A stretch of 38,499 bases of DNA from Candidatus Geothermincola secundus (GTDB lineage Bacteria > Actinomycetota > Geothermincolia > Geothermincolales > Geothermincolaceae): assembly GCA_015711755.1 (NCBI GenBank), contig JACVIY010000009.1, positions 1 through 38,499 on the forward strand, in the 5' to 3' direction. Positions 1 to 38,499 of the stretch are shown here, piece by piece. Every line of letters begins with the position of its first letter. The first letter of the stretch is position 1. Position numbers and translations under genes: made by a program. Below the pieces are notes generated by a model. It was given only the letters and a program-made list of their open reading frames with translations. It was not told where the DNA came from and ran no database searches.

Positions 1-193
1 GGGTGTAGAACTGAGGAAATGGCCCCGCCAAGGCCGAGAGGGGAAACGGCGATACCGACCAATTTCCCGCTATCCGAAAGTCTCGTAGCCCGTTGCCATA
101 GAGGGCAAGAGGGCAGGCCGCCGGTGACCGGCGGAAGCGAGACAGCCCCATCGGATCCTGATCTCCTCCGGATCGGAGAAGGGGGAGGGGGCC
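1..193 (+). other. GC-rich leader upstream of the DUF255 gene, unassigned
   Basis: No convincing gene lies in this stretch. A 60-codon open frame crosses it but has no recognisable protein character. The sequence can form a strong hairpin at 118-134 (7-bp stem CCGCCGG/CCGGCGG, TGA loop) and a weaker one at 154-174 (GATCC/GGATC). The purine run at 178-190 just before the ATG at 194 serves as ribosome-binding region. I compared it by eye with FMN, cobalamin, T-box, c-di-AMP and glycine riboswitch cores and none fits. It may be a structured 5' leader or simply GC-rich intergenic DNA cut by the window edge. Confidence 0.3.
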
Positions 194-1984
194 ATGACTG
201 ATACGTTTCGCTTCTCGCCCCGACCCAACCGGGCCGCGGAGATAAGATGGAGGGAGTGGGGCGAAGAATCCTTCCGGGAGGCAGCCGAGCAGGGCAAGCT
301 GGTGCTGCTGTCCATCTCCGCGGTGTGGTGCCACTGGTGCCACGTGATGGACGAGACCACTTACTCCGATCCCGAGGTCATAGAGCTGGTGAACGCGGGT
401 TTCATCCCCGTGCGGGTGGACAACGACCGAAGGCCCGATATCAACAGGCGCTACAATCAGGGGGGCTGGCCCACCACCGCTTTCCTCTCGCCGCAGGGCG
501 ACCTGCTGGCAGGGACCACCTACCTGCCCCCGGAGAGCATGCGGGCGGTACTCAAACGCTTCCGGGAGCTCTGGGAGGAGAAAGGCCGGGAGATCGAGGG
601 CCAGATCCGGGAGTCTGAGGATAACCGGGGCCGGGAGGGGCCGGCCGGAGAGAAGCGCCATCCGGCTATGCGGCTGCATCAAGGCATCCGCGATGAGGTA
701 TGGCGGGCGCTGGCCCGAGCCCAGGACCACCGGCACGGCGGTCTGGGAGGCGCTCCCAAGTTCCTCATGCCGGATACGCTGGAGCTGGCACTGGACGTAT
801 ATCAAGATCGCAGGAACCCCTCTGCCCTTGCCTGGCTCACGCTGACCCTCGACAACATGTTGTCAGGGGGCGTCTACGACCGGTTGGAAGGCGGCTTCTT
901 CCGTTACTCGACCACCCCCGACTGGTCGGTCCCCCATTATGAGAAGATGCTGTCCGACAATGCCCGCATGGCCGTCCTGCTCCTGCGGGCCTGGCGGATA
1001 ACGAGAAAACCGTCGTATCGGGAAAAGGCGGTTCAAACCCTCGATTACGTGGGGCGCACCCTCGGAGACGGCAAGGGCTGGTTCTACGGAAGCCAGGACG
1101 CCGATGAGGAGTATTACGCCGAGGATATGGCGGGCCGCGGCGCTCACGGGGCCCCGTTCGTCGATCCCACCGTTTACATCAACAGCCAGGCGGAGGCGGT
1201 GACGGCCTTCCTTGAGGCGGGAGAGCTTCTGAATAACCACCGTTTCCGGGAATGGGGGCGCTCGGGACTCGAGCTTTTAGCCGGGCTGGTTTCCGGCAAG
1301 AGCGGCGTCCCCCACTTCAAGGAGGGGCGGGACTTCGAGCATCGGGGCCTGCTGGAAGATCAGGCCCTCGCGCTTCTCGCCATACAGTACGGCCATCAGT
1401 TGACGGGAGAGCCCGATCTGCTGGAGAAGTCGATAGCGTTGGGAAAACTGCTGGCGGAGCGTTACTGGGACGAGGAAAGGCACATCCTCAGGGATATCGA
1501 CCCGCGCTTCCACGATGTCCGTCTGCGGCCGCAGCCTGCCGAGATATCCGATGCGGCAGCCGCCGCAAGGGGGCTGTGCCTGCTCTCCCGACTGGCCATG
1601 ATGCCCGATCTCGAGGAGGCGGCACGCGGCATCCTCGAGTCCTACGCAGATACCTACCCCCTTTACTCCTATCATGCCGCGGCCTATGCCCGGGCCGTGG
1701 ACCTCCTCCTCACCGGCCCCACGGTGGTATCTCTGCGGGGACGATCCGGCGAGGGGTTGTACCAGGGACTGAGGCGGGCCGTAGTGCTGTCGCCCCTGCC
1801 GCGTTTGGTCCTGGACCCGACAGGGAATAATGTTTATCCCGACGGCGGAGCGGATGAGAGCGACCCCGATAGGCCGCCTATCGCGACGGTATGCCGGGGC
1901 AGCAGCTGCAGCATGGCCACCAGGGACCCCGAGGAACTGGCAAGGGCTCTCGCGGTGAACTCCGGACTGTGGATGGAGGGATGA
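194..1984 (+). CDS. DUF255 thioredoxin-domain protein (YyaL/SSP411 family)
   Basis: This 596-residue protein belongs to the family with an N-terminal thioredoxin-like DUF255 domain followed by an (alpha/alpha)6-barrel-like region resembling glycosidase and AGE folds. The signature WCHWCHVM is at residues 45-52, so the two Cys (46, 49) sit in a CxxC-like arrangement, and the cis-Pro segment GGWPTTAFLSP follows at 90-100. The C-terminal half carries typical motifs such as GGVYDRLEGGFFRYS and PHYEKML. No signal peptide is seen, so it is probably cytoplasmic. The ATG at 194 follows a GGGGGAGGGGG tract. Its stop is 4 nt from the next ATG, so it is probably co-transcribed with the sulfur-transfer genes downstream. 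The biochemical role of the family is poorly defined; a redox or thiol role here is inferred from context. Length is slightly below the usual 600-700. Confidence 0.88.
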   Translation: MTDTFRFSPRPNRAAEIRWREWGEESFREAAEQGKLVLLSISAVWCHWCHVMDETTYSDPEVIELVNAGFIPVRVDNDRRPDINRRYNQGGWPTTAFLSPQGDLLAGTTYLPPESMRAVLKRFRELWEEKGREIEGQIRESEDNRGREGPAGEKRHPAMRLHQGIRDEVWRALARAQDHRHGGLGGAPKFLMPDTLELALDVYQDRRNPSALAWLTLTLDNMLSGGVYDRLEGGFFRYSTTPDWSVPHYEKMLSDNARMAVLLLRAWRITRKPSYREKAVQTLDYVGRTLGDGKGWFYGSQDADEEYYAEDMAGRGAHGAPFVDPTVYINSQAEAVTAFLEAGELLNNHRFREWGRSGLELLAGLVSGKSGVPHFKEGRDFEHRGLLEDQALALLAIQYGHQLTGEPDLLEKSIALGKLLAERYWDEERHILRDIDPRFHDVRLRPQPAEISDAAAAARGLCLLSRLAMMPDLEEAARGILESYADTYPLYSYHAAAYARAVDLLLTGPTVVSLRGRSGEGLYQGLRRAVVLSPLPRLVLDPTGNNVYPDGGADESDPDRPPIATVCRGSSCSMATRDPEELARALAVNSGLWMEG

Positions 1985-1988
1985 ACAT

Positions 1989-3170
1989 ATGCCCGATGTG
2001 TACATGGACCATTACGCGGCGACCCCCGTTATCCCGGAAGCGAGGGAAGCGATGCTGCCTTTCCTGGGAGACGAGTTCGGCAACCCCTCATCTCTCCACT
2101 CCTGGGGGGATCGAGCCCGCGAGGCCCTCGCTGAGGCGCGGGAAAAAGTCGCGGCCCTTATCGGAGCGGAAGACGAGGAGATCGTTTTCACTTCATGCGG
2201 AACCGAGGCGAATAATCTGGCCATCAAGGGGCTTGCAGGCGCCCTGAGCAAGAAAGGCAAGCATATAGTGGTTTCCGCCATCGAGCACTTCTCCGTGCTC
2301 AACGCCGCCCGCACCTTGGAGAAATCGGGATTCGAGCTGACCCTGTTGCCCGTGGACGGTTCGGGTATCCTGGAACTGGATGCCCTGCGGGAGAGCCTGC
2401 GTGACGACACCGTGCTGGTGTCGGTCATGGCCGCCAACGGCGAGATCGGCACCATCGAACCTCTGGCGGAGATAGCCGAGATAGTCGGGGGGCGGGGGAT
2501 AGCCTTCCACACCGACGCCGTCGCGGCCGCCGCCTACGTGCCCTTAGACGTGAGAAAGCTGGGTGTGACCGCACTCTCCCTGGCCTCGGACCTGATCTAC
2601 GGGCCCAAAGGAGCGGGAGCGCTATACGTGCGCAAAGGCACCCGCCTGCTGCCCCAGCTGGAGGGAGGGATACAGGAGGGGGGCCGCCGCAGCGGCACCG
2701 AGAACATGCCCGCCATCGTGGGGATGGGAGTGGCCGCCGAGTCGGCCCTGCGGGAGCGGGAAAAGAGGTCGGAAAAGCTCACCCGCCTCCGAGACCTGCT
2801 CATCGGCCGCATTCTAGAAGAGATCCCCCATGTCCGGCTCACAGGACACCCCCGTCAACGACTGCCTTGGAACGCCAGCTTCGTGATCGATTTCATCGAG
2901 GGGGAGGCCATGCTCCTCATGCTGGATCAGAAGGGCATCGCGGTGTCCAGCGGCTCCGCCTGCACCTCGCGCGCCCTCAAACGCTCCCATGTGTTGGACG
3001 CCTGCAGGGTTCCGGTGGAATCGGCGCAGGGGTCCATCCTCTTCAGCCTGGGGCTCGGCAACGAGGAAAGCGACGTGGAATATGTCATGGCGGAGCTTCC
3101 GCCCATAGTGGAAAAGCTCAGGGAGATGTCTCCGCTTTACGCGAAATTCCTGAAGGAAGGGGGCGGTTAG
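1989..3170 (+). CDS. NifS/IscS-like protein lacking the PLP lysine
   Basis: The 393-residue protein is a class-V aminotransferase fold of the NifS/IscS family. The catalytic Cys loop (SSGSACTS, C325), the His of IEHFSVL (H100, E. coli IscS H104) and the Asp of HTDAV (D176, IscS D180) are present. The Schiff-base segment, normally SxHKxxGPKG, reads ASDLIYGPKG (199-208), so the PLP lysine (IscS K206) is Leu202 and its preceding His is Asp201. Two other PLP contacts also differ: IscS Q183 is Ala179 and N155 is Gly151. It is therefore unlikely to be a PLP-dependent cysteine desulfurase. From memory, Archaeoglobus fulgidus IscS also lacks this lysine and forms an Fe-S complex with IscU. The IscU-like gene starts 1 nt downstream. 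Role inferred: scaffold partner or persulfide/sulfide carrier. The ATG at 1989 follows GGAGGG at about 1975-1980. Confidence 0.88.
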   Translation: MPDVYMDHYAATPVIPEAREAMLPFLGDEFGNPSSLHSWGDRAREALAEAREKVAALIGAEDEEIVFTSCGTEANNLAIKGLAGALSKKGKHIVVSAIEHFSVLNAARTLEKSGFELTLLPVDGSGILELDALRESLRDDTVLVSVMAANGEIGTIEPLAEIAEIVGGRGIAFHTDAVAAAAYVPLDVRKLGVTALSLASDLIYGPKGAGALYVRKGTRLLPQLEGGIQEGGRRSGTENMPAIVGMGVAAESALREREKRSEKLTRLRDLLIGRILEEIPHVRLTGHPRQRLPWNASFVIDFIEGEAMLLMLDQKGIAVSSGSACTSRALKRSHVLDACRVPVESAQGSILFSLGLGNEESDVEYVMAELPPIVEKLREMSPLYAKFLKEGGG

Positions 3171-3171
3171 A

Positions 3172-3573
3172 ATGGCCATGTACAGCGACGCGGTCATGGA
3201 CCATTTCACCAATCCGCGCAATGTCGGGGAGATCGAGGACGCCGACGGGGTGGGGGAGGTGGGCAATCCCACCTGCGGCGACATGATGACCTTCTACATA
3301 AAAGTTAAAGACGGGAGGCTCTCCGACGTGAAATTCAAGACCTTCGGCTGCGGGGCGGCCATAGCCGTTTCCAGCATGGTGAGCGAGATGGCCAAGGGCA
3401 AGACCATCGAGGAGGCGATGAGGATAACTCGCGACGACGTCGCGGAGGAGTTGGGAGGGCTGCCCAAGCAGAAGATGCACTGCAGCAACCTGGGGGCTGA
3501 CGCACTGCACAAGGCGATAGAGGATTATCTATCCAGGCAGCAAGCCGGAAAGGGGGAGGGCGATGATGAGTGA
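3172..3573 (+). CDS. iscU: IscU/NifU-N-type Fe-S cluster scaffold
   Basis: This 133-residue protein matches the IscU family along its whole length. The three cluster-ligand cysteines are C35 (GNPTCGD), C60 (FGCGAA) and C104 (KMHCSN). The conserved Asp37 and His103 are also present, so the scaffold should be able to build a [2Fe-2S] cluster. The LPPVK chaperone-recognition motif of proteobacterial IscU is replaced by LPKQK (97-101), and I see no HscA/HscB genes nearby. It starts 1 nt after the stop of the NifS-like gene and its 3' end overlaps the next gene by 11 nt, so the pair is almost certainly co-translated and likely interacting. An ATG at 3178 is an alternative start. With a desulfurase partner that appears PLP-less, the sulfur source may be free sulfide or a TusA/DsrE persulfide relay; that is inference. 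Confidence 0.9.
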   Translation: MAMYSDAVMDHFTNPRNVGEIEDADGVGEVGNPTCGDMMTFYIKVKDGRLSDVKFKTFGCGAAIAVSSMVSEMAKGKTIEEAMRITRDDVAEELGGLPKQKMHCSNLGADALHKAIEDYLSRQQAGKGEGDDE

Positions 3574-3760
3574 GGGACCGATGGGCAAGGATTTCTGCCG
3601 CTGCCCCTACTGCGACGCGGAGCTCACCGAGCCGACCCCGCTTTGCGGCACCTGCAAGATCGTTTTGATCACCTGCGCCCACTGCGGCACGGTCATGCGG
3701 GAAGGCCTGGAGACCTGCCCCGCCTGCGGGGAGAATACCGGCGGTCAAAAGGGGGATTGA
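3563..3760 (+). CDS. Small double zinc-ribbon protein
   Basis: This 65-residue protein is dominated by cysteine pairs: CPYC, CGTC, CAHC and CPAC, plus a further Cys before the first pair. That is enough to build two treble-clef or ribbon knuckles, each binding one Zn2+ (or possibly an Fe centre). It overlaps the end of the IscU gene by 11 nt and has a strong GGGGGAGGG ribosome-binding site. ATGs at 3563 and 3566 are adjacent candidates. No enzyme domain is visible. Its place between an Fe-S scaffold and a DsrE2-like protein suggests an accessory role in metal or sulfur handling, but the function is unknown. Confidence 0.75.
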   Translation: MMSEGPMGKDFCRCPYCDAELTEPTPLCGTCKIVLITCAHCGTVMREGLETCPACGENTGGQKGD

Positions 3761-3765
3761 GAGCC

Positions 3766-4254
3766 GTGGCCGAAGAGAGAAAACGCGGCGTTACCATAGT
3801 CCTCTTCAGCGGCGACCTCGACCGCGCCCTGGCGGCTTTCAACATCGCCAATACCGCAGCCGCCATGGGCCTTCCGGTGACCATGTTCTTCACCTTTTGG
3901 GGGCTGGGAGTCATCAAGAAGGAGGAGGGCAGGGTTGGTTCCGGCAGCTGGATGAAGAGAGCGATGAACCTGATCGACCGGGGCGGGGCCAAACGGCTCA
4001 AGCTCTCCAGGATGAACATGGGAGGCGTGGGCACGGCCATGATGAAGAAGCTCATGGCCGAACACAGGATGCCCTCACTGGGCGAGATGATCGCCATGGC
4101 CGATCAGCTGGGGGTGCGCATGCTCGCCTGCACCACATCCATGGCCCTGATGGGCCTGACCGAGAAAGACTTCATCCCCCAGGTAAGAGAGTTCGCGGGG
4201 GCGGCGACCTACGTCAGCAACGCCCTGGACTCCGAGGTCAACCTGTTCATCTGA
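3766..4254 (+). CDS. DsrE2-like sulfur-carrier protein (DsrE/DsrF/DrsH-like)
   Basis: The 162-residue protein has the DsrE/DrsH-like fold signature: an N-terminal strand VTIVLFSGDLDRALAAF, a second block GLPVTMFFTFWGL, and a conserved Cys in LACTTSMALMG near the C-terminal third. DsrE2-type proteins bind sulfur on that Cys and often sit beside TusA and rhodanese genes, as here. I chose the GTG at 3766 because a GGGGG tract lies about 10 nt upstream and homology begins soon after; a TTG at 3757 is the alternative. Further upstream the frame only reads through the zinc-ribbon gene. The single hydrophobic stretch is part of the fold rather than a clear membrane anchor. A role in passing persulfide to or from TusA is inferred from family and neighbours. 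Confidence 0.82.
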   Translation: MAEERKRGVTIVLFSGDLDRALAAFNIANTAAAMGLPVTMFFTFWGLGVIKKEEGRVGSGSWMKRAMNLIDRGGAKRLKLSRMNMGGVGTAMMKKLMAEHRMPSLGEMIAMADQLGVRMLACTTSMALMGLTEKDFIPQVREFAGAATYVSNALDSEVNLFI

Positions 4255-4286
4255 GCGCTTATGCATCATGGGAAGCCGAGGATGTG

Positions 4287-4520
4287 ATGGTGATGAAAGC
4301 CGACAGGACGCTGGACTGCGTGGGGCTCTACTGCCCCATGCCCATCGTAAAGACCTCCCAGGCGATGATGGAGATGCAGCCGGGCGAGGTGCTGGAGGTC
4401 ATCGCCGATGACCGGGGCATCAAGAGCGACATGCCCGCCTGGGCCTCCAAGACCGGCAACGAGTTCCTGGGCCTGAAGGAGGACGGCGACGAGATCAGGG
4501 TCTACGTGAGGAAAAAATGA
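4287..4520 (+). CDS. tusA: TusA-family sulfur carrier
   Basis: The roughly 77-residue protein is a complete TusA/SirA-fold domain with the hallmark CPMP motif (C16-P17-M18-P19) that carries the persulfide. An extra Cys at 11 and a typical EVLEVIADDRGIKSDMPAWA segment follow. Several starts are crowded together (GTG 4284, ATG 4287, GTG 4290, ATG 4293); ATG 4287 has GAGG with suitable spacing. It lies 32 nt after the DsrE2-like gene. In known systems TusA relays sulfur between a cysteine desulfurase, DsrE proteins and acceptors such as tRNA-modifying enzymes or dissimilatory sulfur enzymes. Here the local desulfurase appears PLP-less, so TusA may be loaded by DsrE2 or another donor; this is inference. 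Confidence 0.88.
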   Translation: MVMKADRTLDCVGLYCPMPIVKTSQAMMEMQPGEVLEVIADDRGIKSDMPAWASKTGNEFLGLKEDGDEIRVYVRKK

Positions 4521-4590
4521 GATAGGCGCGGAAAAATCCCGGAGCCCCGCCGAGGGTCCCCTTGCCGCGCCTCGGGGGAGAGGAGGAGCA

Positions 4591-5082
4591 ATGAGCACGG
4601 AGCAGAACCTGTATGATGCGTTCACCGGGGAAGCCAAGGCGGCGGTGCGCCTCACCGCCTACGCCCGCAAAGCGGAGGAAGAGGAATACGAGGCCATCGC
4701 CAAGCTCTTCAGGGCGGTTTCCGCATCGGAGTCCATCCATGCCTACAACAACCTGCGGCTGCTCAAGGAGATAAAGGACACCGAGACCAACCTGCAGGAG
4801 GCGCTGGCCAGCGAGCAGAAGATCGCCGCGGTGGCCTACGGGAAGTTCATCGCCGAGGCGGAAGCGGAGGGCAAGGAGGCCGCTGCCACCATGTTCTCCT
4901 ATGCCCGCGATGTGGAGGACCGCCATGCCAAGCTCTACGAGATGGCCCTGCAGCACCTGGTAGCGGACGAGGTGCCCGATTATTTCGTCTGTTCGGTATG
5001 CGGTTACGTGGCGGACGGGGCTGTACCCGACAAATGCCCCATCTGCGGAGCTCCGGAGGATAAGTTCTTCGCCGTCGAATAG
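4591..5082 (+). CDS. Rubrerythrin
   Basis: This 163-residue protein has the two-part rubrerythrin layout: an N-terminal four-helix diiron domain with the expected Glu-rich helices (TGEAKAAVRL, SASESIHA, FAEA-like and ARDVEDRHAKLYE segments) and a C-terminal rubredoxin-like knuckle with VCSVCGY and KCPICGA (about 133-155) holding one Fe. Rubrerythrins act as cytoplasmic NADH- or rubredoxin-dependent peroxidases in anaerobes, protecting Fe-S enzymes. The ATG at 4591 has a strong GAGGAGGAG site. It is 70 nt from TusA; a short hairpin (CCGAGG/CCTCGG) in that gap could modulate read-through. Protecting the adjacent Fe-S assembly proteins is a reasonable inferred role. Confidence 0.9.
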   Translation: MSTEQNLYDAFTGEAKAAVRLTAYARKAEEEEYEAIAKLFRAVSASESIHAYNNLRLLKEIKDTETNLQEALASEQKIAAVAYGKFIAEAEAEGKEAAATMFSYARDVEDRHAKLYEMALQHLVADEVPDYFVCSVCGYVADGAVPDKCPICGAPEDKFFAVE

Positions 5083-5125
5083 GGAGGGGATGCCGCAGCC
5101 GCACCACGAGAAACACCATGTCATA

Positions 5126-5154
5126 TTGGCGGCAGCCGCGTAAAAATGTATAAT
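5126..5154 (+). promoter_or_regulatory. Consensus-like sigma70 promoter for the 77-residue protein
   Basis: A -35 box TTGGCG at 5126-5131 is separated by exactly 17 bp from a perfect -10 box TATAAT at 5149-5154, in an otherwise GC-rich gap. Transcription would start near 5161 and give a leader of about 60 nt before the GGAGG-preceded ATG at 5225. It is one of the best vegetative promoter matches in the window, so the downstream small gene is probably expressed on its own and strongly. Confidence 0.75.
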
Positions 5155-5224
5155 AACGCCGATGTGACTTAGCTTAGGCAGGTCAGGCGTATCAGATCAG
5201 CGGCTTAAACAAGGAGGTCTGTCC

Positions 5225-5458
5225 ATGGCGGAAGACAAGGAGAAGTTGCTGCAGGAAGAGATAGAGGCCTACGAGGAGCAGCTCAAGCAGGTGGCGGTGA
5301 AGATGCAGGAGCTCATGGGCACCGATTGCAGTTTCGGGGCCTGCGTTTTCGACCCTGAGCTGCAGGATGCCGAAGCAAAACTGGCCGCGCTGGAGAAGCG
5401 CAAGAAGGCGCTGGCCGAAGTGATCAAGGCCCTCAAGGAATGCGAGGCCGGTCTCTGA
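5225..5458 (+). CDS. Small Cys-containing coiled-coil hairpin protein, unknown
   Basis: I do not recognise this 77-residue protein. It reads as two charged amphipathic helices (about 2-30 and 45-72) joined by a loop GTDCSFGACVFDPE that contains C35 and C40; a third Cys (C73) is near the C-terminus. That suggests a helical hairpin, possibly dimeric, with a metal or disulfide at the loop. No membrane segment or signal peptide is seen. It is monocistronic, with a near-consensus promoter (5126-5154), an AAGGAGG-type ribosome-binding site and an intrinsic terminator right behind it. Those features and its small charged composition fit an abundant housekeeping protein. Function unknown. Confidence 0.75.
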   Translation: MAEDKEKLLQEEIEAYEEQLKQVAVKMQELMGTDCSFGACVFDPELQDAEAKLAALEKRKKALAEVIKALKECEAGL

Positions 5459-5476
5459 AAGACCCGTAAGAGAAGC

Positions 5477-5508
5477 GGCGGGCGTTTAAGCGCCCGCCTT
5501 TTCCCTTT
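5477..5508 (+). terminator. Intrinsic terminator, between convergent genes
   Basis: An 8-bp perfect stem GGCGGGCG (5477-5484) / CGCCCGCC (5491-5498) with loop TTTAAG is followed by TTTTCCCTTT. It ends the 77-residue gene on the + strand and, because the stem is symmetrical, may also act on the convergent reductase gene ending at 5532. Confidence 0.88.
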
Positions 5509-5531
5509 CAGGGAAGGGGTCAAATCCCGCC

Positions 5532-6515
5532 CTACATAAATCCCATGTCTCGCTCCTCGCCCGTCCTCCTTATGAGTTCCCTGAGGACTGCGAAGGAGGG
5601 AGCCCGCTTCGCCGATTCCAATTCTCCCAACAGGGTGTGCAAGGCGCTCAAGGCCGGGGTTCGCAGGCCGTGCCCCTTGCTCCTCTCCAGCAGGAAGCCG
5701 GTGGTGAACTCCTTTTCCAGAGGCTCACCCCTGTCAAGATCGTCTTTCATGGACGCCGCATAGGGATAGGCGGCGGCGGCGAGCGCGTCGAGATCCTCTT
5801 CGTCGAAGGGAGACTCCGGCTCCACCCCCTCCAGCCTCATCAACTCCTCGAGCTCCCCCGCCAGAGCCGCGTAGGGCGCTCGCAGATCAACGGGCATCCC
5901 CTTCTCCAAAGAGAAGCCGGAAAGCGCGGCCAGCGGACCGAGCAAAGCGGACAGCCGCATGGACCACCAGGCCCTGCCGACCGCGTTGCGGGTGATCTCC
6001 AGAAACCCGGGGCGGGCTTTCTCCAATAGCTCCCGCAGTTCGAGGAGGCGGGGTGAGGGGTTGCCGGCAAGCTCGCCCACCACCAGAGGTCCGGAAGCCG
6101 CTATCTCCACCACGCCGAGGCGCACGCGGCGGGCCGCGAACTCCACCGATCCAGCCACCACCCGCTGCGCTCCGACCATCTCCGCCAATGCCTCCACCGC
6201 CCATCCCGCCTGCAGTGAGAGGAAGAAGGTGTCGCGGTGCATGCGGGGGGATACCGCTCGCATGGCCTCACCCAGACGCGGCCCCTTCACGGCCAGGAAT
6301 ACCACGTCAAAGCTTCCCTGTAAAAGGCGGGGGGATACCGCCTCCACCTCTAAGCGTACGCTTTCGCCTCTTTGCAGCAGTTCCAGGCCCCGTTCCCGCA
6401 GCTCCCTTAGGACCTCTTCATCCTCTTCCATGATCACGAAGGGGCAGTCGGCCGTGGAAAAAGCCCCGGCAATAGCGCTCCCCACCGCTCCCGCTCCCGT
6501 GATCAGCACTCGCAT
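5532..6515 (-). CDS. PanE/ApbA-like ketopantoate reductase family protein, active site diverged
   Basis: The 327-residue protein has an N-terminal Rossmann domain with GAGAVG at 7-12 and a C-terminal helical domain typical of 2-dehydropantoate 2-reductases, including SMKDDLDRGEPLEKEF, which parallels the family SSM..D..RG..TEID motif. Length is normal. Two residues known to be key in E. coli PanE appear changed: Asn98 of the LQNG motif is Ala103 (LQAG), and the catalytic Lys176 of WxKL is Met in WSMRLSA (184-190). It may therefore reduce a different 2-oxoacid or be another short NADP-dependent oxidoreductase; I would not assign it to pantothenate synthesis. The ATG at 6515 follows GAGGTGGGA. 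No pantothenate genes are nearby. Confidence 0.8.
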   Translation of the reverse strand: MRVLITGAGAVGSAIAGAFSTADCPFVIMEEDEEVLRELRERGLELLQRGESVRLEVEAVSPRLLQGSFDVVFLAVKGPRLGEAMRAVSPRMHRDTFFLSLQAGWAVEALAEMVGAQRVVAGSVEFAARRVRLGVVEIAASGPLVVGELAGNPSPRLLELRELLEKARPGFLEITRNAVGRAWWSMRLSALLGPLAALSGFSLEKGMPVDLRAPYAALAGELEELMRLEGVEPESPFDEEDLDALAAAAYPYAASMKDDLDRGEPLEKEFTTGFLLERSKGHGLRTPALSALHTLLGELESAKRAPSFAVLRELIRRTGEERDMGFM

Positions 6516-6648
6516 ATCCCACCTCGCAGTAAGACTTGCTTCCTTTTCTTTTTTTCAGAAAAAGAGGCGGCCCCGTCCTCGACCGCCTGCCCTGCCGCCG
6601 GGAAAGGGTCGTCCTGCCTGCGGATCGCCCCGCCGCCTCCCGCCGTCA

Positions 6649-6786
6649 TCAGGATCTGAGAATCTTGAGGACCGCGGCGGCGGCCAGAATCGCCGCGAGC
6701 AGCGCGTACTGAGAGAAGAGGACGGCGCGCACGCGCCAGCTGACCTTCTCGGACCTGCCCGCACGGAACATCCTCCTCAAAGCCAT
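6649..6786 (-). CDS. 45-residue single-span membrane microprotein coupled to the Mg2+ ATPase
   Basis: A complete small gene lies directly at the 3' end of the fusion ATPase gene; its ATG (6786-6784) overlaps the ATPase stop (6777-6779) by 10 nt. It encodes 45 residues: a basic N-terminus (MALRRMFRAGRSEKVSWRVR) and one hydrophobic helix from about residue 21 to 42, ending KILRS. GGGGG lies a few bases before the ATG, inside the ATPase gene, and the overlap suggests translational coupling. By position and topology it resembles small accessory subunits of P-type pumps (KdpF, MgtS/MgtR-like), but there is no sequence recognition behind that comparison. Topology is expected to be N-in. A second ATG at codon 6 has poor spacing. 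Confidence 0.6.
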   Translation of the reverse strand: MALRRMFRAGRSEKVSWRVRAVLFSQYALLAAILAAAAVLKILRS

Positions 6787-9700
6787 TCACCCCCGAACCG
6801 CTGACGGTATGCCCATTTGACCCCCTGGGCATGGAGCACGTAGGCGGATACCACGACCACCAGCAGGGGCCAGTAGCCGCCGGGCAGGCCGGTCAAGCCC
6901 AGGGACCTCCCCAGGGCGGTGAAGGGCACGGCGGCGGCGGCGGCAACCGCACCGGTGCCCGCCAGCAGGACCGGCAGCGAGGCCCGGCTCTCCAGGAAAG
7001 GCCTTTTGTCCGTTCTCAGGACCTGGATGATAAGTGTCTGCGTGGCCATGCTGGCCACGAACCACCCCGACTGGAACAGCGCCTGCTTGTCGGGGGTGGA
7101 GGCGGCGAACACGAAGTACATGACGGCGAAAATCGCCAGGTCGTAGAGGGAACTCACCGGCCCCAGGAAGAGCATGAAGCGCACCAACCCGCGGGAATCC
7201 CAGCGACGGGGGCGCATGATGAAATCCCGGTCCACCCTGTCGAAGGGTATGGCCAGGCAGGAGAGGTCGTAGACCAGGTTGAGGAAAAGGAGCTGCAGGG
7301 GGAGCATGGGTAAAAAGGGAAGGAGGGCCGAAGCGGCCAGGATGCTGAAGACGTTGCCGAAATTGGAGGAGGCGGTTATCTTGATATACTTCATGATGTT
7401 GGCGAAAACCGACCGCCCTTCGGCTATCCCGTTCTCCAGCACGGTGAGGCTCTTCTCCAGCAGAATGATGTCGGCGGACTCCTTGGCGATATCCACCGCT
7501 GTGTCCACGGAGATGCCCACATCCGCCGCCCGCAGGGCGGCCGCGTCGTTGATGCCGTCCCCCATGAAGCCCACGGTCCTTCCGGCCTCCCTGAGCACCC
7601 TGACGATGCGCGCCTTCTGCAGGGGATCCAGCCGCGCCACCACGCTGGCCTTTTCCAGGGCCACGGCCAGCTCCTCGTCGCTCATCCTCTCCACCAGCCC
7701 GCCGGAGATGATGCGGCCCACGGGGATGCCCACCTTCTCGCAGACGGAGCGGGCCACCGCCTCGTTGTCCCCGGTGAGAACCTTTACTTCCACCCCCAGC
7801 TGCCGCAAGCCGCTCACCGCCTCCGCGGCGCTTTCCTTGGGCGGGTCGAGGAAGCCGATAAAACCCAGCAGCACCAGATCGCGCTCGTCCTCCGGGGAGA
7901 ACCTCCTCTGTTTTTTGGCGATGTCCCTATATCCCACCGCCAGGACCCTCATCCCGTCCTCATTCAGCTCGCGGACTCGTGCCAGCGCCTTCTCCCTCAC
8001 CTCCGGCGTGAGGGGGAGGGACTCCCCGTTCACCCGGGCGGTGGATGAGGCGGCCAGCACCTTCTCCACCGCCCCCTTGCAGATGAGGCGGGATGTGCCG
8101 TCGCCGTCCCGCACGATTATGGACAGCCGCTTGCGGGAGAAGTCGAAGGGGACCTCGTCCACCTTCTCCAGGCCGTTCAGATGGTCGGACATGCCCAGGC
8201 GCCCGGCGAACTCCAGGACGGCGTCATCCAGGAGGTTGCGAAGGCCGGTCTGAAAATAACTGTTTATGTAGGCCAGTCGCAGCACGTCGGGGGAGTCGCG
8301 CCCCTCCAGGTCGATGTGCCTCTCCAGGACCACCCGGTCCTCGGTGAGAGTGCCGGTCTTGTCGGTGCAGAGTATATCGATGGCCCCCAGGTTCTGTATG
8401 GCGCTGACCTGCTTGACGATGACCTTATGGCGGGACAGCCGGATGGATCCGCGGGCCAGGTTGCCGGATACGATCATGGGCAGCATCTCCGGCGTGAGCC
8501 CCACCGCCACCGCCAGGGCGAAGAGCCCGGAGTCCAAGCTGCCCTTGCCGCCGAGCAGGTTGATCAGAAACACCAGGGGGACCATGGCCCCCATGAAGCC
8601 GACGAGCACCCAGCTCACCCGGCTCACGCCGCGGTCGAAGGCGGTGGGCTCCGGCTTCTTGACCAGTTCCTGCCCCAAGGAGCCCAGATAGGTGGATGCG
8701 CCCGTGGCGATGACCACGCCGGCCGCGCTGCCGCTGGTGACGCTGGTCCCCATGAAGCAGAGCGTCTCCGCCTCCAGAGCGGTGGCCGGCAGTTCGGTGA
8801 AGCTCCTCCTCACCGCCCTGGCGTGTTTCTCCACGGGCAGCGACTCCCCGGTCAGGGAGGACTCGCTGACGAAGAGGTCGCGCGAGACCAGCACGCGCAT
8901 ATCCGCTGGGACCAGGTCACCGGCGTGGAGGTACACGATATCTCCGGGGACTATTTGTTCCACGGGTATCTCCCTCGCGGAATGCATGACCTCCGGCGAG
9001 AGCAGCGCCTCCAGCTCCACAGGCGATCCCTCCCGCGCTACTTCAGCCCTCCTCAGCACCAGGGCGGTGGTCCTCACTATCTCCTGCAGCCCCGCGGCCA
9101 TGCGGGCGCTGCGGTATTCCTGGAAGAAGCGCACCAGGCCGCTGGCCAGTATCATCAGCGAGATGATGATCATCTTGGAGGGGTCAGGCTCATCAGACAG
9201 ACGCACGTCGGTCAGGTAGGAGACCACCGCCAGCAGGACCAGTATGCCGTTGAAGGGACTGCGGAAGGCGTTCAGCAGCTGAGAATACCAGCGCAGCCGC
9301 CTCAAGGGGGAGATGACGTTGGGGCCGTACTGATTGAGGCGGCGCCGCACCGTTTCCTCGTCCAGCCCTTCCGCCGCGGACTCCAGCACCGACAGGGCCT
9401 GCTGGGGAGATACGCTGGCCACCTGCAGGAGGAGGTCGGGCTCCTCCGCCGGCTTTCTGGCCATGCGCGGCGCCCGGGGAGCCGGCCCGGAGCGCAGGCG
9501 CTGCACTATCTCGATGACGTCGTCCAGGGTCACCACTCCCAGCAGGGTGCCCACCTCGTCCACCACCGGGAGGGAGAGCAGATCGTACTTGGCCATGGTC
9601 TCGGCTACGTGCTCCTGATCGTCCTCCGGCTGCACGGTGACCACATTGGGGGTGACCAATTCCCGCACCACGGTGTCCGGTTCGGCTATGACGATATCGC

Positions 9701-10730
9701 GCAGGGACACCCTTCCCACCAGGCGCCGATCCTCCGGACCGCGCACCACGTAAAGGTGCTGGGACTCATCGGTGATGGAGGGGTTGGCCCGCAGGTACTC
9801 GATGACCTCGTGGGCGGTCATTTCCTCGGGGATGATGGCCGAAGCGGGCTTCATTATGCCCCCGGCGGAGTTCTCCCGGAAGCCCAGAAGGTTGCGGATG
9901 GCCCGCTGCTCTTTGAGACCCATCAGCCGCAGCAGCTTCTCCGCTTTCTCGTAGGGCAGGTCGCTGATGATGTCCGCGGCATCGTCGGCATCCATCTCCT
10001 CGAGGATGCTGGAGGCCCTCTTCAGCGTCAGTGCCTCGATGGCGTCCGCCTGCAGCTCGTCCTGCATCTCACTGATGGCGCTGGCGGCCGCGGCGTCGTC
10101 CAGCAGCTCGAAGACCCTGGCCCTTCTGGACTGCGGGAGCTGCTCGATGATGTCGGCGATGTCCGCTGGATGGAGCTCATGCAGCCGCTTATGGGTCATG
10201 GACAGCTTGACGTGGCTCAAGTCGCGGTCCAGCAGGTCCATGTAGTTCCAGGCGATGAGGTTCTCGCGCAGGGGACGCCCCAACCAACTCGAGACTCTGG
10301 TGATTGCCGACTCCAGGAGGGACGAGAAGCTGCGCAGCATGCCCCGTATGCCCACCTCCGCGCCCAGAAGCCGCAGTTGGTTCCTGGACTCCACCAGCTC
10401 CAGGTCGCGCACCCGCACGACCTTCTTGCCCTGGGTATCGATGATGTCTTTGTTGAGGAGATCGCGGGCCAGCAAGATCTCGTTGGGCTGCTGATAGCTG
10501 AAGCGGAGGTCCTCCCGCCTGCCGTTGAGCCTTATCCGTTCCTCGTCGAAGTCATCGACGAACTTGCGCCAGGACAGCATGAACGGCGTACGGTCCGCCC
10601 CCAGGAAGGCGATAGCCGTGACCCGCGGGAATACCTCCCGCGTCTCGATGGCCAGGTCGCTGATGCGGCCGACCTCCTCCCCCGAGGCGTCCACCACAGG
10701 CGATCCAAGAAGCTGGGTCAGGTGGATCAT
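6777..10730 (-). CDS. MgtE-type Mg2+ sensor fused to MgtA-type P-type ATPase
   Basis: This 1317-residue frame joins two Mg2+ systems. Residues 1-75 and about 84-130 look like PRC-barrel-like modules (LLGSPVVDASGEEVGRISDL; LNKDIIDTQGKKVVRVRDL). Residues about 180-290 match the MgtE N-domain (LHELHPADIADIIEQLP; DADDAADIISDLP), and 295-412 form a CBS pair. From about 440 comes a full P-type ATPase: N-terminal cation-ATPase segment, TGES at 627-630, the MgtA hallmark GLTPEMLP at 744-751, phosphorylation motif DKTGT at 790-794, KVLTGDN, and MGDGINDAAAL, then C-terminal spans including NLVYDLSCLAIPFDRVD. MgtE N-CBS domains sense cytoplasmic Mg2+ in the MgtE channel, whose pore domain is absent here. 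Inferred role: an inner-membrane Mg2+ import ATPase with its own Mg2+ gate. The frame is open with no sign of a frameshift. Confidence 0.93.
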   Translation of the reverse strand: MIHLTQLLGSPVVDASGEEVGRISDLAIETREVFPRVTAIAFLGADRTPFMLSWRKFVDDFDEERIRLNGRREDLRFSYQQPNEILLARDLLNKDIIDTQGKKVVRVRDLELVESRNQLRLLGAEVGIRGMLRSFSSLLESAITRVSSWLGRPLRENLIAWNYMDLLDRDLSHVKLSMTHKRLHELHPADIADIIEQLPQSRRARVFELLDDAAAASAISEMQDELQADAIEALTLKRASSILEEMDADDAADIISDLPYEKAEKLLRLMGLKEQRAIRNLLGFRENSAGGIMKPASAIIPEEMTAHEVIEYLRANPSITDESQHLYVVRGPEDRRLVGRVSLRDIVIAEPDTVVRELVTPNVVTVQPEDDQEHVAETMAKYDLLSLPVVDEVGTLLGVVTLDDVIEIVQRLRSGPAPRAPRMARKPAEEPDLLLQVASVSPQQALSVLESAAEGLDEETVRRRLNQYGPNVISPLRRLRWYSQLLNAFRSPFNGILVLLAVVSYLTDVRLSDEPDPSKMIIISLMILASGLVRFFQEYRSARMAAGLQEIVRTTALVLRRAEVAREGSPVELEALLSPEVMHSAREIPVEQIVPGDIVYLHAGDLVPADMRVLVSRDLFVSESSLTGESLPVEKHARAVRRSFTELPATALEAETLCFMGTSVTSGSAAGVVIATGASTYLGSLGQELVKKPEPTAFDRGVSRVSWVLVGFMGAMVPLVFLINLLGGKGSLDSGLFALAVAVGLTPEMLPMIVSGNLARGSIRLSRHKVIVKQVSAIQNLGAIDILCTDKTGTLTEDRVVLERHIDLEGRDSPDVLRLAYINSYFQTGLRNLLDDAVLEFAGRLGMSDHLNGLEKVDEVPFDFSRKRLSIIVRDGDGTSRLICKGAVEKVLAASSTARVNGESLPLTPEVREKALARVRELNEDGMRVLAVGYRDIAKKQRRFSPEDERDLVLLGFIGFLDPPKESAAEAVSGLRQLGVEVKVLTGDNEAVARSVCEKVGIPVGRIISGGLVERMSDEELAVALEKASVVARLDPLQKARIVRVLREAGRTVGFMGDGINDAAALRAADVGISVDTAVDIAKESADIILLEKSLTVLENGIAEGRSVFANIMKYIKITASSNFGNVFSILAASALLPFLPMLPLQLLFLNLVYDLSCLAIPFDRVDRDFIMRPRRWDSRGLVRFMLFLGPVSSLYDLAIFAVMYFVFAASTPDKQALFQSGWFVASMATQTLIIQVLRTDKRPFLESRASLPVLLAGTGAVAAAAAVPFTALGRSLGLTGLPGGYWPLLVVVVSAYVLHAQGVKWAYRQRFGGEWL

Positions 10731-10806
10731 CGTTCATATACCTGTCTCCGGCTGACTTATCGGACATATCTGTTTTTAATCCGGTCATCTCGGCATTCAC
10801 GCAGAC

Positions 10807-10815
10807 AATATAGCA
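10807..10815 (-). promoter_or_regulatory. Extended -10 promoter for the Mg2+ ATPase
   Basis: On the minus strand the sequence TGCTATATT gives a TGn-extended -10 box (TATATT at 10812-10807). No clear -35 is present 16-18 bp upstream, which is tolerated by extended -10 promoters. The start would be near 10800, leaving a leader of about 70 nt before the ATG at 10730. No Mg2+ riboswitch motif is evident in that leader. Confidence 0.45.
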
Positions 10816-10900
10816 CAATCGCCCCGCTCATAGCGGAAAAACTCCTATATTTTTGCCTTTTTCGGCTTTGTTCGGCAGGGCTCCTTGTCCCGCTCGGCCT

Positions 10901-12160
10901 TTACTGTCCCAGGCCCGGATCCTCCGGCGCCTGGGGCTCCCCCTGCTCGGGCGGAGGCGGTGGAACAGGGCGGGAGGTCCAGATGAAGAGGGGCGTCCCC
11001 ACCTCCACGTGGTCGAAGAGTTCCTCGATGGCCCAATTGGCCATACGGATGCATCCATGGGAATACAAGCCGGGGGTGAGGTTGCGGGTGCCGTGGATGA
11101 GCACGGTCCCGCCAGCCGCGCTGGTCACCAGGGCCCTGGTGCCCAGAGGATTATCGGGCCCGGGATCGATGCGCGGAGGCATGCTCTTCGCCCACTCGGA
11201 ACCGGGGTTGAGCCATACGGGGTCCTTCTCCTTGCGGATTATGTAGAACTTCCCCAGGGGGGTTGGAAATTTGGGTTCACCGGTGGCTACGTAGTAGGTC
11301 TTGACCAGCTGGTCCTTGTCGTACCACTTGAGGGTGTTGCCCATTATGTCCACCACCAGAACCGTCTTGACCTGCTCGTCGGTGAGGGAGGGCTGGGTTA
11401 TGTTCACGACCAGCTCCGAGGTCCTGTTCTCCGGGTCGAGGAGGGCGGCGGCCAATTTCTCCAGGCTGGCCTGGATATCCACCTGCCGCCCCTCCCTGGA
11501 ATGATGGTAGGTCAGCTTCCCGCTGTTGTTGTCGAAGGACAGGGAGGCGCTTTTCGCTTCCTGATCCACTTCTCTGGCGATCTTGGCCAGTCGGGCCCGC
11601 AGCGAGTCATCCTGCATGCTGATGGAGAGGCCGATGTTGATGTCCATGGGCCGGTTGAGGAGCCGCCGCCAGCCGCGCTCCAGCCAAGACCGCCCCCAGG
11701 CCGAGCGGTAGGCCTCCTCCACCATTCCCTCCACATCCACCTGTATCCCCATCTCCACGGGGTCGACGGTCCAGCTCTTTTCCCGGAAGACCAGGGTCAC
11801 CGGTTTGAGGACGGACGCGGCCACCTCATCTTTCACCGCTTTTACCGCTTCCTCGCGGGTCATGCCGCTCACGTCCAGTCCCAGGATGGTGGTTCCCGGA
11901 AACATCTCCCCGCGATGGGAGGAATCGGCATAAACGAGGATGCCGGAGGACACCGCCAGCAGGAACAACACAGCCGCAGCGGTAACAGCAGCCGCTCTCT
12001 TCATCCTGCCACGCGGCCACAGAAAGGACTTGGCCTTCTGCCAGTTGCTGAGCTCCCTCTTGTTCCGGGGCGTCATCCTCAGGGTTTCCCGCGTTCCTGC
12101 CTTCCCGCGTCTCCGTTCTCCAAAGCGGTTCGACGCACGACGCGGGCGCAAAGGTTTCAT
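10901..12160 (-). CDS. L,D-transpeptidase (YkuD) with N-terminal membrane anchor
   Basis: The 419-residue protein has a basic N-terminus, one membrane span at about 55-75 (AAAVTAAAVLFLLAVSSGIL), a PG_binding_4/VanW-N-like middle region (TTILGLDVSGMTREEAV) and a C-terminal YkuD domain. The catalytic signature is complete: LIHGT about 17 residues before SHGCIRM, giving the His and the nucleophilic Cys. It should form 3-3 crosslinks in peptidoglycan or attach proteins to it outside the membrane. The tail is Pro-rich (PVPPPPPEQ). A related protein is encoded at 28747-29799. The start is uncertain: ATG 12160 lies just downstream of a plausible extended -10 box; ATG 12076 would shorten the cytoplasmic tail by 28 residues. 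Confidence 0.9.
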   Translation of the reverse strand: MKPLRPRRASNRFGERRRGKAGTRETLRMTPRNKRELSNWQKAKSFLWPRGRMKRAAAVTAAAVLFLLAVSSGILVYADSSHRGEMFPGTTILGLDVSGMTREEAVKAVKDEVAASVLKPVTLVFREKSWTVDPVEMGIQVDVEGMVEEAYRSAWGRSWLERGWRRLLNRPMDINIGLSISMQDDSLRARLAKIAREVDQEAKSASLSFDNNSGKLTYHHSREGRQVDIQASLEKLAAALLDPENRTSELVVNITQPSLTDEQVKTVLVVDIMGNTLKWYDKDQLVKTYYVATGEPKFPTPLGKFYIIRKEKDPVWLNPGSEWAKSMPPRIDPGPDNPLGTRALVTSAAGGTVLIHGTRNLTPGLYSHGCIRMANWAIEELFDHVEVGTPLFIWTSRPVPPPPPEQGEPQAPEDPGLGQ

Positions 12161-12184
12161 GCGGCCCGCGACCGACGCTGATTA

Positions 12185-12193
12185 AGCATAGCA
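12185..12193 (-). promoter_or_regulatory. Extended -10 promoter for the L,D-transpeptidase
   Basis: The minus strand shows TGCTATGCT, a TGn-extended -10 (TATGCT at 12190-12185). The predicted start near 12178 gives a very short leader of about 18 nt to the ATG at 12160, which has no clear Shine-Dalgarno sequence. The context GTGCTA is shared with the promoters before 10730, 19689 and 23166. Confidence 0.35.
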
Positions 12194-12294
12194 CAGTGGC
12201 GGAAGATGGCCATCATTGAACTATCGGCGCGTGAAGGTCCCGCGGCCGGGCTCCCGCGGAGAGAGCGGGGCGGGCGGCGGCCCTCCGCCTTTTC

Positions 12295-12606
12295 CTACCA
12301 TCGCTCCTGATACATGGAGAAGTAGCTCAAGAACGAGTACTCGGACAGCACCCGCTGCCTCCGCAGGTGGAGGTCCTGCAGACGCCCGCGGTCGCGCCGC
12401 GCTCCCTTTCTTCCCTCTTCCTCTATGTCCGCGGTCAATTGGGCGTTCAGTCGCTCCAACTCCAACAGGCGGAGCTGATACGAGGGTATGTCCAGCGCCT
12501 CCAGCTCCCCTCCACGGAAGCGGGCACGGGTGCGGCATCGAGGACAACGCCGGCAGCCCTCTTCCGGATCTTCCTCCATGGCCGCCCCGCAGAGCGGGCA
12601 CTTCAT
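12295..12606 (-). CDS. Zinc-ribbon plus helical protein, unknown
   Basis: This 103-residue protein starts with a CPLC...CPRC zinc ribbon (C3, C6, C21, C24), followed by a charged helical region (SYQLRLLELERLNAQLTADIEEEGRK) likely to form a coiled coil, and an aromatic end SEYSFLSYFSMYQERW. The frame is open further upstream to 12798, but that extension has no protein-like character, while the ATG at 12606 has GGAGGT 7 nt upstream, which decides the start. It resembles small adaptor or nucleic-acid-associated zinc-ribbon proteins, but I cannot assign a family. It follows the DUF3068 gene, separated from it by a terminator. Confidence 0.65.
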   Translation of the reverse strand: MKCPLCGAAMEEDPEEGCRRCPRCRTRARFRGGELEALDIPSYQLRLLELERLNAQLTADIEEEGRKGARRDRGRLQDLHLRRQRVLSEYSFLSYFSMYQERW

Positions 12607-12676
12607 CCGCGATACCTCCGCGACATCCCCGTCTCTATCCGCTGCCCGACCTTCACCTTCAACCCCATGAAAACCA

Positions 12677-12695
12677 TAACGCTGTTTCGGCGTTA
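12677..12695. promoter_or_regulatory. Inverted repeat upstream of the zinc-ribbon gene
   Basis: TAACGC (12677-12682) and GCGTTA (12690-12695) form a perfect 6-bp dyad around a 7-nt spacer, about 70 bp upstream of the ATG at 12606. It could be an operator or a small RNA hairpin. There is no T-tract, so it is not a terminator. Confidence 0.3.
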
Positions 12696-12750
12696 CCGAA
12701 AGACCGACTTCATCGTCAAAGCCGCCTTCGCCTTTCGGCCCGCGAAGCGG

Positions 12751-12779
12751 AAAAGGGGCTCCCGCCCACGGGAACCCCC
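12751..12779 (-). terminator. Intrinsic terminator of the DUF3068 gene
   Basis: Read on the minus strand, GGGGTTCCCG, a 4-nt loop, CGGGAGCCCC and TTTTCC form a 10-bp stem with one mismatch and a short U-tract, 32 nt past the DUF3068 stop at 12811. Confidence 0.8.
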
Positions 12780-12810
12780 TCACCCGGCGAGCCGTCACAG
12801 CGGCGGCGGC

Positions 12811-13983
12811 TTATTCCTCCTCGGCCTCCGCTGATGCTTCTTCCTCCAGGGCGGCGGGGCTGCCCCCCATCAGCAATCCGCCCACCAGCAGGGCGGCTCC
12901 CACTATCAGCAGTATCCAGGGCACGTAAACCTTCACCCAGTTGATCTTGTTGATGTTGTCGCTGGCCTCGGCGGCAGCCTCCTTTATCGACTCTTCGGTC
13001 TGGGAGTACCTGGCCTCGTAAACCGGCTGTGGCTCCATCTCCTTGATCGACTTGATGGCCGCGGCCATCTTTTCGTTGCCGGAGTACTTGTCCAGCAGCT
13101 GCAGCAGCTGATCGAGGTCGGGAGCCACTTTCACCCCCTCGATGACGTCCCGCAGCCTTATGATGGAACCGGTCCTGGGCTCCAGCGATGCCCTGCCCGA
13201 GGTGTAGTAGAAATACCGCAGCTTGATGGGGCGGGCCAGCCCCGCCTGCAGAAACTGCAGCTCCTCGGGCGACAGGGCTGACTGCAGCAGGGCCATCAAG
13301 GCATTAACATCCATGCCCTTCGCTTCCATTATCGCCTTGAGTTTCTCGAAGTCTATCTCCTCGGGGTATTCCATATGCTTCACGTAGGCCTGCACGGCGG
13401 GAGAGAGAGGCAACTCCCCACGGAAGTTGTAGACCCTCAGGCCTTCCAGGTCCTCCTCCTCGCCATCCTTCTCGACGGCGATCTCATAAGAGCTGCCGGA
13501 CTTGTTGTCTGACACCTTGTAAGTCTTGTCCTTGCTCAGATCGAAGGGGAAGTTGATGTAATAGGTCCCGGAGCGATCCACTACGTTGCCGCGTTCGTAG
13601 GCCCAGCTGTTGGCGGAGTCGCTCACGTTCTCCATGCTCTTACGGTCAAGGACGTAGCCGCTCTCATCGATTATGGCAGCAGCGCCGGGGATGCCGATGG
13701 TCTGGGTGATCCTCTCCTCAACCACCGCCCTGTCCGAGGTATACAGGTCATCGACGCTCTTTATCTCCCTCACGATGGATAGAGGAGCCTTCAGCGGCTC
13801 TTTAAGGAATTCGTTGTTCAGTGGGTTGAGGTAGATGAGCACATCTCCCTCGTAGACGGGCGCGCTGTCCACTCCCGTGGGGAACTTGACCATGACGTTG
13901 ACGGCGATGGCCCACCAGAGTATGGACGCCACCACCAGAAGTATGCCCAGGACTATCAGGATCTTGCTGGCAACCCCTTTCAT
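12811..13983 (-). CDS. DUF3068 (PorA-like) membrane protein
   Basis: The 390-residue protein has two terminal membrane spans, at about 8-32 (ILIVLGILLVVASILWWAIAVNVMV) and about 350-370 (VPWILLIVGAALLVGGLLM), flanking a large beta-rich extracytoplasmic region. It ends in an acidic EEEASAEAEEE tail. This layout matches the DUF3068/PorA family common in actinobacteria, where members are annotated as porin-like or surface proteins of unknown mechanism. The ATG at 13983 has a strong GGGAGGAG site. An inverted repeat at 14024-14044 lies in its upstream region. The outward-facing domain and its neighbours (amidase, L,D-transpeptidases) suggest a cell-envelope role. No lipobox is seen. Confidence 0.78.
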   Translation of the reverse strand: MKGVASKILIVLGILLVVASILWWAIAVNVMVKFPTGVDSAPVYEGDVLIYLNPLNNEFLKEPLKAPLSIVREIKSVDDLYTSDRAVVEERITQTIGIPGAAAIIDESGYVLDRKSMENVSDSANSWAYERGNVVDRSGTYYINFPFDLSKDKTYKVSDNKSGSSYEIAVEKDGEEEDLEGLRVYNFRGELPLSPAVQAYVKHMEYPEEIDFEKLKAIMEAKGMDVNALMALLQSALSPEELQFLQAGLARPIKLRYFYYTSGRASLEPRTGSIIRLRDVIEGVKVAPDLDQLLQLLDKYSGNEKMAAAIKSIKEMEPQPVYEARYSQTEESIKEAAAEASDNINKINWVKVYVPWILLIVGAALLVGGLLMGGSPAALEEEASAEAEEE

Positions 13984-14023
13984 TGTACTCCTCCCTTCGA
14001 TTTCCCTCCTGCATTGCGGTACC

Positions 14024-14044
14024 CGCGCAATAAACTAGTGCGCG
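14024..14044. promoter_or_regulatory. Inverted repeat upstream of the DUF3068 gene
   Basis: CGCGCA (14024-14029) and TGCGCG (14039-14044) flank an AT-rich 9-bp spacer about 40 bp upstream of the ATG at 13983. The AT-rich centre lies where a minus-strand -10 could sit, so this may be an operator. No protein is known to bind it. Confidence 0.3.
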
Positions 14045-14128
14045 TTCACCTGCACGCGTTCCTCTTCGCCATATCTCCGCCTTCCTACTCTATATCATAT
14101 TCCCCGCCGCCGTCCATTTATCCTTGCC

Positions 14129-14171
14129 CTTCGGTGTCACCTTCGGTGTCACACCTTCGGTGTCAGACACC
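14129..14171. repeat. Short degenerate direct repeat CCTTCGGTGTCA
   Basis: The motif CCTTCGGTGTCA occurs about three times in succession with 2-3-nt variation, the last copy merging into the first GGTGTCAGACACC palindrome at 14159-14171. It looks like slipped or partial copies of the head of the 108-bp unit that follows. Confidence 0.7.
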
Positions 14172-14415
14172 GTTATCACAAAATATCACAAAATGGCGGA
14201 CGGCTTATCGCATCTCCGCTGCTCAGCGCCATTTCATACCCCCTCCCTCCCCTGCGGTGCCCTTTCGGTGTCAGACACCGTTATCACAAAATATCACAAA
14301 ATGGCGGACGGCTTATCGCATCTCCGCTGCTCAGCGCCATTTCATACCCCCTCCCTCCCCTGCGGTGCCCTTTCGGTGTCAGACACCGTTATCACAAAAT
14401 ATCACATTGCGGCGG
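14158..14415. repeat. Tandem array: two identical 108-bp units plus a partial third
   Basis: Units 14158-14265 and 14266-14373 are identical, and a third copy starts at 14374 and diverges after about 35 bp, though GCGGACGGCT is still recognisable. Each unit begins with the palindrome GGTGTCAGACACC (14159, 14267, 14375), followed by TTATCACAAAATATCACA. This array fills most of the 463-bp gene-free stretch 13984-14446 between the DUF3068 and amidase genes. The same core recurs inverted at 28574-28717. Open frames here change with the repeat and are not genes. The short palindrome plus flanking pattern resembles REP/BIME-type elements mobilised by REP-associated tyrosine transposases; no such transposase gene is in the window. 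Confidence 0.92.
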
Positions 14416-14446
14416 ACGGCTCGCGCTGCCCGTGGGCGGGTCGCGA

Positions 14447-16663
14447 TCAGCGCATGAGGGGAAAGTAGCCGGACTGCAGGCTGCCTCCCGACCACTTTCC
14501 GCCGTACTTGAAATACTGAGGCCGTTCCGCCACCACCGGCAGCTCGGCCTGCACGCACATGGAAGTGTCGCCCTGCAGGTAAGAGAGGTGGTTGACGTAG
14601 AAGGTGCGGCGGGAAAGGGCGGGCAGGTCGAGCCGCTGTTTCACCACCTCTCCCTCGGGCAGGAAAAGGACCAGGGTGGTCCGCACTTGCTCCGGCTGCG
14701 GGTTGAGCAGGCACAGCCACTCCTCGAAGCCGCTGCCGGTGTAGCCCTCGGAGAAGAACCAGACGCTGGAGGGCTCGCTGACCCCGTTGCCGATGTCGCC
14801 CCCACGGATGCGGCCCTGGTAGTCATAATAGATGGGCCGCTCCGCCACTATCGGAGAGCCCTCGGAGAACACGGTGATGGACACCTCCCTGCCCGGCCCC
14901 GCCTCGTCGTTGACGAAGACGGTCCGGCGGGAACGGGGTGGCAGCAGCAGGGGTTCTCGCGGCAGCACCTCCTCGGCGGTCACATAGTTTATACGGACGG
15001 TTGCGGGCGCATCCCCGGGGTTCTGCAGGCACAGCCACTCCTCGAAGCCGCTGCCGGTGTAGCCCTCGGCGAAATACCAGTCGGTGGAGGGGCGGTTGGC
15101 GCCCAGGGAGACGTGGCCCCCCTGCCATTTGCCCGAGTAATCGAAATACACGGGGCGCTCCGCGACCACCTCTCCCGAGGCCCGCAGCGTCATGGACACA
15201 TTGTGGCCGGCGCCTATAACCTGGTTGACCGACTGGGTATAGCGGGAACGCCCGGGCACCGTGAACCAGCAGCGGTAGGGCTTCCGCTTCTCCACCTGAT
15301 ACTCAACCTCCACGTCCACGCCGTTTTCGCCGGGGTTGTAGACGCACAGCCACTCCTCGAAGCCGCTGCCGGTGTAGCCCTCGGCGAAATACCAGTCGGT
15401 GGAGGGGCGGTTGGCGCCCAGGGAGACGTGGCCCCCCTGCCATCTGCCCTTGTAGTTGAAGTACACGGGCCGCTCGGCCACCACCGGCGCCGGGCTGTCC
15501 ACCTGTACGGAAACATCCTTGCCCTCCCCCACCTCCGCGCGCACGTATACGGACATGCGGGACATGCCCTGCAGGCCGTAGGTCCTCTCCAGCGGGGGCC
15601 CGCTGTCGAAGCAGTAGGTCACCGCCACCTCGACCGCTTCGGGATTGGGGTTGAGCAGGGTAAGCCATTGGTCGAACTCCGTTCGGGTGGTCCCCTCGGC
15701 GAAATACCACCGCCTGGCGGCCCGGGAGACGGCCACGGAAGTGGCCATCGTGAGGACCTGTCCGTTGCCGAAACTCACTTCCGCCCGCAATTCGTAGACC
15801 CCGTCATCCAGCGAACCCGTGGGCAGCATGACTTCATAGGGCGCCGAGGAGGGGGAGCCGACGAGGGTGTCCTCCAGGAAGATATCCACCCTGGAGACCA
15901 GGGAGGGGTTGGACACCGAGAGGCGGGTGACGGTATCCCCGTCGAGCAGCCGTCCCTCCCGCGGCTCCATGAAATAGGCCGCCGGGCGCGGCTCGCAGTG
16001 ATAGAGGACTGCGCGGAAGATGGCCTCGGCCTCCCGCTGGTTGTAGGAGGGGTCGCGCAGGCGCGCCTCCTCGGCGGGGTTGGAGATGAAGGAGGCCTCG
16101 GTGAGTATGGCGGGCATCTCGGTGTGGTTGAGCACTCCCACATAGTCCACCCTCCACACCGGGTTCGAATGGGCAGGCACCCCCAGCTCCATACTTATCT
16201 CCCTGGTGGCCTTGCCGGCCAGGTCCTCGGCCAGCTCCCCGGCGTAGGTGGAGATGAGGGTCACCACGTAATTCGTGTTGGGGTCGCTCCAGGCGTTGTG
16301 GTGCACTGAGAGGAAGCGGTCCACCTTGAGGGAATTGGCCATCTGCCAGCGTTGGGACACGGTGACATAGGAATCGTCCTCCCGGGTCATGTAGACCACC
16401 GCCCCCTCGCTCAGCAGGAGGTCGCGGAGGCGCAGGGCCACGGAGAGGTTGACGTTCTTCTCCTGCAGACCGGTGGGCCCCACCGCTCCGGTCTCCGACC
16501 CCCCATGGCCGGGGTCCACCACGAAGGACCATCCCGCCAGTTTCCCCGTTGCCGCCCTCGCCCTCCCCCTATCCGGGGAAGGCGGCAGGGCCATAAGGGA
16601 CAGGGCCACCGACAGGGCCGCCAGTAGAAGACCCGCCGTCTTCAAAACGCCGCGTCCGCGCAA
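14447..16663 (-). CDS. N-acetylmuramoyl-L-alanine amidase with four C-terminal surface repeats
   Basis: The 738-residue protein starts with a signal peptide (about 1-36, LLLAALSVALSLMALP core), then an Amidase_3 domain (about 42-225) with the zinc ligands in DPGHGG, LQEKN and VHHNA and the catalytic Glu in LTEASFISN. An Ig-like segment follows (about 230-310), then four repeats of about 105 residues beginning near 319, 423, 528 and 633, each opening with W(Y/F)F(A/S)EG and containing F(D/E)(E/Q)WL and VAERPxYF. The enzyme would cleave the stem peptide from muramic acid outside the membrane. The repeats (DUF5719-like in appearance) probably bind wall polymers. The likely start is a TTG at 16663 with a weak AGGCGG site. 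Repeats 2 and 3 share a 100-bp identical DNA block, a sign of recent duplication or gene conversion. Confidence 0.93.
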   Translation of the reverse strand: MRGRGVLKTAGLLLAALSVALSLMALPPSPDRGRARAATGKLAGWSFVVDPGHGGSETGAVGPTGLQEKNVNLSVALRLRDLLLSEGAVVYMTREDDSYVTVSQRWQMANSLKVDRFLSVHHNAWSDPNTNYVVTLISTYAGELAEDLAGKATREISMELGVPAHSNPVWRVDYVGVLNHTEMPAILTEASFISNPAEEARLRDPSYNQREAEAIFRAVLYHCEPRPAAYFMEPREGRLLDGDTVTRLSVSNPSLVSRVDIFLEDTLVGSPSSAPYEVMLPTGSLDDGVYELRAEVSFGNGQVLTMATSVAVSRAARRWYFAEGTTRTEFDQWLTLLNPNPEAVEVAVTYCFDSGPPLERTYGLQGMSRMSVYVRAEVGEGKDVSVQVDSPAPVVAERPVYFNYKGRWQGGHVSLGANRPSTDWYFAEGYTGSGFEEWLCVYNPGENGVDVEVEYQVEKRKPYRCWFTVPGRSRYTQSVNQVIGAGHNVSMTLRASGEVVAERPVYFDYSGKWQGGHVSLGANRPSTDWYFAEGYTGSGFEEWLCLQNPGDAPATVRINYVTAEEVLPREPLLLPPRSRRTVFVNDEAGPGREVSITVFSEGSPIVAERPIYYDYQGRIRGGDIGNGVSEPSSVWFFSEGYTGSGFEEWLCLLNPQPEQVRTTLVLFLPEGEVVKQRLDLPALSRRTFYVNHLSYLQGDTSMCVQAELPVVAERPQYFKYGGKWSGGSLQSGYFPLMR
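15029..15128 (-). repeat. 100-bp intragenic direct repeat, copy A
   Basis: This block of the amidase gene is identical base for base to 15344-15443, exactly 315 bp (105 codons) away, and encodes the shared part of surface repeat 3 around the WYFAEGYTGSGFEEWL motif. A shorter related block occurs near 14711. Confidence 0.95.
15344..15443 (-). repeat. 100-bp intragenic direct repeat, copy B
   Basis: This is the second identical copy, within surface repeat 2 of the amidase. The protein sequence on either side has diverged, so the identity is more than protein constraint requires and points to recent recombination. Confidence 0.95.
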
Positions 16664-16845
16664 CCGCTAACCGCCTTTCGTTCCGTCCTTGCGTTCTTTA
16701 CTTCGACGGCGCCTCTGTCTTTCCTTAAACAAGTAGCGAACGCCCACCGGGTGAGCATGCCGCCTTGACGTCGATAGGCCGACCGGGTAGGGGCGGCTGT
16801 CATATCAGACGGCTTGGAGGTACATATGGTGCCGTCAGGGAAATT

Positions 16846-18120
16846 TTATCCCTCGATCTCCCGGAGCAGGCGCAGGGCATCGGGGTTGTCCGGATGGAGC
16901 CGCAGAACCTCGAGGAAGTCCTCGCGTGCCGAGCGGCTCTCGCCTCGGCGCATCCTCCCCAGTCCGCGGGCCAGGTAGGCCGCGTGGTGGTCGCGGTTGA
17001 GGATAAGGGCGTGGTCCCAGTCCTCCATGGCCTCTTCCCACATCCCCAGCAGGGCATAGCATACGCCCCTTTGAAAGTAGGCGTCAGCGAAACCCGGCCT
17101 CAGGCGGATGGCGCGGGAGAGGTCCTGCAGGGACAGGTTGTGGATGGGGTTCTCGCCGAAGCGCAGGAGGCGGCGGTAGGCCAGCGCCCTGAGCAGGTAG
17201 GCCTCCGGCAGCTCCTGCCTCACTCTCAGGGCCGCTCCAAGGTCGCGTATGGCCAGCTGGCTGCACCCTTTCTCCAAAAAGAAACGGCCCCGCATGATCA
17301 GCGCCTGTGGGTCATCGGGGTTTTCGCGCACCATGCGGTCGAGTTCCCGCAGGTGCGCCAGGGACTCCTCGCCGCTCTCGTGCCGCTCCGCCTCCCTCCC
17401 CTCCTCCGCCAGAAGGGGGAGCATCAGGGTCAGTACCCTCCTGCTGCGGGCCAGCTCCTGATCGGGGCACGGCCATCCGAGCCTCATGTTCAACGCCCCG
17501 TCCAGCTCCCCCGATGGGCCGGGCAGGAGGAAGGCCCCGCGACCCGAGTAGATTGAGACGTAGCGCGAGGCGAAGCGGGGATCCCCTTCATTCTCCATCA
17601 GCTCGCGGATGAAAGGGGATGCGGGCGCCACCTGCCGACATCCCCGAGGCAGGGGGGTGAGGAGGTGCCGCCTGGTGCCGCGCATGGGCGTGCCCAGGAA
17701 CACCGCCCGTTGGACGAAATCGAGCCATCCCAGCTTCTCCATGCAGTAGCGGAAGATGAGGCCCGACTCGCCCTGGCATACCAGCAGGAGACGGCCGGCC
17801 TGAAGCAGCACCTTCAGCTCCTGCAGGCGCCGGCGCAACAGGGCCGCGTTGCGGCGAAGGTCCCCTGTCCCCCTCCAGGGGAAGGGTTGAAAGACGACCT
17901 CGAAGTCCAGGGCCCTCAGCCAGCGCCGCAGCGAGGCGGTACTCAAACTGCTGCGGGCGATGCCCGGCAGGATGATGATGGGATGACGGCGGCCTCTTGA
18001 GGCAGCACATCCCTCATCCGTGTGCCTCCTGGGGATGACCGCCTTTGCCGGTCTGGGAGCTATGAGAACCTCGGCCATTCTTTCCCGGAAACTCCCGCTA
18101 CCCCCTTTCCTCCTGGCCAT
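16846..18120 (-). CDS. Alpha/beta-hydrolase-like domain fused to TPR repeats
   Basis: The N-terminal half (to about 250) looks like a lipase/PGAP1-type alpha/beta hydrolase: HPIIILPGIARSS, a nucleophile-elbow-like CQGESGL, and FLGTPMRGT, which parallels the LGTPxxG of lipases. The elbow is GESGL rather than a full GxSxG. The C-terminal half has four to five TPR units (NPDDPQALIMRGRFFLEKG, LPEAYLLRALAYRRLL, FADAYFQRGVCYALLG, DHHAAYLARGLGRMRRG, HPDNPDALRLL). It has no signal peptide, so the protein is probably cytoplasmic or membrane-associated. Start uncertain: the ATG at 18120 lies just after TATAGT, a -10-like box; a GTG at 18135 and an ATG at 18078 are alternatives. No substrate can be named. 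Confidence 0.7.
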   Translation of the reverse strand: MARRKGGSGSFRERMAEVLIAPRPAKAVIPRRHTDEGCAASRGRRHPIIILPGIARSSLSTASLRRWLRALDFEVVFQPFPWRGTGDLRRNAALLRRRLQELKVLLQAGRLLLVCQGESGLIFRYCMEKLGWLDFVQRAVFLGTPMRGTRRHLLTPLPRGCRQVAPASPFIRELMENEGDPRFASRYVSIYSGRGAFLLPGPSGELDGALNMRLGWPCPDQELARSRRVLTLMLPLLAEEGREAERHESGEESLAHLRELDRMVRENPDDPQALIMRGRFFLEKGCSQLAIRDLGAALRVRQELPEAYLLRALAYRRLLRFGENPIHNLSLQDLSRAIRLRPGFADAYFQRGVCYALLGMWEEAMEDWDHALILNRDHHAAYLARGLGRMRRGESRSAREDFLEVLRLHPDNPDALRLLREIEG

Positions 18121-18148
18121 CTCCCCATCGGGCACTATATTACCTTGG

Positions 18149-18188
18149 AAAAACCCCGGGCCGCCGCCGACAGCGTGTACGGCGGCCC
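18149..18188 (-). terminator. Probable terminator after the SCP2-like gene
   Basis: On the minus strand an 8-bp stem GGGCCGCC (18088-18081 plus 100; that is 18188-18181) / GGCGGCCC (18165-18158) with a 15-nt loop is followed by GGGG and then TTTTT (18153-18149). The 4-nt gap before the T-tract weakens the call. It would end the HNH-RidA-SCP2 transcript. Confidence 0.45.
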
Positions 18189-18198
18189 CAGCCGCCCA

Positions 18199-18699
18199 TC
18201 AGTAGCCCATCTCCTCGAGTATCTCGGCCACGCGTTTTTCTATGTCGCCCTGATACCCCAGGTACTTCTCATAGAGCGAGCGGTCGCGGATGAACCGGCG
18301 GTGCGGCCAGGCCCAGCGGGCCAGCGTCACCATCCCCCGAACGCGTATTTTGCGCTCGAGTATCAGTCGGAGGGGGTCAGCCTTCTTGAGCAGGGCATCC
18401 CGGTAGTGCGGCCTGTCCACCACGGAAACGGCGGGGATGCGGTCATCTCTCTCCAGCTCCACCCGGAAGCGCATGTCCGAGAGCGTCACCACCGAATAAT
18501 ACTCCCCCTCGATATTCAGGGCTACCCTCTTTCCGGAGAGGTCCCGCATCATCGACCGCAGCCTCTCGTCCTCAAGAAGCAGGGGTGTGACATGGTCAAA
18601 GAGCTGCTGGGACATGGACAGCAGCTCCTCCGCTGAGGCGCGCATTATGAAGTCGCTGATGCGTTCCTCCAGCGCGGGATCGGTGATGCGGGGGAACAT
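18199..18699 (-). CDS. SCP2-like sterol/lipid-carrier fold protein
   Basis: This 166-residue protein has a helical N-terminus followed by LSGKRVALNIEGEYYSVVTLSDMRFRVE and a middle stretch ADPLRLILERKIRVRGMVTLARW, resembling the SCP2 fold, where a beta sheet is topped by helices over a hydrophobic cavity. The assignment is by overall pattern and not firm. I chose the ATG at 18699 because GGGAG lies about 9 nt upstream and the upstream 27 codons (to an ATG at 18780) look non-conserved, rich in Gly and His. It lies downstream of RidA in the same orientation. Substrate unknown; a hydrophobic ligand is inferred only from the fold. Confidence 0.5.
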   Translation of the reverse strand: MFPRITDPALEERISDFIMRASAEELLSMSQQLFDHVTPLLLEDERLRSMMRDLSGKRVALNIEGEYYSVVTLSDMRFRVELERDDRIPAVSVVDRPHYRDALLKKADPLRLILERKIRVRGMVTLARWAWPHRRFIRDRSLYEKYLGYQGDIEKRVAEILEEMGY

Positions 18700-18799
18700 G
18701 GTGACTATCTCCCAGAAATGAAGGGCTGCTTGCCCTCTCTCCCCGCCGTCTTTTCCGTGCCCGCCTCTACCGGGTGACATGACCTCGCCCTGCCGGGGG

Positions 18800-19186
18800 C
18801 TATCTTTCCGCGATGGCCACTGCTTCCAGTTCCACCAGATAGCCGGCCGGGATCACCGCCTGCACGGCTGATCGGGCCGGCCGTGGCGGCTTGAAGAACT
18901 CCTCGTAGACCTCGTTGAAGGCCGGGAGATCTCCGAGGTAAGAGAGAAACACCGTCACCTTCACCACCCTGTCCAGGGAGGAGCCGGCTTCCTCCAGCAA
19001 AGCCTTCAAGTTCCTCAGCACCACCAGCGCCTGCTCGCGCACGTCATCCGCCACCCTCTTGTCCTCGTCCCCGAGAAGCGTGGGGAGCAGACCCGAGGTG
19101 AAGACCAGGTCCCCCACCCTTACCGCCGGCGTATAGGGGCCGCGGGGAGCGGGGAATCCCGGAGGGCTCAAGGGTTCCATATCCAT
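18800..19186 (-). CDS. RidA family enamine/imine deaminase
   Basis: The 128-residue protein matches RidA/YjgF: GPYTPAVRVGDLVFTSGLLP near the start, VVKVTVFLSYLGDLPAFNEVYEEFF in the middle, and PARSAVQAVIPAGYLVELEAVAI at the end, which includes the catalytic Arg that binds the carboxylate of 2-aminoacrylate. RidA trimers hydrolyse reactive enamines released by PLP enzymes in the cytoplasm. ATG 19186 is preceded by GGTGG at suitable spacing; a TTG at 19192 overlaps the HNH stop, and an ATG at 19180 is also possible. It is probably co-transcribed with the HNH gene. It might instead belong to a RidA subfamily of different specificity. Confidence 0.88.
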   Translation of the reverse strand: MDMEPLSPPGFPAPRGPYTPAVRVGDLVFTSGLLPTLLGDEDKRVADDVREQALVVLRNLKALLEEAGSSLDRVVKVTVFLSYLGDLPAFNEVYEEFFKPPRPARSAVQAVIPAGYLVELEAVAIAER

Positions 19187-19188
19187 AA

Positions 19189-19689
19189 TCAAACCACCGC
19201 GTGATCGAGGTAATTGGCCCAGGAGGGGTGCACTTCCGCAGCAGCTCCGATGATGCGCAGATGCTGATGCGGCTTTACCGGTTTTCGCAGCAGCCTCAGT
19301 CCAGCTTCTTCCGGCAAGCGGTTCTCCTTACGGCTGTTGCAGCGGCGGCAAGCCGCGACCACGTTCTCCCAGGTATGCAGTCCGCCGCGGCTGCGCGGGA
19401 TGACGTGGTCGATGTTCTCCGCCCTCGCCCCGCAGTACTGGCAGGAGTGATTGTCGCGGACGAAGACGGTACGGCGGGTCAGGGGTATGCCGTCGCGGTG
19501 GGGCACCCTGACATAATAGGAAAGACGTATTACCGCCGGGATGGGCATTACCAGCTTCTCGGAATGAAGGCTCCCCCCATCCTGCTCCAGGATCTCCGCC
19601 TTACGCTTGAGCACCAGCACCACCGCCCGCTTGATGCTGACCACGTTGAGTGGCTGGAAGGAGGCATTCAGCACCAGGACCCGGTTCAT
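19189..19689 (-). CDS. HNH endonuclease family protein
   Basis: This 166-residue protein has the actinobacterial HNH architecture: RVLVLNASFQPLNVVSIKRAV at the N-terminus, then FVRDNHSCQYCGA, NIDHVIPRSRGG, NVVAACRRCNSRK. The two CxxC pairs form the structural zinc site and IDHV...N...N/H are the betabetaalpha-metal catalytic residues, so it is probably an active DNA nuclease, although the family is widely conserved and no phage context is seen. The ATG at 19689 is favoured: a TACACT -10 box ends 6 nt before it, which would give a leaderless mRNA, and the family usually begins right before RVLVLN. An ATG at 19695 is the alternative. The frame runs far upstream without conserved sequence. Confidence 0.85.
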   Translation of the reverse strand: MNRVLVLNASFQPLNVVSIKRAVVLVLKRKAEILEQDGGSLHSEKLVMPIPAVIRLSYYVRVPHRDGIPLTRRTVFVRDNHSCQYCGARAENIDHVIPRSRGGLHTWENVVAACRRCNSRKENRLPEEAGLRLLRKPVKPHQHLRIIGAAAEVHPSWANYLDHAVV

Positions 19690-19695
19690 GGGCAT

Positions 19696-19724
19696 AGTGT
19701 AGCACGCGGCGATAGGGCGGGCAA
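19696..19724 (-). promoter_or_regulatory. Promoter giving a leaderless HNH mRNA
   Basis: On the minus strand, -35 TTGCCC (19724-19719), a 17-bp spacer ending in TGC, and -10 TACACT (19701-19696) are followed 6 nt later by the ATG at 19689, so transcription should begin at or next to the start codon. Confidence 0.55.
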
Positions 19725-19855
19725 ACGCCGCCGCCTCTTGGTCCGCGCGGGATCGGCACGTGAGGGCCGCGGACAGGCGAGATCCGGATACTCGCGAGAA
19801 GCACGCGAACCCGAGGCTCCCATCCCCCCTGCGCCCGGCGAAGGGGGCAGGCGGG

Positions 19856-20461
19856 TCATGCTCCCTCCCGTTCCCCCGTGAGTGCGCGCACCGCCATCCC
19901 CGCCAATGCCTCCAGATCCTCCGTGGGGAGGTAGGAAGGCGCGGCGGCATCGAAGAGGACGCGAGCCTCCGCCGGAAACTCCTCATCCGCGGGATTGAGT
20001 ATGAAGAGAAGGGGCACCCGGGGAAGGGCCTCCCAGATGAAGGAGAGCCCCCCGTAACCGCGGCGTTCCAGACCCAGCTCCTCCACCCTGCGGCGGATGC
20101 TCTCCTCGCCGACCTGCAGAGCCGCGGCTAGGGGCGCCTCCACCTCCGCTCGGAAGGCGCTCTCGTGATAACGGGCTCCGGGAAGATCGCGGTAGGCCAC
20201 CCACTCCCCCGAGGGAAGGTCCCCTTTGGCGTTGACCAGATAGTGCAGTATCACCAGCTTCTCCAGAGCCCCCGCGGGTTCCCCTTCCAGCGACACCTCG
20301 CCCTGTGGGTAAGACACTCGGGTTTCCATCCCTAAAAAGGAGAGGCGGAAGCACCTTTCCGGATAGCTGTAAACGGCGCCGGCCCGGACGGCCAGCCAGG
20401 AAGGGTCAAGCCGGGCCAGCTCCCGGCGCGCCCTGTTAGTCGCCTCGGCGTATTCCTCCAT
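19856..20461 (-). CDS. DUF3786 family protein
   Basis: The 201-residue protein matches the DUF3786 pattern: FRLSFLGMETRVSYPQGEVS near the start, EKLVILHYLVNAKGDLPSGEWVAYRDLPGARYHESAFR in the middle, and the GLSFIWEALPRVPLLFILNPADEEFPAEARVLFDAAAPSYLPTEDL block at the end. The family is common in anaerobes and corrinoid or methyl-transfer contexts, but its activity is unknown, and this copy has no such neighbours. The ATG at 20461 has GGAGGGT 5 nt upstream. No membrane segment, signal peptide or metal-binding cysteine motif is seen. The 183 bp upstream (20462-20644) show no gene. Confidence 0.72.
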   Translation of the reverse strand: MEEYAEATNRARRELARLDPSWLAVRAGAVYSYPERCFRLSFLGMETRVSYPQGEVSLEGEPAGALEKLVILHYLVNAKGDLPSGEWVAYRDLPGARYHESAFRAEVEAPLAAALQVGEESIRRRVEELGLERRGYGGLSFIWEALPRVPLLFILNPADEEFPAEARVLFDAAAPSYLPTEDLEALAGMAVRALTGEREGA

Positions 20462-20644
20462 CGGAGACCCTCCTCGAGCTTCTTTCGTCCGTGAGGTCTT
20501 CCGGCATCATCCCTTTTCCTCAAACCGGTTATACCCCGAGAAGCCCCTCTCCCGACTGCAGGGCTTTACCCGGCGACATTAAAGACCGATGAGATCATGC
20601 CGCCGCAAACCGCTCCCCATGTCCCCAGGACTCCTGAGGGCGAT

Positions 20645-21391
20645 TCAGGGGATACCCATCAATTGATGCGTCTGAGGTATGACCCTGACGTCCTCGAAGT
20701 AGCGGGAGCAGATGCGGAAGGCCTCCCATAACTCGGACAGGGAGGGCCTCTCCACGCCTTCTCGGAGCGGCGTCACCGGTTGCAGGACCAGGCCGCGCGC
20801 CCTGCCCAGCGCGCCCAATTCCAGCGCCGCCTCCTCCAGCTCCTCCGCATCGAAACCCCTTGTCAACACGATTTTCAAAAAGGCCCGGGCGGGCGGGAAG
20901 AGGGCCAGGCAGGCCAGATGGTTCTCCAGCTGCCGACCGCATCCGGCCACGCTCTCCAGCTTCACATCCAGGCAGGCCGAGTCGATATCGCCAACCAGCC
21001 CCTCCAACCTCTCGGGTAGGGTGGCGTTGCTTTCCAGATACACGGGCGGACAGGCGTCCCCCAGCTCTTCCAGAAGGGCCGCGACGCCCTCGGCCTGCAT
21101 CAGAGGTTCCCCGCCGGTCAGGGCGAGGGAGGTGATGCCTGGCACCAGGTGCCGCCGCAGCTCGCGGGCCAGCAGTTCAACGGGCAGGGGGTTATCTGCC
21201 TCTTTAAACGAGGGGGAAAAGGGCTCCTCTTGCAGCCGAGAACGGAGGGGCGCCGCGCGGGCTCCCGGGGTGTCGCAGTAACGGCAGTCGAGATTGCAGC
21301 CGGCCAAACGCAGGAAGGCCTGGGGCCGCCCCACGCGCAACCCCTCGCCCTGGAAGGAGGAAAAGCACTCGCATACATGAAGAAGATCCAT
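20645..21391 (-). CDS. queE: 7-carboxy-7-deazaguanine synthase, QueE
   Basis: This 248-residue radical-SAM protein opens with CECFSSFQGEGLRVGRPQAFLRLAGCNLDCRYCDT, the QueE signature: the FQGEG substrate loop and the CX3CX2C cluster (C33, C37, C40) for the [4Fe-4S]/SAM site. GGEP follows at about 93-96. The enzyme converts 6-carboxytetrahydropterin to 7-carboxy-7-deazaguanine in preQ0/queuosine synthesis. It closes a minus-strand operon after queD, queC and a DUF366 gene. The middle contains an insertion (SRLQEEPFSPSFKEADN) typical of the longer QueE group. The ATG at 21391 has GGGAG upstream. The enzyme is oxygen-sensitive, fitting an anaerobe. Confidence 0.93.
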   Translation of the reverse strand: MDLLHVCECFSSFQGEGLRVGRPQAFLRLAGCNLDCRYCDTPGARAAPLRSRLQEEPFSPSFKEADNPLPVELLARELRRHLVPGITSLALTGGEPLMQAEGVAALLEELGDACPPVYLESNATLPERLEGLVGDIDSACLDVKLESVAGCGRQLENHLACLALFPPARAFLKIVLTRGFDAEELEEAALELGALGRARGLVLQPVTPLREGVERPSLSELWEAFRICSRYFEDVRVIPQTHQLMGIP

Positions 21392-21472
21392 CTCCGCTCC
21401 CGCTTATTCCTCAAGTCCACGAATGCCGGCTCAAGGGGTGATCCGGCATCCCGCCCGGGCGGAAAGGCCCTA

Positions 21473-22054
21473 TCAGGGGACCCCCCGCACCTTGGCCCTC
21501 TCCAGGTCCATCTCCTTGATCTCGGTGATGAACTTCTGCAGCGCCTTGAGGACGAACTCCTCCACGGGGACATCCAGGTCCGCCAGGCCGAAGGTGGGCA
21601 CGGGGGTGTTCTCGCTGCTCACGTTGACACCCACATGGATGAGGGTGGAGACAGGGCTTACCGTGGCGATGGAAACGGAGAGCTTGCGGTAATCGATGCC
21701 CGGCTCCTCCACCTCGATGAAGAGGTCGTTGCCCTTGCGCTCCACGAAGATCTCCGGCTTGATCTCCTCGATGACCTCCTTGATGATGAAGACCAGCAGC
21801 CTCCGGAGAACTACGGCCCGCGGCAGGTCGGAATCGAAGAGCTCTACGATGAAATGGACCATGTCGTCGCTGCGTATCTCCTTGCCCGCCTTGGCGTCCA
21901 GCTGATCGACCAGCGCCTCCCCGGACACGCTGCAGGGCCCGCGGAAAGCGATGATGGAGTTCCCCTGCAGTCCATGCTCCCTCAGGGCCCAGAGGGAGCG
22001 CAGCTGGGAGCCGTCATAGGTGATCGCGCGGCCTTTGAGATACTTACCCTTCAA
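21473..22054 (-). CDS. DUF366 family protein in the 7-deazaguanine operon
   Basis: The 193-residue protein matches the DUF366 family: ITYDGSQLRSLWAL, FRGPCSVSGEALVDQLDAKAGKEI, DDMVHFIVELFD and LRRLLVFIIKEVIEEI, then a C-terminal block SIATVSPVSTLIHVGVNV. The family is mostly archaeal in my recollection and has no confirmed activity. Its place between queC and queE suggests a step or control in deazaguanine metabolism. No GTP cyclohydrolase gene (folE or folE2) is in the operon, so an activity at the pathway entry or in transport/salvage is conceivable, but this is inference only. The start is a TTG at 22054 with GGGAGA a few bases upstream. No membrane span is present. Confidence 0.75.
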   Translation of the reverse strand: MKGKYLKGRAITYDGSQLRSLWALREHGLQGNSIIAFRGPCSVSGEALVDQLDAKAGKEIRSDDMVHFIVELFDSDLPRAVVLRRLLVFIIKEVIEEIKPEIFVERKGNDLFIEVEEPGIDYRKLSVSIATVSPVSTLIHVGVNVSSENTPVPTFGLADLDVPVEEFVLKALQKFITEIKEMDLERAKVRGVP

Positions 22055-22099
22055 TGTCTCCCTGCCTTTCCCGGTCCCGGAGATGACGGTGGTCGCGCC

Positions 22100-22789
22100 T
22101 TATTCCGGAAAGATGCTTTCCAGACAGTCCTCCAACCCCGCGGCCCGCAAGGCCCGCTTGAGGCGGGCGCATGACTCGCAACTGCCGCACATCAGGTCGC
22201 CCCCATTATAGCATGACCACAACAACTCCCAAGGGATGCCCAGCCGCCCGCCTTCCCGCGCTATCTCCGTTTTATCCATGCGCAGGGTATAGGATACCAG
22301 CCGCACCCTTCCCCGGGTGGAGTACTTCAGCGACTGCCAGGCCGATTCCATAAAAGAGGCGGAATTGTCGGGGAAAGCGGCCGCCTCCTCGGCATTGAAC
22401 CCCGCGACCACCAGGTCAATGCCTCTCGCCTCCGCCAGGGCAGCGGCCACGTTTACGAAGACGCCGTTGCGGTTGGGCACCCATACCGCCTCCGCCTCGC
22501 TGTCCATGCCTCCACCGGCTACGCCCCAGTCCACCTCGTGGCGGGTCGGCAAGGGCAGGTTGGGACGAGTGAGGGAGCATTCCGACCATTCTCCGAGCCA
22601 GGGCAGTTCCAGGACCATGTGCTCCACCCCTGCCCTCGCGCACAATGCCGTCGACCTCTCCCGCTCCCGTGCCGCCGCCCTCTGCCCGTAGTCGAAGGTG
22701 AGGGCCAGCGAGACCTCGCCGGCCTCGCGAGCCAGGTAGAGGTTGACCGTGGAGTCGAGGCCCGCGGAGAGGAGGACCAGCTGCCTCAT
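22100..22789 (-). CDS. queC: 7-cyano-7-deazaguanine synthase, QueC
   Basis: The 229-residue protein is an ATP-pyrophosphatase-fold enzyme with the PP-loop SAGLDST (8-14), the central block WVPNRNGVFVNVAAALAEA and the C-terminal zinc site CYNGG...CGSCESC, all diagnostic of QueC, which makes preQ0 from 7-carboxy-7-deazaguanine, ATP and ammonia. Its ATG at 22789 overlaps the queD stop (ATGA), with GAGGAG immediately upstream, so the two are translationally coupled. The frame continues upstream through queD but that is shadow sequence. DUF366 and queE follow in the same operon. Confidence 0.94.
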   Translation of the reverse strand: MRQLVLLSAGLDSTVNLYLAREAGEVSLALTFDYGQRAAARERERSTALCARAGVEHMVLELPWLGEWSECSLTRPNLPLPTRHEVDWGVAGGGMDSEAEAVWVPNRNGVFVNVAAALAEARGIDLVVAGFNAEEAAAFPDNSASFMESAWQSLKYSTRGRVRLVSYTLRMDKTEIAREGGRLGIPWELLWSCYNGGDLMCGSCESCARLKRALRAAGLEDCLESIFPE

Positions 22790-23166
22790 GTCTCCTCGGT
22801 ATAGGTCACTGATGCGCGGGGGGATTCGCTCACCCGCACCCTGCGGAGCCGCCCCGGGGCTCCCGCTTCCTCCAGTTCCCGCTTGAGCTCCGCGAAGAGA
22901 TAGCGCGCCAGGTTCTCGGAGGTGGGAGAGACGCGGTCGAAAGGGCTGATCTCGTTGAGGCAGGCATGATCGAAGGCCGACAGCGCCCGGCTCAGCATCT
23001 CCCGCAGGTCGTGGAAGTCGATCAGCAGCTGAGAGTCGTTCAGCTCGCTGCCCGATACCACCATCTCCACTTCCCAGGTATGGCCGTGCATGCGGGCGCA
23101 TCTCCCCCGGTAACCGGGCAGGAAGTGGGCGGCATCGAAGCTCTCGGAGACGCTGATCTCGTACAT
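22786..23166 (-). CDS. queD: 6-carboxy-5,6,7,8-tetrahydropterin synthase, QueD
   Basis: This 126-residue protein has the QueD/PTPS signature: SFDAAHFLPGYRGRCARMHGHTWEVEM, with three zinc-binding His and the catalytic Cys preceding HGH, then DHACLNE and SPTSENLARYLF. It converts dihydroneopterin triphosphate to 6-carboxytetrahydropterin. It is the first gene of the que operon. The ATG at 23166 has no Shine-Dalgarno site but a -10-like TATAGAAT ends 7 nt upstream, pointing to a leaderless transcript; upstream ATGs in the frame are not supported by homology. Confidence 0.93.
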   Translation of the reverse strand: MYEISVSESFDAAHFLPGYRGRCARMHGHTWEVEMVVSGSELNDSQLLIDFHDLREMLSRALSAFDHACLNEISPFDRVSPTSENLARYLFAELKRELEEAGAPGRLRRVRVSESPRASVTYTEET

Positions 23167-23173
23167 GCGTTTA

Positions 23174-23185
23174 ATTCTATAGCAC
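23174..23185 (-). promoter_or_regulatory. Extended -10 promoter for a leaderless queD mRNA
   Basis: The minus strand reads GTGCTATAGAAT. Either TATAGA (TGn-extended) or TAGAAT can serve as the -10; both place the start 0-2 nt from the ATG at 23166. No strong -35 is seen. I looked for a preQ1 riboswitch in this gap and there is no room for one on such a transcript. Confidence 0.45.
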
Positions 23186-23274
23186 CCCGGAGCCTTCGGG
23201 CGAGGCATCATGCCCTTAAGCGCCCCTACCGCGGCGTCGCCTCTCTTCCCGACCACGCGGGGCTTGAGAGCGGC

Positions 23275-24291
23275 TCAGGGGGGTCGTTTCCCCTCGTTCC
23301 AGGTGACCATCTCCAGGAAGCTCTCCAGGCGCATGCGGGTGCGGGAATCCATGCGGTGGGAGCGGTCCATCTCCAATGTGAGGACGGGAAGTGAAAGGCG
23401 GCGGCGCAGCAGGATATCCTCCACCTGACGAAAGCAGAAGCTCTGCACGTAGTGGATGATGCCCTGCAAGCGGCGGCGTCCCGCCTCCTCTTCGATGTCC
23501 CGCAGGCGCGCACGCAGCGAATAGGGGTAGGTGAAGGAGAGGTAGCGGCCGATAAGGTCGTTCGATGTGTCGGGCAGGGTGAACTGCCGCTGCACCTCAT
23601 GGAACACCACCCGGGCTCCCTGGTCCTCCAGGAACCCGAACAACTCCGGGGCGATGGGGGGGACACCCACGTATCCCAGCCGCAGGGAGATGGGCCGGCC
23701 GGAATCCGAGATCCAGGGGCGGGCGGATCTTGCACGTTCCAATGCCAGGTCCGCCCGCGAAGAGAAGGCCTCGGGATCGCCCTCCATATCGCTGCAGGAT
23801 ACCTGGAAGAGGTGGGCTTCCGGGCCGCTCACCCGGCCCTCCTCCCAACAGAGGCGGTCCAGTTCCCATATCCGGCTCCTCGCGCCGTCCAGCCTCTTCT
23901 CGGCCTCCTTCACCGCCTCCCAGTCGGCTCCCAGGTACCGCATCAGCTTCTCCATCTCCGCCCGCAGGAAGGAGCGTTCGGGGACGCAGGGATAGGCGAA
24001 AGAGATGACCTCCACCCCATCCGCCTCCAGCACTTCCATCAGTGCCCTGGTGTTGGAGCAGTCGCCCTGGGTCACCGCCAGCACCGCGTCGATGCCGCCG
24101 CAGAGACGCACCGCCCCGTAGATGCCCTTCACCCAGGCGCAGAAGTTGCGCGGAAAGCCGGCCAGCTCCGCTTCCTCGATAAGGCTCGCAGGGCAGGGAT
24201 GGGCCAGAAAGAGGTTGTTGAGGTCCACGGGGACATGTCCCGCCGCGTAGATTATCTCCACGGGCACGGTGGTGGTTATGCCGATCCTCAT
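23275..24291 (-). CDS. 2-hydroxyacyl-CoA dehydratase D-component-like protein (HgdB/FldC type)
   Basis: The 338-residue protein begins IGITTTVPVEIIYAAGHVPVDLNNLFL, the opening typical of the HgdA/HgdB/FldBC family, and keeps candidate Fe-S cysteines in HPCP, FCAWVKG, GDCSNT and SFCFRQVED. Family members bind a [4Fe-4S] cluster and, when activated by an ATP-dependent ferredoxin reductase (HgdC), dehydrate 2-hydroxyacyl-CoA by a ketyl-radical route. Neither a partner subunit nor an HgdC-type activator is in the window, so this could be a stand-alone family member with another reductive role. The ATG at 24291 lies 6 nt after a perfect TATAAT, implying a leaderless mRNA; there is no Shine-Dalgarno site. 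Confidence 0.78.
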   Translation of the reverse strand: MRIGITTTVPVEIIYAAGHVPVDLNNLFLAHPCPASLIEEAELAGFPRNFCAWVKGIYGAVRLCGGIDAVLAVTQGDCSNTRALMEVLEADGVEVISFAYPCVPERSFLRAEMEKLMRYLGADWEAVKEAEKRLDGARSRIWELDRLCWEEGRVSGPEAHLFQVSCSDMEGDPEAFSSRADLALERARSARPWISDSGRPISLRLGYVGVPPIAPELFGFLEDQGARVVFHEVQRQFTLPDTSNDLIGRYLSFTYPYSLRARLRDIEEEAGRRRLQGIIHYVQSFCFRQVEDILLRRRLSLPVLTLEMDRSHRMDSRTRMRLESFLEMVTWNEGKRPP

Positions 24292-24297
24292 GTGACG

Positions 24298-24303
24298 ATT
24301 ATA
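24298..24303 (-). promoter_or_regulatory. -10 box for a leaderless HgdB-like mRNA
   Basis: A perfect TATAAT on the minus strand ends 6 nt before the ATG at 24291, so the predicted start coincides with the start codon. The -35 region is GC-rich without a good match. Confidence 0.5.
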
Positions 24304-24345
24304 AGCCACGTTGCCGCTGCTCCCCCGGGCTCGCCGCAGGCGCAA

Positions 24346-24374
24346 GAAAAAGGGGCGCCCCCAAGGGCGCCCCG
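24346..24374 (-). terminator. Intrinsic terminator of the crotonase/acyl-CoA dehydrogenase operon
   Basis: On the minus strand GGGGCGCCC (24373-24365), loop TTGG and GGGCGCCCC (24360-24352) form a perfect 9-bp stem followed by TTTTTC, 17 nt past the acyl-CoA dehydrogenase stop. Confidence 0.92.
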
Positions 24375-24390
24375 ATGCGATCAGGTCCTC

Positions 24391-25566
24391 TCAGTTCCAG
24401 GGGTAGGCGTCGGTCACCCCCATGAGGTTGGCCCCGATGACCAGACGCTGTATCTGCGCGGTGCCCTCGTAGATCTGCATGATCTTGGCGTCGCGCATCA
24501 GCTTCTCCACCAGGTACTCCTTCATGTAACCGTAGCCGCCGTGGATCTGCACCGCGTTGGTGGTCACCTCCATGGCCAGGTCGCCTCCGAAGGCCTTGGC
24601 GTAGGAGGACTCCAGCGAGCAGGGCAGCCCCTTGCCGGCCTTCCAGGCGGCCAACTGATAGAGGCGGCGGCCCGCCTCTATCTTCATGGCCATCTCCGCC
24701 AGCATGAAATTGATGGACTGCTGGGCGATGATGGGCTTGCCGAACTGCACTCTCTCCTTGGCATAGCGCAGGGCCTCCTCGAAGGCGGCGCGGGCCACGC
24801 CCACGCCGGCGGCGGCCACGCTGGCCCTGGTCAGGTCCAAGGTGGTCATCACGTTGTAGAAGCCCTGACCCATGGGCACCAGCAGGTTCTCCTTGGGCAC
24901 CTTGACGTTGTCGAAGATGACCTCGGTGGTGTTGGAGGCGCGGATGCCCATCTTGTCTTCCTTCTTGCCGATGGATACCCCCTCGTAGGAACGCTCCACG
25001 ATCACCGCGCCGATGCCGCCGTATTTCTTGGATTTGTCGAAAGTGCCGAAGACTGTGTAGAAGTTGGCCAGCCCGCCGTTGGTGATGAAGCACTTGGTGC
25101 CGTTGACCAGGAAGTGGTCGCCCTTGTCCTCGATGGTGGTGGATATGGATGCGGCGTCGGAGCCGGCGCCCGGCTCAGTCAGGCAGAACGCCGCGAACTT
25201 GGGGTCGTCCGGGTCGCAGAGCCGGGGGAAATACTCCTTGCGCTGCTCGTCGTTGGCGGCGATGAGCATGGGGGTGGTGGCCAAGCTGTTGGCCCCCAGG
25301 GTGGTGGCGATGCCCGCGCAGCCCCAGAACAGCTCCTCGCTGACCATGGCCGCGGTGAGCTGATCGAGGCCTCCGCCGCCGTATTCCTCGGGGATGGCCA
25401 TGGCGGTGAGACCGGCGGCCGCCGCCTTCTTCACCAGCTCGTCGGGGATCTTCCCTTCCTTGTCGCATTCCAGGGCGATGGGGCGCATCTCGTTCAGGGC
25501 GAACTCGTGCGCCATCTTGCATATCGCCTTCTGTTCCTCGGTTGGTTCAAAGTCGACCATGCGCAA
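24391..25566 (-). CDS. Acyl-CoA dehydrogenase
   Basis: The 391-residue protein is a complete acyl-CoA dehydrogenase: N-terminal helical domain (MVDFEPTEEQKAICKMAHEFA), the FAD/acyl signature FCLTEPGAGSDAAS, and the C-terminal QIYEGTAQIQRLVIGANLMG with the catalytic Glu of YEGT. Placement of that Glu is that of short/medium-chain and butyryl-CoA dehydrogenases. It would oxidise acyl-CoA to enoyl-CoA in the cytoplasm and pass electrons to EtfAB; an EtfAB pair sits 11 kb away within the Hdr operon. The AAGGAGG site precedes the ATG at 25566. It follows the crotonase gene by 52 nt and ends in a strong terminator. Exact chain length is not determinable. Confidence 0.94.
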   Translation of the reverse strand: MRMVDFEPTEEQKAICKMAHEFALNEMRPIALECDKEGKIPDELVKKAAAAGLTAMAIPEEYGGGGLDQLTAAMVSEELFWGCAGIATTLGANSLATTPMLIAANDEQRKEYFPRLCDPDDPKFAAFCLTEPGAGSDAASISTTIEDKGDHFLVNGTKCFITNGGLANFYTVFGTFDKSKKYGGIGAVIVERSYEGVSIGKKEDKMGIRASNTTEVIFDNVKVPKENLLVPMGQGFYNVMTTLDLTRASVAAAGVGVARAAFEEALRYAKERVQFGKPIIAQQSINFMLAEMAMKIEAGRRLYQLAAWKAGKGLPCSLESSYAKAFGGDLAMEVTTNAVQIHGGYGYMKEYLVEKLMRDAKIMQIYEGTAQIQRLVIGANLMGVTDAYPWN

Positions 25567-25618
25567 CCTCCTTTTCTCAAACCAACCTGGCCTTACTCCT
25601 TAACTGAAAACGCCCTTC

Positions 25619-26410
25619 TCACCTGCCGATGAACTCCGCCTTACCCGGTCCCTTCTCCAGGAAGGTCCGCATGCCGATGGTGCGGTCCTCGCTGGCGAAG
25701 CAGAGGGAGATCCCCTGCGCCTCGATGAGCAGGCCCTCCTCTATGGAGCACTCCATCCCCTTGTTGACCGCCCACTTGGCGGCGGCCAGGGCCACCGCCG
25801 GGCCCTTGGCATAGCGGCCCGCTATCTTCACGGCCAGCTCGATGACGGAATCATCGCCCTTTACCACTTTCTGGACCAGCCCCATCTCGCAGCATTCCTC
25901 AGCGCTGTAGAACTTGCCGGAATAGATCATCTCCTTGGCTCGGGTCGGCCCTATGAGGCGGGGCAGGCGCTGGGTCCCCCCCGCTCCCGGGATGATGCCC
26001 AGCAGTATCTCCGGCTGCCCGATCCGCGCGTTCTCGTGGGCGAAGCGGAAGTCGGCGCAGATGGCCAGCTCGCACCCCCCGCCCAAGGCGAAGCCGTTGA
26101 TGGCGGCGATGACCGGTTTGGGGATATTCTCCACGGCGGTGAAGGCGTCCTGCGCTCCCCGGATGAAGCGGGATACCATCACCGGGGTCATGTCCACCAT
26201 CTCCTTGATGTCGGCCCCCGCCGCGAAATTCTGCTCCCCGCCCGTCAGCACCACCGCCCGCACTTCGTCGTCATAGGTGAGCTCAAGGGCGCAGAGGCCG
26301 ATCTCCCTGAAGAGTTGGGTGTTGAGCGGATTGAGCGGGGGTCGGTTGAGCTGGAAGAGGGCCACGCCGTCGGAGACTTCCACCTTAACCAGTTCGTAAT
26401 CGTAGGCCAT
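25619..26410 (-). CDS. Enoyl-CoA hydratase/isomerase family protein (crotonase)
   Basis: The 263-residue protein has the crotonase motifs [10 protein letters not shown] (oxyanion hole), [20 protein letters not shown] and [24 protein letters not shown]; both catalytic Glu residues (GGGCE and QPE) are present, supporting hydratase activity on trans-2-enoyl-CoA. Together with the downstream acyl-CoA dehydrogenase it supplies two successive steps of beta-oxidation or the reverse butyrate-type route. The ATG at 26410 has AGAGGAGG upstream; the frame extends about 100 codons further upstream but that part has no homology. It could also act on another CoA ester such as 3-hydroxybutyryl-CoA. Confidence 0.93.
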
Positions 26411-26644
26411 GCCGTCCTCCTCTGCTGATATACACTGATTTCCCGGCTTTCGGAAATGACGCTCCTTCTCCCCTCGGACGCAACGCGAAAAAAGATTATC
26501 ACCGGGGCGGGATGCCGTCAATAAACCCCAGGTAGTAGTGAAAAAGTGGGGGATGGCGTTCTCAACAGGAGGCTTCCTCCGCAGGCATCCAGCTCTTCCG
26601 CCTTTACTCGGAAGCGGGTTTTTCCAGCCGGCCGGGCCATTCGA

Positions 26645-26742
26645 TTTCTCAAGATCCGTCGCAAGAGTTCGACTTATTGCGCCATATGGCGGGTGCGGGG
26701 AACGCACCGCGCCCCGTGATCTTTCAAGATCCGTTGTAAAGG
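26645..26742. promoter_or_regulatory. Direct repeats CAAGATCCGT flanking a palindrome, candidate operator
   Basis: The 401-bp gene-free stretch 26411-26811 is organised. CAAGATCCGT occurs at 26650-26659 and again at 26725-26734, 75 bp (about seven helical turns) apart, each inside a longer similar context (TTTCTCAAGATCCGTCGCAA; CTTTCAAGATCCGTTGTAAA). A perfect 12-bp palindrome CGCCATATGGCG lies between them at 26680-26691. The second repeat abuts the -35 box of the cotransporter promoter. The layout suits a dimeric regulator or looping, perhaps responsive to phosphate; it does not look like a classic Pho box. The rest of the stretch, 26411-26644, shows no gene. Confidence 0.4.
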
Positions 26743-26762
26743 CGGTGTTTTGCCGCTATCAT
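26734..26762 (+). promoter_or_regulatory. Promoter of the Na/Pi cotransporter
   Basis: -35 TTGTAA (26734-26739), a 17-bp spacer and -10 TATCAT (26757-26762) predict a start near 26769, only about 17 nt before the upstream mini-ORF. The -35 overlaps the downstream CAAGATCCGT repeat, so that repeat could act as a repressor or activator site. Confidence 0.5.
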
Positions 26763-26785
26763 TTGCATTTGGCAAGGAGGGACCC

Positions 26786-26815
26786 GTGAGAGCGGGAGCG
26801 GAGGGACCGCGTTGA
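26786..26815 (+). CDS. Nine-codon upstream ORF coupled to the cotransporter start
   Basis: A GTG at 26786, 5 nt after a perfect AAGGAGG, opens a nine-codon frame (fMet-RAGAEGPR) whose TGA (26813-26815) overlaps the TTG start of the cotransporter (26812). The best ribosome-binding site of the region therefore belongs to this mini-ORF rather than to the transporter, which fits translational coupling or a leader peptide. It may be chance; the transporter also has its own GGAGGG. Confidence 0.4.
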   Translation: MRAGAEGPR

Positions 26816-28503
26816 CCATAAAGGCCGACAACATCTGGATGGGCCTGCTCATGCTCGTGGGCGGGCTGGGGCTCTTCCTTTACGGCATGATCCTGATGGG
26901 CGAGGGGCTGCAGCTGGCCGCGGGAGAGAGATTGCGCAGGATGCTGGAGACCCTTACGCGCGGGCGCGTCCGCGGGGTCCTTACCGGGGCGGGAGTTACC
27001 GCCCTCATCCAGAGCTCCTCCGCCACCACGGTGATGCTGGTGGGCTTCGTCAACGCGGGGCTTATGACCTTCACCCAGTCGGTGGCGGTGATCTTCGGTG
27101 CCAACATCGGCACCACGGTGACCGCGCAGATCGTGGCCTTCAACGTGAAGACCCTGGCCTTCCCCTGCATCGGCGCAGGGCTCCTCCTCTACATGGTGGG
27201 AAGCAAGAAATCAGTGAAGTACTCGGGCGAGGTCCTGCTGGGCTTCGGCGTCCTTTTCCTGGGCATGGCCATGATGACCGGGGCCATGTCCCCCCTGGCG
27301 AAATCCCAGACCTTCGAGAACTGGATCGGTAGCTACGGCTCCAACTGGTTCATCGGTTTTCTTCTGGGCATACTGATCACCAGCATCCTGCAGAGCTCCT
27401 CGGCCACAACCAGCATGGTCATAGCCATGGCGGTATCGGGCGTGCTGACCCTAGGCGTCCCGGAGGGAGTGGACCCCGCTTACCACGCGGTGCGCATCGC
27501 TTTTCCCATCATCCTGGGATGCAATATCGGCACCTGCATAACCGCCTTCATCGCCTCCCTGGGGACCAGCCTTCCCGCACAGCGCGTGGCCGTCGCCCAT
27601 TATCTCTTTAACATAACCGGAGCTATGCTCTTCCTGCCGTTCACCGCCTGGATGCCCCATCTTACCCGCTGGGTGGCGGGGGCTTTCGGGGCTGGGCCAG
27701 AGGATGTCGCCAGGCAGATAGCCTTCTCCCACACCATCTTCAACACGGTGATGACCCTGCTCTGGCTGCCCTTCATCGGGCAGTTCGTGAAGGTGGTCAA
27801 GTGGATCCGCAAGGGGGACGAGAAGATGCCGCAGCGCGATCCCCTCTTCCTGGACCCGCGCATCTTCCACAGCCCGGCGGTAGCGCTGGAGATGGCCCGC
27901 AAGGAGATAGCCCGCATGGCCCGCCTGACCCTGGAGATGCTCTCCAGGAGCATGGGCTTCTTATGGAAGATGGATCGGGCGGGCAAACGCGCCCTGCTGG
28001 AGGAAGAGAGCATCGTGGACGGGCTGGCCCACAACATCACCGAGTACCTCTCCAAGCTATCACAGGAGCCCCTTTCCGATGAGCAGTCCGAACTGCTTAC
28101 GGGGATGATGCACGCGGTCAACGATATCGAGCGCATCGGCGACCACGCCGAGAACATCATGTATCTGGCGGAGAACAAGAACGACGGCAGCTTCAGGTTC
28201 ACCGAGGAGGGCGAGGCCGAGCTCAATGAGATAAGGCAGGCGGTCATGAGGATGTACGAGGGCATGATCGAGGCCTTCGAGGAAGAGGATGTGGATAAGG
28301 CCCGCCGTTTCAAGCCGCTGGAAGGTGAGATAGACGACATGGCCAGTCGCTTCCGCCGCAACCACCTTGGACGGCTCAACCGCGGGGAATGCGACGGGCA
28401 GGCCGGGGTCATCTTCCTGGACACCCTGTCCAACCTGGAGAGGGTGGGGGACCTGGCCAACAACCTGGGGCACGTGGTCGCCGGGGAGCTCGACCAGCTC
28501 TAA
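26812..28503 (+). CDS. Na+/phosphate cotransporter with PhoU-like C-terminal domain
   Basis: The 563-residue protein has two Na_Pi_cotrans repeats, each with the hallmark QSSSATT (about residues 65-71 and 195-201), and eight to nine membrane spans to about residue 330. A cytoplasmic PhoU-like helical domain follows (about 345-563), with NDIERIGDHAENI and SNLERVGDLANNLGHV, the two PhoU metal-binding repeats. It should import inorganic phosphate with Na+, the PhoU part probably sensing or regulating. It is the only + strand gene between 5.5 kb and the window end. It starts with TTG at 26812, behind GGAGGG and overlapped by an upstream mini-ORF, with a promoter and operator-like repeats upstream. 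No pst/pho genes are nearby. Confidence 0.92.
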   Translation: MTIKADNIWMGLLMLVGGLGLFLYGMILMGEGLQLAAGERLRRMLETLTRGRVRGVLTGAGVTALIQSSSATTVMLVGFVNAGLMTFTQSVAVIFGANIGTTVTAQIVAFNVKTLAFPCIGAGLLLYMVGSKKSVKYSGEVLLGFGVLFLGMAMMTGAMSPLAKSQTFENWIGSYGSNWFIGFLLGILITSILQSSSATTSMVIAMAVSGVLTLGVPEGVDPAYHAVRIAFPIILGCNIGTCITAFIASLGTSLPAQRVAVAHYLFNITGAMLFLPFTAWMPHLTRWVAGAFGAGPEDVARQIAFSHTIFNTVMTLLWLPFIGQFVKVVKWIRKGDEKMPQRDPLFLDPRIFHSPAVALEMARKEIARMARLTLEMLSRSMGFLWKMDRAGKRALLEEESIVDGLAHNITEYLSKLSQEPLSDEQSELLTGMMHAVNDIERIGDHAENIMYLAENKNDGSFRFTEEGEAELNEIRQAVMRMYEGMIEAFEEEDVDKARRFKPLEGEIDDMASRFRRNHLGRLNRGECDGQAGVIFLDTLSNLERVGDLANNLGHVVAGELDQL

Positions 28504-28566
28504 CCCTCGGGGCTAGCCCTTCACTACGCTTCCTTGGGACTTTAAACGCGATCGGTGATTTCCCGA

Positions 28567-28730
28567 CCATCGGTTTGTGAATTTTTGTGATAATGGTGTC
28601 AGACACCGAGGGTGACGCTGAGAGAAGGGACGGGGAGGGCAGCAGGGCTACGACCAGCGTAAACTCATTTTGCTGACCGTCAGTTTGTGATAATTTGTGA
28701 TAATGGTGTCTGACACCGAAAGTGACTCTG
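28567..28730. repeat. Two inverted-orientation copies of the GTGTCAGACAC repeat family
   Basis: The palindromes GGTGTCAGACACC (28595-28607) and GGTGTCTGACACC (28705-28717) are each preceded by two TTTGTGA motifs and followed by GA(G/A)GGTGAC- or GAAAGTGAC-type sequence. Spacing between copies is 110 bp, close to the 108-bp period of the array at 14158-14415, of which these are the reverse complement with divergence. They fill the 243-bp gap 28504-28746 between the convergently ending cotransporter and L,D-transpeptidase genes, where such hairpins could also stop transcription. Confidence 0.85.
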
Positions 28731-28746
28731 AGGGTGATGATTTCCG

Positions 28747-29799
28747 TCAGTAGATGAGGACGGGTGTGCCCACTTCCACCCGCTTGAAGATGTCCTCGCT
28801 GTCCTTGATATACATGCGGATACAGCCGTGCGAGGCCGAGGTGCCGATGGACCAACTGGAATAGGTGCCGTGGATGAGCACGCCTGGGGCGCTGGTGGCC
28901 AGGGCCCGCGTGCCCAGGGGGTTCCCCGGTCCGGGCGGGATGAAGGGGGGCATGGTGGCGGCCCACGATGTACCCGGGTTCACCCAGGTGGGGTTGGCCA
29001 GTTTCGCGGTCACCTTCCAGGTGCCCTTGGGCGTGGGCCAGGCGGGCATGCCGCAGGCGATGGGGTACTGTTTCTCCACCTGCATATTGGAATACAGGGT
29101 TAGCTGATGCCGCGCCAGGTCCACGGCTATGACCTTGCCCACCTGATCGTCCCGCACCTCAGGCGGGTTCACCGCTATCTCCAGGGTCACCATCCGCTCC
29201 CGCGACGACAGCCCCTCCAGGATGGCCCGGCGCGCCGCTTCCACATCGAGCTTCCAACCGTCGCGCGAGTAGGTGAAGGCCAGCTTCCCGCCCTCCAGTC
29301 GGATGGAGGCATTGACCGGATCGCAGTCTATGGATCGCCGCAGCTCATCAAGAAACCCCTCCAGTTCCGCGGGGTCGTAACGTATCAGCAAGCCGCTCTC
29401 CGCCTGCACGCTCCCGAAAGTGACGCGCTTCAGCCACCGTCTGTAGAAAGGCATGCCCCGGCCCGCCCTAACCGCCAGGTCCACCGTGCCCTCTATGTCC
29501 ACGTACGCGCCGATGCGGTAGAGGGGGAGGTCCCAGCAGCGGTCCTCGAAGCGCAGGGAGAGATCGCTGTTGAGGGCCTCCAGGTCCAGCTCGCCGCGCA
29601 GCTTTTCCATCGCTTCTCGGCGGGAGAGGCCCCCGATATCGATTCCGGCCACGCTCATCCCCTTGAGAACGTGATCGCGAAAAGCCAGGTCCAGTCCGAA
29701 GAGGGTCCCGGAGAAGACTCCGAGGATGAGGAACAGCGAGAGCGCCGCCACCGCGAAAAGGGGGCGCGCTATCCTCCAGAAGCTCAATCGCGCTATCAC
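28747..29799 (-). CDS. L,D-transpeptidase (YkuD), second paralogue
   Basis: The 350-residue protein has one N-terminal membrane span (about 10-32, PLFAVAALSLFLILGVFSG), a PG_binding_4/VanW-N-like domain (MSVAGIDIGGLSRREAMEKL) and a C-terminal YkuD domain ending at VGTPVLIY. The active site LIHGT...SASHGCIRM is intact, so it should make 3-3 peptidoglycan crosslinks outside the membrane. Domain order is the same as in the 419-residue protein at 10901-12160, but it lacks the long cytoplasmic tail and Pro-rich end. It starts with GTG at 29799 after GAAGGGG and has a promoter at 29861-29889. Overlap of function with the first copy is probable. Confidence 0.92.
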   Translation of the reverse strand: MIARLSFWRIARPLFAVAALSLFLILGVFSGTLFGLDLAFRDHVLKGMSVAGIDIGGLSRREAMEKLRGELDLEALNSDLSLRFEDRCWDLPLYRIGAYVDIEGTVDLAVRAGRGMPFYRRWLKRVTFGSVQAESGLLIRYDPAELEGFLDELRRSIDCDPVNASIRLEGGKLAFTYSRDGWKLDVEAARRAILEGLSSRERMVTLEIAVNPPEVRDDQVGKVIAVDLARHQLTLYSNMQVEKQYPIACGMPAWPTPKGTWKVTAKLANPTWVNPGTSWAATMPPFIPPGPGNPLGTRALATSAPGVLIHGTYSSWSIGTSASHGCIRMYIKDSEDIFKRVEVGTPVLIY

Positions 29800-29860
29800 C
29801 CTCTGCTACCCCTTCTCATCATGAGACGCGGTCACCGTACGACCCTTCTTATTGTTCCGT

Positions 29861-29889
29861 ATTTTAAGCACGCGACCTCCTTTTTACAA
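29861..29889 (-). promoter_or_regulatory. Promoter of the second L,D-transpeptidase
   Basis: On the minus strand, -35 TTGTAA (29889-29884), a 17-bp spacer and -10 TAAAAT (29866-29861) predict a start near 29854 and a leader of about 55 nt to the GTG at 29799. Confidence 0.55.
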
Positions 29890-29942
29890 TGACCTCGGCG
29901 GAAAACCCCGACCATCTTCGTCAAAGCGGGACTGTCGCCAAA

Positions 29943-29970
29943 TAAAAAGAGGCGGGGCTTCGACCCCGCC
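29943..29970 (-). terminator. Intrinsic terminator of the Etf-Hdr-Flx operon
   Basis: On the minus strand GGCGGGG (29970-29964), loop, CCCCGCC (29957-29951) followed by TCTTTTTAT forms a classical terminator, 22 nt past the last stop of the operon at 29992. Confidence 0.92.
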
Positions 29971-29991
29971 CCCGTAGCGTTTTCAAATACC

Positions 29992-30831
29992 TCAAGCGAA
30001 GGCCTCCGGCACCTGCTTGAGCTGCGCGTAGGAGAACACCGGTCCGTCCTTGCACACGTAAAGGGGGCCTGCGTTGCACCGCCCGCACTTGCCGATGCCG
30101 CATTTCATGCGGTTCTCCAGGGTGGTATAGACCTGTTCCGGCTGGAAGCCCAGTTTCTCCAGGTTCTGTAAAACGAACTTTATCATGATGGGGGGGCCGC
30201 AGGTGACCGCGATGGCGTTGTCCGGCTTGGGCTCCGCCTCCAGGAGAAGCTGGGGCACGAAGCCCACGAAATGCGGCCATCCCTCTTCCTCCACGTCGAT
30301 GGAGAGATGGCAGCAGACGTCGCCGCAGGCGTTCATCTCCTCGAACTCCTGCTTGAAGCAGTGGTCGGCGCTGGTGCGCGCCCCGTAGATGACGGTAAGC
30401 TCACCGTAGTCGTCGCGGTTGTCCCGGATGTACTGGATGACCGGCCGCAGCGGGGCCTGCCCGATGCCGCCGCCGATGGTGACGATGTTCTTCCCCTTCC
30501 ATTCGTCCAGAGGGAAGGTGTTGCCGTAAGGCCCGCGGACGTAGAACCGGTCGCCCGCCTCCAGCTCGTGCAGGGCGGAGGTGTTCCTGCCCGTCTTCAT
30601 GATGCTGAAGCGCAGGTAGCCCTGTTCGGTGGGGCTGGAGGAGACGCAGAACATGCTCTCCCCCACTCCGGGTATGCCCACCATGGCGCACTGCCCCGGC
30701 CTATGCGACCATACGTCCCACACCGCGGGGTCGGCGAAAGTGACCTTGAAGGTCTTGATGCAGCGGTCGCCCGGCGCCTCGTACCAGGCATCGAGTATTT
30801 CGACGAGATAGGGGATGTACGGGTTCTTCAT
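29992..30831 (-). CDS. FAD/NAD(P)-binding oxidoreductase subunit (HydG/AsrB/FlxA-like)
   Basis: The 279-residue protein is a ferredoxin-NADP reductase-type module: FAD-binding segment RPGQCAM...CVSSSP (45-66), NAD(P) motif GGGIGQAPLRP (120-130), CGPPIM (211-216) and a C-terminal [2Fe-2S] site C244, C249, C252, C260 (CGIGKCGRC). This is the pattern of sulfhydrogenase gamma, anaerobic sulfite reductase B and FlxA subunits, which exchange electrons between NAD(P)H and Fe-S partners. Its ATG overlaps the stop of the upstream gene by 1 nt (TGATG), so stoichiometric synthesis is likely. It is the last gene of the operon. Here it is the probable NAD(P)H entry or exit of the Hdr complex. NADH versus NADPH cannot be told. 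Confidence 0.92.
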   Translation of the reverse strand: MKNPYIPYLVEILDAWYEAPGDRCIKTFKVTFADPAVWDVWSHRPGQCAMVGIPGVGESMFCVSSSPTEQGYLRFSIMKTGRNTSALHELEAGDRFYVRGPYGNTFPLDEWKGKNIVTIGGGIGQAPLRPVIQYIRDNRDDYGELTVIYGARTSADHCFKQEFEEMNACGDVCCHLSIDVEEEGWPHFVGFVPQLLLEAEPKPDNAIAVTCGPPIMIKFVLQNLEKLGFQPEQVYTTLENRMKCGIGKCGRCNAGPLYVCKDGPVFSYAQLKQVPEAFA

Positions 30832-31850
30832 CAGGCTTCCACCACCTTCCCCAGGATCTCCAGTATGTCGATGTTCACCGGGCAGAGGTTGACGCAGCGG
30901 CCGCAGCCCACACAGGCGATGACCCCGAACTTGCCCGGGAAGTAGGAGTACTTGTGGCTGATGCGGTTGCGGGTGCGCTCCTTGCGGGTGGGCCGGGGGT
31001 TGTGGCCGGAGGCGTGCAGGGTGTATTCCCGGAACATGCAGGAGTCCCACATGCGGCAGCGCCTGCCCTCAGCGTCCTCCACCTCGTCCTGGATGTCGAA
31101 GCAGTGGCAGGTGGGGCAGAGATAGGTGCAGATGCCGCAGCCCAGGCAGGCGGCGGACACTTCTTTCCACAGGGGGCTATCCCAGAGGGCGGGCAGCTTG
31201 GCTTCGATGCCGGAGGTGTCGATGGAGCGGCTTAACGCCTCCCTGGCGGCCCCGGCCAGCTCCTCGGCTTTGGCCGCCGCCCCCTCGGGGGCGTTCTCCA
31301 TAAAGGAGCCGATAGTCTCCGCCAGCTTACCGCCCTTGTCCGTGAGCACCTTCACCAGGTACTCCTCCCCCATGTCCACCAGCAGCAGGTCCAGGTTCTC
31401 GGTGCCGAAGGGCTCCCCTCCCACCGAGGCGCAGAAGCAGTTGACGCTGGGGGGAGTGACGCAAGCCATGCCCACCAGCGTGGTCAGCTCGCGCCTCTTC
31501 AAATAGTAGGGGTCCTCGTAATCCCAGGAGAAGAGATTGTCCACGATGGACATGGCCCGGGCGTCGCAGGGGCGAAGGCCGAAGATGACCGTGGTCCCCT
31601 CCTCCTCCACGTTCTTCTCCCTGAGCTCCGGGTTGCCCAGCTTGAAACGGAAGAGCGTCTCCGTCTGGGGGAAGACCACCTTCTTAGGGGGCACCGTGGA
31701 ATTGGCATAGTCCAGGCACGCCTCTGCGGGGTCCTCGATCTGCCGGAAGAGGACCACGTCATCCGATTTGGCCGGGGCGAACAAGCGGAACTTGGAGAGC
31801 TCCTTGAGGGCCTCGGCCGCCTTGTCTTTCTTCAGGATCTTATCCGCCAT
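30831..31850 (-). CDS. 4Fe-4S dicluster subunit (HydB/AsrA/FlxB-like)
   Basis: The 339-residue protein has an N-terminal domain with FGLRPCDARAM and FCASVGG as in sulfhydrogenase beta and anaerobic sulfite reductase A, and two [4Fe-4S] motifs: C235, C238, C241, C245 and C313, C316, C319, C323 (CVGCGRCVNLCPVNID). It would wire the NAD(P)-binding subunit encoded next to it to the rest of the complex. No [NiFe] hydrogenase subunits are in the operon, so the hydrogenase label used for this family does not apply. ATG 31850 is favoured; a GTG at 31859 is in frame. The upstream stop lies 10 nt away. Confidence 0.88.
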   Translation of the reverse strand: MADKILKKDKAAEALKELSKFRLFAPAKSDDVVLFRQIEDPAEACLDYANSTVPPKKVVFPQTETLFRFKLGNPELREKNVEEEGTTVIFGLRPCDARAMSIVDNLFSWDYEDPYYLKRRELTTLVGMACVTPPSVNCFCASVGGEPFGTENLDLLLVDMGEEYLVKVLTDKGGKLAETIGSFMENAPEGAAAKAEELAGAAREALSRSIDTSGIEAKLPALWDSPLWKEVSAACLGCGICTYLCPTCHCFDIQDEVEDAEGRRCRMWDSCMFREYTLHASGHNPRPTRKERTRNRISHKYSYFPGKFGVIACVGCGRCVNLCPVNIDILEILGKVVEA

Positions 31851-31860
31851 GGCTCCCACC

Positions 31861-32844
31861 TCACAGTATGAAGTCTTCCCTGTCTTCCACGCTGAAAGTG
31901 GACAGCAGGGGAGTCGCCTCGGTGGAGAGCCCCGGCTCGTAGTCGTAGAGCTCTTCCACGTCCTTATAAAACTTGCGGTTCAGTTCCATGAGGGGGATGT
32001 CCACCGGGCAGACGCGGGCGCATTCACCGCACTGTATGCATCTGCCGGCCAGATGGTAGGCGCGGGAGATATGGAAGGCGGTGTTCTCGCTGATGTCAAC
32101 GGAGCGCCGCATCCAAACCGGCTTGAGACGGTCGAGGATGCAGTCCTCGCAGTAGCACATGGGGCAGACGTTGCGGCAGGAATAGCAGCGGATGCAGCGG
32201 GAGAACTTCTCCGCCCAGTAGGCCCATTTCTCCTCGACGCTCTTTCCCTCCAGTTCCGCTATGTCCGAGAAATCGTCCTCGGCGAAGCGCTCCACCTCGT
32301 CGTCCAGCATGATGTCGCTGACCAACGGAGTGGGGTAGCGGCAGCGCTTGCATTTATCCGCCAGCAGCTCGGCGGCGGGGACCTTCTCGGTCTTCCCGTC
32401 GAAGCTCAGGACGAAGTCATCTCCCTCCCGGATGATGCTCCCGGCCGAGAGGACCCCGGGGAACCTCGCCTCCACTCTGGCCATGTCCACCACCCCGCTG
32501 CAGGGTATGCCCAGCACCACCAGGTGGTCCCGCTCGTAGGCCTTCTCCACCATCTGCTGCACCAGGGCCCGGGAATCGCATCCCTTGACCATCACCGCGA
32601 CCTTGCGGTTATCCGGCTCCGCCCCCCGGGGGAGGGGGGGCTTCTCCTCCAGGACCAGATAACTGGCCAGGTTGCTCACGCAGGCCGGCGTGAAGACGAG
32701 CTCCTCGACCTGCTCCGCCGACTCCACGAAGGCCGGACGGGCGCGGAAGCCGTAGGTGCCGGGCCGGTAGCCGATGAGCAGGCGCACGTCCTCGCGGGAT
32801 ATCACCTCTCTGGCGACTTCTCTGAGTTTTGCCTGATCTACCAA
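31861..32844 (-). CDS. Fe-S subunit with two 4Fe-4S sites (FlxC/FrhB-like)
   Basis: The 327-residue protein has an N-terminal domain with ACVSNLASYLVLEE, MVKGCDSRALVQQM and GIPCSGVVDM, reminiscent of FrhB/FdhB-type F420 or dehydrogenase beta subunits, a CKRC pair at 165-168, and two [4Fe-4S] motifs: C217, C220, C223, C227 and C269, C272, C275, C279. Further cysteines (230, 232, 235) surround the first cluster. It probably carries electrons between MvhD and the HydB/HydG-like subunits, as FlxC is proposed to do. Flavin or F420 use is possible but not shown. The start is a TTG at 32844 with GGAGG 8 nt upstream, overlapping the mvhD stop by 7 nt. The longer frame upstream is shadow of mvhD. Confidence 0.85.
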   Translation of the reverse strand: MVDQAKLREVAREVISREDVRLLIGYRPGTYGFRARPAFVESAEQVEELVFTPACVSNLASYLVLEEKPPLPRGAEPDNRKVAVMVKGCDSRALVQQMVEKAYERDHLVVLGIPCSGVVDMARVEARFPGVLSAGSIIREGDDFVLSFDGKTEKVPAAELLADKCKRCRYPTPLVSDIMLDDEVERFAEDDFSDIAELEGKSVEEKWAYWAEKFSRCIRCYSCRNVCPMCYCEDCILDRLKPVWMRRSVDISENTAFHISRAYHLAGRCIQCGECARVCPVDIPLMELNRKFYKDVEELYDYEPGLSTEATPLLSTFSVEDREDFIL

Positions 32845-33281
32845 TTTAACTGCCTCCGTTTGAACTGGTCCATGGGCCCCACGGCCTTGACCCCTTCGAC
32901 TACCTCCTCGACGACCTCCTTCCACTTGGAGCCCTCGGAAGCCGAGACCCAGCTCATGCGCACGCGGGCGGGCTCGACCCCCAGGTACTCCAGGAAACGG
33001 CGCATCAAGGTGAAGCGGCGCCGCGCGTAGTAGTTGCCCTGCATGTAATGGCAGTCGCCGGGATGGCATCCGGATACCAACACCCCGTCCGCCCCCTGCT
33101 GCAGGGCGTTCATGACGAAGAGGGGGTTGACCCGCCCGGTGCACATCACCCTGACCACTTTGACGTTGGAAGGATAATGGATGCGCGAGGTGCCCGCCAG
33201 GTCGGCCCCGGCGTAGGAGCACCAGTTGCAGAGAAAGGCCACGATATTGGGCTCGAATGTCTCCCTGGTGTTTTCGGCCAT
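32838..33281 (-). CDS. mvhD: MvhD/FlxD-type hydrogenase iron-sulfur subunit
   Basis: The 147-residue protein matches the MvhD family: FLCNWCSYAGADLAG, VMCTGRV, SGCHPGDCHY and the GVEPARVRMSWVSASEG tail. It binds a [2Fe-2S] cluster through these cysteines and docks hydrogenase, formate dehydrogenase or Flx modules onto HdrA. The ATG at 33281 overlaps the hdrA stop by 1 nt, so HdrA and MvhD are made together. The neighbours show that the partner here is an NAD(P)-type Flx module rather than a hydrogenase. Confidence 0.93.
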   Translation of the reverse strand: MAENTRETFEPNIVAFLCNWCSYAGADLAGTSRIHYPSNVKVVRVMCTGRVNPLFVMNALQQGADGVLVSGCHPGDCHYMQGNYYARRRFTLMRRFLEYLGVEPARVRMSWVSASEGSKWKEVVEEVVEGVKAVGPMDQFKRRQLNW

Positions 33282-35317
33282 CAGTCACTCACCCCCAGGA
33301 CCTCGATCTGAGGCAGTATCTGCAGGTCGCGGAAGGAGCGCTGCTGTATGGAGCCCGACAGGCAGGCCGCCGCGCAGGCCCCGCATCCCTTGCAGAGGGC
33401 CTCGTTCACCCGGGCCACCTTCACCGGCCATCCCATGCGGTTGACCTCCACCAGTTCGATGGCGGAATAAGGGCAGATCTCCACGCAGAATCCGCAACCG
33501 CGACAGGTCGCCTCGTCCACCACGGATGTCTGGGCCTCCACCTTGACTTTGCCCGAGGCCATGAGGATCATGGCCGCCGATGCCGCTCCCTTGGCCTGAC
33601 CCACCGCATCGGGGATGTCCTTGGGACCCTGACAGGCGCCGGCGAGGAAGATCCCGTCGGTGGCGGTATCCACCGGGCGCAGCTTGGGATGGGCCTCCAG
33701 GTAGAACTGGTCGGGAGAGCTCGACAGCTTGAGCAGGTCGATAATCTCCCGGCGGTCGGAACGGGGCATCAGCCCCACCGAGAGCACCACCATGTCCGTC
33801 TCATGCTCCATGGGGGTGGCGGTGAGGGTGTCCTCCGCCCGTACCACCAACTTGTCTCCCCTCCGGAAGATCTCCGAGGGGTTGCCGCGGATGTAGCGGA
33901 TGCCCTCGCGGCGCACCCGGTCATAGAACTCCTCATAGCCCTTGCCGAAGGCGCGCACGTCCATGTAGAAAATGGTGATCTCGGCATCGGGTATCTTGTC
34001 CTTGGCCAGGTGGGCCTGCTTGGCGGTGTACATGCAGCACACCCGGGAGCAGTACTCGTTGCCCACGCTCTTGTCGCGCGATCCCACGCACTGGATGAAG
34101 GTGATGTTCTTGGGGACTCGGGGAGCCTCCTCCTCCTCGCCCTCCTTCTTCTTTTTCTTCTTCCCCCGCTGGGGTATGACCACCTTGCCCCCGTAGGGCC
34201 CGGAAGCGGATACCAGCCGCTCGAACTCCAGGGCCGTCACCACCTCGGGATAGGTTCCGTAGCCGTATTCCGGCTTGTTGCGGGCATCGAAGACGTCGAA
34301 TCCGGTGGCCACGATGATGGTGCCCACCTTGAACTCCAACATCTCGTCCTTCATCTCGAAGTCGATGGCCCCGGCCTCGCAGGCCTCCACGCACTTGGGC
34401 GAGTCCCCGCACTTCCCCCTGGTGAGGAAGAGGCAAGTCTCTTTGTCGATGGTGTATTTGGCCGGAACCGCCTGGGGAAAGGGCAGGTAGATGCAGGAGC
34501 GCATGCCCAGCCCCTCATCGAACTCGCTGGGGATGCGGCCGGCCTGCCGGCAGGCCTCGGCGCAGGCCCCGCAGCCGGTGCATTTGGAGACATCGACGAA
34601 GCGGGACTTCTTGCGCACCTTCACGTCGAAGTTGCCCACGTAACCGCTTATCTCCTCCACCTGGGAGTAGGTGAGCAGCTCTATGTTGGGGTGGTTGGCC
34701 ACGTCCACCATCTTGGGGGTTAGGATGCAGGCGGAGCAGTCCAGCGTGGGGAAGGTCTTGTCCAGCTGGGCCATGTGCCCTCCCACCGAGGGCGTCTTCT
34801 CCACCAGGTAGACCTTGAAGCCGGCGTCGGCTATATCCAGGGCGGCCTGGATGCCGGCGATGCCCGCCCCGATGATGAGGCAGGAGGGCTCGACCTCAAC
34901 CTCCTTTACCTCCAGCGGCTCCAGGCGCCTCACCTTGACCACGGCGCTCTCCACCAGCCGCTTGGCCTTCTCGGTGGCGGCAATGCGGTCTTCGTGCACC
35001 CAGGAGCACTGCTCGCGGATATTGGCCATCTCCAGGAAGTAGGGGTTGAGGCCGACGCTCATCAGCGTCTTGCGGAAGGTGGGCTCGTGCATGCGGGGGG
35101 AACACGAAGCCACCACCACCCGGTTCAAGCCCATGTTCTGGATGTCCTCGGTGATCAGGGCCTGACCGGGGTCGGAACACATGTAGCTGTAGTTCCTGGC
35201 CACCACCACGTCGGGAAGGGTGGAGGCGAACCGCACCACCTCCTCCACATCCACGGTGGCCGCGATGTTGATGCCGCAGTGGCAGATATAAACTCCTATC
35301 TTCGGCCTTGCGTTCAT
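33281..35317 (-). CDS. hdrA: Heterodisulfide reductase subunit A-like (HdrA) flavoprotein
   Basis: The 678-residue HdrA has the N-terminal domain VGVYICHCGINIA-like start, an FAD Rossmann motif GAGIAGIQAA (about 152-161), the HdrA cluster signature LDKTFPTLDCSACILTPKM, a ferredoxin insert (CTGCGACAEAC; CLFLTRGKCGDSPKC), FIQCVGSRD, and a C-terminal 2[4Fe-4S] ferredoxin (CRGCGFCVEICP; CKGCGACAAAC). HdrA is the flavin-bifurcating core in methanogen and bacterial Hdr complexes. A Lys/Glu block KKKKKKEGEEEE at about 384-397, before FIQCVGS, is an unusual charged insertion. It is flanked by etfA upstream and mvhD downstream. The ATG at 35317 has GAGGTAA. Whether it bifurcates in this complex is inferred. 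Confidence 0.95.
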   Translation of the reverse strand: MNARPKIGVYICHCGINIAATVDVEEVVRFASTLPDVVVARNYSYMCSDPGQALITEDIQNMGLNRVVVASCSPRMHEPTFRKTLMSVGLNPYFLEMANIREQCSWVHEDRIAATEKAKRLVESAVVKVRRLEPLEVKEVEVEPSCLIIGAGIAGIQAALDIADAGFKVYLVEKTPSVGGHMAQLDKTFPTLDCSACILTPKMVDVANHPNIELLTYSQVEEISGYVGNFDVKVRKKSRFVDVSKCTGCGACAEACRQAGRIPSEFDEGLGMRSCIYLPFPQAVPAKYTIDKETCLFLTRGKCGDSPKCVEACEAGAIDFEMKDEMLEFKVGTIIVATGFDVFDARNKPEYGYGTYPEVVTALEFERLVSASGPYGGKVVIPQRGKKKKKKEGEEEEAPRVPKNITFIQCVGSRDKSVGNEYCSRVCCMYTAKQAHLAKDKIPDAEITIFYMDVRAFGKGYEEFYDRVRREGIRYIRGNPSEIFRRGDKLVVRAEDTLTATPMEHETDMVVLSVGLMPRSDRREIIDLLKLSSSPDQFYLEAHPKLRPVDTATDGIFLAGACQGPKDIPDAVGQAKGAASAAMILMASGKVKVEAQTSVVDEATCRGCGFCVEICPYSAIELVEVNRMGWPVKVARVNEALCKGCGACAAACLSGSIQQRSFRDLQILPQIEVLGVSD

Positions 35318-35419
35318 TTACCTCGACTCCTCCTCATGCTCCCCCGGAGGAGAGCGCCGTTTTGTAGTGCAGGGTCTCCGTGGGCCGTCGAGCCGCACGA
35401 GCCCGGCGCACCGCCGTTC

Positions 35420-36382
35420 CTAGCCCTTGAGCTCCTTTATTTTCTCGGTGAGGGCAGGGACCACCTTCAGAAGGTCGTCCACGATGCCCACCTGGGCGAT
35501 GCCGAAGATGGGAGCATCGGGATCCTTGTTGATGGCCACGATGAACTCCGATCCTTTCATGCCGGTCACGTGCTGGAAGGCGCCGGAGATGCCCACCGCC
35601 AGGTAGAGCTTGGGCTTGACCGTCTTCCCGGAGATGCCCACCTGACGGTCCGCAGGAAGCCACCCGGCGTCCACCACCGCACGCGAGGCGGCCAGATCCG
35701 CCCCCAGCGCGGACGCCAGTTCCTCCAGCAAGGGGAGGTTCTTGTCCTCGCGGATCCCGCGCCCCACGCCCACCAGCAGGGCGGACTGGGTGATGTCCAC
35801 CTCGCCCACCTCGGGCTCCACATACTCCACGAACTTGCGGTAGGAGATGTCCTCGCTGACCGGGTTGGCCACCTTGACCACCTCGCCCGACTTGGAGGGC
35901 TCCGCCGCCTGGAAGGTGGCCTCGCGCACGGTCAGGATGTAGAGGTCGGCGTCTTTCAGGACCATGTGGGCATCCAGCTTGCCCCCGTAGTACTGACGGA
36001 CGGGCTTGGGCTTGTCGCCGTCCATCTCCAGGCCGGTTATGTCGGTTACCAGCGGCGCGCCCAGCTCCACGGCCAGAGCGGGAGCGAGGTCCACACCGTG
36101 CCCGGTGTGGCCCATCAGCACCAGACCGGGCCCGTGCTCCTTGATCAGGGCGGAGAGCGCTTTCTGATAGGCCTCGGCGTTATAGTTCTCGAACATGGGA
36201 TCGTCCACGTAGAGGACCTTGTCGGCAAGCCCGGCCGCCTTGGCGGCGAAATCATCCGCTCCCGAGCCGAGGAGCACGGCCACCACCGTGCCTCCCAGCC
36301 CGGCGGCTCCGCTCAGCAGCTCCAGCGACACTTCCCGCAGCTCACCGCGACGGTGCTCCATCAAGACGAATATGTCCTTCAT
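35420..36382 (-). CDS. etfA: Electron transfer flavoprotein alpha subunit
   Basis: The 320-residue protein is a full EtfA with the N-terminal FMN/nucleotide-type domain ([21 protein letters not shown]) and the C-terminal FAD domain signature [51 protein letters not shown]. EtfAB accepts electrons from acyl-CoA dehydrogenases and passes them on. Its ATG is directly after the etfB stop. Instead of a membrane ETF-quinone oxidoreductase, the neighbours are HdrA and an HdrD-like protein, so this ETF probably hands electrons to or takes them from the Hdr module. It lacks an extra ferredoxin domain. The ADYG of the FAD loop reads AQVG here, which may alter the flavin site. Confidence 0.95.
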
Positions 36383-37177
36383 CTACACCAACCCCTTCTC
36401 CTTCAGGATGGCCGCGAGTTTGGCGGCGGTCTCGGCAGGATCACCCTCCAAGATCTCGGCTTTCTCCCCCACCACCGGATAGGAGAAGCTCTCCAGCACC
36501 GCCCAGGAACCGGCCTCTCCCACCTCGGATGGGTCGAGCCCCAGGTCGGCCACGCTCTTCACGGCGATCTCCTTCTTGGCCGCGGCCTTGATGCCCTTGA
36601 AGGAAGCGTAGCGGGGCTCGTTGATGCCCGTCTGTATGGTGAGGACGGCCGGGAGGTCCATCTCCAGGAACTCCATTAGGCCGCCTTCCAGCTCCCGCCC
36701 CACCTTTATCCTCTTGCCGTCCTCCAGCACCTCCACCTTCTTCACGTAGGCGGCGTGGGGCACTCCCAGCAGCTCGGCCAGGGCCACCCCCACAACCGCG
36801 CAGCCGTCGTCGTCGGCCAGGGCTCCGGTGAGGACCAGGTCGTATTCCATGCCCTTGACCGCCGCCGCCAGCGCTTTGGCCAGAGCGAAGCCGTCCGAGC
36901 CCTCCAGGGCGGGGTCGGTTATGCGGACGGCCTCATCTCCCCCCTTGGCCAGGGCCATGCGGATCTGCTCGTCGCTCTTCTCATCCCCTATGCTGATGAC
37001 GTTGACGGTGCCGCCGATCTTCTCCTTGATGAGGATGGCCTCCTCCACGGCGTAATTGTCGGCGTCGTTCATCCGGAAGGAGAGTTTGCCCGTCTCGATG
37101 CCTTTGCCCGATGAGTCGATATGCACCTCGGACTCGGCGGTGTCGGGCACGCGCTTCACGCATACCACCATGTTCAT
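36383..37177 (-). CDS. etfB: Electron transfer flavoprotein beta subunit
   Basis: The 264-residue EtfB has the typical start MVVCVKRVPDT, SFRMNDADNYAVEEAI and the nucleotide loop TGALADDDGCAVVG, followed by LAELLGVPHA. Canonical EtfB binds AMP in this loop; bifurcating EtfB binds a second FAD there. The loop departs from both common patterns, so the class cannot be called by eye. The ATG at 37177 follows AGAGGTG at good spacing; an ATG at 37228 would add a non-conserved tail. It lies directly upstream of etfA and 58 nt downstream of the HdrD-like gene. Confidence 0.95.
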   Translation of the reverse strand: MNMVVCVKRVPDTAESEVHIDSSGKGIETGKLSFRMNDADNYAVEEAILIKEKIGGTVNVISIGDEKSDEQIRMALAKGGDEAVRITDPALEGSDGFALAKALAAAVKGMEYDLVLTGALADDDGCAVVGVALAELLGVPHAAYVKKVEVLEDGKRIKVGRELEGGLMEFLEMDLPAVLTIQTGINEPRYASFKGIKAAAKKEIAVKSVADLGLDPSEVGEAGSWAVLESFSYPVVGEKAEILEGDPAETAAKLAAILKEKGLV

Positions 37178-37235
37178 ACCGTCTTCACCTCTCTTTTTCC
37201 CGGCTCTACCCGCTTCGCTCGTCTTCACGCATTAC

Positions 37236-38372
37236 CTATACGACCTCGGAGAGGATCTCCAGGATGTCCATGACCTGCATCTCCTCCTCCAGCCCCTGCA
37301 CCTTGGTGGCGTCCTCCAGGGTGAGCAGGCAGAAGGGGCAGGCCACCGCGATGACCTGCGCTCCCATCTCCTTGGCATCCCGCACTCGCACCTCGGCCAG
37401 GCGCTCCTCCGTCGACTCGCTCTCCACCCACATCTTGCCGCCTCCACCCTCGCAGCAGAGGGAGCGCTCCCGGCAGCGGTCGAACTCCCTGAAATCAACG
37501 CCGGGTATGCGGGTGAGGATGTGGCGCGGCTCCTCGTAGATGTCGTTCTGCTTCCCCAGATAACAGGGGTCGTGGTAGGTGACCACCTTGGGGAACTCCC
37601 CCCTCAATTCAAGCTTGCCTTCCTCGATGAGCTGAGCCAGCAGCTGGGTGTAGTGGAGGACGGGGTGCTTTAGCCCGTGATATTCCTTTTTCATGGCGTT
37701 GTAGCAGTGGGGGGAGATGGTCACGATGCGCTCCACGTTGTAGGAGTTGAGCATCTCCACGTTCTCCTCGTCGCACATCTCGAAGAGCCCCTCCTCCCCG
37801 AGCCGGCGCACCTCGCTGCCGCAGCAGCTCTCGTCCTCTCCGATGAAACCGAAATCCACCCCCGCGGCCCGGAACACCCTCACCAGCGCCTGGGTAACCT
37901 TGACCACGCGGGTGTCGTAAGCGTCGGTGCAGCACACGAAGACGAGGACATCGGTCTTCTCCTCCGCCTCCGGCTCCAGGATCTTAACGTCCAGCTCGGA
38001 CGCCCAGTCGTAACGCTTGGCCCGGGACACTGCGCACGGGTTCCCGTACTGGAAGACTGTCTGCAGCGCGTCGCGCACGGTGCTCTTCCCCTTACCCGCC
38101 TCCACCTGTATGCTGCGCAGCCCCACCAGCACCTCCATGGGCTCCAGCCCCTTGGGGCAGCGGGCGGCGCAGGTCCAGCAGGTGGTGCAGTCCCAGATCT
38201 CGGGCCGCGAGGATAGCTCCTCCAGCAGGTCCTCGTTGACGGTATCGTACATGAAGCGCCTCACGTTGAGGGGCGTCCTCAGGGATACAGGGCAACCGCC
38301 CGTGCACCTGCCGCATTGTATGCATCCCATGAGGTCGTACCGTTCCACGAAGGTCAGTTCTTCATCGCTCAT
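37236..38372 (-). CDS. HdrD-like (fused HdrC-HdrB) Fe-S protein
   Basis: The 378-residue protein opens with two [4Fe-4S] motifs (C17, C20, C23, C27; C62, C65, C68, C72), the HdrC part, followed by two CCG domains, the HdrB part: DESCCGSEV...SPHCYNAM and YHDPCYLG...SLCCEGGGG...ACPFC. HdrB-type CCG domains hold the noncubane clusters that cleave disulfides or bind thiols. No membrane span or NarI-like b-type cytochrome domain is fused to it, unlike ETF:menaquinone oxidoreductase-type relatives, so it is soluble. It is the first gene of the operon, followed by etfB and etfA. The ATG at 38372 has AAGGGA upstream; a longer frame to 38486 has no conserved sequence. Confidence 0.9.
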   Translation of the reverse strand: MSDEELTFVERYDLMGCIQCGRCTGGCPVSLRTPLNVRRFMYDTVNEDLLEELSSRPEIWDCTTCWTCAARCPKGLEPMEVLVGLRSIQVEAGKGKSTVRDALQTVFQYGNPCAVSRAKRYDWASELDVKILEPEAEEKTDVLVFVCCTDAYDTRVVKVTQALVRVFRAAGVDFGFIGEDESCCGSEVRRLGEEGLFEMCDEENVEMLNSYNVERIVTISPHCYNAMKKEYHGLKHPVLHYTQLLAQLIEEGKLELRGEFPKVVTYHDPCYLGKQNDIYEEPRHILTRIPGVDFREFDRCRERSLCCEGGGGKMWVESESTEERLAEVRVRDAKEMGAQVIAVACPFCLLTLEDATKVQGLEEEMQVMDILEILSEVV

Positions 38373-38484
38373 GTCCCTTACCCCGCTGTGTCTCGTGATC
38401 CGGCATTGCTGAGCCTGTATCCTTGTCTCCGCAGATGCGCGTTCTCCCGGCGCCTGCCGGGCCGTTCTCGGCACAGGCGCATAC

Positions 38485-38490
38485 ATTATA
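38485..38490 (-). promoter_or_regulatory. -10 box of the Etf-Hdr-Flx operon promoter (cut by window end)
   Basis: A perfect TATAAT on the minus strand lies 9 nt from the window end, in an AT-rich patch of an otherwise GC-rich region. The -35 would fall outside the window. A start near 38478 gives a leader of about 105 nt to the ATG at 38372, room for control, though I see no known riboswitch in it. Confidence 0.5.
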
Positions 38491-38499
38491 TTAGGGGGT

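Follow-up and report, generated by a model that had tools for sequence, protein, structure and literature searches.

The window analysed here, the whole 38,499-nucleotide stretch of contig JACVIY010000009.1 of Candidatus Geothermincola secundus (the host), carries on its minus strand a gene in which an MgtE-type sensing module precedes an MgtA-type P-type ATPase, followed directly by a small open reading frame. An orthologous fusion is encoded by a second genome, G010, which shares the order of the host but belongs to another family. The features are the following.

6777 to 10730, minus strand: complete fusion gene of 1317 aa, Mg2+ sensor module plus P3B-type Mg2+ ATPase (Pfam, NCBIfam, G010 orthologue)
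10353 to 10730, minus strand: residues 1-126, PRC-barrel (Pfam PF05239, residues 2-55), followed at about residues 95-126 by a further beta-rich segment that is PRC-like (Pfam, AF2 strands)
9870 to 10175, minus strand: MgtE_N superhelical N domain, residues 186-287, with D249 and D253 (D91 and D95 of Thermus thermophilus) and S217 in place of E59 (Pfam, alignment, AF2)
9489 to 9866, minus strand: CBS pair, residues 289-414, with D383, D404 and E407 (T. thermophilus D226, D247 and D250) (Pfam, alignment, Foldseek)
9417 to 9497, minus strand: basic Pro/Arg-rich linker, predicted to be disordered, residues 412-438, where MgtE has its acidic plug helix (sequence, AF2 pLDDT)
6780 to 9416, minus strand: complete MgtA-type P-ATPase, residues 439-1317, with A, P and N domains and ten membrane helices in the model (Pfam, TIGR01524, AF2, Foldseek)
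8841 to 8852, minus strand: TGES motif, residues 627-630 (motif scan)
8478 to 8501, minus strand: GLTPEMLP in TM4 (residue 744), with E748 equivalent to E. coli MgtA E331 (motif scan, alignment)
8349 to 8363, minus strand: DKTGT phosphorylation motif, D790 equivalent to E. coli D373 (motif scan, alignment)
7140 to 7142, minus strand: D1197, equivalent to the Mg2+-site Asp D780 of E. coli MgtA (alignment)
6649 to 6771, minus strand: conserved 40-aa single-TM open reading frame just past the pump stop codon, candidate small membrane subunit (frame kept in G010)

A preliminary description had read this region as one uninterrupted frame joining the cytoplasmic part of MgtE without its pore to a complete P3B-type ATPase, and this reading held in each respect. 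The frame encodes 1317 residues without interruption. The Pfam scan placed a PRC domain at residues 2-55, MgtE_N at 186-287 (95 bits) and two CBS domains, the best at 355-409, while the MgtE pore domain PF01769 was absent. In the ATPase part it found Cation_ATPase_N (439-504), E1-E2_ATPase (585-768), Hydrolase (785-1070) and Cation_ATPase_C (1139-1306). The motifs DKTGT, TGES and GLTPEMLP are all present, together with GDGIND at residue 1057.

The NCBIfam model TIGR01524 matched the ATPase with 1099.3 bits against a curated equivalog cutoff of 610.75, and structural alignment gave about 47% identity with E. coli MgtA. Mapping of the residues described for the E. coli enzyme (PMC10925321) showed that E331, D373, N706, N709, D738, S776 and D780 are conserved. 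At the Mg2+ site, N709, S776 and D780 correspond to N1126, S1193 and D1197, and S813 is replaced by Thr1230; the Asp at position 780 is reported to be exclusive to the Mg2+ ATPase clade (PMC10925321). The AF2 model of residues 118-1317 had a pLDDT of 82.2, and its top Foldseek matches were the E. coli MgtA structures 8uy8 and 8uy7 (E 4e-74). These data argue strongly that the ATPase half is very probably a Mg2+ pump, which would import Mg2+ at the expense of ATP in the manner of MgtA. Upstream of the fusion gene no M-box or other riboswitch was found at the gathering score, and a relaxed threshold gave two weak matches at chance level.

The AF2 model of the sensor (pLDDT 70.6) matched the cytosolic domains of MgtE in Foldseek (E 6e-20; best 2yvy, 5x9h and 2zy9). 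The MgtE model TIGR00400 covers residues 172-411 only, with 180 bits, below its cutoff of 233. Four acidic ligands of T. thermophilus MgtE, D91, D95, D226 and D247, are kept as D249, D253, D383 and D404, whereas D250 is changed to E407 and E59, the Mg7 ligand, to S217. Of the six Mg2+ sites in the cytoplasmic part of MgtE, only three thus retain their mapped ligands: Mg4, Mg6 and, with an Asp to Glu change, Mg5. The plug helix with its acidic ligands (T. thermophilus E258 and D259; Mg2 and Mg3) is absent, and a basic Pro/Arg linker of about 27 residues stands in its place, with pLDDT below 50 in both AF2 models. In MgtE the plug helix bears the Mg2/Mg3 ligands and transmits closure, and any single-site mutation of the T. 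thermophilus protein impairs Mg2+-dependent closure (PMC5882242). By its domains and predicted fold, the N-terminal module is a genuine cytoplasmic module of the MgtE/NrmT sensor kind, for which Mg2+ is the probable ligand. The earlier view that the MgtE sensor had been moved onto a pump is supported in part, with four Asp ligands conserved; the lock of MgtE could not have been copied unchanged, because the plug helix is gone and E59 has become Ser217, and coupling to the pump would have to take another route. A pattern search for the MgtE pore Asp gave no match either here or in PRC-MgtE homologues of the host class, and is hence uninformative. The host assembly, 83% complete, yielded no further MgtE_N protein and neither a CorA nor an Nramp.

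The closest sequence relatives of the fusion sensor are proteins of PRC-MgtE_N-CBS architecture, 49-63% identical to it and mostly NrmT-adjacent accessory proteins rather than typical MgtE channels that stand alone. Most of those sampled adjoin an Nramp-type gene and lie directly upstream of it. The Nramp neighbour of one relative matched the Eggerthella lenta NRMT (EleNRMT, 7QIA) with 663.9 bits, and EleNRMT is a demonstrated Mg2+ transporter (PMC8806188). The fusion sensor falls inside the clade of NrmT-adjacent sensors (starred, 28 rows, 98/95), where it is sister to the f48 proteins at 84/69 only. No Nramp gene lies beside the fusion itself. Since the nearest relatives mostly adjoin Nramp-type genes, at least one of which matches NRMT, this module has been paired with a channel, with a secondary transporter and now with a pump, and it appears to be interchangeable among the three.

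The domain-architecture search called for in the preliminary description recovered the fusion in two genomes only, the host and G010, from a set of about 1,440 that covers five phyla. No further case was found in about 395 other genomes of the host phylum, in 31 genomes of the host class, in 399, 199, 248 and 200 genomes of four other phyla, in 162 plasmid records or IMG/VR, or among the best 80 matches of a GTDB contig scan. All of the approximately 113 other MgtA relatives examined lack the N-terminal sensor. Unusually long open frames in four genomes (G1369, G1388, G1336 and G994) were considered as further fusions and rejected; they carry no sensor and look like high-GC read-through.

Overall, the protein is in our view best explained as a pump to which an allosteric Mg2+ sensor has been added, the sensor being most likely inhibitory, and we hold this with some confidence. 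It is likely that the sensor controls the pump in response to Mg2+ and, by a smaller margin, that the effect is inhibition at high Mg2+. It is reasonable to suppose that the sensor feeds back onto the pump, and the cell can probably use it to slow the pump directly at high internal Mg2+. The sensor is probably a dimer held together by the CBS pair, and it would be loose at low cytosolic Mg2+. Because a flexible basic linker, occupying the place of the basic N-terminal tail of MgtA itself, replaces the MgtE plug helix, the compacted sensor would most likely act not by plug movement but by docking on the A or the P/N domains, or by altering the tether of the A domain, and either event would halt the E1/E2 cycle. 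The placement of sensor relative to pump is uncertain in the AF2 model (pTM 0.65).

Post-translational control of MgtA by Mg2+ had been thought undescribed, but it is not new, because free Mg2+ above 1 mM inhibits MgtA even with no such sensor attached (Subramani 2016, PMC4758953); small proteins and lipids act on it too (PMC10710835, PMC10925321). An added inhibitor may thus be redundant, and the closure-enforcing plug of MgtE is missing from the fusion. Both points suit a sensor that activates the pump, Mg2+ relieving an autoinhibition, or that broadens or displaces the narrow range of Mg2+ over which MgtA operates. We regard this as rather unlikely, since in MgtE, the characterised system with such a sensor, Mg2+ binding inhibits (PMC5882242, PMC8104411). 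The sensor might also chiefly read something other than Mg2+, either Mn2+ or a nucleotide bound by the CBS pair, and couple the pump to that signal. Such sensors may read other metals because in Acidobacterium capsulatum the NrmT that has a sensor gene next to it transports primarily Mn2+ (PMC4072509), and the CBS domains of MgtE bind ATP (PMC5529423), with the equivalents of R187 and D188 kept in the fusion as R344 and D345. Against this, the ATP-site residues Tyr170, Asn203 and Phe227 are replaced by His325, Thr360 and Leu384, although Leu384 is usual in the subfamily, and the acidic N/CBS Mg2+ ligands are retained, so that this reading seems unlikely.

Comparison with the G010 orthologue, which also has 1317 residues and is 87% identical with no indel, allowed us to estimate selection on each part. 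The dN/dS ratio was 0.081 for the sensor, 0.100 for the linker and 0.133 for the ATPase (0.12 overall, dS 0.65), and the MgtE_N and CBS domains, acidic ligands included, evolve slowest (0.056-0.058). By these ratios purifying selection is acting on the sensor half and the pump half alike. The slow change of MgtE_N and CBS exceeds the need of a simple tether and makes it quite improbable that the module serves dimerisation, stability or localisation with no gating role. In favour of such a role, the cytoplasmic domains of MgtE form dimers, and E. coli MgtA is also reported as a dimer (PMC10925321); of four charged positions compared at the dimer contact, two are altered in the fusion (K382 to R799, E582 to K999), so that another means of dimerisation could be of use. 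A frame error joining two genes, named earlier as what would overturn the fusion, can practically be dismissed, and with it an error of assembly or a non-functional read-through of recent origin. The host assembly is incomplete and fragmented (169 contigs, 83% complete), but the independent orthologue is free of indels at this dS and dN/dS and lies in a different gene neighbourhood, DNA similarity being restricted to 6664-10821 of the window; one and the same error would have had to arise in both assemblies. The gene thus almost certainly encodes a real fused protein in one intact frame.

The small open reading frame encodes 40 residues, or 45 if the overlapping ATG at 6786 is the start. Between host and G010, codon position 3 takes nine of the 11 differences in its 25-codon core (p=0.0014), and it matched no sequence family above curated cutoff. 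It is probably translated; whether its product acts on the pump is evenly balanced. By analogy with MgtR, MgtS and KdpF, this single-TM protein may be an associated small subunit of the pump.

According to a 2023 review, the mechanism by which MgtA is inhibited by Mg2+ in the cytosolic range is not yet elucidated (PMC10710835). A pump that naturally bears a well-understood Mg2+ sensor, and one that can be removed, offers a direct way to test feedback on active Mg2+ uptake. The joining of sensor and pump also supports, on Rosetta-stone reasoning, the proposal of Shin et al. 2014 (PMC4072509) of a feedback role for the MgtE-like protein beside NrmT, that is, that such stand-alone proteins regulate a transporter. 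Tentatively, and with slightly less than even confidence, PRC-MgtE_N-CBS may be a portable Mg2+ gauge that in evolution became attached to three Mg2+ importers of unrelated mechanism, the channel MgtE, the secondary transporter NRMT and an ATP-driven pump, and that in the pump docks on the ATPase domains without a plug and with a subunit of about 40 aa; on this reading no P-type ATPase gated by a sensor of the MgtE type would have been known before.

Compared with known systems, the fusion shares with the MgtE channel (TIGR00400; T. thermophilus 2ZY9/2YVY) the N domain, the CBS pair and the equivalents of D91, D95, D226 and D247; it differs by the lack of pore (PF01769) and plug helix, by Ser for E59 and Glu for D250, and by having a pump as its output. 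With the P3B Mg2+ ATPases MgtA and MgtB (TIGR01524; E. coli 8UY7, Lactococcus lactis 9EJN/9BYB) it has in common the whole ATPase region, all core motifs and D780, whereas its N-terminus is a sensor of 439 residues where MgtA has only a short, disordered tail, the A-domain loop at about residues 560-600 contains some 15-20 extra residues, and the stem branch leading to it in the tree is long (0.81). The NrmT accessory protein (PMC4072509) has the same PRC-MgtE_N-CBS architecture, but it is anchored in the membrane as a protein of its own, encoded next to a secondary transporter, while the fusion sensor is covalently joined to a primary pump. Finally, the putative product of the candidate open reading frame would be short and single-TM like MgtR, MgtS, MgtU and KdpF, the small membrane proteins of P-type ATPases; the frame lies directly 3′ of the pump gene and is conserved with it, and, unlike them, it has no detectable family above a curated cutoff.

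Read on the minus strand, the window holds one uninterrupted frame joining an MgtE-type sensor to an MgtA-type P3B ATPase, as the preliminary description had proposed. ORF reading and Pfam profiles delimit the fusion as follows.

Window 6777-10730, minus strand: fusion gene, 1317 aa, single frame
Residues 2-55: PRC domain
Residues 186-287: MgtE_N domain
Up to residue 409: CBS pair
After the CBS pair: Cation_ATPase_N, E1-E2_ATPase, hydrolase and Cation_ATPase_C, the last ending at residue 1306
Within residues 439-1317: pump motifs TGES (627), GLTPEMLP (744), DKTGT (790) and GDGIND (1057)

The N-terminus, MIHLTQLLG, is the start used by the homologues. The Pfam reading gave no MgtE pore domain in the fusion, so that the sensing part indeed occurs without its pore. 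A second genome from another family within the order (G010) encodes the same full-length protein (87% identity, 1317 codons, zero indels; dS = 0.65), which speaks against the frame error considered earlier: the fusion gene is real and no artefact. Similarity between the two contigs is limited to window 6664-10821, the flanking genes being unlike, and the gene resembles its neighbours in GC and GC3. The sensor is the more constrained half because its dN/dS between the two fusions (MgtE_N 0.056, CBS 0.058; PRC/linker 1-180 0.117) is lower than that of the ATPase (0.133; linker 0.100).

The AF2 model of residues 1-440 (pLDDT 70.6) shows a seven-helix N domain and a CBS pair, followed by a disordered segment (416-440); in the PDB it matches best the cytosolic domains of MgtE (2yvy, E 6e-20; 5x9h; 2zy9). 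Mapping of the Mg2+ sites of T. thermophilus MgtE (PMC5882242) gave D91=D249, D95=D253, D226=D383, D247=D404, D250=E407 and E59=S217. Most relatives have Glu/Asp at the E59 position and most of the f19 family group have Gly; Ser occurs there in the two fusions only. After the CBS pair, the acidic plug (EExxxEDL) of MgtE-like relatives is replaced in both fusions by a basic linker, RLRSGPAPRAPRMARKPAEEPD. From the residue mapping and the plug replacement, the mapped ligands of Mg4, Mg6 and Mg5 (Asp to Glu) are kept and those of Mg2, Mg3 and Mg7 lost. The lock of MgtE can therefore not operate here unaltered.

The closest sensor relatives (62-63%) are 612-aa PRC-MgtE_N-CBS-TM proteins of family f48, followed by stand-alone f26 sensors (a single hydrophobic segment at the C-terminus) and TM-extended f19/f41 forms; PRC-MgtE proteins of the window's own class are about 34-42% identical. 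Of 20 loci checked, 19 have an Nramp gene directly adjoining the sensor gene (11 stand-alone, 8/9 TM-extended). Pfam confirmed Nramp in three of them, and one neighbour gave a 664-bit match to E. lenta NRMT, whose structure is solved (7QIA) and which is a demonstrated Mg2+ transporter (PMC8806188). This sensor gene is the accessory gene that Shin et al. described beside an Nramp-type transporter, suggesting cytoplasmic feedback (PMC4072509). The sensor tree places the fusion sensors inside the Nramp-adjacent set (28-row clade, 98/95); their sister group is f48, a placement with lower support (84/69). Several Nramp-adjacent proteins (L137-L139, L142, L161 and relatives) carry a TM region of ~200 aa without a PF01769 match and with a marginal TIGR00400 match; these are possibly MgtE channels whose pore decayed to a membrane anchor. 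At locus L181 (G001, window's GTDB family; 1405-2676 and 2769-4034), a P-type ATPase gene, of which the locus shows the C-terminal part only, has an NRMT-like Nramp gene immediately after it.

The pump half scored 1099 bits (cutoff 611) in the NCBIfam equivalog for Mg2+-translocating P-type ATPases which, with every motif present, supports the P3B assignment. Alignment with E. coli MgtA showed E331=E748, D373=D790, N706=N1123, N709=N1126, D738=D1155, S776=S1193, D780=D1197 and W806=W1223 to be kept, S813 to be Thr, and H729, Q733 and Q741 not to be matched; D780 is reported as essential and exclusive to the Mg2+ clade (PMC10925321). In a 115-row ATPase tree the two fusions form a single clade (100) with a long stem (0.81), within the canonical MgtA group and separate from the class's own MgtA-like proteins. 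Among ~113 other MgtA relatives, no ATPase is preceded by an N-terminal open frame exceeding 140 aa. In a sample of about 1,440 genomes from five phyla, for part of which just the two or three top candidates of each genome were scored, the fusion was seen in these two genomes only, and the 80 best hits of a GTDB contig scan contained no further case. A literature search, mainly of non-subscription papers, gave no description of the fusion. An A-domain loop at residues ~560-600 (window 8931-9053, minus strand) has ~15-20 residues more than in E. coli MgtA and the lowest identity between the two fusions (66%) among the regions compared; it might serve as a sensor contact.

A small ORF, kept in both fusion genomes, abuts or overlaps the pump stop codon.

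Window 6649-6771 (or to 6786), minus strand: short frame MFRAGRSEKVSWRVRAVLFSQYALLAAILAAAAVLKILRS, ~40 aa, directly after the pump stop codon
Locus L165 (G010 fusion), just downstream of 6089: counterpart MRVSRAQDGKRANWRVRAVLFSQYALLAALLAAAAALKLFLA, its ATG overlapping the pump stop as TGATG

Its substitution pattern is of coding type (in a 25-codon core, 9/11 differences at third positions and 8/10 changed codons synonymous), identity drops just beyond its stop codon, and one strong TM segment is predicted. The predicted product is a candidate small pump subunit, like MgtR/MgtS/KdpF. Five Bacteroidota mgtA genes (L033, L034, L035, L042, L088) are also followed by a small ORF, overlapping by exactly -7; these ORFs (35-49 aa, Trp at position 10, one TM segment, Asp/Glu near 25) apparently form an as yet undescribed family of small proteins that is coupled to MgtA.

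No other MgtE_N, CorA or Nramp gene was found in the host assembly (83% complete), and the fusion may be the host's main Mg2+ importer; in G010, by contrast, a PRC-MgtE apart from the fusion and an NRMT-like gene are both present. Genes of metallo-beta-lactamase fold that look homologous occur immediately downstream of the G010 fusion (L165:4633-5745, minus) and, in G007, downstream of another MgtA-clade pump (L004:487-1458, minus); in the window a ketopantoate reductase-like gene follows the fusion, with no metallo-beta-lactamase-fold gene there. Two further blocks were read in the window.

Window 194-5082, plus strand: possible sulfur-transfer or redox cluster (DUF255/thioredoxin-like protein, NifS-type cysteine desulfurase, rubrerythrin; small ORFs like DsrE-like and TusA-like proteins by eye)
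Window 23275-38486, minus strand: gene block suggestive of anaerobic acyl-CoA metabolism (2-hydroxyglutaryl-CoA dehydratase-like D component, acyl-CoA dehydrogenase, enoyl-CoA hydratase, ETF alpha, several Fe-S oxidoreductases, CCG-domain protein)

Most likely, as the most economical model, Mg2+-driven compaction of the sensor would alter how it docks or is tethered at the A domain, thereby slowing the pump. The AF2 model of residues 118-1317 (pLDDT 82.2) is good within domains; since pTM is 0.65 and the linker disordered, we propose no docking pose. Post-translational Mg2+ control of MgtA, first thought undescribed, has been published: free Mg2+ above 1 mM inhibits MgtA itself (PMC4758953), so that the sensor would act on top of a control already in place, supplementing, sharpening or shifting it. 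In the MgtE channel, Mg2+ of the cytosol links the N domain to the CBS domains and immobilises the plug helices (PMC8104411, PMC5882242); of this arrangement the fusion retains the bridging half without the plug. In E. coli MgtA, the N-terminal tail, proposed to be regulatory, touches TM2/TM4 and both the A and P domains (PMC10925321); the fusion carries at this position the sensor, attached via a flexible basic linker.
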